A DNA stretch of 42,138 bases from Methylobacter sp. (lineage in GTDB: Bacteria > Pseudomonadota > Gammaproteobacteria > Methylococcales > Methylomonadaceae), in contig JAPLRU010000088.1 in assembly GCA_026399025.1 (NCBI GenBank), forward strand, positions 1-42,138. The letters run 5' to 3'. This document shows, one piece after another, positions 1 through 42,138 of the stretch. A program made the position numbers and the translations under genes. Below the pieces are notes generated by a model. The model was not told the origin of the DNA. It was given only the letters and a program-made list of their open reading frames with translations, and ran no database searches. Within the stretch, counting starts at the first letter, position 1, and each line of letters begins with the position of its first letter.

Positions 1-235
1 CCAATGCTTCCAGTAAATTGAGTTTTAAAAAAATGCCTTTATCGGCTAAAAAATCTTGGGCATCGTATTCATCCTCTTCTTTAAGCTTTTCTCGTAATTT
101 ATTCTCATCTAAAACACTGCCAAAAACTAACTCTACTGTTGAGCTGACAATATTAGGGTCTCGTTGGTTAGTTATAATTTCTTTGCGGCCTTTTTCAGAA
201 GCTTTAAAATCTTCAACCCATAAAAAATGTGTCAT
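1..235 (-). CDS. Receiver-like protein, N-terminal part (cut by window edge)
   Basis: This is a partial gene: it starts with ATG at 235 and is still open at the left edge, giving 78 visible residues. The protein begins MTHFLWVEDF, which resembles the first beta strand and acidic pocket of a response-regulator receiver domain (hydrophobic strand followed by E-D). The rest is charged and helical in character, with a K/E-rich stretch near residues 50-58. It starts only 9 bp after the stop of the upstream Sel1-repeat/ATPase gene, so the two are almost certainly co-transcribed and may be a kinase and receiver pair. The phospho-acceptor Asp cannot be checked because the downstream part lies outside the window. 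The receiver assignment is inference from one strand motif and the context. Confidence 0.5.
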   Translation of the reverse strand, partial: MTHFLWVEDFKASEKGRKEIITNQRDPNIVSSTVELVFGSVLDENKLREKLKEEDEYDAQDFLADKGIFLKLNLLEAL

Positions 236-244
236 TACATATCC

Positions 245-2590
245 TTACTTCAGCAGTTCAGATGGAATAGTGAAAGTCGATTTAAAACTGTTTATAGTCA
301 CTTCAGTAATAAATTGACCGCCTAATTTTTTAGCAATGGTTTTCAAAAAATCCATGCCTTTGTGCGTACCTCTACCTGTTTCTTGGGTACTTGGATTTTC
401 ACAAACCAGCTTGTAGCACTGATTTTCTTCGCAGAGCATTAATGTCAGCGGCTCATTTTTGCTGACATCCATATACTTAAAAGCATTCACAAAAATTTCC
501 ATAAACACGATGAGAAAAATGGAATCCGTAATGCCGTACTCCCTGAAACTTATGTTGTGACTGTCAAAACCTGTTATTTCAACAGGGAAAAAATTGTCCG
601 TTAGCCATTTTTGCAATAATGGCAGCTCGACATGTTCAGAAAATAAGGCATTAAACTCATCTTCCCACTGATGCTGCAAGGTTTGCCACATTTTTCGATA
701 GTCTTTATTGATCCTAAGCTCTTCGCTGCTTGTTTCGATTCCGATCCGCTTGGTTTTACGCAAATGCTGTAGGTACAAATTGACGATTTTATCCTTATTG
801 GTCTTGCCGAGCAGTTGGGAAATAGCCAATGCCAGATTATTGGCAAGATTTTGCTGTAAATTAATTTCACCCACATTGTCTTGTTTAAGCTGCTCAACTA
901 ACTTATCGTCATCGGCAGACAGGATGCTAAAAGCTGTTAATGCGCCGCCCATCATTTTGACGGTTTTTAAATGAATGGTTGGATTATTGTCATGTTCGGC
1001 ATTGGAGCGGATACATTGCAATGTTCCTAAAAAATTGTGAGCGAACATCGCAATAAGATTATTCAGTTCTTTGTCTTTTTCTACGAGTTCCTTGTCTTTT
1101 CTTTCGAGTATCCGATTTTTTTTACGCAACTCTTCCGCAGCGATTAAAAAAAGATTTTTCATGTACCTGTCCATGCAAGTCTCTTCGACAAATTTTATCT
1201 CTGATCCAGATTCATCATTTTTATGATTCATCAATAGACTTACAAGAATTAATGAAGGGATAGGAACTACCTGTATGCTATACCCATTTGAGACCGTTTC
1301 CACTTTTCCTTCGACAAGAGCCTGGCCTGCTCCATATTCATTCCGCCTTTTATCATCATTGCCATACCCAAAGCAACGTTCCGCTTTTGAAATATCTTTA
1401 CTTATTCCTTTACCTTGGGCGTAACAAATGCCCAAAATAAGGCAAATAATAAAATAGAGTTCTCCATTTTTGTCGCTGTCGCAGTCGTAAAGGTTATCTG
1501 CTTTGCTAAAACATTCGAATGCACGCTCGTCGTTTCGCTCAACTCCTTTTCCGAACAGGTATAGAATCCCCAAACAGAGATAGGCTTCGGCAGAATCTTG
1601 TTCAGCTTCTTTACTGCACCAGTCGAAAGCAAATTGATAATCTTTTTCCGCATTTTCTTTGTCCACTAAATGGGGGAACGCTAAACGAAGGTAGGCGTTT
1701 TCCAGCCAAGCATTTGCGGCCTCATGATTTTGAATAACCGCTTCTCTAAGCCACTTCATGCCAAGTCCGCAATCCTTTTCAACGTTTTTGCCTTCAAAAT
1801 AACCAAGTGCCAACCGATATTGGGCTTCGGCGACATTCATTTCAGCGGCTTTTTGATACCACTTGAAAGCCGTTTCATCACATTGTTCAACCCCTTTGCC
1901 TTGGGCGTATCGCTCGCCTAACAACAAATAGGCTTCGGGGGCACATTTGCTGTGCTCCAAAGAGACTTTCTGGCAATGTTGTAATATCGAGGGTTCGCAT
2001 AGATCAACATCGGCGATATAGGCATCGGTTTGTTCGACCGCCTTGTTTAGCCATGCCAAAGCCCGTTCATTATTTTGTTCAACCCCTTTTCCTTCGTGGT
2101 AACTCCTAGCCAAGCTACATTGCGCGGCGGCAAAACCTTGTTCAGCGGCTTTGCCAAACCACGCAAAGGCCAGTTGATCGTTTTGTTTTACGCCTATGCC
2201 ATCACGATAACAGACGGCTAACAAATATTGAGCTTCCGCGCAGTGTTGTTCAGCGGCTTTTTTAAACCATGTAAAAGCCAGACCTGCATCTTTTCCATCT
2301 TTGAGATGCATAACTATTACACCTGTAAGAGCGGTATTTTCATCTGCGAAAAGTGAAGTTTTTGCCTTGTTAACGAGGTCTTTGTTTATACCTTGAAAAT
2401 AATACAAACCTAATGCCAGTTGCCCACCAGCAAGACCTTGTTCAGCCGCTTTATTAAGCCACATTAACGCAGTTTCCTTGTCTTTATCGTTACGCAAATA
2501 GCGCCAAGCTAAATCAAGTTGCGCCTGTGCATTGCTCGCGTCGGCTTGTTGTTGCAGTTCAGAAATTGACAGGGTGTTTTGTTCGGTCAT
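245..2590 (-). CDS. Sel1-repeat protein with C-terminal histidine-kinase-type ATPase domain
   Basis: The protein has 781 residues. Residues about 10-430 are a long series of Sel1-like (SLR/TPR) repeats, recognisable by recurring motifs such as KAAEQG, A-Q-Y-L-L-A and GKGVEQN, a scaffold usually used for protein contacts. Residues about 485-515 are a K/E-rich coiled coil leading into a DHp-like helix with a candidate His near residue 518 (MFAHNFLGTLQ). The C-terminus about 660-781 resembles a GHKL ATPase: an N-box at about 698-706 (EIFVNAFKY) and a glycine-rich lid at about 739-755 (GRGTHKGMDFLKTIAKKLGG). The classic DxGxG box is not evident. No membrane segment is seen, so it should be cytoplasmic. 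An AAAGG ribosome site lies just upstream of the ATG. The receiver-like gene follows 9 bp downstream. The target and signal are unknown. Confidence 0.75.
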   Translation of the reverse strand: MTEQNTLSISELQQQADASNAQAQLDLAWRYLRNDKDKETALMWLNKAAEQGLAGGQLALGLYYFQGINKDLVNKAKTSLFADENTALTGVIVMHLKDGKDAGLAFTWFKKAAEQHCAEAQYLLAVCYRDGIGVKQNDQLAFAWFGKAAEQGFAAAQCSLARSYHEGKGVEQNNERALAWLNKAVEQTDAYIADVDLCEPSILQHCQKVSLEHSKCAPEAYLLLGERYAQGKGVEQCDETAFKWYQKAAEMNVAEAQYRLALGYFEGKNVEKDCGLGMKWLREAVIQNHEAANAWLENAYLRLAFPHLVDKENAEKDYQFAFDWCSKEAEQDSAEAYLCLGILYLFGKGVERNDERAFECFSKADNLYDCDSDKNGELYFIICLILGICYAQGKGISKDISKAERCFGYGNDDKRRNEYGAGQALVEGKVETVSNGYSIQVVPIPSLILVSLLMNHKNDESGSEIKFVEETCMDRYMKNLFLIAAEELRKKNRILERKDKELVEKDKELNNLIAMFAHNFLGTLQCIRSNAEHDNNPTIHLKTVKMMGGALTAFSILSADDDKLVEQLKQDNVGEINLQQNLANNLALAISQLLGKTNKDKIVNLYLQHLRKTKRIGIETSSEELRINKDYRKMWQTLQHQWEDEFNALFSEHVELPLLQKWLTDNFFPVEITGFDSHNISFREYGITDSIFLIVFMEIFVNAFKYMDVSKNEPLTLMLCEENQCYKLVCENPSTQETGRGTHKGMDFLKTIAKKLGGQFITEVTINSFKSTFTIPSELLK

Positions 2591-2698
2591 GGTTTTACCT
2601 TTGGTTTTTGTTGTTTTGATACGGTGTTGTGGCTAAGCGCAAGCGGCCTTATTGTCCTAAGCTTTTGTGTTGTGGTTTTAAGCCTACGGCGTTGCTCA

Positions 2699-3271
2699 TC
2701 ACTGTTCTATGCATTCGATCTTTAACGGCTCGTTCAGTGCCTTGGCGATGTCTTCCAACATCATTTTGGCAGTAACTTTGTTAACGTTTGTTGTGATATA
2801 CCAATCACCACATTGCCATTGTGCCTGATAGCCGCCGTTGTTTTTTGTCCTGCTAAGCAGCGGAGTCTTGGCAACGGTTTTACTCAATTCCTCCACCCGC
2901 TTCAGGCCAAACACTTTCAGGGTCTCGGTAAATGTTTCCCTGATAGTAGTCTCTTCAATGACCCGTCCTGCCACCGAAACCCGCAAGTGTCCGCCGCCAC
3001 GCTTGCGGGTGATTTTTTTGTCGTGTTTGTTTGGGCTGTGTTTTTCCATCAGATGCGTTGGGTACTGGTTATGGAAATGGCTGATAGCGGTTTTGATGTC
3101 GGCTTCTAACGCTTGCAGTTTTTTGCAGGCTTCCATGCTGTCGATAACTTGCGAAAAATCACCACCTAATATGGCTTCCTGCCCGACAATTTTCAAATTA
3201 TCGGCGGCGTAGTGCAGCGCGGCGAATAATTCGGTGAATTTGCTGGTGACGGTTTCCGGCAATCTGTTCAT
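2699..3271 (-). CDS. Uncharacterised protein, about 190 residues
   Basis: I do not recognise this protein with confidence. Residues about 1-75 are predicted mainly helical, with a K/E/A-rich stretch suggesting a short coiled coil. A basic linker near 80-95 (KKITRKRGGG) is followed by a compact C-terminal domain, residues about 95-185, with the pattern VAGRVIEETTIRETF, GLKRVEEL, PLLS and W-Y-I-T-T-N. That pattern loosely resembles small domains found with restriction-type or nucleic-acid proteins, but this is a weak resemblance. I chose the ATG at 3271 because GGAG lies 9 bases upstream; an ATG at 3286 without a ribosome site is the alternative. It precedes the Sel1/ATPase gene on the same strand with a 108-bp gap, so it may be in the same unit. 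Confidence 0.6.
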   Translation of the reverse strand: MNRLPETVTSKFTELFAALHYAADNLKIVGQEAILGGDFSQVIDSMEACKKLQALEADIKTAISHFHNQYPTHLMEKHSPNKHDKKITRKRGGGHLRVSVAGRVIEETTIRETFTETLKVFGLKRVEELSKTVAKTPLLSRTKNNGGYQAQWQCGDWYITTNVNKVTAKMMLEDIAKALNEPLKIECIEQ

Positions 3272-3854
3272 GTTGATGTTCTCCATGATTTACGTTGGGT
3301 TTGTTGGCTTAGTATCCTGTTAAAATTACTATACCGCTGTGATTTTTAGGATCTATGCCAATAGAGTGAGATTAACGTTTGTTATTGCAACTGATTTTTC
3401 GCTCTGAATCAGCCCTCACAACATGGTGTGTAGTATCGGATAAAACGGCGTTGCTGTAATGGGAGAACTGTGGGAGTTTTTCGCGGATGCGGGAGCTGGA
3501 CGTAGAGCTTGGTCAAAGTGCTTGGACTACACCTATGTAAAAATTACGTCATCCGAGGATGCAATCTAAACATTGCTGTATGTCGGAATGGTGTATTGGA
3601 TATCCGCAATAAAACAGGGGTGTTGCTGTTTTTAGGAAAGGGAGGAGGAATATTTCAACTGGCTTTTGTTGCAGAAACGGAACGTAAAGTCTACTTACGA
3701 GTGGCGGGCTTTTATCGTTAATTATTCCGGCGAACTGGGAAGGTGCGGGTGTCCAGACTTAAAAATCGTTATTGGAGGGAGAATCGCTTTAGTTGCGCCC
3801 ACCGTCCAAACTAGGGTGGGCAGGCGCCGCGGTATGACTGGACTAATTCAGATA
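3272..3854. other. Intergenic region, no gene seen
   Basis: This stretch of 583 bases separates the fds operon from the gene cluster at the left end. Short reading frames exist on both strands, but none has a ribosome site together with a recognisable protein. Apart from the small hairpin listed separately at 3797-3821 I see no repeat family member or RNA gene here. It should hold the promoter of the minus-strand gene that starts at 3271. Confidence 0.5.
3797..3821 (-). terminator. Weak hairpin downstream of fdsD
   Basis: GCCCACC at 3797-3803 pairs with GGTGGGC at 3815-3821, an 11-base loop, 34 bases past the fdsD stop in the direction of fds transcription. No clear U-run follows, so factor-independent termination is doubtful. 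Confidence 0.25.
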
Positions 3855-4067
3855 TTAAACGGCAAGCTTGGTAATAGCGGCTTTGGCGAGGCTGCTTAAT
3901 TCAGAGCCGTCTTCCTGGCAATATTTAATAATCGCCTGACGCATACGCCGTTCCCAATTACGTGACAGGTGGTTTTTCATGCCTTCGGCTGCGATTTGCT
4001 TATCGGGGTCGGCATCAAAGAAATTGCTAATATCATTAGCCATTTTAATTAATTGTTCGATGTGCAT
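3855..4067 (-). CDS. fdsD: Formate dehydrogenase delta subunit FdsD
   Basis: This 70-residue protein matches the small FdsD family in size, in its last-gene position in an fds operon, and in motifs such as IKMANDISNFF near the N-terminus and MKNHLSRNWERRMR in the middle. FdsD is needed for maturation or stability of the NAD-dependent molybdenum formate dehydrogenase and is thought to work with FdhD on the molybdenum cofactor; it is not a catalytic subunit. The ATG at 4067 lies 6 bp after the fdhD stop, with no strong ribosome site, so translation is probably coupled to fdhD. It is full length for the family. Confidence 0.9.
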   Translation of the reverse strand: MHIEQLIKMANDISNFFDADPDKQIAAEGMKNHLSRNWERRMRQAIIKYCQEDGSELSSLAKAAITKLAV

Positions 4068-4073
4068 AGTATT

Positions 4074-4925
4074 TCAGTGTGTTAAACGTTGTGGATGAGT
4101 GTAAACGACGTGTTTGTCGTGGCGGGCAAAGCCGATCAAGGTAAGCCCTGTTTGTTCGGCAAGCCGAATCGCTAAACCGGTGGGCGCGGAAATGGCAACC
4201 AACAAACCAATACCCATAAAAGCGGTTTTTTGGACCATTTCATAACTGGCGCGACTGGTGACTATGATGAAACCGGTGTTGACATCTTTTCCGGTACGGC
4301 AGAGTAAGCCCAACAGCTTGTCCAGCGCGTTATGGCGGCCTACATCTTCGCGGACATCAACAATGCCGCGTTCGGGCTCAACCCAAGCGGCGGCATGAAT
4401 AGCGCCGGTTAGTTGATTTAAAGATTGTTTGCTGTGTAAATCCGCTAAAGCCGCGGTTAATTGCTCGGCTGTAACGCTAATGCCGCTATGCACAGGCGGC
4501 GGTTGCCGAATCGCTTGTTTCAAAGTACTCGCGCCGCATAAGCCGCAACCGGTACGTCCGGTTAAATTGCGTCCTTTATCGGTTAAACAGGCAAAACGTT
4601 GTTCGGGAATTTTGATGTTAACTTCAATCCCGTTAGCGCGTTGATAAACCCGTGCCGATAGAAATTCCTGCGCGCTCTGAATAATGCCTTCGGTCATGCT
4701 AAAACCCAACGCAAAATCTTCCAAGTTAGTCGGGGTAGCGAGCATCACCACATGCGAAACGCCGTTGTAAACCAACACAATCGGCACTTCTTCCGCGATA
4801 TAATCCTGCTCTTCGCTGTGTTGGCGTCCCTGCCAACGGTTTACCAGATGTTGCCGGTAGTTTGCCCAGCCTAATTCTGCTACGAAGTCCAAACCTAAAT
4901 CTGAACTTGTTTCAGCATTAGGCAT
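4074..4925 (-). CDS. fdhD: Formate dehydrogenase sulfurtransferase FdhD (FdsC)
   Basis: The 283-residue protein is FdhD/FdsC. It moves sulfur from a cysteine desulfurase to the molybdenum cofactor before insertion into formate dehydrogenase. The CxxC motif is visible as GRTGCGLCGAS in the middle of the protein (around residue 125), and the C-terminal half holds the conserved VDVREDVGRHNALDKLLG segment. The ATG at 4925 follows AAGGAAACAAC, a good ribosome site, and overlaps the fdsA stop by 8 bp. The order fdsG-fdsB-fdsA-fdhD-fdsD is the standard fdsGBACD arrangement, which supports a cytoplasmic NAD-linked enzyme. Confidence 0.93.
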   Translation of the reverse strand: MPNAETSSDLGLDFVAELGWANYRQHLVNRWQGRQHSEEQDYIAEEVPIVLVYNGVSHVVMLATPTNLEDFALGFSMTEGIIQSAQEFLSARVYQRANGIEVNIKIPEQRFACLTDKGRNLTGRTGCGLCGASTLKQAIRQPPPVHSGISVTAEQLTAALADLHSKQSLNQLTGAIHAAAWVEPERGIVDVREDVGRHNALDKLLGLLCRTGKDVNTGFIIVTSRASYEMVQKTAFMGIGLLVAISAPTGLAIRLAEQTGLTLIGFARHDKHVVYTHPQRLTH

Positions 4926-7767
4926 GTTGTTTCCTTTGCTCCAGAAATTCCAATTGTTGCTCGGTGAAGTCGTTGTAACTTTGTTGCCATTCCGACGGCT
5001 TCAGCACTTTGGTGATTTGTACGGCGGTGACCTTATATTCAGGACAGTTGGTCGCCCAGTCTGAGTTATCGGTGGTAATAACGTTCGCGCCCGATTCCGG
5101 GAAATGGAAGGTCGTATAAACGATGCCGGGTTGAACTTTATCCGTTACTAAAGCACGTAATACCGTTTCACCGGCACGGCTTTTGATGCCTACCCAATCG
5201 CCTGTCACGACGCCGCGATCTTCGGCATCGTGCGGATGAATTTCCAAACGGTCTTCCGAATGCCATGCGACGTTGTCGGTGCGGCGGGTTTGCGCGCCGA
5301 CATTGTATTGCGACAAAATCCGTCCGGTAGTCAGGATCAATGGGAACATCGGCGTGATTTTTTCCGCCGTTGCAACGTATTCGGTCAGCATAAACAAGCC
5401 TTTGCCGTCATCACGCAAGAAATGCTCGGTGTGCATAATCGGCGTGCCGTCAGGTGTTTCCTCATTGCAAGGCCATTGGATGCTGCCCATTTCGTCGATC
5501 TTGTCGTAACTGACGCCGTGGAAACTGGGTGTTAATGCGGCAATTTCCGCCATGATTTCCGATGGATGGCTGTAATTCATCGGATAACCCAAGGCATTGG
5601 ACAGCAATTGCGTCACTTCCCAATCCGCATAACCCGCCAACGGGCGCATCACTTGCCGAACCGGAGAAATACGCCGTTCCGCGTTGGTGAAGGTGCCGGT
5701 TTTTTCCAGGAAAGAAGCGCCCGGTAAGAATACATGGGCGAATTTTGCAGTTTCGTTTAGGAAAATGTCCTGAACGATCACACATTCCATTGCGCGCAAT
5801 GCGGCATGAACGTGTTTGATATTAGGATCGGATTGCGCGATGTCCTCGCCTTCGCAGTATAGGCCCATAAAGCTGCCGTCCAGTGCGGCTTCGAACATAT
5901 TGGGAATGCGCAAACCCGGTTCGGTACTGAGTTCAGTCTGCCATGCCTTTTCAAACAGTTGGTGTGTTGCCGGATCGGATACATGGCGATAACCGGGGAG
6001 TTCATGCGGGAACGAACCCATATCGCAAGATCCCTGAACATTATTTTGTCCGCGTAACGGGTTAACGCCCGCGCCTTCATGGCCTAAATTGCCGGTAGCC
6101 ATAGCCAGATTGGCAATGCCGATGACTGTAGTGGAGCCTTGGCTGTGCTCGGTTACGCCCAAGCCGTAATAAATAGCGGCATTGTTAGCGGTGGCGTAAA
6201 GCCGTGCGGCGGCTCTCAATTCAGCAGCCGGAACACCGGTAACGGCTTCCGCCGCTTCCGGGGAATGATGCTCTTCGGCAATGAATTTGCGCCATTTTTC
6301 AAATGAAGCCACATCGCAACGCGCTTTGACAAAGTCTTCGTCAACCAGATTTTCAGTGACGACGACATGGCCTAAGGCATTGATTATCGCCACGTTAGTG
6401 CCGGGACGCAATTTTAAATGATGACTGGTTTCGATATGCGGCGATTTGAGCAGGTCGATTTCACGCGGATCGATTACGATCAGTTTGGCGCCTTGACGCA
6501 GGCGTTTTTTCATTTGTGAACCGAATACCGGGTGGCCGTCGGTAGGGTTGGCGCCCATCACTAAAATGACGTCGGCTTTCATCACCGAATCGAAATCCTG
6601 GGTTCCTGATGATTCTCCGAAAGTCTGTTTCAGACCGTAGCCTGTCGGTGAATGACAAACCCGTGCACAAGTGTCGACGTTGTTATTGCCGAAACCGGCG
6701 CGAATCAGTTTTTGCACCAGATAAGCTTCTTCGTTGGTGCAACGCGATGAAGTCAAACCGCCTATCGAATCTTTGCCGTATTTTGCCTGGATGCGTTTTA
6801 GTTCGGATGCGGCGTGATTAATCGCTTCTTCCCAGCTGACTTCCTGCCATGCGTCTTTAATGCTGGCGCGGATCATCGGTTTGGTAATGCGGTCTTTATG
6901 CGTGGCGTAACCGAATGCAAAACGGCCCTTTACGCAGGAATGGCCGTGGTTGGCTTTACCGTCTTTGTCCGGAATCATGCGGATGACTTGCTCGCCTTTC
7001 ATTTCCGCGCGGAATGAACAGCCGACGCCGCAATAAGCGCAGGTGGTTATGATTGCGTGTTCAGGCTGGCCGTTGTCGATTACCGATTTTTCCATCAGTG
7101 TTGCGGTCGGGCAGGCTTGTACGCAAGCGCCGCAGGAAACGCATTCGGAATCCATGAAAGCCTCATTCTGCCCCGGCGATACTTTTGAATCGAAGCCGCG
7201 GCCGTCGAGGGTTAATGCAAACGTGCCTTGGGTTTCTTCGCAAGCTCTGACGCAACGCGAGCAAACGATACATTTGCTGGGGTCGAAGCTGAAGTAGGGA
7301 TTGCTTTCGTCCTTAATGGCGTTCAGGTGCGTTTCAATCGGGTTGTAACGTACTTCGCGCAAACCGACGGCGCCTGCCATATCTTGCAATTCGCAATCGC
7401 CATTAGCTGAACAGGTCAGGCAATCCAACGGGTGATCGGAAATATATAATTCCATAATGCCGCGGCGCACATCCGCCAGTTTCTTATTCTGGGTGACAAC
7501 TTTCAAGCCTTCCGCGACCGGCGTCGTGCAGGAAGCGGGCATGCCTCTGCCGCCTTCTATTTGCACGACGCAAAGCCGGCACGAACCGAACGGTTCGATG
7601 CTGTCGGTTGCGCATAGTTTGGGGATTTGAATACCGATGCTTGCTGCCGCTCGCATCACCGAGGTTCCTACCGGCGCCGTTACCTTAAAACCATCAATTT
7701 CCAGCGTAACCATATTTTCGGAAGTAGCGGCTGGGGTGCCAAAATCTTTTTCTTTATTGATCGACAT
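4918..7767 (-). CDS. fdsA: NAD-dependent formate dehydrogenase alpha subunit (molybdenum)
   Basis: The catalytic subunit, 949 residues, oxidises formate to CO2. Cofactor sites in order: a [2Fe-2S] ferredoxin domain (Cys52, 63, 66, 80); a His-Cys3 cluster (His112, Cys116, 119, 125); two [4Fe-4S] ferredoxin clusters (Cys166, 169, 172, 176 and 209, 212, 215, 219); a further [4Fe-4S] cluster at the molybdopterin domain (Cys243, 246, 250, 278); and the Mo ligand pair Cys371-His372 in the motif CHSPTG. The ligand is Cys, not selenocysteine. A molydopterin-dinucleotide-binding domain ends the protein. I chose the ATG at 7767 because AGAGGAG lies 6 bases upstream; an upstream in-frame ATG at 7812 would run into the fdsB 3' end. 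There is a 22-bp gap from fdsB. Confidence 0.96.
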   Translation of the reverse strand: MSINKEKDFGTPAATSENMVTLEIDGFKVTAPVGTSVMRAAASIGIQIPKLCATDSIEPFGSCRLCVVQIEGGRGMPASCTTPVAEGLKVVTQNKKLADVRRGIMELYISDHPLDCLTCSANGDCELQDMAGAVGLREVRYNPIETHLNAIKDESNPYFSFDPSKCIVCSRCVRACEETQGTFALTLDGRGFDSKVSPGQNEAFMDSECVSCGACVQACPTATLMEKSVIDNGQPEHAIITTCAYCGVGCSFRAEMKGEQVIRMIPDKDGKANHGHSCVKGRFAFGYATHKDRITKPMIRASIKDAWQEVSWEEAINHAASELKRIQAKYGKDSIGGLTSSRCTNEEAYLVQKLIRAGFGNNNVDTCARVCHSPTGYGLKQTFGESSGTQDFDSVMKADVILVMGANPTDGHPVFGSQMKKRLRQGAKLIVIDPREIDLLKSPHIETSHHLKLRPGTNVAIINALGHVVVTENLVDEDFVKARCDVASFEKWRKFIAEEHHSPEAAEAVTGVPAAELRAAARLYATANNAAIYYGLGVTEHSQGSTTVIGIANLAMATGNLGHEGAGVNPLRGQNNVQGSCDMGSFPHELPGYRHVSDPATHQLFEKAWQTELSTEPGLRIPNMFEAALDGSFMGLYCEGEDIAQSDPNIKHVHAALRAMECVIVQDIFLNETAKFAHVFLPGASFLEKTGTFTNAERRISPVRQVMRPLAGYADWEVTQLLSNALGYPMNYSHPSEIMAEIAALTPSFHGVSYDKIDEMGSIQWPCNEETPDGTPIMHTEHFLRDDGKGLFMLTEYVATAEKITPMFPLILTTGRILSQYNVGAQTRRTDNVAWHSEDRLEIHPHDAEDRGVVTGDWVGIKSRAGETVLRALVTDKVQPGIVYTTFHFPESGANVITTDNSDWATNCPEYKVTAVQITKVLKPSEWQQSYNDFTEQQLEFLEQRKQHA

Positions 7768-7789
7768 TTTAATCTCCTCTAAATCATTA

Positions 7790-9343
7790 TTAAGCGGCAG
7801 TAGCTTTGGCATCTATCCCGAAATCTTCGGGGAAATGATTTAAAGCGCTCAGTACAGGGTAGGGCGTCATACCGCCTAATGCACAGAGAGAGCCGTTGAG
7901 CAAGGTGTCGCAAAGATCACGTAACAAGGGAACGTTTTTATCGAGGTTGCGACCGTTAATAATGTCGTCCATGACTTCTACGCCACGGGTGGAACCGATG
8001 CGGCAAGGTGTGCATTTACCGCAGGATTCTTCTTTACAAAATTCCATGCTATAGCGCGCCATTTCCGCCATATTGACTGTGTCGTCAAATACGACAATGC
8101 CGCCATGTCCCACTACCGCCCAGATGGCGGCAAAGGCTTCGTAATCCAAGGGAGTGTCAAATTGTGATTCGTGCAGATAAGCACCGAGCGGGCCGCCAAC
8201 CTGGACTGCTTTAATCGGTCTGCCGGAAGCGGAACCGCCGCCGAAATCGTAAAGTAATTCACGCAAGGTTAAGCCGAAGCCCAGTTCGACCAAGCCGGGA
8301 CGCTTGATGTTGCCGGCCAGTTGCACCGGCAAGGTGCCGCGAGAGCGACCCATACCGAAATCGCGGTAATAATCGCCGCCTTTATCCAGAATGACCGGCA
8401 CTGAAGCCAAGGAAATAACATTGTTGACTACGGTAGGTTGACCGAACAAACCGCTGATAGCCGGTAACGGCGGCTTAAAGCGTACCAGGCCGCGCTTGCC
8501 TTCCAGGCTTTCCATTAATGAAGTTTCTTCGCCGCAGACGTAAGCGCCCGCGCCTTGTCTGACTTCCAGGTGGAAAGCTTTGCCGCTGCCCTGAATGTTT
8601 TCGCCCAGGTAACCGGCTTCGTAAGCACTTGCAATCGCGGCATTCAGCACGTCAAAAGCATGGGGGTATTCAATGCGCAGGTAGATATAACCTTGTGTCG
8701 CATCGACGGCAAGGCCGGCAATGGTCATGCCTTCGATTAAGACAAAAGGGTCACCTTCCATGACCATGCGGTCGGAAAAGGTGCCGGAATCGCCTTCATC
8801 GGCATTACAGATAATGTATTTTTGCAGCGATGCGGTGTTGAGCACGGTTTTCCATTTAATGCCGGTTGGAAAGGCCGCGCCGCCGCGACCGCGTAAACCT
8901 GAATCGGTGACGGCTTGGACGATTTGTTCCTGAGTCATAGTCAGCGCGTTTTTCAAGCCGCGGTAGCCGTCATTTTCAATATAATCCGTCAGGCTGGCAG
9001 GATCGGTTTTACCGATGCGGGCAAAAGTCAAACGTTGTTGTTTTTTGAAGTAATCAATTTCTTCGGTCAGTCCTAAACTTAGCGCGTGTGCGCCGCCTTG
9101 GGTAAAGTCGGCATCGAACAGGCCTGCCACGTCACCGGGCTGAACCGGGCCATAAGCCTCGCGACCTTTATCGGTTGCCACTTCAACCAGCGGTTCCAGC
9201 CAGTACATGCCTCTTGAACCGTTACGGACCAACTTAATATCAATGCCGCGTTTTGCAGCTTCCTGAGCGATAGCGCTAGCAACGCGATCTGCGCCCAGTG
9301 AAACAGCGCTGGAATCGCACGGAACATAAATCGTGATACTCAT
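7790..9343 (-). CDS. fdsB: NAD-dependent formate dehydrogenase beta subunit (NADH/FMN)
   Basis: The 517-residue diaphorase subunit passes electrons from the Fe-S chain of FdsA through FMN to NAD+. It is homologous to NuoF of complex I. The first 120 residues or so are the N-terminal thioredoxin-like extension of FdsB-type proteins. The FMN/NADH region includes [10 protein letters not shown] at 152-161 and [15 protein letters not shown] at 178-192. A [4Fe-4S] cluster is ligated by Cys441, 444, 447 and 487 ([12 protein letters not shown] and later LC). GGAGG lies 7 bases before the ATG. The start overlaps the fdsG stop by 4 bp (ATGA). Confidence 0.96.
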
Positions 9344-9816
9344 GCCGATGCCTCCATAGTATTAATAACCGCATCAAAACTGTCCGTTGACACGCGACCG
9401 TAAATGTCTTTGTCGATTTGCATGGCCGGCGAACAGGCGCAATTGCCTAAACAATACACAGGCTCAAGGGAGAATTTGCCGTCCGCAGTCGTTTCATGAA
9501 AATCAATGCCCAGTTTGCTTTTGACATGCTCTTCCAGTTGCTTTCCACCCATGGCTTGGCAAGATTCAGCGCGGCAAAGGTGGATGGTTTGCTTGCCCGG
9601 CGGCGTGTCCCTGAAATAGTGGTAAAAACTGACGACGCCGTGTACTTCGGCGCGGGAAAGATTAAGTGCTGTGGCGATGTCGGGAATGCTTTCGGGCGGG
9701 ATATAACCCAGCGCGTTTTGCACATCATGCAGAATAGGTAAAAGTGCGCCGGGCTTATCTTTAAGTGCGGCGATTATTTGTTGCACGGTGGCTTGCATGT
9801 TGCCTGATTCTGTCAT
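9340..9816 (-). CDS. fdsG: NAD-dependent formate dehydrogenase gamma subunit ([2Fe-2S])
   Basis: The 158-residue protein is homologous to NuoE and carries one [2Fe-2S] cluster bound by Cys81, Cys86, Cys122 and Cys126 (HLCRAESC and YCLGNC). It forms the NADH-side module with FdsB. It is the first gene of the fds operon. Two ATGs are possible: that at 9822 has GAG directly against it, while that at 9816 has the same GAG at a 6-base spacing, so 9816 is preferred. The promoter should lie in the spacer shared with the divergent phosphodiesterase gene. Confidence 0.94.
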
Positions 9817-10243
9817 GATCATCTCAATATGGAGAATCCATTCCGATTAAAACAACGGCAGTTCCTGACTGTTGTCATATTTAAGTGTGCCGGATAGCAT
9901 AGCACAAGATATTTTGAGTGTAAAAATGCCCTAAACGAACAATAGCTGTAGGTGTTTTGCAAATATCGGTTATGTACCTATTTATAATGAATATTTTTAA
10001 ACCTCAGCGGATTAAAAACGATTTGCCTGTTTTTGCGCAATAGACTGTTTACGCAAAGATAATCTCGATGAAGGGAAGGGAGGATAAAAAACCTTGCTCA
10101 TGTTTTAGCACTGAAAAGTAAGCCTATTGCTTGCTTTAATCGATAACAAAATTGACATCAAGCTGACTTAAAAGATACGTAAAGTTGCCGCGTGAACCCG
10201 GTTCACCTCTAACGCTTTAATAACTTATCTTTTGGAGAACATC
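9817..10243. promoter_or_regulatory. Divergent promoter region between fdsG and the phosphodiesterase gene
   Basis: This AT-rich spacer of 427 bases must hold the promoters of both the fds operon (leftward) and the phosphodiesterase gene (rightward). On the plus strand TTGACA at 10152-10157 is a perfect sigma70 -35 hexamer, but a good -10 at the right distance is not obvious (ATACGT is the nearest candidate), so the core promoter call is weak. For the leftward fds promoter I see no convincing hexamer pair. No gene is seen in the spacer. Confidence 0.4.
10192..10206. promoter_or_regulatory. Perfect 15-bp palindrome, possible operator
   Basis: GTGAACC-C-GGTTCAC is a perfect inverted repeat with 7-bp arms, placed 37 bp before the start codon of the phosphodiesterase gene and downstream of the TTGACA hexamer. 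Position and symmetry suit a dimeric regulator site; the regulator is unknown. Confidence 0.35.
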
Positions 10244-11452
10244 ATGCGCTTTATTAGAATTATGTTGGCCGTTGTCGCGACTATCGCAACACTGTCCCCC
10301 TTAGCCGCACACGCCAATGAAAAGGTCCAGTTAGGCCCAAGACCTTTTTTTCTGGTTGACGATATGGAAAATAGTCCTTTGAAAACAAAGCTTCAACAGT
10401 GTTCAAAAGGACCGTTTTTTAAAACGGATTTCTCAATCGGTCACCGTGGTGCCGCATTGCAATTTCCTGAGCACTCCCAGCAATCTTATAAAGGCGCCGC
10501 CAAAATGGGCGCCGGTATTGTCGAGTGCGACGTCACCTTTACTAAAGATAAAGAGCTGGTCTGCCGTCATTCGCAATGCGATTTGCATACCACAACCAAC
10601 ATTTTGGCGACGCCGTTAGCCGCAAAATGCTCTGTTCCGCCGGATCTCAACAGCAGCGAACCCTTTGCTAATGTTAAATGCTGCACCAGCGATATTACCC
10701 AGGCCGAGTTTAAAACGCTCAAAGGCAAAATGGACGCAGGCAATCCGAAAGCAAAAACCGTTGCCGAATATATGGATGCAACGCCGAATTTCCGTACCGA
10801 TTTGTATTCCGGCAACGGCATCCTGATGACACATAAGGAAAGCATTGAACTGTTCAAAAAACTGGGCGTAAAAATGACGCCTGAGTTAAAAGAAGCTAGC
10901 GTGCCGATGCCGTTCGACGGCTTCACGCAAGAAGATTACGCACAAAAAATGATTGACGAATACAAACAAGCCGGCGTTGATCCCAGCCGCGTTTTTCCAC
11001 AGTCTTTTAACGTTAACGACGTACTCTATTGGATAGCAAACGAACCTGAATTCGGTAAGCAAGCCGTTTCTCTCGAAGATTTAAACACGCCGGAAGATGT
11101 TGTAGCGGCGACAGCCAGATTGCCTCAATTGGTCGCCGACGGGGTAAAAATTGTTGCACCGCCTACCTGGACGCTGGTGAAACTTAATGCCAAAAACAAA
11201 ATCGTGCCTTCCGATTATGCTAAGGCGATTAAAGCATCCGGCTTAAAAATTATCACTTGGACGTTGGAACGCTCCGGCCTGTTAAAAGACGGCGGCGGTT
11301 ATTATTATCAATCTGTAACTAACGGTATCAAAACCGATGGCGATACCATGGTGATGCTCGACGTGCTCGCGAAAGACGTGGGCGTTATGGGTATCTTCTC
11401 CGACTGGGCCGCTACAGTTACTTATTATGCGAACTGCATGGACTTGAAATAA
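10244..11452 (+). CDS. Secreted glycerophosphodiester phosphodiesterase-like protein
   Basis: The 402-residue protein has an N-terminal signal peptide ([10 protein letters not shown] then a hydrophobic stretch, likely cleavage after AHA at 24), so it is periplasmic or secreted. The GDPD signature is present: His67-Arg68 in GHRGA, PEHS at 76-79, the acidic metal ligands Glu94 and Asp96, and His109 in CRHSQC. GDPDs hydrolyse glycerophosphodiesters to glycerol-3-phosphate and an alcohol. The protein is Cys-rich around residues 95-160, with an insertion after the catalytic His that is longer than in GlpQ-type enzymes, so the substrate may differ. I chose the ATG at 10244, with GGAG 6 bases upstream. 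It is monocistronic, with a hairpin just downstream. Confidence 0.88.
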
Positions 11453-11464
11453 CAACAGCTGAAT

Positions 11465-11492
11465 CAGTGAGCCAACTTCGGTTAGCTCACTG
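11465..11492 (+). terminator. Hairpin after the phosphodiesterase gene
   Basis: CAGTGAGC at 11465 pairs with GCTCACTG ending at 11492; the stem continues as AAC/GTT after one mismatch and closes on a TTCG tetraloop. Only a short T-rich tail (GTTTATCG) follows. It lies 13 bases past the stop codon, so a terminator or 3'-end stabiliser is likely. Confidence 0.55.
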
Positions 11493-11603
11493 GTTTATCG
11501 TAGTCGGCTAAGGCTCGGATACTTAAGTGAGGCGATGAAAACCTTAGGTGGACGGCAATATCCTGCACTCCGACTATAGGTAACTTGCTCAATCGATTTC
11601 TCT

Positions 11604-12110
11604 TTACCTTTTTTGATGATGTTTTTCTTTGTTTTCAATAGCGCTTATTTGCCCATCGCTTTCCATATAAGCTTCTTTTACTTTTGCAATGTCGGAAATC
11701 CCCTGTTCGCGCAGCTGTTTCATCAAATCAGCCTCTGTTATCAGCTCTTTTCTCATATTTCTGTATAACAATTAACCATTCTTTATCAACAGAAGCGGCG
11801 GCGGCTCAATAAGGCGTTGGAAGCGAGTGGATTTAAAGCTCAGCCAATCGAGCGCGTAGTCCCAAAAAATAATAGTGCTAACAAGGACTATCCCGTCAGG
11901 AAGCGATTGGTAGTTACCCGCCATACCATTTTGCGAAGCATCGGCAAGAAGAGTAATCAAGAGTAAATCGGTTATGCCCAATGTTCCCGATTGCCGCTTA
12001 AGAATTACCCGCAGCAGAATGAAGAGCGCGAGATACATCGCCGAACCGCGTATTATAATTTCGAGCAAAGGCGTGTCAGGCAAAAAAACAGCTTTCCAAT
12101 CGATATTCAT
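11604..12110 (-). pseudogene. DUF421/YetF-type membrane protein split by in-frame TAA
   Basis: The first part (ATG at 12110, 112 residues) has three hydrophobic segments and the ITDLLLITLLADASQNGM region typical of the DUF421 (YetF-like) family. It ends at a TAA at 11772-11774 directly after PPLLLIKNG, where family members normally continue. The same frame stays open after the TAA for 55 more codons down to 11604 and encodes the expected C-terminal part (LLYRNMRKELITEADLM, then LREQGISDIAKVKEAYMES). The gene is therefore intact except for one nonsense codon. An ATG at 11756 could restart the C-terminal piece (50 residues), but it has no ribosome site. Function of the family is not well defined. 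A single-base error in the sequence is the alternative. Confidence 0.8.
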
Positions 12111-12587
12111 AACGTGTCACCTTTAGCAGAATCTATTCAAAATATCCTTGTCTTTTAGATTGAGGACTAAGTGCCGTCGATAAACGCCACGTCATTTAAT
12201 AAAAAGCCAGGTTATTTTCGTTTTTCAATGATCTACCTTTCCGCTATTTTAGCTATCCGCACCGTTACCCATAGCTTCGGTTTTTCCGGATGATTAACTG
12301 TCTGGAGTTTGTAAGCCTTAATTAACCGTAAAGCGTTGCAAAATTTTAATGGCTTATAACCCTTCGAATTTAAAATTAAGAAGTGCCGAGAAGATTTTAC
12401 CCAGGCTTTTGTTCGTGTCTCCGGTGTCTTCGTGGTTTAATAATCTCTATCTGCTTCATAATCGTTATGAGCAGACAACCGGCATTTCGCTACGTTGTGT
12501 TGCTCTGCATTTATGCAGTCGGCAGGGAAGGGAAGAGGCCTAAGTAGTTATGCTATTTAAGTGGATTCACATTTTGACTGGTTAATT
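12111..12587. other. Intergenic region with one repeat fragment
   Basis: No convincing gene is seen in these 477 bases. A short plus-strand frame at 12349-12543 has no ribosome site or recognisable protein. At 12411-12440 there is a degenerate copy of the TTCGTGTCTTCGTGG repeat found elsewhere in the window. The upstream part should hold the promoter of the DUF421 gene (leftward) and the downstream part that of the monooxygenase gene (rightward). Confidence 0.5.
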
Positions 12588-13805
12588 ATGAAACAAAATT
12601 TCGATGTTGTAGTGGTTGGCGGCGGCATGGTTGGCGCGGCGGTTGCTTGTGGTCTCGGCGGCAGTTCACTCAAAGTAGCGGTGATAGAGAGCGAGCCGCC
12701 GCAAGCTTTTGCCGCCGATCAGCCGCATGATTTAAGAGTGTCCGCGCTCAGTATTGCGTCAAAAAATATCCTTGAAACCGTGGGCGCCTGGGATGGCGTG
12801 GTTAAGCGCAGGCTTTGCCCGTTTCGCAGAATGCGGGTATGGGAAACAGCGGGCGATACCGAATTTTGCAGCGACGATATTAATTATCCCGAATTGGGTT
12901 ATATCGTCGAAAACCGGGTAACTCAGCTGGCGTTATTGGAGCGTTTGCAGGATTTCGCCAATATCGAGCTGATATGTCCGGCTACCATCGGCAAAATCAA
13001 TTATTGGACGGGAAAGCCGTCCGAACTGGAGTTAGGCGACGGCCGCGTTTTATCGGCAAAGCTGCTGGTCGCCGCCGACGGCGGTCAATCCAGAGTCAGG
13101 CAAACTGTAGGTTTGGGGGTAACCAGCTGGGATTATAAGCAGCATGCTTTGGTGATTTATATCGAAACCGATTACGCTCAGCAGGACATAACCTGGCAGC
13201 GCTTTGTCCCGAGCGGACCGCAAGCGTTTTTACCGTTAACCGGGCATTACGGCTCTATCGTTTGGTATAACTCGCCGGATGAAGTGCGGCGCTTAAAAGC
13301 GTTGTCCAATGAAGATTTGATGCGCGAATTGACCGCGACTTTTCCCGATTGCCTCGGCAAGGTGAATGCCGTTCTGGGCACGGCGAGTTTCCCGTTAAAA
13401 CGCCAACACGCGCAAAGCTATGTTAAACCCGGTGTCGCCTTGGTTGGCGATGCGGCGCATATGATCAATCCGTTGGCGGGGCAGGGCGTTAATATCGGTT
13501 TGCTGGATGCGGCGGCTTTGGCTGAAGTGCTGATCGACGCCTATAAGCAAGGTCTTGATGTGGGCGATATGACGGTTTTAAGACGTTACGAAAAAATGCG
13601 CCGCAACGAAAACCTGAAAATGATGACAGTTATGGATGTCTTTTATCGAGTGTTCAGCAACCCAGTGCTACCGGTCAAGTTTTTACGCAACTTGGGTTTA
13701 GGTTTAGCCGAACGAATTGCTCCTGCCAAAAATAAAGTGATGCGCGCGGCGATGGGCCTAGACGGCAATTTGCCCAAATTGGCGCGTGGTGAGCCGATTG
13801 TTTAA
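12588..13805 (+). CDS. UbiH/UbiF/VisC-family FAD-dependent monooxygenase
   Basis: This 405-residue class A flavoprotein monooxygenase most likely hydroxylates the ring of a ubiquinone precursor. It has the N-terminal Rossmann motif VVVVGGGMVGAAVA (about residues 7-20), the DG motif AADGGQSRVRQ (near 165) and the second FAD motif with the family signature ALVGDAAHMINPLAGQG (near 283-299). Its length is typical of UbiH, UbiI and UbiF. Which ring position it modifies cannot be told from motifs. I prefer the ATG at 12588 (MKQNFDVVVVGG); an in-frame GTG at 12561 is possible, and neither has a strong ribosome site. No other ubi gene is next to it. Confidence 0.87.
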   Translation: MKQNFDVVVVGGGMVGAAVACGLGGSSLKVAVIESEPPQAFAADQPHDLRVSALSIASKNILETVGAWDGVVKRRLCPFRRMRVWETAGDTEFCSDDINYPELGYIVENRVTQLALLERLQDFANIELICPATIGKINYWTGKPSELELGDGRVLSAKLLVAADGGQSRVRQTVGLGVTSWDYKQHALVIYIETDYAQQDITWQRFVPSGPQAFLPLTGHYGSIVWYNSPDEVRRLKALSNEDLMRELTATFPDCLGKVNAVLGTASFPLKRQHAQSYVKPGVALVGDAAHMINPLAGQGVNIGLLDAAALAEVLIDAYKQGLDVGDMTVLRRYEKMRRNENLKMMTVMDVFYRVFSNPVLPVKFLRNLGLGLAERIAPAKNKVMRAAMGLDGNLPKLARGEPIV

Positions 13806-13810
13806 TTTAA

Positions 13811-13857
13811 GTGTTATTCACCTCCCCCTTTGAAAAAGGGGGGGGCTGAATAGCTAC
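13811..13857. repeat. Short (47-bp) copy of the CTCCCCC palindromic repeat
   Basis: It begins GTGTTATTCACC and ends in GAATAGCTAC, matching the ends of the about 100-bp elements at 16789-16888 and 24591-24692, but the centre is collapsed to a single CCCCCTTTGAAAAAGGGGG hairpin. Flanking duplications are no longer clear. Probably an internally deleted copy. Confidence 0.7.
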
Positions 13858-14108
13858 AATTAAGGTACTTCGTAATAAATTTAAAGTATCGAGTTAAATG
13901 CAAGAAAACGTGGAGGCCACGGATCCGACCGATAAATACGCTAAAACCAATGAATGCGTCTGTGTCTTGACCTCTTAATATCCGTTTAAACGCTACTTTG
14001 TAGCTCGACCGATAGCGGAAAGGGGGCGTAGTTTGTCCTACTCCATCAGGTATTGTAGTTTATTGCGAGTGCCTGCATCTTTTGAATTGTTTTGATAGTG
14101 AGGTGTGG
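13858..14108. other. Intergenic region upstream of the PilZ gene
   Basis: I see no gene, repeat or RNA in these 251 bases (303 between the two genes, counting the repeat). It should carry the promoter of the PilZ gene. Confidence 0.4.
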
Positions 14109-14504
14109 ATGGTTACAGAAAGAAGGCTTTATCAAAGGGTTCCGGTACAGGTTTCCGCTATTGTCACTACCGAGGATGGGGTGCGTATTAATGTGGTTGC
14201 TGTCGATGTATCCAGTGATGGGCTAGGTGTTGAGTGTAATACCAAACAACGCAATATCATTACGCCGGGCGGGAGTTTTGTCCGTGACGGTAAACCGGTC
14301 GCGGTATTTGTCGATCTTAATTTGCCCGGCACGGATGAATCGGCAGCCAAAATAGCGGCGCGTTGTCATGTGGTTTTTTCGCGTCGTTTATCCAGCGATC
14401 AATGCAAAATCGGACTGCGTTATGTGGATATTGAAAATGACGGCCATGAACGGCTGGTTCATTTCATCGACAAGATGATAAGGGATATGCATCAAATAAA
14501 TTGA
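14109..14504 (+). CDS. PilZ-domain protein
   Basis: This single-domain protein of 131 residues is a likely c-di-GMP receptor. The two-part PilZ signature is present: an RRLYQRVPV segment near residues 5-13 (RxxxR) and DVSSDGLGVEC near 35-45 (D/NxSxxG). The remainder forms the beta-barrel ending in IGLRYVDI and a terminal helix. It would be cytoplasmic. I chose the ATG at 14109 because GAGG lies 5 bases upstream; the frame extends to a TTG at 14082 without a site. It stands alone, but the window also carries a GGDEF/EAL protein at 20519-24403, so a shared c-di-GMP pathway is possible though unproven. Confidence 0.87.
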   Translation: MVTERRLYQRVPVQVSAIVTTEDGVRINVVAVDVSSDGLGVECNTKQRNIITPGGSFVRDGKPVAVFVDLNLPGTDESAAKIAARCHVVFSRRLSSDQCKIGLRYVDIENDGHERLVHFIDKMIRDMHQIN

Positions 14505-14558
14505 GCGTTTTATTCTCCTCGGCTTAACCTTCCCGGCCATTGCTCCTGAATTATTCCA

Positions 14559-14664
14559 GGCAACTCGCAATAAATAAATTACACGATGAATTAACCGAAA
14601 ATAGAACGCCTACTTTCGGCATCGGCGTTCCCTGGTTTTTGGGGTTTATTTTTTGCGAGTTAGC
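14559..14664. repeat. Palindromic repeat with GGYAACTCGCAATAAATAA ends
   Basis: GGCAACTCGCAATAAATAA at the left end is inverted at the right end (TTTATTTTTTGCGAGTTAGC). The same termini bound the larger element at 26575-26898. Inside, GAACGCC (14604-14610) pairs with GGCGTTC (14624-14630) followed by a T-rich stretch, which could act as a terminator for the PilZ gene. Confidence 0.55.
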
Positions 14665-14801
14665 TAAGCGGAGCCCCTGTATTTTTTATTAACCTAAAAA
14701 AACAATAGCCGGCCGATGTCCCCATTTCTAAAGCGCCCTCGCTTATTTCATGTCAAAATATGCTTTTACCTAAATGTATTAAAGCGAGAACTTAAGTCTT
14801 T

Positions 14802-15746
14802 ATGAAAATTGCCATTCTATCCCGTAACCCCAAACTGTATTCGACCACTCGCTTGGTCAAGGCCGCAGAATCACGGGGCCATAAGGTACGGGTTCTTGAT
14901 GTATTACGCTGCTATATGAACATTACTTCGCATAGTCCGTCGATTCATTATCGGGGTGAAGACTTAACCGGATTTGATGCTGTTATTCCCCGGATCGGGG
15001 CTTCGGTGACTTTTTACGGAACTGCGGTATTGCGGCAATTCGAAATGATGAATGTATTTCCTTTGAACGAGTCGGTGGCGATCTCACGGTCGCGGGATAA
15101 ATTAAGGTCGACTCAGCTTCTCGCCAGAAAAGGCATCGGCCTGCCGGTCACCGGCTTTGCCAATAATCCGGATGATATTGAAGATTTAATTGCCCAGGTC
15201 GGCGGCGCTCCGCTGGTGATTAAATTGCTGGAAGGCACGCAAGGCATCGGCGTGGTCTTGGCGGAAACCCATAATGCCGCGGAAAGCGTTATTCAGGCCT
15301 TTATGGGGCTCAAAGCCAATATCATGGTGCAGGAATTTATCAAGGAAGCCGGCGGCAGCGACATTCGCTGCTTTGTGGTGGACGGCAAAGTGGTTGCCGC
15401 GATGAAGCGCCAAGCCACGCCGGGCGAGTTTCGTTCGAATTTACACCGTGGCGGTTCCGCGGCTTTAGTGCGGTTAACGCCCGAAGAACGTTCTACCGCG
15501 GTGCGTGCGGCAAAAATCATGGGGCTGAATGTGTGCGGCGTCGATATGCTGCGATCCAATCACGGTCCGGTGATTATGGAGGTTAATTCCTCTCCCGGAC
15601 TGCAAGGCATTGAGGCAGCCAGCGGCAAGGATATTGCCGATTTAATCATTCAATTTATCGAAAAACGCTTTGAGACGCTGGAAATCTCTAAAGACAAATC
15701 GCCGACCAGCACCACCGCCAGAACCCGTACTCGGGGTAAAGGTTAA
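14802..15746 (+). CDS. rimK: RimK-type ATP-grasp ligase (S6 glutamate ligase)
   Basis: The 314-residue protein is a RimK family ATP-grasp enzyme, which adds glutamate to the C-terminus of ribosomal protein S6 or a related substrate. It has the typical N-terminal pre-ATP-grasp segment ([10 protein letters not shown], then [12 protein letters not shown]), the conserved [12 protein letters not shown] loop near 145-156, and the catalytic and metal-binding end [18 protein letters not shown] near 264-281. Length is slightly above the usual 300 because of a basic, Thr/Arg-rich tail (residues about 295-314). The ATG at 14802 has no strong ribosome site but matches the family N-terminus. A rubredoxin gene follows 62 bp downstream. 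Confidence 0.92.
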
Positions 15747-15808
15747 GCGCCGGGTTGGCTTCGGCTATTCATGCGCAAGCTGTCTTTTAATATCTTTAAG
15801 GTAAGACC

Positions 15809-15979
15809 ATGTCGGATTTTAAAAAGTACCATTGTTTGGAATGTGAGCATAGCTATGATGAAGCCAAAGGCGACCCGGATAGCGGTATTGCACCGGGGAC
15901 GCGTTGGGCGGATATTCCCGAAAGCTGGGATTGCCCGATATGCGGCGCTCCGAAAAGTTTTTTTAAATTGATGGAATAA
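15809..15979 (+). CDS. Rubredoxin
   Basis: A 56-residue gene. It starts MSDFKKYHCLECEHSYDEAK and has the complete rubredoxin iron site: Cys9 and Cys12 in CLEC, and Cys42 and Cys45 in CPICGAPK. The conserved GDPDSGIAPGTRW and DIPESWDCP segments are both present. Rubredoxins bind one FeS4 centre and carry single electrons in the cytoplasm, for example to alkane hydroxylases or peroxide and NO reducing flavoproteins. AAGG lies 7 bases before the ATG. It sits between rimK and an exported protein gene, and no partner oxidoreductase is adjacent, so the electron partner is unknown. Confidence 0.95.
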   Translation: MSDFKKYHCLECEHSYDEAKGDPDSGIAPGTRWADIPESWDCPICGAPKSFFKLME

Positions 15980-16007
15980 TCGAGCGCCTGGAGCCTGGGA
16001 GATCAAC

Positions 16008-16736
16008 ATGAAACATAATCGTGCTTTTTGCGTTGCTTACAGGGGTGTCAATCAAAGGCGTGAGCCGGGAGCGCCGGCTTCCCCTCTACCCTTCATCAAA
16101 ACCGCACAAAAATCGATTTTGGCGCTGCTGTTTTGTTGCTCTTCCAGCGTTTTCGCAGCCAATACCTGGAGCTATCATCAAGAAAACGACCGCTTAACTA
16201 ATCGAGCTTACAGTGTTGCCCTGTCGCCCCTACCATCCCGCCGCCTTTACGACAACCTTAGACTGGAAATTATCTGCAAGGACAATAACTTGCAAGTGAG
16301 CGTCGATGCCGACAGTTTGATTGCCTCGCAAGGCAGCGCTTTCGATTTCGAATATCAAATCGACAAAAATCCTCCGGTTACCCTGCAAATGAAAACCTTC
16401 CCGGACTCAAAGCGAAAAGGCTATACAGAAGAATACGCCAAACGCATCGTCGATGATTTATTGACCGGGCAATCCATTTTTATTCGTATCAAGACGATGA
16501 TACAAAAGGTTCTGTCCGCCGCCATGCCCTTGGAAAATGCGGCCGAACCGGTTAAGCATGTGCTGGCCGATTGCGGACTTAACCCATCCGGCACTACCGC
16601 TGCCGAGTCTGGCTATAGCCTGAGCGAGTTTGAACAGGACTTCGGCAAACTGCCGCCGGAACGGCAACAGCAAGTGCTGGGCAACATCAAAAAAATCATT
16701 ACGGACGCTCAACAGGCGCCGCTCATAAAAAAATAA
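16008..16736 (+). CDS. Exported protein of unknown function
   Basis: The 242-residue protein starts with a basic stretch, then a hydrophobic core (SILALLFCCSSSVFA, about residues 36-50) that reads as a signal peptide with cleavage after VFA. The long basic N-region is unusual, so the true start may be later in the frame. After that come WSYHQENDRLTNRAYSVAL (about 53-71), a beta-rich part with LRLEIICKDNN, and a helical C-terminus. The layout (short conserved Trp, then L-x-C-x) is reminiscent of small periplasmic proteins such as VasI/TagO, but no secretion genes are nearby and I do not assert that identity. GGGAG lies upstream of the ATG. Confidence 0.65.
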   Translation: MKHNRAFCVAYRGVNQRREPGAPASPLPFIKTAQKSILALLFCCSSSVFAANTWSYHQENDRLTNRAYSVALSPLPSRRLYDNLRLEIICKDNNLQVSVDADSLIASQGSAFDFEYQIDKNPPVTLQMKTFPDSKRKGYTEEYAKRIVDDLLTGQSIFIRIKTMIQKVLSAAMPLENAAEPVKHVLADCGLNPSGTTAAESGYSLSEFEQDFGKLPPERQQQVLGNIKKIITDAQQAPLIKK

Positions 16737-16763
16737 GACTGCGGGCATTAGCTAAAAAACCAT

Positions 16764-16788
16764 CACCACGAAGACACGAAGAGTACGA
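16764..16788. repeat. CACGAAGACACGAAG repeat, interrupted copy
   Basis: CACCACGAAGACACGAAGAG matches copies at 24847, 35614, 35705 and (inverted) 35764 and 36011. The unit is cut after 16788 by the palindromic element that follows and appears to resume at 16889 (GAGCACGA). Confidence 0.6.
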
Positions 16789-16888
16789 GTAATTATTCAC
16801 CTCCCCCTTTGAAAAAGGGGGATTAGGGGATTTATTTAAAAAATCTCCCCTAACCCCTCTTTTTCAAAGAGGGGGACTGAATAGCAAC
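16789..16888. mobile_element. MITE-like 100-bp palindromic element
   Basis: Starts GTAATTATTCACCTCCCCC and ends in the inverse of GTTGCTATTCAGTCCCCC, so it has imperfect terminal inverted repeats and folds into one long hairpin with two inner CCCCTTTTTC/GAAAAAGGGG arms. It is flanked by GAGTACGA (16781-16788) and GAGCACGA (16889-16896), a 7/8 match consistent with an 8-bp target duplication. No coding capacity. Confidence 0.75.
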
Positions 16889-16930
16889 GAGCACGAACAA
16901 AAAAATCAACCTAGCAAAACTGCGTGCTTA

Positions 16931-16978
16931 CGGTAATTGCTCCATGAATTGCCCTACCTCCTGCGTTCATGTAGCCGT
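16931..16978. repeat. Copy of the 47-48-bp module (divergent)
   Basis: CGGTAATTGCTCC then GAATTGCCCTACCTCCTGC matches the module at 24494-24540 and, inverted, at 41951-41998. Here it is not inside the CCCTCTC palindrome but next to a CGTGCCTTCGTGCC repeat. Confidence 0.55.
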
Positions 16979-17085
16979 TCGTGCCTTCGTGCCGACTCGT
17001 CAATGACCAAGGGCTGAATAGAGTTGCGAGAAATGGGTATAATTACCGCCATTCTCGAACGTTGAACCGCCTGGAAAACATCGCT

Positions 17086-18261
17086 ATGAAATCACAACCT
17101 ATATTCGATTACCCTCTTTTTGCTTTGGGATTTAGAGCCTTTTTTGCTTTGGCAGGCCTTGCCGCGCTGATTCTGATTGTTTTTTGGAATGCAATGTTCA
17201 AAGGCGCTTTTATGCTGGAGCATTATTTTCCCGATAATTATTGGCATGCGCACGAAATGCTGTTGGGTTACGCGGTAGCCGTCATTGCCGGATTTTTATT
17301 GACCGCGGTTAAAAACTGGACCGGCAAGCCGACCTTAAGCGGCGATCAATTGGCGAGCGTGTGCTTGTTATGGCTTTACGGCCGCATTTTGCCGTTTTAT
17401 GCGGGGTTGCTGCCTGACGCTTTGATTGCGTTAGTGGATTTTGCCTTTTTGCCGGTCTTGGCTTATCACCTCAGCAAGCCGATTATTGCGGCCAAAAACT
17501 ATAACAATCTGTTTTTTATCGGGCTGTTGCTGTTATTGGCCTTGGGCAACGGTTTGATCCATGCCGAAATGCTGGGCCTGCAAGCAAACACCGCCGCAAT
17601 CGGAATCCAGCTGATCATTGCGACGATCATTATCATGATATTGGCCATTGCCGGGCGCGTGTTTCCGTTTTTTACCGAACGCGGCATACCGGGAACGCTG
17701 ATTATCAGAAACCCGATAGTGGATAAGGTATCGATAGCTTCCGCCGTTATGGTCTTCGGCCTGCAAATAGCCGGCATCTCAGGAACCTGGCTTGCGTTGG
17801 CCGCAACGCTTGCGGTTGTCGTTAATGCGGTCAGATTGGCCGGCTGGTATGTGCCGCGCATCCGGTACGTGCCGTTGTTATGGGTGCTGTATGTCGGTTA
17901 CGGCTGGGTGGTGTTAGGTTTTATGTTGACCGCATTAGCGGCTTATTCAGTTGTGTCGCCGTCATTGGCGCTGCATGCGTTTACCTTGGGAGGCATCGGT
18001 GTCTTAACCTTAGGGATGATGGCGAGAGTCTCCTTAGGCCACACCGGCCGGGCGCTCAAAGCGTCCAATGCGATAGCTGTCGCGTTTGTGTCGATTAATT
18101 TCGCCGCCTTGTTCCGGGTTTTATTACCGATAGCGCTGCCGCATTGGTACGAAGTTTTAATTTACATCTCGACGCTGTTCTGGCTGGCGGCATTTTCGCT
18201 GTTTGTGTTTGTGTATGCGCCGATTTTGGTACGTCCCAGAATTGACGGTCAGGAGGGTTAG
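17086..18261 (+). CDS. nnrS: NnrS family membrane protein
   Basis: The 391-residue polytopic inner-membrane protein has about 11-12 hydrophobic helices. The NnrS signature is clear: DYPLFALGFRAFFALAG near the N-terminus and NYWHAHEMLLGYAVAVIAGF, TAVKNWTG near residues 45-80. NnrS is a haem- and copper-containing protein linked to nitrosative stress and denitrification regulons. The ATG at 17086 is chosen since it begins just before the conserved N-terminus; an in-frame ATG further up at 16981 would add 35 residues unlike the family. A weak GGAAA site lies about 10 bases upstream. The next gene overlaps it by one base, so the two are an operon. Confidence 0.9.
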   Translation: MKSQPIFDYPLFALGFRAFFALAGLAALILIVFWNAMFKGAFMLEHYFPDNYWHAHEMLLGYAVAVIAGFLLTAVKNWTGKPTLSGDQLASVCLLWLYGRILPFYAGLLPDALIALVDFAFLPVLAYHLSKPIIAAKNYNNLFFIGLLLLLALGNGLIHAEMLGLQANTAAIGIQLIIATIIIMILAIAGRVFPFFTERGIPGTLIIRNPIVDKVSIASAVMVFGLQIAGISGTWLALAATLAVVVNAVRLAGWYVPRIRYVPLLWVLYVGYGWVVLGFMLTALAAYSVVSPSLALHAFTLGGIGVLTLGMMARVSLGHTGRALKASNAIAVAFVSINFAALFRVLLPIALPHWYEVLIYISTLFWLAAFSLFVFVYAPILVRPRIDGQEG

Positions 18262-18689
18262 TGCTGTCTAAGCTGGACGGTATTGTTGAACTGATTACCG
18301 GCTCGCTGGTTTTGTTTTCCAGCATCGGTATTTTTGTGTTGACCCTAAACGCCCGTTATACCCATGCCATCGGCCGGGTCAGGGATATTTACGATGAGCT
18401 GAAAACCAGCCAAAATGCCAAAAAGCTGGAACGGGAACTCAATACCATGGTGTACCGCTGTCAAGTGCTCAAATGGAGTTTCGGCTTGCTGTTGTGCAGC
18501 GCGATCAGCAGTGGCGTGTTTATGCTGGGCTCGATAGCCTTGCGCTTTAGCGACCGAATCAGCGCCGAGGTTTTGATTGTCTTTGTCGTATTCAGCGTGT
18601 TGTTTATTTTCAGCTCCATGGTTTGCCTGTTTATCGATGTGCTGGCTTCTTTAAGAGCAACCATGATCCATATTGAAAGAGTCAAATAA
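18261..18689 (+). CDS. DUF2721 family membrane protein
   Basis: The 142-residue protein has three hydrophobic segments (about residues 8-28, 72-95 and 103-128) separated by a charged cytoplasmic helix rich in R, E and K. It resembles the DUF2721 family (LITGSLVLFSSIGIFVLTLN and NARYTHAIGRVRDI). Its role is unknown. The GTG start at 18261 shares one base with the nnrS stop (TAGTG), which indicates translational coupling. Confidence 0.72.
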   Translation: MLSKLDGIVELITGSLVLFSSIGIFVLTLNARYTHAIGRVRDIYDELKTSQNAKKLERELNTMVYRCQVLKWSFGLLLCSAISSGVFMLGSIALRFSDRISAEVLIVFVVFSVLFIFSSMVCLFIDVLASLRATMIHIERVK

Positions 18690-18763
18690 TCAAGGCCGTT
18701 GCATTTTGATTCAAGACAATAGGTGTAGTTTCAATTCATTCTAAGATTCAGGGGGCAGTTATC

Positions 18764-19060
18764 ATGAATATTTCATTAACACCGGAACTCGAAGCTATCA
18801 TTCAAGAAAAAGTCGCATCCGGACTGTATAACAACGCCGGTGAAGTTATCCGCGAAGCGCTGAGCTTGATGAAAACCAACGAAGAGCTGATCAATGACAT
18901 AAAACTGGATCGTTTACGGTCGAGTCTGACGGAGGGCGATCATGATCTTATTGACGGCCGCTATACGGAACTCAAGCAGGAGGAGCTGGGGGAGCATTTT
19001 AAGAGCATAAAAAAACGTGCGGTTGACCGTGTTGCACAGCATAAAGGAACCTTGTGCTGA
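18764..19060 (+). CDS. ParD-type antitoxin (ribbon-helix-helix)
   Basis: This 98-residue protein is the antitoxin of a type II pair. The N-terminal half matches ParD: MNISLTPELEAIIQEKVASG, then YNNAGEVIREALSLM (residues about 22-36), the ribbon-helix-helix DNA-binding fold. The rest, charged and likely disordered until bound, would wrap the toxin. A GGGGG-containing ribosome site precedes the ATG. The toxin start overlaps its end by 7 bp. Such complexes normally repress their own promoter, in the 74-bp spacer before this gene. Confidence 0.87.
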   Translation: MNISLTPELEAIIQEKVASGLYNNAGEVIREALSLMKTNEELINDIKLDRLRSSLTEGDHDLIDGRYTELKQEELGEHFKSIKKRAVDRVAQHKGTLC

Positions 19061-19353
19061 AAATCAGATTGACCCAAACGGCCGAACAACACCTTGAGGA
19101 CATTTGGTTTTATACACTAAACGAATGGAGTGAAGAACAGGCGAATCAATATGTCGGTTTGATCGAGCAGGGTGTTATGCAATTACCGAGCAATCCTTAC
19201 ATCGGCAAAGCCAGACCGGACATCAACAAGGATTTAAGATCCCGACAGATACAAAAACACGTGGTCTTTTATCGTGTAGGCACTGAGTACATTGACATCA
19301 TTGGTATCCTCCATAGCTGTATGGATGCCGGAAAGAGGCTGCATGAAAAATAA
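19054..19353 (+). CDS. ParE-family toxin (RelE/ParE superfamily)
   Basis: This 99-residue protein starts MLKIRLTQTAEQHLEDIWFY and has the superfamily pattern of an N-terminal pair of helices followed by a beta sheet: A-E-Q-H-L-E-D-I, LPSNPYIGKARPD (about residues 47-59), RSRQIQKHVVFYRV (about 66-79) and IIGILHSCMD near the end. ParE toxins poison DNA gyrase and RelE toxins cut mRNA; the FYRV and H-x-x-MD features favour ParE. The start is a GTG inside the antitoxin gene, so the pair is translationally coupled. Confidence 0.87.
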   Translation: MLKIRLTQTAEQHLEDIWFYTLNEWSEEQANQYVGLIEQGVMQLPSNPYIGKARPDINKDLRSRQIQKHVVFYRVGTEYIDIIGILHSCMDAGKRLHEK

Positions 19354-19512
19354 AAAAGAAATCATGTCTACTATTTCATCTTCAGAGCGTCAAGGTATGA
19401 AGGCGTAATATGATGACTTAAGACGATAAAATATCTTCATGAATGCCATGTTTCGATGATAGAGATCAATCCACTTGCATAATCAAAAACAATCACACAA
19501 GGCCTAAAAATA

Positions 19513-20526
19513 GTGGGTTCTCTGGAAAAAAATTTCCCCATAATCTCCCGGCGCCGGTTCATTACCTTGTTGGGCGGCCTGGCGCTTGCGCAAACCTTGT
19601 CGGGATGCGAATGGTTCAACCAACCCGTTTCCATCGCTACGATTGTTTGGCCCGGCTATGAGCCGATGTTTCTTGCCCGCGATAAAGGTTGGCTGAATAT
19701 ACACCAAGTGCATTTGCTTGAAATGGCTTCAGCCACGGATTCCTTGCAAGCGCTCGCCGAAGGTAAAGCCGATGGCGCCGCGTTGACGCTGGATGAAGTA
19801 TTGAAAGCACGGGCGGCAGGCCTGGCGCTTTCCGTGGTGATGATTTTCGATATTTCAGCCGGCGCCGATATGCTGATTGCGCGTTCCGGCATCAAGCAAC
19901 TCGCCGATCTTAAAGGTCGGCGCATCGGCTTTGAGCCGGGTACGGTGGGTGAATTGACCTTGACCGAAGCTTTGCAGCTTGCCGGTTTGACCAAAGATGA
20001 CATCAAGCCGGTAAGGATCAATACTAACAAGCACCGTGAGGCCTGGACCCGTAACGAAGTGGACGCTATTACCACTTACGAACCGGTGGCCGGCCAATTG
20101 CTGGAGCTGGACGGCATCAAGCTGTTCGATAGTCGGCAGATTCACAATACCATTGTCGATGTATTGGCGATACGCGACGACATCCTCGATGTTTATCATG
20201 CAAACGCGATTCGGCACTTGATTGAGGCCCATTTTCGTACCTTAGACTATCTGAACCGCAATCCGCAAGATGCCGCTTATCGCATGGCGACGCATATCGG
20301 TCTACCGGCGGCCAAGGTGCTGACGGCGTTTAAAGGCTTGGTCTTGCCCGATATCACGAACAATTACCGCTGGCTGTCGGGAGCGTCGCCCGAGCTGCTG
20401 GTTTGCGCGGGCAAGTTGTCGAATATCATGGTTAAAAATCAATTGCTCAAGCAGAACGATACCTTGGGCTCATTAATACGTTCCGATTTTTTGCCGCCGG
20501 TTTCCGGACTCGTCGATTATGAATAG
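19513..20526 (+). CDS. Solute-binding lipoprotein, NMT1/THI5-like (Tat type)
   Basis: The 337-residue protein has a twin-arginine signal (SRRRFITLL, residues 12-20), a hydrophobic core and a lipobox LSGC with Cys32, so it should be exported folded and lipid-anchored. The mature part matches the NMT1/SsuA-like solute-binding fold used for nitrate, sulfonate or thiamine precursors: IVWPGYEPMFLARDKGW at the start, GKADGAALTLDEVLKA, DLKGRRIGFEPGTVGE and AWTRNEVDAITTYEPVAG. No permease or ATPase gene is adjacent. Instead its end overlaps by 8 bp a signalling protein with a periplasmic binding domain. I infer it works as a sensory partner. The start is a GTG at 19513; no ATG start is available. Confidence 0.82.
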   Translation: MGSLEKNFPIISRRRFITLLGGLALAQTLSGCEWFNQPVSIATIVWPGYEPMFLARDKGWLNIHQVHLLEMASATDSLQALAEGKADGAALTLDEVLKARAAGLALSVVMIFDISAGADMLIARSGIKQLADLKGRRIGFEPGTVGELTLTEALQLAGLTKDDIKPVRINTNKHREAWTRNEVDAITTYEPVAGQLLELDGIKLFDSRQIHNTIVDVLAIRDDILDVYHANAIRHLIEAHFRTLDYLNRNPQDAAYRMATHIGLPAAKVLTAFKGLVLPDITNNYRWLSGASPELLVCAGKLSNIMVKNQLLKQNDTLGSLIRSDFLPPVSGLVDYE

Positions 20527-23500
20527 TTTGATTCGACTCAATCAATTTATCCGCCTGTCGATGCTGTTGGCCTTAGCACTGCCGCTGCCGGCCTATGCCG
20601 CGGAACCGGTAAGAATCGGCATACTCGCCTTTCGTCCCAAAGCGCAAATGCTTGCACAATGGCTGCCGTTGACTGTTGTGTTGAAAAAAGCCATGCCGGA
20701 ACGCGATTTCATGGTAGAGGTGCTGACTTTTCCCGAGCTGGATGCGGCAGTCGCCGGCCGTCAATTGGATTTTGTGCTGACCAATCCCGGACATTATATG
20801 TTGCTGAACAGGCGTAGCGGATTATCCGCGCCACTCGCCACAGTGGCGGTTAACGATCAAGGCCGGCCAGCCCCGGCATTCGGCGGCGTTATGTTCAGTC
20901 GTGCGGAACAAACCGCTATCGACACGCTGAGCGATATTAAGGGAAAAACCATTGCCGTCACCAGCATCGATTCCTTGGGCGGCTATCAAATGGAGTCCTA
21001 TGAATTGAAGCAAGCGGGGATTCATTTGCCGGAAGACGCCAAGCTGATCGTCACCGGCATGCCTCATGATAATGTCGTCGAGGCGGTGTTGGCGGGCCGT
21101 GCCGATGTCGGCTTTGTGCGTAGCGGCGTATTGGAAAGCAGGGTGCGGGAAGGTAAATTGGACATGGCCCGGCTCAAGATTTTCAATCGCCAGAAGCTGC
21201 CGGGATTTCCGGCTGTGGTTTCCACCCAGCTTTATCCGGAGTGGCCTATCGCCTCTTTACCGCACATTGATGAAGATCTCGCCCGGCATGTGGCCGCAGC
21301 CCTTTTTCTGTTGGAAGAAAACACCGCGGTTACTCGGGCGATGGACATTTACGGCTTTGCCGTGCCCGCCGATTACACGCCGGTAGCCGATCTTCTTAAA
21401 GATCTGCGATTACCGCCTTTCGATGCGACGCCCATTTTTACCCTGCACGATGTTTGGACGCGCTATCGCCTGCAAATGACCGGCGCTTTGTTTGCCGGGG
21501 GATTTGTTTTGTTACTGGGTTTTCGCTTGCTGTTGACCAAGCAAAAACTGGAGGTTGCGCATCGCGCCGTATTGCTACAAAAACAACAGTTGCAGGAAAC
21601 CGAGCGTAAGCATTTCGAGATTTTGGAAAGCGTTGATGCCCATATTTATCTCAAAGATAACCGGGGGTGTTACCTGTTTGCCAACCGTCCGGTGCGGGAA
21701 TTATTCGGTATATCGATGGACAAGGTCGTTGGCCTGAGCGATGCAGCATTCTTTGATGCCGAGACCGTTGAAAAACTGCGTGTCAATGATCGCAGGGTTT
21801 TGGAGAACGGGGAAACCTTAAAAACCGAAGAAACCAACTTTAATCTCAAGGACGGAAGAATATCGACTTTTTTGACCGTCAAACTGCCGCTACGCAATGA
21901 AGCGGGAATAATCTATGCGTTGTGCGGGATTTCGACCGACATCAGCGAGCGTAAACAGGCCGAAGACAGGCTGAGGAAAAGCGAGGAATCGCTTAAAGAA
22001 TCGCAAATTATTGCCGGTTTGGGCAGCTATGTGCTGGATATTCCAAGCGGCCGATGGGAAAGTTCGGATGTACTCGATAAGCTGTTCGGCATAGGCTCGT
22101 CATACGAACGCACGGTAGACGGGTGGGCGGACTTGATTCATCCCGACGAGCGCACCATGATGAAAGCGTTCCTTGCAAATGAAGTGCTGGCTCAAGGCAA
22201 GTTGTTCGATAAGGAATACCGCATCATTCGCCGTAACGACCACGCTGAGCGCTGGGTGCATGGGCTCGGCAAGTTGGAATTCGACGGCCAAGGACGTCCC
22301 TTGAAAATGCGCGGCACCATTCAAGACATTAGCGAGCGCAAACAAGTCGAAGCTAAACTCCAGCTGGCCGCCCGCGTTTTTACCCATGCCCGCGAAGGCA
22401 TCATGATCACCGCTGCCGACGGCACTATTGTCGATATCAACGATACTTTCACCGCCATTACCGGCTACAACCGCGACGAAGCGTTGGGCCGCACTCCGCA
22501 TTTGCTTAGTTCCGGTATTCAAGGCAAGGATTTTTATAACGTCTTGTGGGGCGATTTGATCGAAAAAGGGCACTGGTACGGCGAAATCTGGAACCGGCGC
22601 AAGAACGGCGAAATATATGCGATTATGCTCACTATCAGCGCGGTGCGCGACGCCCTGGGCAACACCCAGCATTATGTGGCGCTGTTCTCCGATATTACCT
22701 CATTGAAAGAGCATGAACAAAAGCTCGAACATATCGCCCATTACGACGCACTGACCAATCTGCCCAATCGGGTGCTGTTGGCTGACCGCCTGCGCCAAGC
22801 CATGGCTCAGACACAGCGGCGCGAGCAACGGCTGGCGGTGGCTTTTCTCGACCTTGACGGCTTCAAGGCCATCAACGACAGTCATGGGCATGAAGTCGGC
22901 GACCAATTGCTGATCAGCGTCGCTACCCGGATGAAGCAGGCCTTGCGCGAAGGCGATACACTCGCTCGTCTGGGCGGCGACGAGTTCGTCGCCGTGCTGC
23001 TCGACTTGGCCGACATCGAGGCCGGCGCGCCGATGCTCACGCGCCTGTTGACCGCAGCGGCGCAACCGGTGTCGGTCGGCGATCTTATCCTCCAAGTTTC
23101 GGCGAGTCTCGGCGTTACCTTCTATCCGCAGGCGGAAGACGTGGATGCGGACCAATTACTGCGCCAAGCCGATCAAGCCATGTATCAGGCCAAATTGGCG
23201 GGTAAGAACCGTTACCATGTTTTCGATGCCGAGCAAGACCGTAGCGTTCGCGGCTATCACGAAAGCTTGGAGCATATCCGTAACGCCCTGCTCGAACGCG
23301 AGTTCGTGCTGCATTACCAGCCCAAGGTAAACATGCGCACGGGGACTATCATCGGCGTTGAAGCCTTGATTCGCTGGCAGCATTCCGAAAAAGGGCTGTT
23401 GCCGCCGGCTCTGTTTTTGCCGGTGATCGAGAATCATCCGCTGTCCATTGATCTGGGCGAATGGGTGATCGATAGCGCCCTGACCCAGATAGAGCATTGG

Positions 23501-24403
23501 CGCTCGGCCGGATTGAATATCCCGGTCAGCGTCAATGTCGGCGCTCTCCAGTTACAGCAGGTGGATTTTGTCAGTCGTTTACGCGATCTGTTAGCGGCTC
23601 ATCCCCTGGTCAAGCCGGGCGATTTGGAAATGGAAGTCCTGGAAACCAGCGCTTTGGACGATTGGGGTCAAGTTTCCCAAGTGATCGACGCCTGCCGTAA
23701 ACTTGGCGTGAGTTTTGCGCTGGATGATTTCGGCACCGGTTATTCTTCGCTGACCTACCTGAAACGTTTGCCGGTCACTCAACTCAAAATTGATCAAAGC
23801 TTCGTGCGCGACATGCTGGAAGACCCGGATGACTTGGCGATTGTGCAGGGCATACTCGGCTTGGCTTCCGCTTTCTATCGCCAAGTGATTGCCGAAGGCG
23901 TGGAGACGGTGGAACATGGCGAAATGCTGTTGCAACTCGGCTGCGAGTTGGCTCAAGGCTACGGCATTGCCCGCCCCATGCCCGCAGGTGAGTTACCCGC
24001 TTGGTCGGCCACTTGGCGGCCTTATAGGGCCTGGGCCAGTTTGTCTTCGGTGAGTCGCAACGATTTGTCGGTGCTCCATGCCGCTGTAGAGCATCGTGCC
24101 TGGATTGCGGCCATCGAAGACTATCTCAAAGGTGGCAGCGACGCTCCGCCGCCGTTGGATCCGCGGCAATGCCGTTTCGGTCGGTGGCTGGATGCGGATG
24201 GATTAGCGCATTATGAGGCGTATCGGGCTTTTGATGTCATCGAACCGTTACATCTGCAAGTGCATACGCGGGCGCTGGAGCTGTGCGAGCTTCGCCATGG
24301 CGGCCGCAGTCCGGAAGCGCTATCGAGATTGAATGAACTTCATGGCCTCCGGGATGAATTGCTTGAACAGTTGAATACGCTGGCTCAGGAAAGTCGGCAG
24401 TAG
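20519..24403 (+). CDS. PhnD-domain PAS/GGDEF/EAL/CZB signalling protein
   Basis: This 1294-residue membrane sensor is for c-di-GMP turnover. A signal peptide (1-27) leads to a periplasmic PhnD/phosphonate-type binding domain (about 30-300), then one membrane helix (about 313-337). The cytoplasmic part has three PAS/PAC units (about 360-485, 485-615, 615-740), a GGDEF domain with an intact GGDEF motif at 819-823 and an I-site RxxD at 810-813, an EAL domain with EALIRW at 948-953 and DDFGTGYSS from 1069, and a C-terminal CZB zinc domain (about 1190-1294) with His1192, Cys1218, His1231, His1245 and His1249. Both c-di-GMP catalytic sites look complete. It overlaps the preceding solute-binding lipoprotein gene by 8 bp. 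Ligand and output are unknown. Confidence 0.9.
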   Translation: MNSLIRLNQFIRLSMLLALALPLPAYAAEPVRIGILAFRPKAQMLAQWLPLTVVLKKAMPERDFMVEVLTFPELDAAVAGRQLDFVLTNPGHYMLLNRRSGLSAPLATVAVNDQGRPAPAFGGVMFSRAEQTAIDTLSDIKGKTIAVTSIDSLGGYQMESYELKQAGIHLPEDAKLIVTGMPHDNVVEAVLAGRADVGFVRSGVLESRVREGKLDMARLKIFNRQKLPGFPAVVSTQLYPEWPIASLPHIDEDLARHVAAALFLLEENTAVTRAMDIYGFAVPADYTPVADLLKDLRLPPFDATPIFTLHDVWTRYRLQMTGALFAGGFVLLLGFRLLLTKQKLEVAHRAVLLQKQQLQETERKHFEILESVDAHIYLKDNRGCYLFANRPVRELFGISMDKVVGLSDAAFFDAETVEKLRVNDRRVLENGETLKTEETNFNLKDGRISTFLTVKLPLRNEAGIIYALCGISTDISERKQAEDRLRKSEESLKESQIIAGLGSYVLDIPSGRWESSDVLDKLFGIGSSYERTVDGWADLIHPDERTMMKAFLANEVLAQGKLFDKEYRIIRRNDHAERWVHGLGKLEFDGQGRPLKMRGTIQDISERKQVEAKLQLAARVFTHAREGIMITAADGTIVDINDTFTAITGYNRDEALGRTPHLLSSGIQGKDFYNVLWGDLIEKGHWYGEIWNRRKNGEIYAIMLTISAVRDALGNTQHYVALFSDITSLKEHEQKLEHIAHYDALTNLPNRVLLADRLRQAMAQTQRREQRLAVAFLDLDGFKAINDSHGHEVGDQLLISVATRMKQALREGDTLARLGGDEFVAVLLDLADIEAGAPMLTRLLTAAAQPVSVGDLILQVSASLGVTFYPQAEDVDADQLLRQADQAMYQAKLAGKNRYHVFDAEQDRSVRGYHESLEHIRNALLEREFVLHYQPKVNMRTGTIIGVEALIRWQHSEKGLLPPALFLPVIENHPLSIDLGEWVIDSALTQIEHWRSAGLNIPVSVNVGALQLQQVDFVSRLRDLLAAHPLVKPGDLEMEVLETSALDDWGQVSQVIDACRKLGVSFALDDFGTGYSSLTYLKRLPVTQLKIDQSFVRDMLEDPDDLAIVQGILGLASAFYRQVIAEGVETVEHGEMLLQLGCELAQGYGIARPMPAGELPAWSATWRPYRAWASLSSVSRNDLSVLHAAVEHRAWIAAIEDYLKGGSDAPPPLDPRQCRFGRWLDADGLAHYEAYRAFDVIEPLHLQVHTRALELCELRHGGRSPEALSRLNELHGLRDELLEQLNTLAQESRQ

Positions 24404-24487
24404 GAGGTGATGTTCATCAAAAAATAGCCAACGGATAAATTCGGTTAAAAATCTTATAGATACCTCAGTTGATAAAGCGACGCAAAG

Positions 24488-24566
24488 CCCTCTCGGCAAT
24501 TGCTCCTGCATTGCCCTACCTCCTGCATCCTTGCAGTCGTCCAGCGGGAGAGGGTTGGGTGAGGGG
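24488..24566. repeat. CCCTCTC palindrome with 47-bp module inside
   Basis: CCCTCTC opens and GAGAGGG closes the palindrome, followed by TTGGGTGAGGGG. Between them lies a 47-bp module at 24494-24540 (CGGCAATTGCTCC ... TTGCAGTCGT) in the opposite orientation, relative to the right flank, from the copy at 41937-42016. Confidence 0.7.
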
Positions 24567-24590
24567 GATTTAAAATAAGGAAAAAATGCT

Positions 24591-24692
24591 GTAGCTATTC
24601 AGTCCCCCTCTTTGAAAAAGAGGGGTTAGGGGAGATTTTTTAAATAAATCCCCCTCAATCCCCCTTTTTCAAAGGGGGAGGTGAATAATTAC
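24591..24692. mobile_element. MITE-like 102-bp palindromic element
   Basis: Ends are GTAGCTATTCAGTCCCCCTC and the inverse of GTAATTATTCACCTCCCCC. It is flanked by identical AAAATGCT copies (24583-24590 and 24693-24700), an 8-bp target duplication. The equivalent repeat at 42020-42050 lacks the insertion and reads directly from AAAAAAGCCT into TATTTGATCCCC, so it is an empty site. It has no coding capacity and would need a transposase from elsewhere. Confidence 0.82.
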
Positions 24693-24706
24693 AAAATGCT
24701 TATTTA

Positions 24707-24806
24707 TATCCCCTCATCCCAACCTATCATGCCGGACTATCCTGTCCGGCACCCTACGGGCGAGTGCAAATCCGCTCCCGGCGGATTTGTCCCTGAGGGA
24801 GAAGGG
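24707..24806. repeat. Repeat tail with CCTGTCCGGCACCC hairpin
   Basis: CCCCTCATCCCAACC is followed by GCCGGACTATCCTGTCCGGC (a short hairpin) and then AAATCCGCTCCCGGCGGATTT (one mismatched hairpin), ending GAGGGAGAAGGGG. The same order is present from 42049 to the right edge. Confidence 0.65.
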
Positions 24807-24846
24807 GCAAATGTCACTCTATTAGCTGCGGACTCTATAAAGAATT

Positions 24847-24893
24847 CACCATGAAGACATGAAGGGCACGAAGTCTTCTTTTCTTCGTGGTGA
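24847..24893. repeat. CACGAAG-type inverted repeat
   Basis: CACCATGAAGACATGAAGGG leads to CACGAAGTC and TTCTTCGTGGTGA, so the element folds on itself. It belongs to the family of copies at 16764, 35614, 35705, 35764 and 36011. Confidence 0.55.
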
Positions 24894-25064
24894 TAGTGTT
24901 TTTTTTGAAGATGAGGTCTGTAAAATCATACAAGTCAGACTTCTACGTATCTATTTTTATTCATCACGAAGTTTATATTTTTCCGCATATCTTTGTGCCG
25001 AGCAATAAAACAGGAACCACAGCCGGGGGCCTTCCCGGCTATGCATCAATACAGAGATTTAACC

Positions 25065-25514
25065 ATGCAAATCAGCCCTGCAACGCTTTCAGACATCCCG
25101 GCACTGTGTGACTTGCTGGTCATCTTGTTTACTCAAGAGACCGACTTCAAACCGGATCGCGCCGCGCAAAGCCGGGGATTGACCCACATCATTAACAATC
25201 CGGACATCGGGCTTATCGTCGTCGCCCGGCAAGACAGCCGCGTTGTGGCTATGGTCAATCTGCTTTATACGGTCTCTACCGCGCTTGGCGAACGCGTTGC
25301 GCTATTGGAAGACATGGTGGTTTGTCCCGACCTTCGCGGCTCCGGCATCGGCTCGCGGCTGTTGGAGCAAGCCATCGAACTGGCTCGATTGAACGGCTGC
25401 AAACGCATCACTTTACTTACCGACAGTAGCAATGAATCGGCGCAACGTTTTTATCAAAAGCACGGCTTCGGTTTTTCGGCGATGATTCCTTTGCGTCTTT
25501 CCTTGAGCGATTAA
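25065..25514 (+). CDS. GNAT family N-acetyltransferase
   Basis: The 149-residue protein is a single GNAT domain that would transfer an acetyl group from acetyl-CoA to an unidentified amine. The acetyl-CoA motif is VVCPDLRGSGIGSRLLEQA (about residues 85-103), and the C-terminal RITLLTDSSNESAQRFYQKHGF follows the usual motif B pattern. I prefer the ATG at 25065, which begins at the conserved N-terminus MQISPATLSDIPALCDLL, with AGAG about 9 bases upstream; in-frame starts at 24993 and 25041 would add residues unlike the family. It is alone between repeat-rich spacers and is followed by a GC hairpin. Confidence 0.83.
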   Translation: MQISPATLSDIPALCDLLVILFTQETDFKPDRAAQSRGLTHIINNPDIGLIVVARQDSRVVAMVNLLYTVSTALGERVALLEDMVVCPDLRGSGIGSRLLEQAIELARLNGCKRITLLTDSSNESAQRFYQKHGFGFSAMIPLRLSLSD

Positions 25515-25516
25515 TA

Positions 25517-25536
25517 GGGGGTTTGAAAAAGCCCCC
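25517..25536 (+). terminator. Hairpin with GAAA tetraloop after the acetyltransferase gene
   Basis: GGGGGTTT pairs with AAGCCCCC around a GAAA loop, starting 3 bases after the stop codon. A short T-containing tail (GCTTAAGTTATT) follows. Likely terminator. Confidence 0.5.
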
Positions 25537-25597
25537 GCTTAAGTTATTCCATTCATATGTCTAAGGAACGCGCATCAAATAACTTCGGCAACTGGCT

Positions 25598-25632
25598 CCC
25601 TCTCCTGCTGGAGAGGGCTGGGGTGAGGAGAA
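25598..25632. repeat. CCCTCTC palindrome without the module (empty form)
   Basis: CCCTCTCCTGCTGG joins directly to AGAGGG, then CTGGGGTGAGGAGAAT. The copy at 41937-42020 is the same apart from 48 extra bases between CTGCTGG and AGAGGG, so this copy shows the state without the module. Confidence 0.7.
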
Positions 25633-25676
25633 TCAAATGCTCACGTTATTTCATGCACGTTCCTAAGTTAACCGTC

Positions 25677-25745
25677 GTAGGAGCGGGCCATGCCCGCGAT
25701 AAGGCCTCCACTGCGGTTCAAACACCACGGGCGCGAGCCCGCTCC
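25677..25745. repeat. GTAG-type palindromic (REP-like) repeat
   Basis: GTAGGAGCGGGC at the left end is matched by GAGCCCGCTCC at the right, with a second inner GC-rich arm. The GTAG head and imperfect hairpin are typical of REP elements dispersed by RAYT proteins; no such protein gene is in the window. Confidence 0.5.
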
Positions 25746-25935
25746 AGCGTTACGGGACGGAAGAATTAACCAAAGCATAAAAGCGTGACCCGCTCCATTG
25801 CCCGGCTGTTTCCACTCGGTTATTCTTCACAAAAGGATATTTCAGCAAGATGTAATGGATGCGATACCGGTATTGACGTCAGCGTAATGAGCTGAAAACA
25901 ATGCAAACTCTTTTTTGTAGGCAGGAGATAATAAT

Positions 25936-26574
25936 ATGAAAATCATGCAATTAACCGCTTCAATGCTAACCTTGGCCTTGACCATGCTGGTTCCGGCAAA
26001 TGCTCAGGCGACTAGCAAAAACGATCTCGTTCGTTGCAGCGAAACCGGCTATGTCGGCTCAAGTGCCGATTCGTGCGGCGGGGATAACTTAACTAAAGGC
26101 ATTATTCAGGTCGGCGCTACCGGCAAAGTGTCGGTTACCGTTACCGGCGCTTTAGCCGATCCGTATAGTCTGTATGAAGTTTATTGGTTACACACGGGTG
26201 AAATCGCTTCGGACGCCCATTTAATCGGTAATTTCGTCACCGATTGTAATGGCGACAGTATAAAAAATTCAGGGACCGCAGGCCCGGCCTTGCTTAAGAC
26301 GATTGATCAAGCATCCGATATAAAGTCGACCGCTTACGCCAATATTTATAGTTTGGTTGGCAACGCCAGTTCAGGTGTGTTTTTGGTTTACAATCGCGGC
26401 CCGTATTCTTACGATCCTAATGTAAGCGCGCCCTGTAATCCGAAAGCGTTGACTGAATACAATACCACCTCTTCTCCAAACGATACCGGGTCTGCCAAAG
26501 CCACCACGCCTTTCGCCAATCCGTCCGTGGTAGCCGACTATAGAATACAATTCATGTCCGGTTACCATAACTAA
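25936..26574 (+). CDS. Secreted protein of unknown function
   Basis: The 212-residue protein has a clear signal peptide (MKIMQLTASM then a hydrophobic core, cleavage likely after NAQA, residue 26). The mature part is rich in Ser, Thr, Asn and Gly, low in Lys and Arg, with five Cys residues spread along it (in RCSETG, SCGGD, TDCNGD, APCNP), which suggests disulfide bonds in the periplasm or outside the cell. It looks predominantly beta: KVSVTVTGAL, YEVYWLH, IYSLVGN, VFLVYNRG. I do not recognise the family. GGAG precedes the ATG at a good distance. It is monocistronic. Confidence 0.65.
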   Translation: MKIMQLTASMLTLALTMLVPANAQATSKNDLVRCSETGYVGSSADSCGGDNLTKGIIQVGATGKVSVTVTGALADPYSLYEVYWLHTGEIASDAHLIGNFVTDCNGDSIKNSGTAGPALLKTIDQASDIKSTAYANIYSLVGNASSGVFLVYNRGPYSYDPNVSAPCNPKALTEYNTTSSPNDTGSAKATTPFANPSVVADYRIQFMSGYHN

Positions 26575-26898
26575 GGTAACTCGCAACAATAAATCCCCAC
26601 AGCTATCGTTCCCACGCCGGAGCGCTCGTCTTTATACACAAATGTGTTTCAGTCGTCATACCGGCATGGATGCCGGTATCCAATGCCATGGACGGTAACT
26701 TGACGGCTTTACCGGAGCTGGATCGAAGTTCAGTGCCAATCGATAGATTCACATCCCTGTGACTGGATTCGCTACGCGCTCTAACGGGTCCGGCATCCAT
26801 GCCGAAATGACGGTGTATCTTTGGCGCTTGTGTATAACGATGAGCGCCGGAGCATGGGAACTATTCGGGTCAGTGGGCTTATTTATTGCGAGTTACCC
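26575..26898. repeat. Large inverted-repeat element (about 320 bp)
   Basis: The two ends are about 70-bp imperfect inverted repeats: left GGTAACTCGCAACAATAAAT, right the inverse of GGTAACTCGCAATAAATAAG. Both arms also share a GTTCCCA...CGGCGCTC...TTATACACAA part. Within lies a second inverted pair, CCGGCATGGATGCCGG against CCGGCATCCATGCCG. It starts at the stop of the secreted protein gene and runs into the last codons of the response regulator. No gene is seen inside. Confidence 0.65.
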
Positions 26899-27833
26899 AA
26901 GGCGGTTCGTTGCAAGACCGCTGAAACCGCTGCCGCGCGAGTGACGACGCCCAGTTTTTCGAAAATATGTTCGAGATGCTTGTTGACCGTGCGCGGGCTG
27001 CTGCCCAGAATGGTGCCCACTTCTTTATTGGTCTTACCTCTGGATATCCACATCAGTATTTCCGCTTCGCGAAAAGTAAGGCCTAGCGTGTTTCTTACCG
27101 TATCAAGGTCCCAAGCTCCCGAATGTTTTTCCAACACCAGAAGATATTCATTGCTATTTTGGCAAGGTGTTATTTTGGCGGCGAAACCGACACCGGCCCG
27201 GTAACTTTCAAAAGACGCATTATCGAATTTTTCAGCGTCCAGGCATTTTCTAAGCCATTCAAGTATCGGTTTGGGTAGCCGAGAACCCAGCTCAATACTA
27301 TCGGTTAACGTGTGCGTTTGTATAAACTCGTTTAACCAACCGCTACCGCCGGGTGTTAACCAAGTGACGACACCGGATGAATCGATTGCCAAGGCGGAGA
27401 ACGGACTAGTGCTTAGAGCCTGTTCGGCGCGGCGCAAATTGCGGGACTGAGTCAGCTGTACATCCACTCTGGCGAGTACTTCAGGTGGACGTATCGGTTT
27501 CACCAGGTAATCAACGGCGCCTTCTTCGAAACCGCGCAACAGGTCGTCCAGTTCGCTTAACGCGGTCATAAATAAAACCGGAATGTCGGCCGTTTCAAGA
27601 TTGGATTTAAGCCGCTTACAGGTTTCAAAGCCGTTGATGCCGGGCATCATAACGTCCAGCAAAATAATATCCGGCTTCAGGTAAATGATTTGCGCCAAGG
27701 CCGATAAGCCGTCGGTGGCGACGAGCACACGGTAACCGGCTTCCGACAGCGTATCGGATAACAGGGCAAGATTGCCGGGCGTGTCGTCGACAATCATGAC
27801 GATGCCGTTAGTGGAAGAAGGTTTACTTGTCAT
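26883..27833 (-). CDS. Response regulator, receiver + PAS-like + LuxR-type HTH
   Basis: The 316-residue protein has a receiver domain (about 10-130) with the acidic pocket VDD at 15-17 and phospho-acceptor Asp60 in ILLDVMMPGING. The middle (about 145-240) looks like a PAS-type sensor region (FSALAIDSSGVVTWL), and the C-terminus (about 250-315) is a LuxR-family helix-turn-helix (LTFREAEILMWISRGKTNKEV, then SPRTVNKHLEHIFEKLGV). It would bind DNA as a dimer when phosphorylated. The ATG at 27833 overlaps the end of the kinase gene by 11 bp, so it is the obvious partner. The last residues (LGNSQ) are encoded by the repeat at 26575-26898. Confidence 0.9.
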   Translation of the reverse strand: MTSKPSSTNGIVMIVDDTPGNLALLSDTLSEAGYRVLVATDGLSALAQIIYLKPDIILLDVMMPGINGFETCKRLKSNLETADIPVLFMTALSELDDLLRGFEEGAVDYLVKPIRPPEVLARVDVQLTQSRNLRRAEQALSTSPFSALAIDSSGVVTWLTPGGSGWLNEFIQTHTLTDSIELGSRLPKPILEWLRKCLDAEKFDNASFESYRAGVGFAAKITPCQNSNEYLLVLEKHSGAWDLDTVRNTLGLTFREAEILMWISRGKTNKEVGTILGSSPRTVNKHLEHIFEKLGVVTRAAAVSAVLQRTALGNSQ

Positions 27834-30800
27834 TGCCGCTGTATTCCTCGTTTGCAACAGGTAAAAGTTTTTTGATCTCAACAAGACGAAACTCGCCGGC
27901 CAGCGTCATCATATGTTGGGCGAAACGGGTATATTCGGGGTGAAGCTGAATGAGTTCGCTCAAGTAGTGATTAAGCCCCCGTAAATCGCCGATGCGGACA
28001 TAGCCGGTTAATTCCCGAAGCACTTCCGGCGAAGGTTTTTGATCGGTGTTTTGCACCTCAATTTCATCGTGCTGCTCCTGGTGCAGCCAGTCCAAGGCCA
28101 AATGCAATTTAAGTTTGTACAGCAGATTGTTAACTTGTATCGGTTTGATCAGAAAATCGTTGCAACCTGCATTAATCGCGTTGAGTCGATCGGAAGGATA
28201 GGCATTAGCGCTTAATACAATAATGGGCGATGAATAAGCTTTTTGACGCAGTTGACGGGCCGTTTCGGCGCCGTCAACTCCGGGCATGGATAAATCCAAT
28301 AAAATAAGGTCCGGCGGGTTTGCGGCAACTTGATTCAGGCACTCTTCTCCGCAACCGGCCTCAATCAAGTTAAAGCCCAAGGGCTCCAACAGCGACACAA
28401 TTAACTGCCGATGTTCCGGTTGATCATCGACCACCATGATTTTTCGTGATTTTCCCCGATAAGCGATAATGTCTTCTTCTTGGATATATTGCTGTTCGCC
28501 GCCCAGATTGGGCAGCAACAGCCGCACGGTAAAAGTTGAGCCTTGGTTCGGATTGCTGACCACGACCAGTTCGCCGCCCATAATTTCGCAAAGGATTTTA
28601 CTGATGGTTAAGCCCAAACCGCTGCCCGAGTCGAAATTTTCGTTCGGTAATTGGGTAAAAGGCTGGAAAATATTTTGCAGTTGATCTTGATGGATGCCGG
28701 GGCCGGTATCGACGACCTGAAAAGTCGTTACGCCGCAGCTGTAGCCGATGCGAAAAATAACCTCGCCATGCGCGGTGAATTTGATCGCATTACCGAGTAA
28801 GTTCAACAAAATTTGACCGACGCGCTTTTCATCGCCGCGCACCCGTTGAGGCAGGGTGGTGGCAATTTGGCAGTAAAAACCCAAGCCTTTAGCTTCGGCT
28901 TGCGGTTTAAAAACGCTGGTTAAATGGTCAATAAACTCAGGAAAGTCAATGGGTTCTTGGCGTAATTCAAATTTACGCGCTTCGATGCGGGCAATATCCA
29001 GAATATCTTCGATCAGCGCGGATAAATGTTCGCCGTTACGTTTTAAAATATCCACTGCCTGCCGTCTGTGCGCCGGTATCGCCGGATCTTTTTGCAGAAG
29101 ATAGGCGTAGCCGATGATGCTGTTTAACGGGGTGCGTATTTCGTGGCTCATGCTGCTCAGAAAACGGCTTTTCGCGCTGTTGGCCCGGTCCGCCATTTGG
29201 GTGGCTTGCTGTAACTTGGCGTCGGTCTTTTTATGTTCGTCGATTTCCATCAACAAACGTTGGGTTTGTTTGGCGGTTTCTTCATGCGCAACCCGGCGGC
29301 TTTCGTCATTCAATACCAGCCACCAGGTGCATAAACCGATGAAGACCAGCAGCGAAGCATAAACTTTAACAAAATTGGCCAGCAGCAGATTAAAAGACGG
29401 CAAATAGTTTTCGACGGTCAACAAATCCTGATAGTAAATAATCCCGACAAATACGCTGGTCAACACAGTTAAAAATAAAAACAACAGGCTAAAGCGTATC
29501 AAGCGCAGCCTGACGCTCAAATTCAGCCACTTCGGCAAGCAGCATTCGGCAAAGCTGTGCAGATAATCATCCAAACGCAAACCCGGCTTACAAGCATCCA
29601 TGCAGCTTGAGTCCAAGGTACAGCAAAGCGAGCAAATGCCGCCTTCATAAACAGGGCAAAAAGCCATGTCCTCGCGCTCGAAATGATTCTCGCAAATGCT
29701 GCACCGGCTGAGTTGAGCCTGATTATTAAAACCAAGGTCACGCGCCAGATAACGTTGACTGCCATAGAGCAAGGCAATGCAGGGAACTAACAAAAAGGCC
29801 AAGCTCAACGCAATAAACGCTGAAAACGCTTGGGCGAAATCGCCGAATAAACCCAAATAAGCCAATATCGAAACTACCGAGGCGCATAAGGTAGACAATA
29901 TGCCGACCGGATTCAGATCGGGCAGGTAAGCGCGCTTGAATTCAACCGCTTGAGTGCTTAAGCCCAAAGGTTTGTTGATCAGTAATTCGGCGGCAACCGC
30001 GCTAATCCAGGCAATCGACATATTGGAAAACAAGCCCAGCACTTTTTCCAAAGCGCCGAATAAACCGAATTCCATCAGCAACAGCGCGATGGAAACATTA
30101 AACACCAGCCACACCACGCGTCCCGGATGACTGTGGGTCAGCCGCGAAAAAAAATTCGACCAGGCCAATGAACCGGCATAAGCGTTGGTGACATTGATTT
30201 TTAGCTGGGACACCACGACAAATAAAGTAGTGACCGCTAACGCTAATTCGGTATTGTCGAATAAGTCGCCGTAAGCCACTAAATACATTTGCGTCGGTTC
30301 ATGCGCATGGATCGGGTCTATGCCGTGACGAATGGCAAGATGAGCCAGTAACGCGCCGCCCAGTTGCCGAATCATGCCGAACAGAATCCAGCCGGGGCCT
30401 GCGGTCAGTGTCGCCAGCCACCAGCGTAACCGGTTTTTTTCGGTGAGCTCCGGCATAAAGCGCAAAAAATCCACTTGCTCGCCGATTTGCGCCACCATTG
30501 AAAAAGCGATGGTGGTCGCGCTGCCGAATAACAGCCAGTTAAAGCCTTGGCCGCTGCCTGCAATCCAAAAATAGGTTTGCAACGTCAGCAGCGAATCGGG
30601 TTCGCGTATAAACACTGCAACATAAGGCGTGATCAATAAAACCAGCCATAACGGCTGTGTCCACATTTGCAAGCGGCTGATCGTGGTAATCCCGAAAGTC
30701 ACCAGCGGAATGACCGTAACAGCGCTGATAACATGCGCTATCGCAATCGGAATATGAAAATACAGCTCGATAGCCAAGGACATAATAGAGGCTTCGAGCG

Positions 30801-31203
30801 CGAATAAAGTAAAGGTAAACGACGCGTAAATCAGCGAAGTGACGGTTGAGCCGATATAGCCGAAGCCCGCGCTGCGGGTCATCAGGTCGATATCGATGTT
30901 ATAGCGGGCGGCATAATAACTGATGGGAAAACTGATAATAAAGATGATCAAGCCCACGGTCAGAATGGCCCAAAAAGCATTGGTAAAACCGTAATTGACC
31001 GATAGAAATCCTCCTATCGCTTCCAGCACCAGAAACGAGGTAGAGCCGAACGCGGTATTGGCGACCTGAAATTCGGACCATTTGCGGAAGCTTCGGGGAG
31101 CAAACCTAAGCGCGTAATCTTCCAGCGTTTCGTTGCCGACCCAGGCGTTATAGTCGCGGCGGATTTTTGAGATATTTTGTGAGATACCGGCGTCCTCGGC
31201 AGT
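27823..31203 (-). CDS. NCS1-permease-like hybrid sensor histidine kinase (5' end interrupted)
   Basis: A permease-type membrane domain (about 12 helices, NCS1 nucleobase/allantoin transporter-like) is fused to a kinase. Using the first in-frame GTG (31029) as residue 1: membrane part to about 420; a Cys-rich motif at about 428-470 (RCSICENHFE, CSLCCTLDSSC, DACKP) that may bind zinc or Fe-S; two more helices (about 500-570); a coiled coil; a HisKA domain with candidate His near 628 (MSHEIRTPLN); HATPase with DTGPGI and GSGLGL; and a receiver with Asp near 912 (ILLDLSMPG). Coding sequence clearly extends upstream of the GTG for 58 codons (RRDYNAWVGNETLEDYALRF, W-S-E-F-Q), but then meets TAA at 31204-31206. 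No standard start lies between, so the 5' end is broken or uses an unusual start. Confidence 0.85.
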   Translation of the reverse strand, partial: TAEDAGISQNISKIRRDYNAWVGNETLEDYALRFAPRSFRKWSEFQVANTAFGSTSFLVLEAIGGFLSVNYGFTNAFWAILTVGLIIFIISFPISYYAARYNIDIDLMTRSAGFGYIGSTVTSLIYASFTFTLFALEASIMSLAIELYFHIPIAIAHVISAVTVIPLVTFGITTISRLQMWTQPLWLVLLITPYVAVFIREPDSLLTLQTYFWIAGSGQGFNWLLFGSATTIAFSMVAQIGEQVDFLRFMPELTEKNRLRWWLATLTAGPGWILFGMIRQLGGALLAHLAIRHGIDPIHAHEPTQMYLVAYGDLFDNTELALAVTTLFVVVSQLKINVTNAYAGSLAWSNFFSRLTHSHPGRVVWLVFNVSIALLLMEFGLFGALEKVLGLFSNMSIAWISAVAAELLINKPLGLSTQAVEFKRAYLPDLNPVGILSTLCASVVSILAYLGLFGDFAQAFSAFIALSLAFLLVPCIALLYGSQRYLARDLGFNNQAQLSRCSICENHFEREDMAFCPVYEGGICSLCCTLDSSCMDACKPGLRLDDYLHSFAECCLPKWLNLSVRLRLIRFSLLFLFLTVLTSVFVGIIYYQDLLTVENYLPSFNLLLANFVKVYASLLVFIGLCTWWLVLNDESRRVAHEETAKQTQRLLMEIDEHKKTDAKLQQATQMADRANSAKSRFLSSMSHEIRTPLNSIIGYAYLLQKDPAIPAHRRQAVDILKRNGEHLSALIEDILDIARIEARKFELRQEPIDFPEFIDHLTSVFKPQAEAKGLGFYCQIATTLPQRVRGDEKRVGQILLNLLGNAIKFTAHGEVIFRIGYSCGVTTFQVVDTGPGIHQDQLQNIFQPFTQLPNENFDSGSGLGLTISKILCEIMGGELVVVSNPNQGSTFTVRLLLPNLGGEQQYIQEEDIIAYRGKSRKIMVVDDQPEHRQLIVSLLEPLGFNLIEAGCGEECLNQVAANPPDLILLDLSMPGVDGAETARQLRQKAYSSPIIVLSANAYPSDRLNAINAGCNDFLIKPIQVNNLLYKLKLHLALDWLHQEQHDEIEVQNTDQKPSPEVLRELTGYVRIGDLRGLNHYLSELIQLHPEYTRFAQHMMTLAGEFRLVEIKKLLPVANEEYSGNDK

Positions 31204-31206
31204 TTA

Positions 31207-31439
31207 TACAAGGCCTGTCCACGGCCCGAATGGTGAGTGACGGCGCAATCGAACATCAGTCATCGATAGCAATAACCGCACCAAAGACCGTTCTCAATGA
31301 TAATGCATCGGCAAGGGCAAGGGCTTGAAAACAGAGGTCTATATTGGTGCGCTTGGTTTTGATCTTGCACAGCAATGGCTGTTTTTTGAGAGACTTCGAG
31401 AAGCTCTTAAATTCTGTTATAACTTCGGCCGTTAAAAAT
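31207..31439. other. Spacer between ureG and the sensor kinase gene
   Basis: The only notable feature is an ATG at 31261-31263 in the kinase frame, which would start MTDVRLRRHSPFGPWTGLV and then meets the TAA at 31204-31206. I see no terminator hairpin, so ureG and the kinase could share a transcript. Confidence 0.45.
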
Positions 31440-32051
31440 CTAGCCCAGCATTCCGGCTTGAATAATAAACGCCTCAACCGCTTTAAGACCTTCTTGGGTT
31501 TTCAAATTGGTAAACACAAACGGCCGCTCGCCGCGCATCTTGCGCGCATCGCGGTCCATAACTTCCAGCGACGCACCGACATAAGGCGCCAGATCGATCT
31601 TGTTGATAACCAGCAAGTCCGAACGGGTAATTCCGGGGCCGCCTTTGCGCGGTATCTTGTCGCCTGCCGACACATCGATCACGTAAATCGTCAGATCGGC
31701 CAGTTCAGGGCTGAAGGTCGCACTAAGATTATCGCCGCCGCTTTCGACCATGATAAAGTCGAGATTTTCAAACTTCATGCTTAATTCATCGACCGCCGCC
31801 AGATTCATCGACGCATCTTCCCGAATCGCGGTATGCGGGCAACCGCCGGTTTCGACGCCCAAGATGCGTTCTTCCGGCAGCGCTTGGCTGCGAATCAAAA
31901 ACTGTTGGTCTTCCTTGGTGTAAATGTCATTGGTCACCACGCCGATCTCGAATTTGTCGCGCATTTGCTTGCACAGCGCGTCGACCAACGCGGTTTTACC
32001 GGAACCGACCGGGCCGCCGATGCCTACTCTTAATATTTGCTTAGTGTTCAT
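31440..32051 (-). CDS. ureG: Urease accessory GTPase UreG
   Basis: The 203-residue GTPase (SIMIBI class) couples GTP hydrolysis to delivery of Ni2+ to apo-urease. The P-loop GPVGSGKT is at 13-20, the nickel-binding Cys-Pro-His is at 71-73 ([11 protein letters not shown]), and [10 protein letters not shown] gives the guanine specificity. The ATG at 32051 is preferred with GAGAGAG just upstream; an in-frame TTG at 32063 is the alternative. It is the last urease gene, 8 bp after the ureF stop. Confidence 0.97.
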
Positions 32052-32059
32052 ATACTCTC

Positions 32060-32734
32060 TCAAGAACGAAATAATCTGGAATACTGCATTTCATGGCGAC
32101 TACTGGCCAAGGCTAGGCCGAACGCGCTGCCGCCGATGTCGTCATCGGCAATAGTGAATGCCTCGTTGACTAAAGCCGGAATTTTAGCGGCCAAATCGGT
32201 TAATAATCGCTGTCCCGCGACTTGTCCTAGCGGCACCAGCTTGACCGCGCATAACACCTGGTTTTCCAACCAGCTCCACAAATAACCGATTGCTGTTTCG
32301 CGCTTGGGTACGCCCCAGTTCACAGCTGCAAAAGCGAAGATTGTCGTCAACGTGGTTTCGGGCTTGCGTATCCAGGGTTGCATACCGGCTATGTCCAATG
32401 AATCCAGCAGGCGCGCCAGCGCTTGGCCGGTATGCCGATCTTCGGCCCTTAACTCGGAAGTTTCCCGACAGGCAATCAAGGTTTTGCTCCAGTATTCGAC
32501 GTTTTCAATATCGCCGCATTCCCAGGCGTCGTATAGCCGTACCAGAATCGGCAAATCGATGCGCGTCAAACAAACTGCCATCAAGCCGTCAAGCCATTCA
32601 TCGGTATCGCTTGCATTGCTTATCCAGTCGTCGTCAACCGCCCGCTCCAAGCCTTGCGAATAACAGTACATGCCTATCGGCAGGCCGGGACTGACCAGTT
32701 GCAGCAAACGCAATAAGGCCAGATCAGTGACCAT
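32060..32734 (-). CDS. ureF: Urease accessory protein UreF
   Basis: The 224-residue all-helical protein forms the UreD-UreF-UreG activation complex and gates GTP hydrolysis by UreG. The start [21 protein letters not shown] matches the UreF N-terminus, and the later [23 protein letters not shown] and [22 protein letters not shown] segments fit too. The ATG at 32734 lies inside the ureE 3' end (11-bp overlap), which shows coupling. Length is typical. Confidence 0.95.
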
Positions 32735-33155
32735 GACCGTGATACGCGCCTTGCTCCGGTTCAAACGGCAACACTTCATGCGTGACCGTCAAACCCAACC
32801 CTTCCAGCATATGATCCAGCACATGATCGGTCAGGAAGCGAAGCTCGCCGGGCAGAATCTGCAACGCAACATGGCGATTGCCCAAGTGATAACAGGCCTT
32901 GGCGAATTGCAGTGCGTCGTCGGTGCGCACCACCGATAGCGACTCCGGCGCTGCATCGACCAGCACCCGGTAATGGTCGGGGCCGGTCAGCACCGAGCCT
33001 TTGCGCAACACCTGTCCGCGCGGCAAAAAAAGCCCGATTTTGGTGCCGCTGTCTGTTTTAAGCAGCAGGCGGCTTTTCTGGCGCGATTCATACGGCAGCG
33101 TGACCACGTCGTCCGTAGCGGTCTCCAACGGAGCCAATTCAGTCAGTTTCAGCAT
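32724..33155 (-). CDS. ureE: Urease accessory protein UreE (nickel chaperone)
   Basis: The 143-residue nickel-binding chaperone delivers Ni2+ to UreG. The N-terminal peptide-binding domain (about 1-70) and C-terminal metal-binding domain are both present: CYHLGNRHV with His90 and His95, and DHVLDHMLEGLG with His111 and His115. The tail HGHGH is short compared with the His-rich tails of Klebsiella-type UreE. The ATG at 33155 lies 2 bp after the ureC stop. Confidence 0.95.
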   Translation of the reverse strand: MLKLTELAPLETATDDVVTLPYESRQKSRLLLKTDSGTKIGLFLPRGQVLRKGSVLTGPDHYRVLVDAAPESLSVVRTDDALQFAKACYHLGNRHVALQILPGELRFLTDHVLDHMLEGLGLTVTHEVLPFEPEQGAYHGHGH

Positions 33156-33157
33156 AA

Positions 33158-34861
33158 TCAAAACAAAAAATAACGTTGGGCAAAAGGCAGCACATCGGCC
33201 GGCTCGCAAGTCAGCAGCAGGCCGTCGGCGCGGACCGAATAGGTTTGCGGATCGACTTCGATATGCGGTTGGTAGTGGTTATGGATCAAGTCTTTTTTGC
33301 CGATGGTGCGGGTGTTCGCCACTACGCCGATTCTCTTGTTAAGTCCCAAAGTAGTCGGCACATCGGACTCGACGGCAACTTTAGGCAAAAAGAACATCGA
33401 AGTCGCCGAAGCGGTTCTCCCGAACGCACCGAACATCGGCCGGTAATGCACCGGCTGCGGCGTAGGAATCGAGGCATTCGGGTCGCCCATCGGCGCGGCG
33501 GCAATAAAGCCGCCTTTAAGAATCAGGCTTGGCTTGACCGCGAAAAAAGCCGGGTTCCACAACACCAAATCGGCCAGCTTGCCGACTTCGACCGATCCGA
33601 CTTCATGTGCGATGCCATGGCTGATGGCCGGATTAATCGTGTACTTGGCGATATAACGCTTGATGCGGAAATTGTCGTTGTGCGGTGAATCTTCCGCCAG
33701 ACTACCCCGCTGCGTTTTCATTTTATGCGCGGTCTGCCAAGTGCGGATAATCACTTCGCCAACCCGGCCCATCGCCTGCGAATCCGAAGAAATCATCGAA
33801 AACGCACCCAAGTCATGAAGAATATCCTCGGCCGCGATGGTTTCGCGGCGAATCCGCGATTCGGCAAAAGCCACGTCTTCGGCAATGCCCGGATCAAGAT
33901 GATGGCATACCATCAGCATGTCCAGATGTTCGTCCACGGTATTGATCGTATAAGGCCGGGTCGGATTGGTTGACGACGGCAGCACGTTAGCCTCGCCGCA
34001 AGCCCTGATAATATCCGGCGCATGGCCGCCGCCCGCGCCTTCGGTATGGTAAGTGTGAATGGTGCGGCCCTTGAATGCGGCAAAGGTGTCTTCGACAAAA
34101 CCGGATTCGTTCAAGGTATCGGTATGAATCGCGACTTGCACATCGAAGCGGTCGGCCACCGAAAGACAGCAATCGATAGCCGCCGGTGTCGTGCCCCAGT
34201 CTTCATGCAGCTTCAAGCCCATCGCCCCGGCGCGAACCTGTTCCTCCAACGCAATCGGCAGACTCGCATTGCCTTTGCCGAGCAATCCGAAATTCATCGG
34301 AAATCCGTCCAGCGATTGCAGCATAGTATGAATATTCCACGGCCCCGGCGTACAGGTCGTCGCATTGGTGCCGGTTGCAGGGCCGGTGCCGCCGCCGATC
34401 ATCGTGGTCACGCCGGACATCAACGCTTCATCGATTTGCTGCGGGCAGATGAAATGGATATGCGCGTCAATGCCGCCTGCGGTCAGGATTTGTCCTTCAC
34501 CGGCGATAATTTCGGTGCCGGGGCCGATGATTATATCGACGCCCTGTTGCGTATCGGGATTTCCGGCCTTGCCGATGCCCGCAATGCGGCCGTTCTTGAT
34601 GCCGACATCGGCTTTGATAATGCCCCAGTGGTCGACGATCAATGCATTGGTAATCACCAAATCCATCGCCACCGTGCAATCCACCTGGCTTTGGCCCATG
34701 CCGTCGCGAATGACTTTGCCGCCGCCGAATTTGACCTCGTCGCCGTACACCGTGCGGTCGGCTTCGACTTCTAAAAACAAGCCGCTGTCGCCCAAACGCA
34801 CCCGGTCGCCGGTGGTCGGCCCGAACATATCGGCATAAGCTTGCCTGCTGATCCTGCTCAT
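33158..34861 (-). CDS. ureC: Urease alpha subunit (catalytic)
   Basis: The 567-residue catalytic subunit hydrolyses urea to ammonia and carbamate. All active-site residues of the enterobacterial enzyme are present at the same numbers: His134 and His136 (HIHF), the carbamylated Lys217 (GLKLHEDWG), His219, His246, His272, His320 and Asp360. So it should be an active, nickel-dependent enzyme. GGAGG lies 7 bases before the ATG. The start overlaps the ureB stop by 4 bp (ATGA). Confidence 0.98.
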
Positions 34862-35175
34862 AAATTGTCCTCCAATGCGCCCATCACATCCTGGCGAAAA
34901 CCGTAAATTCGGCGCAGTCCGGCAAAGGCCACCAACTGTATTTCACGTTGCTGGCCGGGTTCGAATCGCACCGCGGTACCGGCTGGAATATCCGGCCTGA
35001 ATCCGCGCGTCGTGGCACGATCAAACTGCAAAGCCGGATTGGTTTCGAAAAAATGATAATGCGAGCCGACTTGAATCGGCCGGTCGCCGCTGTTCGCAAC
35101 CACCACGTTTATCGTCGCGCGGCCTGCGTTCAGTTCGATGTCGCCATCGGCGGGGATGATTTCTCCGGGTATCAT
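34858..35175 (-). CDS. ureB: Urease beta subunit
   Basis: The 105-residue structural subunit matches UreB throughout: [19 protein letters not shown] at the start, then [14 protein letters not shown], and RFEPGQ near the end. The ATG at 35175 has AGGAG 5 bases upstream. It is separated from ureA by an 87-bp spacer occupied by a strong hairpin repeat, and it overlaps ureC by 4 bp. Confidence 0.97.
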
Positions 35176-35201
35176 GACTACTCCTAATGCATATATGTAG
35201 C

Positions 35202-35258
35202 GTAGGGCGTGCCGTGCGCGCCATTTTTCTGCTTATTGGCGCGCACGGCACGCCCTAC
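35202..35258. repeat. Strong 21-bp-arm hairpin between ureA and ureB
   Basis: GTAGGGCGTGCC... (35202-35222) pairs perfectly with the 21 bases at 35238-35258 (ending GGCACGCCCTAC), leaving a 15-base A/T-rich loop. In the transcript it starts 4 bases after the ureA stop and ends 26 bases before the ureB start. It resembles a REP element. It could change ureA:ureB ratios through mRNA processing or partial termination. Confidence 0.75.
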
Positions 35259-35262
35259 TTTG

Positions 35263-35565
35263 TTACTCGATCGGGTTATGGACCGTGACCAGCTTGGTGC
35301 CATCCGGAAATGTCGCTTCAACCTGCACATCCGGCAGCATTTCCGCGACGCCGTCCATCACATCGTCGCGATATAGTAAGGTGCGACCGAATTCCATCAA
35401 TTCGGCAACGGTGCGGCCGTCGCGCGCGCCTTCCATGATCGCCGCGCTGATAAAAGCCACGGCTTCCGGGTAATTAAGCTTCAGGCCTCTGGCTTTGCGG
35501 CGTTCGGCCAGCAAGCCTGCGGTAAATATCAGCAGTTTGTCTTTTTCGCGTGGTGTTAATTGCAT
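35263..35565 (-). CDS. ureA: Urease gamma subunit
   Basis: The 100-residue structural subunit matches Ure[21 protein letters not shown] at the start, [21 protein letters not shown] in the middle and [16 protein letters not shown] further on, ending TVHNPIE. The ATG at 35565 is the family start; the frame opens further upstream at 35655, but that sequence lies in repeat DNA. GGACT is the only ribosome-site candidate, so translation may be modest. It is 480 bp downstream of ureD, unusually far. Confidence 0.97.
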
Positions 35566-35613
35566 TGTTTTAGTCCAATTTTTATTCAGATGTTTTCCTG
35601 CATCGGATTTATT

Positions 35614-35640
35614 CACCACGAAGACACGAAGAACACGAAG
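35614..35640. repeat. CACGAAGACACGAAG repeat
   Basis: CACCACGAAGACACGAAGAA then CACGAAG; same family as 35705-35731. Confidence 0.6.
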
Positions 35641-35660
35641 TTTGCTTGTTCCCAAGCTTC

Positions 35661-35834
35661 AGAGACTGTGAAAGTATTCGTTTTAGAACAAAAGCAAAAG
35701 CACTCACCACGAAGACACGAAGGACACGAAGTTTTCAATACACTGAATTAAATAATTATTTTTCCTTCGTGCTCTTCGTGCCTTCGTGGTGAAGAGTTTT
35801 TTAAACCGATTTTGATAATACTTTCACAGTCTCT
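35661..35834. repeat. Nested long inverted repeat, 18-bp perfect arms
   Basis: AGAGACTGTGAAAGTATT (35661-35678) is repeated as its exact reverse complement at 35817-35834. Inside are a CACCACGAAGACACGAAGG repeat (35705-35731) and its inverted counterpart (35764-35792), so the whole 174 bases fold as nested hairpins. Confidence 0.75.
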
Positions 35835-35865
35835 TCAGCGCTCGTCGTTATACATATATCTCGAC

Positions 35866-35976
35866 GTAGGTCGGAATAAGCCGGTTCGAGCGATAGCGAA
35901 AACCGGCGTTTCCGGCGCTCCGGTTGCCGGAAATGCTCCACCCTTGCTGGCGCCGGGCGGACTTATTCCGGCCTAC
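35866..35976. repeat. GTAGG-type palindrome, copy 1
   Basis: Starts GTAGGTCGGAATAAGCCGG and ends ACTTATTCCGGCCTAC. It is a sequence relative of the repeat at 37297-37416, with an inner CCGGCGTTTCCGG hairpin. Confidence 0.7.
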
Positions 35977-36010
35977 ATTCTTGGAAACCATCATAAGTTA
36001 TTAAATTTTT

Positions 36011-36039
36011 CTTCGTGTCCTTCGTGTCTTCGTGGTGAG
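36011..36039. repeat. CACGAAG-type repeat, inverted orientation
   Basis: CTTCGTGTCCTTCGTGTC then TTCGTGGTGAG, just past the ureD 3' end; faces the copies at 35614 and 35705. Confidence 0.6.
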
Positions 36040-36045
36040 TAAAAT

Positions 36046-36903
36046 TCAAGTCGCCCAAATTCGCGGCGCACAAGCTTTGCGTTGAACCGAGTCCGGCCGC
36101 ACAATCGCCCAAACCTGCTCGAAAAAACCGCGCAGCCGGTCGCTTCTGTCATCAACAGCTCTACAGACCAACAGTTCATCAATAAGCGTCACGCCGCGGC
36201 CTTTGCTCTCGCCGATTAATTGCTGGACTGCGGCCAGACTTTCAGCTCCGGCAGGGCTGGCAAACAAGGTTCCGCAAGCCGACAAGCCCTGCAATCCCCA
36301 ACGGGCCGCAAAAGCTTTGGCATCCAGATGCAGGCGTTCCAAAAATAAAGGCTGATTTTCGCAATAAACCCGCCAGCTCATATCTGCCAAACCGTTATCG
36401 AAACTCTCTCCGCAGGCCGGCCGCCCCAAAGACAGAATTTCCCAGCCGATAAAACGTGCGCCTGCCGCCAATTCAACATTAACCGTCGATTTTAACTGCG
36501 CGCCCTGATAAATAATGGTTTCCTGCGGCAGCCATTCCAACGCCGCACCTTCCTTCACTTTGATCGATACGGTTTGGACGGCCAATTCGCCACCGCTACG
36601 ATAAAACTTTCCTGCCGCCGGTGTGGTAATCAGCGCATGGCTGTGTGGTTCGGCGCTGATACAAAGGTTTAAACGGTCGCCACCGACAATCCCGCCCGGC
36701 GGGTGCAGGATATACACATGGCACACGTCGCCTTCCGGGTAAAAAGGTCGCTGTACCGTTAAAGGGCCTTGATGACGACGGTGCGCCAGTAGCGTTTTGC
36801 CGTGTTTTTGTTCAAAGCCGAGCTCCAGTTTTGCTTGCCAGCCTTGGTTTTGCGCGACATTACAGTCAGCAATTTCAGCGTAAGGCAGGGCATCAGATTT
36901 CAA
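36046..36903 (-). CDS. ureD: Urease accessory protein UreD
   Basis: The 285-residue accessory protein (UreH family) scaffolds apo-urease for nickel insertion and binds UreF and UreG. Family motifs: GWQAKLELGFEQKHGKTLL at about 21-39, RPFYPEG, HPPGGIVGGDRL at about 68-79, and LITTPAAGKFYRS at about 90-102, with EWLPQETIIYQGA near 122-134. The ATG at 36903 has no strong ribosome site. It is the first gene of the urease unit, with a 63-bp spacer after the DUF2442 gene. Confidence 0.95.
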   Translation of the reverse strand: MKSDALPYAEIADCNVAQNQGWQAKLELGFEQKHGKTLLAHRRHQGPLTVQRPFYPEGDVCHVYILHPPGGIVGGDRLNLCISAEPHSHALITTPAAGKFYRSGGELAVQTVSIKVKEGAALEWLPQETIIYQGAQLKSTVNVELAAGARFIGWEILSLGRPACGESFDNGLADMSWRVYCENQPLFLERLHLDAKAFAARWGLQGLSACGTLFASPAGAESLAAVQQLIGESKGRGVTLIDELLVCRAVDDRSDRLRGFFEQVWAIVRPDSVQRKACAPRIWAT

Positions 36904-36949
36904 AGCAGTGTTACCATTTATTATTTGGTGTTTGTTTTATCTGCATGAG

Positions 36950-36966
36950 GGTACGCACAGCGTACC
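36950..36966 (-). terminator. Small GGTACGC hairpin after the DUF2442 gene
   Basis: GGTACGC-ACA-GCGTACC is a perfect 7-bp-arm hairpin directly after the DUF2442 stop and 46 bases before ureD. No U-run follows, so it is a weak terminator or attenuator candidate. Confidence 0.35.
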
Positions 36967-37227
36967 TTACGCTGTAGGTTGTGAAACTAACGGAAAAGTC
37001 TCCGGGTGACGAATTGAATCGACATGCAAATCAATATCCAATTCCGGCCAATAAAGATGCTGCGGTTGGGGACGATCAACATGGAAAAGTTCCGCTACCG
37101 GCGCTTTACGAAACCACGGAAACTCCAAAAATGAAACGAATAGTTCCTCCTTTTCATTAAGCAGTATCCAGAAACCGTGTTTGGTAACGCCGGATACCTC
37201 AACCGGGGAAATGTCTGTGCCAAGCAT
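36967..37227 (-). CDS. DUF2442-domain protein
   Basis: This 86-residue protein has the DUF2442 pattern: TDISPVEVSGVTKHGFWILL near the start, LFVSFLEFPWFRKAPVAEL in the middle, then LYWPELDIDLHVDSIRHPE. The function of the family is unknown; relatives are often next to DUF4160 proteins in toxin-antitoxin-like pairs, but no such partner is present here. I chose the ATG at 37227 because GGAG lies 9 bases upstream. It sits between the urea transporter and urease genes on the same strand. Confidence 0.85.
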   Translation of the reverse strand: MLGTDISPVEVSGVTKHGFWILLNEKEELFVSFLEFPWFRKAPVAELFHVDRPQPQHLYWPELDIDLHVDSIRHPETFPLVSQPTA

Positions 37228-37296
37228 CTTTAATCTCCTGTTCGTGTAAATTTTCTCGTTCCCACGCGCCGCGCTCATTATTATACACATCTCAAT

Positions 37297-37416
37297 GTAG
37301 GCCGGAATAAGCCGGTCCGCGCCTTAGCGCAGGACCGGCGTTTCCGGCATTCCAAGGCCGATGAGCGCCGGAAACACCCACCCTGGCTATCGCCGGGCGG
37401 GCTTATTCCGGCCTAC
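37297..37416. repeat. GTAGG-type palindrome, copy 2
   Basis: Starts GTAGGCCGGAATAAGCCGG and ends GCTTATTCCGGCCTAC, a near-perfect pair of terminal inverted arms. It sits in the spacer between urtE and the DUF2442 gene. A shared left flank (GCGCTC...TTATACA...CTCAATGTAGG) is also seen before copy 1. Confidence 0.7.
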
Positions 37417-37480
37417 ATCCTGTATTTAAAATCATCAACAAATTATCCAAGTTTACCAACAAACGCCGGCGCTATAACTA

Positions 37481-38263
37481 TCAAACCGTCAAATACCGCT
37501 TAACCATCTCATCGCTCAATTCATCCATCGCCCCGGCAGCTACGCCCCGGCCTCTGTCCATTATATAAAACCGGTCCGCGACCTTCCGTGCAAACGGCAG
37601 TTTTTGTTCGACCAGCAACACGGTCACGCCCAATTCGTTTTTGATCTTGATAATCCCTTCGCGTACTTCATCTTTCGCTTCGTCGCCTTGCTTAAGCAAG
37701 GGCGTGGTTATGCCTTTGGCGCGGTTCAGGCGGATAATCACATCGCCGATTTCGCTAACGATATTCGGCTGTATGCCTTCGGTCGGCTCATCCAGGATCA
37801 GCAATTTGGGGTTCAGCACCAAGGCCCGGCCGATAGCCAGTTGCTGTTGCTGGCCGCCGGACAAATCGCCGCCGCGCCGTTTCAGCATTTGTTTCAGTAC
37901 CGGGAACAGTTCATAAATATGTTCCGGGACTTTTTTAATGCCTTGTTTGCGCACCGCGCGCAGGCCGATTTTCAGGTTTTCCTCGACCGTCAGCAACGGA
38001 AAAATCTCCCGGCCCTGCGGCACAAAACCGATGCCCAGTTCGGCGCGGTGTTCCGGCTTGGCAAGGGTTAAGGCCTCGCCGTTATAGTCGATAGCGCCGT
38101 CGCGGACGGCGATCAGGCCCATGATGCATTTCAGCAAAGTAGTCTTGCCGACGCCGTTGCGGCCCATTAAACACAGGCACGAACCGGCCTTTATATCGAG
38201 ATTTACATCCCACAACGTATGGCTGCCGCCGTAATATTGATTCAATCCGCTAATTTTCAGCAT
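37481..38263 (-). CDS. urtE: Urea ABC transporter ATPase UrtE
   Basis: The 260-residue ATP-binding subunit has Walker A (GRNGVGKTTL near residues 34-43), the signature LSGGQQQQLAIGRAL, and Walker B (LLILDEPTEGIQPNIV). At residues about 190-220 it has about 29 extra residues (RAKGITTPLLKQGDEAKDEV...) before the VTVLLVEQKLPFARK segment that normally follows, making it longer than the usual 230. It is encoded last of the urtBCDE genes; its ATG overlaps the urtD stop by one base. It energises urea import with UrtD. Confidence 0.93.
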   Translation of the reverse strand: MLKISGLNQYYGGSHTLWDVNLDIKAGSCLCLMGRNGVGKTTLLKCIMGLIAVRDGAIDYNGEALTLAKPEHRAELGIGFVPQGREIFPLLTVEENLKIGLRAVRKQGIKKVPEHIYELFPVLKQMLKRRGGDLSGGQQQQLAIGRALVLNPKLLILDEPTEGIQPNIVSEIGDVIIRLNRAKGITTPLLKQGDEAKDEVREGIIKIKNELGVTVLLVEQKLPFARKVADRFYIMDRGRGVAAGAMDELSDEMVKRYLTV

Positions 38264-39042
38264 CAGTCCCCCAAATAAACCTGTATCACGCGTGGATCGT
38301 TTTGTACCTCGTCCATCGTGCCTTCCGTCAACACTGAGCCTTCATGCAGCACCGTCACATGTTTGGCAATCGAGCGGACGAATTCCATATCGTGCTCGAC
38401 CACAACAATCGAGCGCTCGCCCTGCAACGATAGCAGCAACTCAGCCGTGCGTTCGACTTCCTGATGGGTCATGCCCGCAATCGGTTCGTCGACCAGCATG
38501 ACTTTGGGCTCCTGCATCAGCAACATGCCGATCTCCAGCCATTGTTTCTGCCCGTGCGACAGGATGCCCGCCGGTTGCGACCTCAATTCAACCAGCCCTA
38601 TGGTTTCCAGCACTTGCTCGATACGGTCGCGTTGCGCGCCGGTCAATTTTGCAAATAAGGTCGCCCAGACGCCCTTATCGGTCGCCAAAGCCAGTTCCAG
38701 GTTTTCGAAAACGCTGAGCATTTCAAACACGCTGGGCTTTTGAAATTTGCGGCAAATGCCGGCTTTGGCAATGGCCGGTTCGTCCATTTGCAACAGGTCG
38801 ATGGTTTGCCCGAAAAACACCGAGCCGGTATCGGGACGGGTTTTGCCGGTAATCACATCCATCAATGTGGTTTTACCGGCGCCGTTCGGGCCGATCAAAC
38901 AACGCAATTCCCCTGCGTCGATATACAGCGACAAGTTATTTAAAGCTTTGAAGCCGTCGAAACTGACGCTGACATCTTCAAGATAAAGAATCGGGCCGTG
39001 ACTGACATCCAATTGGCCCGGTTTAAGCGCTAAGCCGTTCAT
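38263..39042 (-). CDS. urtD: Urea ABC transporter ATPase UrtD
   Basis: The 259-residue ATP-binding subunit has Walker A GPNGAGKTTLMD near 52-63, the LivG-type insert (GICRKFQKPSVFEML), a variant signature LSHGQKQWLEIGM, and Walker B VMLVDEPIAGM. The switch His is in VVVEHDMEFVRSIA. The variant LSHGQ signature is the usual form in UrtD. Start overlaps the urtC stop by 4 bp. Confidence 0.95.
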   Translation of the reverse strand: MNGLALKPGQLDVSHGPILYLEDVSVSFDGFKALNNLSLYIDAGELRCLIGPNGAGKTTLMDVITGKTRPDTGSVFFGQTIDLLQMDEPAIAKAGICRKFQKPSVFEMLSVFENLELALATDKGVWATLFAKLTGAQRDRIEQVLETIGLVELRSQPAGILSHGQKQWLEIGMLLMQEPKVMLVDEPIAGMTHQEVERTAELLLSLQGERSIVVVEHDMEFVRSIAKHVTVLHEGSVLTEGTMDEVQNDPRVIQVYLGD

Positions 39043-40121
39043 TGTTTTTGCTCCTGCAAACGACGTTGCCAGAATCCGAGTAAGCCGTCAGGCAACAACA
39101 CGGTCACCAGAATAAAAGTCGCGCCGAGGAAAAACAGCCAGATTTCCGGCGCCCATCCGGTCAGCAAGGTTTTAGTGTAATTGACCAGCACCGCGCCGAC
39201 GATGGCGCCGTACAATGTGCCGCGCCCGCCGATGGCGACCCAGATGACGATTTCCAGCGAGTTCAACGGCGAGAATTCGCTGGGATTGATAATGCCCACT
39301 TGCGGTACATACAAAGCGCCGGCAATCCCGGCCAGCATCGCGGCAAACACGAAAATCCATAATTTGAACAGCTCAACGCGATAGCCTAAAAAACGCACCC
39401 GCATTTCCTGGTCGCGAATCGCGGTCACCACTCGGCCCAGCTTACTGTTGACGATCCAACGGCTGAGTAAAAAAGCCAAGATCAGGATCAAGCCGGAAGC
39501 CATCAATAAACAGGCGCGCACCGCATCGGATTGAATATTAAAGCCCAGGATTTCCTTGAAATCGGTTAAGCCGTTGTTACCGCCGAAGCCCATTTCATTC
39601 CTGAAAAAAGCCAATAACAGCGCGTAAGTCAGCGCCTGGGTGATAATCGACAGATAAACGCCGGTCACCCGCGAGCGGAACGCCAGCCAGCCGAATAAAA
39701 AAGCCAGCGCACCGGGAACCAGTACAATCATCAGCGCGGCAAACCAGAACTGGTCGAAACCGTGCCAGTACCAGGGCAGGGCTTTCCAATCGAGAAACAC
39801 CATAAAATCGGGCAGCAGCGGATCGCCGTAAACGCCGCGATTACCGATTTGGCGCATTAAATACATGCCCATTGCGTAGCCGCCGAGCGCAAAGAAAGCG
39901 CCGTGACCCAAGGCCAGAATGCCGCAATAACCCCAAACCAGATCCAGCGACATGCCGAGCAACGCGAAAGTGATATATTTGCCCAGCAGCGACACGGTAT
40001 AAGCCGAGAAATACAGCGGCGAGCCCGGTGAAAATATCAAATTGCACAGCGGAATAATCAGGCTGATTGCAGCCAGAACAGCCAGTACCGAGAGCGCGGC
40101 TTTATCGTTTTTAAACAGCAT
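39039..40121 (-). CDS. urtC: Urea ABC transporter permease UrtC
   Basis: The 360-residue permease of the LivM type has about ten hydrophobic helices. The conserved permease motifs are visible: DLVWGYCGILALGHGAFFALGGYAMGMYL (about 58-86, one of the longest matches) and FVFAAMLAGIAGALYVPQVG, with the IVIWVAIGGRGTLYGAIVGA loop. It forms the membrane channel with UrtB. GGAGG lies about 9 bases before the ATG, and there are 3 bases between the urtB stop and this start. Confidence 0.95.
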   Translation of the reverse strand: MLFKNDKAALSVLAVLAAISLIIPLCNLIFSPGSPLYFSAYTVSLLGKYITFALLGMSLDLVWGYCGILALGHGAFFALGGYAMGMYLMRQIGNRGVYGDPLLPDFMVFLDWKALPWYWHGFDQFWFAALMIVLVPGALAFLFGWLAFRSRVTGVYLSIITQALTYALLLAFFRNEMGFGGNNGLTDFKEILGFNIQSDAVRACLLMASGLILILAFLLSRWIVNSKLGRVVTAIRDQEMRVRFLGYRVELFKLWIFVFAAMLAGIAGALYVPQVGIINPSEFSPLNSLEIVIWVAIGGRGTLYGAIVGAVLVNYTKTLLTGWAPEIWLFFLGATFILVTVLLPDGLLGFWQRRLQEQKQ

Positions 40122-40124
40122 CGC

Positions 40125-41771
40125 TTAGCCCTCCACCGCGCGGCCCTGTTGCGGAAACAATCCGCGCGGCCGTTTTTGAATGAATAAAATGATGAACACC
40201 AACACCAGTATTTTCGCCAATACTGCGCCGGCGTAGGGTTCGAGCAATTTATTGGCAATACCCAGCGAAAATCCCGCCACCAACGTGCCCCACAAATTGC
40301 CGACGCCGCCGAACACCACGACCATAAACGAATCGACAATATAAGCTTGTCCCAGATTCGGGCCGACATTGGTAATCTGGCTTAACGCGACCCCGGCAAC
40401 TCCGGCTATACCGGAGCCCAGCCCGAAGGTCAACGCATCGACCCGGCCGGTCGGAATGCCCATCGCTAAGGCCATCTTGCGGTTCTGCGCTACGGCGCGA
40501 ACTTCCAAGCCTAAGCGGGTGCGCTTGAGGATTTGCAGCAACAATACGAATACCAGCAAGCAGAAAACCAGTATGTACAAACGGTTCCAGGTCAGCGATA
40601 AAAAGTCATTGATTTGCAAGGCGCCGCTCATCCATTCCGGCGTCGCGACGCTGCGGTTTAACGGCGAAAAAATCGAGCGCACGGTTTGTTGCAAAAACAG
40701 GCTGACGCCGAAAGTCGCCAACAGCGTTTCCAGCGGGCGGCCGTATAAAAAGCGGATAATGCCGCGCTCAATCACAATCCCGGTCAATGCCGAAATAATA
40801 AACGCGGCCGGTACCGCAATTGCCAGCGACAGTCCCAAATGGTTAGGCATCAGCTGCTGCGTCACGTAAGTGGTATAAGCGCCGAGCATCATCAGCTCGC
40901 CATGGGCCATGTTGATCACGCCCATCACGCCGAAGGTAATGGCAAGTCCGATCGCGGACAAGACCAGCACCGCGCCGAGACTTAAACCGAAAAACAGCGT
41001 TTCGATAGCGGCATAGGCTTGCAACTTGGAATTGATTTTTGTCAGCGCGGCTTCAGCCTGATTGCGCACATCGCTGTCCGCTTCCAGATAATGACCTTCG
41101 CCGTCTTTTTCGACCAGTACATTTAAGCGGTTAACCACATTTCGTCCGGGCTGTTCTTTTAATAACTCTATCGCGGCCAGACGCACGCCTTTGTCGGAGC
41201 TGTTTAATTGTTCCAGACCCAAAATAAGCTTGATCGCGTTTTGTACCTTGTCATCCTGTTCCATCGGCAAATGGCCGCGCAACAGCGCCAAACTCTGGTC
41301 ATCAATGGCTTTGCCCATCGCGCCGACGGCTGCAAGCCTTACCTCCGGATCGTCGTCATTCAATTGCAAGCGGCCGATTATTTTCCGCAGCGACGTTCGT
41401 AAGCTGTTATTTACGGTGATTTTTTGCGTCGCGGAGCGTTCCACTATGCCGAGGCTTTCCGCGCTGTTGGCGTCGGTCAGTTGGTAGCCGGTTTCGATTT
41501 CTTCGCCGATCACCAGTTTTTCATCGGCTTTAAGCGTCAATAAGCGCCCGTCGAGCAGGGCTTGCAATATCGCAACAGCTCGCGGGTTCGGCACCGAGGC
41601 CAGTTGTTCGATAGCCTGTCCGCGCTCTTGCATGGACCCGGCTTTAAGATTGGACAAAGCGGCCGAGAACGCATCCCCGGCGGCAATTTCCTGACCGATA
41701 CTCAAGGTTGGCGACATCAGGATAAACCCGAGGATTACCCGGCAACACCAGCTGAAAGAATTCGGTTTCAT
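40125..41771 (-). CDS. urtB: Urea ABC transporter permease UrtB
   Basis: The 548-residue permease has a signal peptide (about 1-26), a periplasmic N-terminal domain of about 220 residues with HEAT-like helical repeats (for example DPEVRLAAVGAMGKA), and a C-terminal LivH-type membrane domain from about 255. The permease domain has the family pattern AIGLAITFGVMGVINMAHGE and VFGGVGNLWGTLVAGFSLG. The long N-terminal domain is typical of UrtB. I chose the ATG at 41771, with GGAG 6 bases upstream; an in-frame ATG at 41810 is less likely. It is first of the visible urt genes; urtA would have to lie beyond the right edge. Confidence 0.95.
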   Translation of the reverse strand: MKPNSFSWCCRVILGFILMSPTLSIGQEIAAGDAFSAALSNLKAGSMQERGQAIEQLASVPNPRAVAILQALLDGRLLTLKADEKLVIGEEIETGYQLTDANSAESLGIVERSATQKITVNNSLRTSLRKIIGRLQLNDDDPEVRLAAVGAMGKAIDDQSLALLRGHLPMEQDDKVQNAIKLILGLEQLNSSDKGVRLAAIELLKEQPGRNVVNRLNVLVEKDGEGHYLEADSDVRNQAEAALTKINSKLQAYAAIETLFFGLSLGAVLVLSAIGLAITFGVMGVINMAHGELMMLGAYTTYVTQQLMPNHLGLSLAIAVPAAFIISALTGIVIERGIIRFLYGRPLETLLATFGVSLFLQQTVRSIFSPLNRSVATPEWMSGALQINDFLSLTWNRLYILVFCLLVFVLLLQILKRTRLGLEVRAVAQNRKMALAMGIPTGRVDALTFGLGSGIAGVAGVALSQITNVGPNLGQAYIVDSFMVVVFGGVGNLWGTLVAGFSLGIANKLLEPYAGAVLAKILVLVFIILFIQKRPRGLFPQQGRAVEG

Positions 41772-41936
41772 AACATCTCCATAAATTAATAAATGGAACA
41801 CGGATAGCACTGATTGGACGGATTTAAGCGGATCTTTAAAACGGCATCGTTAAGTTTTGAAAGAAAGGTGTTGACCGGAGCACTTTATATCGTTCCCACG
41901 TTCCGGCGTCACTGCCATTAAGTTAAGAAAAAAGCT

Positions 41937-42016
41937 CCCTCTCCTGCTGGACGACTTGCATGGATGCAGGAGGTAGGGCAATGCAGGAGCAATTGCCGAG
42001 AGGGTTGGGGTGAGGA
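41937..42016. repeat. CCCTCTC palindrome with 48-bp module inside
   Basis: CCCTCTCCTGCTGG, then a 48-bp module at 41951-41998 (ACGACTTGCATGG ... GAGCAATTGCCG), then AGAGGG and TTGGGGTGAGG. It equals the empty form at 25598-25632 plus the module. Inside the module AGGAGG is followed 7 bases later by ATG. Confidence 0.72.
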
Positions 42017-42048
42017 GAATAAAAATAAGGAAAAAAGCCTTATTTGAT

Positions 42049-42138
42049 CCCCTCATCCTAACCTAATCATGCTGGACTATCCTGTCCAGCACCCTACGGG
42101 CGAGTGCAAATCCGCTCCCGGCGGATTTGTCCCGGAGG
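42049..42138. repeat. Repeat tail with CCTGTCCAGCACCC hairpin, continues past the edge
   Basis: Matches the repeat at 24707-24806 nearly base for base (CCCCTCATCC, a GCTGGACTATCCTGTCCAGC hairpin, then the CCGCTCCCGGCGG hairpin) until the window ends. Confidence 0.65.

Follow-up and report, generated by a model that had tools for sequence, protein, structure and literature searches.

A candidate urea-responsive two-component system with an NCS1-derived membrane part in a methane-oxidising bacterium

To our knowledge, little beyond general nitrogen control explains how bacteria detect external urea and switch on their urt and ure genes. The stretch of Methylobacter DNA analysed here (42,138 nucleotides, hereafter the window) raises this question because, in this methane-oxidising bacterium, genes for a hybrid sensor kinase with a transporter-derived membrane part and for a partner regulator lie beside a block of urea genes. 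We asked, by sequence and genome comparison, what the kinase might sense and what the pair might control. The reading that we favor, with a probability of roughly 0.6, is a two-component system for urea use in which an NCS1-derived receptor would act through kinase and regulator on urt and ure by way of a predicted dyad operator. The relevant features of the window are as follows.

26883..27833, minus strand: NarL/FixJ (LuxR-type) response regulator, 316 residues from ATG 27833 (Pfam)
27823..31185, minus strand: hybrid sensor kinase, 1,120 residues if the presumed start is ATC 31185-31183; open frame from 31203
28111..28440, minus strand: receiver domain of the kinase (Pfam)
28513..28836, minus strand: HATPase_c (Pfam)
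28978..29175, minus strand: HisKA with H-box SMSHEIRTP (Pfam and sequence)
29305..29526, minus strand: two additional hydrophobic segments, near residues 560-633, separating the Cys block from the kinase core (hydropathy)
29590..29703, minus strand: eight-Cys block, C501-x2-C504-x11-C516-x7-C524-x2-C527-C528-x5-C534-x3-C538 (alignment)
29839..31128, minus strand: membrane part derived from an NCS1 permease; open-frame residues 26-455 align to NCS1 (BLASTP, hhalign)
31193..31197, minus strand: Shine-Dalgarno-like GAGGA, spaced 7 nt from the ATC codon (sequence)
31268..31284, minus strand: candidate sigma54-type -24/-12 element TTGGTGCGGTTATTGCT before the kinase gene, matching the consensus at 11 of 13 positions
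31440..36903, minus strand: ureG-F-E-C-B-A-D block, transcribed toward the kinase (Pfam)
37481..41810, minus strand: urtE-D-C-B (Pfam families; urt names assigned by similarity, both among loci and with annotated plasmids)

The kinase, its regulator and an unusual start codon

Pfam assigns HisKA (residues 677-742), HATPase_c (790-897) and Response_reg (922-1031) to the kinase open frame (27823-31203, minus strand), and with the linked response regulator these make up a hybrid two-component system. The regulator open frame (26883-27884, minus strand) carries Response_reg and GerE, the receiver and helix-turn-helix of the NarL/FixJ class. No HPt domain was found in a Pfam scan of the kinase and its neighbors. 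The domain order proposed by a first-pass annotation of this DNA (NCS1-like part, Cys block, HisKA/HATPase, receiver) was borne out, and the 11-bp overlap that it described between the two genes also holds, provided that the regulator starts at ATG 27833. The pairing extends across the family, in that the regulator lies no more than 160 bp from the kinase in 92 of 107 relatives. A comparable arrangement is Csal869 of Chromohalobacter, a hybrid kinase predicted to be symporter-like and suggested as the partner of the NarL/FixJ regulator EupR (PMC2964678), although that protein has a sodium/solute symporter part and PAS domains and concerns ectoine uptake.

The kinase frame contains no ATG, GTG or TTG before residue 59, and translation seems, from the sequence, to begin at an AUC/AUU codon. 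The same lack is seen in 10 of 65 distinct relatives and paralogues, and every one of the ten has ATC or ATT at the corresponding codon. Because the frame is also intact, we rejected the possibility that the kinase gene is broken.

A membrane part related to NCS1 permeases

The permease part has no direct Pfam match, even up to E 10. Its homology to NCS1 (PF02133) was established by BLASTP against a standalone permease that itself matches PF02133 at 2.2e-19 (E 4e-10, 24% over 362 residues) and by hhalign against a nine-member CodB/NCS1 profile (probability 99.5, E 3.5e-23, 394 columns); two control permease families gave E 0.12 and 0.29. On these alignments, the membrane part is derived from an NCS1 permease. 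The Pfam scan of the kinase returned no SSF (SLC5) domain, hhalign pointing to NCS1 instead, and no STAC match, a result that would carry weight only if Pfam holds a STAC model.

The NCS1 part sets the protein apart from the SLC5/STAC kinases CbrA, CrbS and RpuS, which are described as kinases joined to a transporter-like membrane part and as controlling the use of the related solute; CrbS and RpuS are likewise hybrid kinases and, in Sinorhizobium, have LuxR-family regulators as neighbors (PMC9100948, PMC13022988). In the present family, the membrane part is NCS1 rather than SLC5, the link is to urea and amides, and an eight-Cys block with two hydrophobic segments apparently takes the place of the STAC and PAS domains of those kinases.

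We then compared the substrate pocket by sequence alignment. In the NCS1 transporter CodB, Trp108 and Phe204 sandwich the base, this aromatic pair is described as a conserved family feature, and Thr278 and Thr279 provide the hydroxyls of the Na2 site; known NCS1 members carry nucleobases and hydantoins (PMC9379551). Among 107 kinase relatives, the Trp108 position is never Trp (Phe in 65, Leu in 42) and the Phe204 position is never aromatic (Leu in 73, Met in 34), so the kinase family lacks the NCS1 aromatic pair. Both positions are non-aromatic in 42 of the 107, including the window kinase; hhalign places the second position one residue off, and the residue there is likewise non-aromatic. The two Na2 hydroxyl positions are Lys and Ile or Val, respectively, in all 107. 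Eight NCS1 comparators have Trp or Tyr at the first stacking position in every case, an aromatic residue at the second in five (absent in three) and at least one Na2 hydroxyl each, with Lys at the first Na2 position in two. Thus, relative to its homologues CodB and Mhp1, the membrane domain has gained a kinase and is missing the stacking Trp and the Na2 hydroxyls.

Since the stacking Trp and the sodium-binding hydroxyls are absent from all 107 relatives, the pocket favors a receptor of a small ligand. This evidence is not decisive, since 65 of the 107 keep Phe in place of the Trp and the comparators partly share the changes. The replacement of the CodB Trp by Phe or Leu, with a second position that is never aromatic, also disfavors a nucleobase or allantoin, both of which the first-pass annotation had entertained as ligands.

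Continued transport of the ligand, with signaling by flux as in a true transceptor, is quite unlikely. NCS1 homology over 394 columns would fit such a protein, and CbrA has been described as a transporter and kinase transceptor (PMC13022988), but the sodium site is replaced throughout the family and a urt-type ABC importer already adjoins the kinase. Moreover, Ks-Amt5 is reported to bind ammonium without translocating it (PMC5764959, PMC8534201). That protein offers a parallel to the receptor reading, as an ammonium uptake transporter turned nitrogen sensor and fused to a histidine kinase (PMC5764959); it differs in belonging to the Amt family and in responding to ammonium, whereas in the present system an NCS1 part is accompanied by a neighboring regulator and a predicted operator.

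A second alternative accepts that the pair controls urt/ure through the dyad but places the signal inside the cell, in the nitrogen or energy state or at the Cys block, with the permease part serving as an anchor or side transporter. We regard this as unlikely. It draws on the precedent of CbrA, whose SLC5 part is described as not essential for signal perception (PMC9100948), and on the eight invariant cysteines adjacent to the membrane. However, permease residues are strongly conserved, many of them invariant among 24 aligned sequences, and urea and amide loci fall mostly into separate clades of the permease tree, with four switches between the two, as expected if the permease part reads the substrate. 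The cysteines themselves, all eight retained in 107 of 107 relatives, are invariant alike in the urea, amide and orphan branches, and the block therefore looks structural and may bind zinc. A search of solved structures with the kinase alignment gave only two weak zinc-binding matches (E 0.73 and 5.3), which fit a zinc-binding block without proving it. The suggestion that this block is an additional input gained no support from this pattern.

Urea and short-amide genes beside the family

The first-pass annotation had named a usual position away from nitrogen genes as one result that would count against its claim. The outcome was the opposite: genes for urea or short amides (urt/ure/fmd) adjoin 84 of 107 distinct kinase relatives. 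No urea or amide gene is in view in the remaining 23, 12 of which have at least 5 kb on both sides. The locus labels (urea, amide or none) are our own, "urea" denoting ure genes or a porin-like gene nearby; some Methylococcales "urea" labels rest on the porin-like gene plus urt, and one locus (L114) is intermediate between the two kinds. The names porin-like and lipoprotein-like reflect the look of the sequences, neither having a Pfam match even at E 10.

Presence across genomes points the same way. Among 237 related genomes, 117 have both the kinase and UreC, 3 the kinase only, 8 UreC only and 109 neither, and UreC is absent from all 14 genomes with only a distant kinase match; these and the other counts given here are raw and take no account of kinship. 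The family comprises at least 592 loci and was found on 527 of 72,556 plasmid records, with methanotrophs and methylotrophs among its carriers. The amide branch shares its neighborhood with formamidase-urtABCDE clusters described in pseudomonads and annotated plasmids, where the kinase and regulator have no tested role in the accounts given (PMC13209695, PMC13296017).

Within the window, UreA through UreG were all confirmed by Pfam, and the reported co-orientation of the pair with urtBCDE-ureDABCEFG is correct. The placement of the kinase directly downstream of ureG on the same strand was right as to strand; in between, there is a gap of 236 bp to the kinase open frame (254 bp to the proposed start) that contains the sigma54-like element, and this layout is a minority arrangement. 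Among 68 further kinases whose loci show urtA or the porin-like gene, the orientation relative to these genes is divergent in 50, same-strand in 14 and convergent in 4.

A predicted dyad operator and nitrogen control

Separate de novo motif searches yielded the same dyad, TACGTCA-nn-TGAC, and its occurrence upstream of urt operons is, as a prediction, new here. It lies upstream of the porin-like gene that precedes urtA in urea loci and upstream of urtA in amide loci. For the urtA upstream regions of amide/urt-only loci, the motif scored 332 (54-60 in three shuffles), with a site in 24 of 27; for Methylococcales porin-like upstream regions, it scored 252 (46-51 in shuffles), with a site in 18 of 18 and the same half-site. 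A search of the beta ureA upstream set yielded only the apparent conserved start of the ureA frame.

A matrix scan passed 23 of 23 porin-like upstream regions in urea-labelled loci and 19 of 25 urtA upstream regions in amide-labelled loci, whereas 5 of 360 passed for internal and other genes in these loci. Few sites passed upstream of ureA (2/23), ureD (0/9), urtA of urea-labelled loci (5/28, where the porin-like gene often precedes urtA), fmdA of amide loci (6/24) or porin-like matches there (0/2); 3 of 6 held-out plasmid loci passed. Methylococcales loci carry the first dyad in 20 of 20 cases and a second, 16 bp on, in 16 of 20. The genome of the window has one exact copy, upstream of the porin-like gene and urtA just outside the window, on the contig (C59) inferred to be its right neighbor; the window itself gave one three-mismatch match, under the chance mean of 2.6. 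Exact copies are nearly confined to sites at family kinases and at their urt operons; in most genomes, inexact matches are no more frequent genome-wide than those of a reversed control pattern. A changed recognition helix in the regulator also tends to go with changed predicted sites, C/G sites accompanying 6 of 8 K-type helices and 1 of 22 others.

Two further alternatives can be weighed here. The ligand could be another nitrogen solute (nucleobase, allantoin, hydantoin or ammonium), with urt/ure only one target. The substrates of known NCS1 members (PMC9379551), the 23 loci with no urea or amide genes in view and the Phe retained in 65 pockets leave room for this, but the stacking residues, the near confinement of exact operator copies to family kinases and their urt operons, and the urease co-occurrence make it improbable. 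That the pair merely travels with urea genes is very improbable: shared descent could hold neighbors together, but the association and operator persist while orientation varies, and helix and site covary. Neighborhood, UreC co-occurrence and the conserved dyad together support the original proposal that the pair senses urea or a nitrogen solute and controls urt/ure, and the ligands are likely to be urea and short amides.

Outside the Methylococcales set, 38 of 66 loci have a sigma54-type element (at least 10 of 13 positions of what we take to be the -24/-12 consensus) before the kinase, compared with 3.9% of shuffles. Within that set the element is weak (5 of 40 loci; 2.2% of shuffles), and it is rarely present ahead of urtA or the porin-like gene. 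Scans for generic sigma70 promoters and for terminators stayed at chance level.

We propose that nitrogen shortage, via sigma54 and probably NtrC, would lead to synthesis of kinase and regulator. The membrane part, no longer a sodium-coupled nucleobase symporter, would bind urea, or short amides in the sister branches. Binding would alter the kinase, and phosphate would pass to the regulator directly or via the receiver of the kinase. The phosphorylated regulator would then bind upstream of the porin-like-urtABCDE-ure genes, or of fmd/ami genes in the amide branches, at one or two dyads resembling TACGTCA-nn-TGACGTA, and probably turn on uptake and hydrolysis.

A fuller version, to which we give somewhat less than an even chance, is a widespread urea/short-amide receptor family converted from an NCS1 nucleobase symporter, in which the base-stacking Trp has been lost, the sodium site holds an invariant lysine and a hydrophobic residue, and a zinc-ribbon-like block forms the link to the kinase. 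It would drive a regulator with a conserved dyad operator under nitrogen control, and an AUC/AUU start in one methanotroph branch would keep the sensor scarce. The analysis names a candidate sensor, partner, operator and promoter element for urt/ure, each open to one simple test, and would make NCS1 a third transporter family in kinase fusions, beside the SLC5 and Amt fusions compared here.

The kinase-regulator pair and its family

The open frame of the hybrid kinase runs on the minus strand from 31203 to 27823 and contains Pfam HisKA, HATPase_c and receiver domains, and its stop overlaps by 11 bp the partner regulator (receiver and GerE domains), whose ATG lies at 27833. The two-gene description in the first-pass annotation is thus borne out. 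The window's genome (G000) is that of a methanotroph because it holds two matches to PF02461 (methane/ammonia monooxygenase A), and its named near relatives among the matches listed are Methylobacter and Crenothrix.

None of the codons ATG, GTG and TTG occurs in the kinase frame upstream of residue 59. A scan of 65 distinct relatives and paralogues found 10 that have none of them in the stretch from the in-frame stop to a conserved RRDYN motif. These ten have ATC (8) or ATT (2) at one shared codon, eight before RRDYN, and in six a Shine-Dalgarno-like four-mer falls within the preceding 16 nt. The set comprises the window kinase (putative start region 31183-31197) and loci L039, L151, L154, L161, L173, L175, L201, L203 and L078; several further kinases have the same arrangement with an upstream GTG, TTG or ATG. 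The simplest reading seems to be a conserved AUC/AUU start, for which excerpts of PMC5472188 provide a precedent in the GTC start of sigR, repressed by IF3.

The kinase N-terminal region was matched in 134 of 237 genomes of the window's family, the permease-Cys part in 23 of 61 genomes, and a GTDB contig scan yielded at least 592 confirmed relatives. The best 80 of these, which were kept, range from Methylobacter, Crenothrix and Methylomonas through Burkholderia, Pseudomonas and cyanobacteria. All 107 distinct kinases compared (109 minus 2 duplicates) keep the eight-Cys motif, and a strict H-box pattern matches 88 but not the other 19. A regulator lies within 160 bp in 92 cases. Of the 15 kinases without one, six stop short of a contig or stretch edge by less than 250 bp; the other nine are cyanobacterial (three), betaproteobacterial (two) or members of an orphan branch without urea genes (four).

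G000 itself carries a second copy of the sensor part (L057, C118:162373-165906; about 51% identical). Judged by eye, it continues into PAS-like repeats and a kinase core, with no adjoining LuxR partner or urea genes within the locus in view. In PLSDB, a relative of the membrane part occurs on 527 of 72,556 plasmid records, 342 of them from Klebsiella. On five annotated plasmids examined (L264, L265, L267-L269), the kinase is divergent from urtABCDE-formamidase genes and annotated merely as an ATP-binding protein or hybrid kinase.

The permease part and its pocket

A Pfam search of the kinase did not recognize the permease part. However, BLASTP matched it to a standalone permease from a related genome (PF02133 at 2.2e-19), with an E value of 4e-10 and 24% identity over 362 residues, and profile-profile comparison with NCS1 gave a probability of 99.5 and an E value of 3.5e-23 over 394 columns, versus 0.12 and 0.29 for two control permease families. 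Together the two comparisons show the NCS1-like domain originally proposed.

The pocket was compared with those of known permeases, using the CodB residues described in sections of PMC9379551 and Mhp1 Gln121. Among the 107 aligned kinases, Phe (65) or Leu (42) replaces CodB Trp108 and Leu (73) or Met (34) replaces Phe204; Thr278 gives way to Lys in every case, and Thr279 to Ile (106) or Val (1). All but one of the 107 have Glu where Mhp1 has Gln121, and Gln239 never varies. The stacking Trp and the Na2 hydroxyls are thus absent from all 107 kinases, though Phe occupies the Trp108 position in 65. Neither stacking position is aromatic in 42 kinases, including the window's. In eight NCS1 comparators, the first stacking position is always Trp or Tyr, the second is aromatic in five, and at least one Na2 hydroxyl is always kept, although the Lys is also present in two. 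TM6 residues are displaced by one in hhalign, still with no aromatic at that place. Judged from these alignments, the pocket makes a stacked base and sodium symport less likely and a small polar ligand more likely; we infer from context that this ligand is urea.

Association with urea and amide genes

Kinases were labeled by nearby genes as urea (ure genes or a porin-like gene; 49), amide (fmdA, fmdB or amiE/F; 24), urt only (11) or none (23, of which 12 have at least 5 kb visible on both sides). Hence 84 of 107 adjoin urea, amide or urt genes, and the adjacency noted in the window extends to its relatives. In a kinase tree built by a quick method with one support value, 33 Methylococcales kinases form a clade with support 100, of which 23 are labeled urea, 2 amide and 8 none. 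A betaproteobacterial clade of 37 kinases has support 99 and divides into 25 urea, 7 none and 5 urt only. The tree also contains amide branches and the orphan branch that includes the second G000 copy, with four urea/amide switches overall.

Across 237 genomes (kinase cutoff E <1e-66; one weak UreC match, G062 at 32%, dropped), 117 have both kinase and UreC, 3 the kinase alone, 8 UreC alone and 109 neither (Fisher p 2e-53, ignoring kinship among the genomes). UreC is absent from all 14 genomes with distant kinase matches only, which are orphan-type kinases or, in G083, bare permeases.

For 68 kinases the orientation relative to a visible urtA or porin-like gene could be read: divergent in 50, same-strand in 14 and convergent in 4. 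The window-like position after ureG recurs in G029, and in Methylotenera-type loci with one extra gene between. In many Methylococcales loci, porin-like and small lipoprotein-like genes (L039:6379-7611 and 7745-8554; L230) accompany the urt operon and kinase; neither of these genes, which we named, has a Pfam match at E 10. Within the window, a DUF2442 gene (36967-37290, minus strand) sits between ureD and urtE, and a separate plus-strand gene (20519-24403) encodes a 1,294-residue protein with a phosphonate-type periplasmic binding domain and PAS, GGDEF, EAL and zinc-binding CZB domains.

In the literature searched on the system, no account turned up of urt/ure or fmd being controlled by an NCS1-type kinase. 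Portions of PMC13296017 mention LuxR-family two-component genes accompanying a urtABCDE operon, and portions of PMC13209695 a urtABCDE-formamidase cluster; in these portions the kinase and regulator have no tested role.

A predicted operator and proposed control of the pair

De novo motif searches were run separately for each upstream set. Before urtA, the amide and urt-only loci (27 in all) gave ATACGTCRATTGACGTAT, with a site at 24 and a score of 332, compared with 54 to 60 for three shuffled sets. Before the porin-like gene, ATACGTCATTTGACTGAT was found at all 18 Methylococcales loci searched, scoring 252 compared with 46 to 51 after shuffling. The betaproteobacterial ureA upstream set gave no operator. 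A matrix built from these sites, with the 99% shuffle level as threshold and two-kinase loci entered twice, passed before the porin-like gene in 23/23 urea and 0/2 amide loci and before urtA in 19/25 amide, 8/11 urt-only, 3/3 none and 5/28 urea loci, counts that are partly circular because some of these sites built the matrix. Passes elsewhere were 6/26 for fmdA, 2/23 for ureA, 0/9 for ureD and 5/360 for other genes of the same loci. Outside the matrix, a clear site is present at three of six plasmid loci (one of them closely related to the training loci) and before three betaproteobacterial porin-like genes. All 20 Methylococcales upstream regions have a first dyad, and 16 have a second dyad 16 bp further.

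The only exact copy of TACGTCANNTGACNNAT in G000 is at C59:3117-3133, between the porin-like gene, with urtA behind it, and the small lipoprotein-like gene. Matches with up to two mismatches (28 and 29 per strand, including the exact one) are fewer than in the reversed control (46 and 35), and we therefore give no weight to inexact copies. C59, a 4.2-kb contig, is the likely right neighbor of the window because the repeat at its start, of at least 60 bp, also lies at the window's right end (42014-42073); it occurs inverted at both ends of C59 and probably broke the assembly here. By position, an exact match lies at a family kinase or its urt operon in seven of eight genomes searched (gene order was inspected in four). 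In G018 the copy at this place differs by one mismatch, and a single exact match in the eight genomes falls at another location.

Covariation between recognition helix and site was assessed with sites scoring at least 11/12, which left 30 of 74 regulators usable; Methylococcales urea sites have a different right half and so fall outside. Sites with C/G in both halves go with 6 of 8 regulators that have a helix Lys (P-A/M-T-V-K) and with 1 of the 22 others, most of which read P-R-T-V-N (p 3e-4, with kinship among regulators left in).

Upstream of the kinase, we scored the sigma54 -24/-12 consensus (at least 10 of 13 positions), which identified the following element in the window.

31284-31268, minus strand: sigma54-type element TTGGTGCGGTTATTGCT, upstream of the window kinase

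Such elements precede the kinase in 38/66 loci outside the Methylococcales set (shuffles, 3.9%) and in 5/40 inside it (shuffles, 2.2%). NtrC-like sites are found before 19/66 kinases outside the set versus 2.7%, with no enrichment inside it (1/40 versus 0.9%). Before urtA and the porin-like gene the sigma54-type element is rare (1/23, 0/20, 1/43 and 1/5). These patterns suggest two layers of control, in which nitrogen control would make the sensor and the sensor would in turn control the urea genes.
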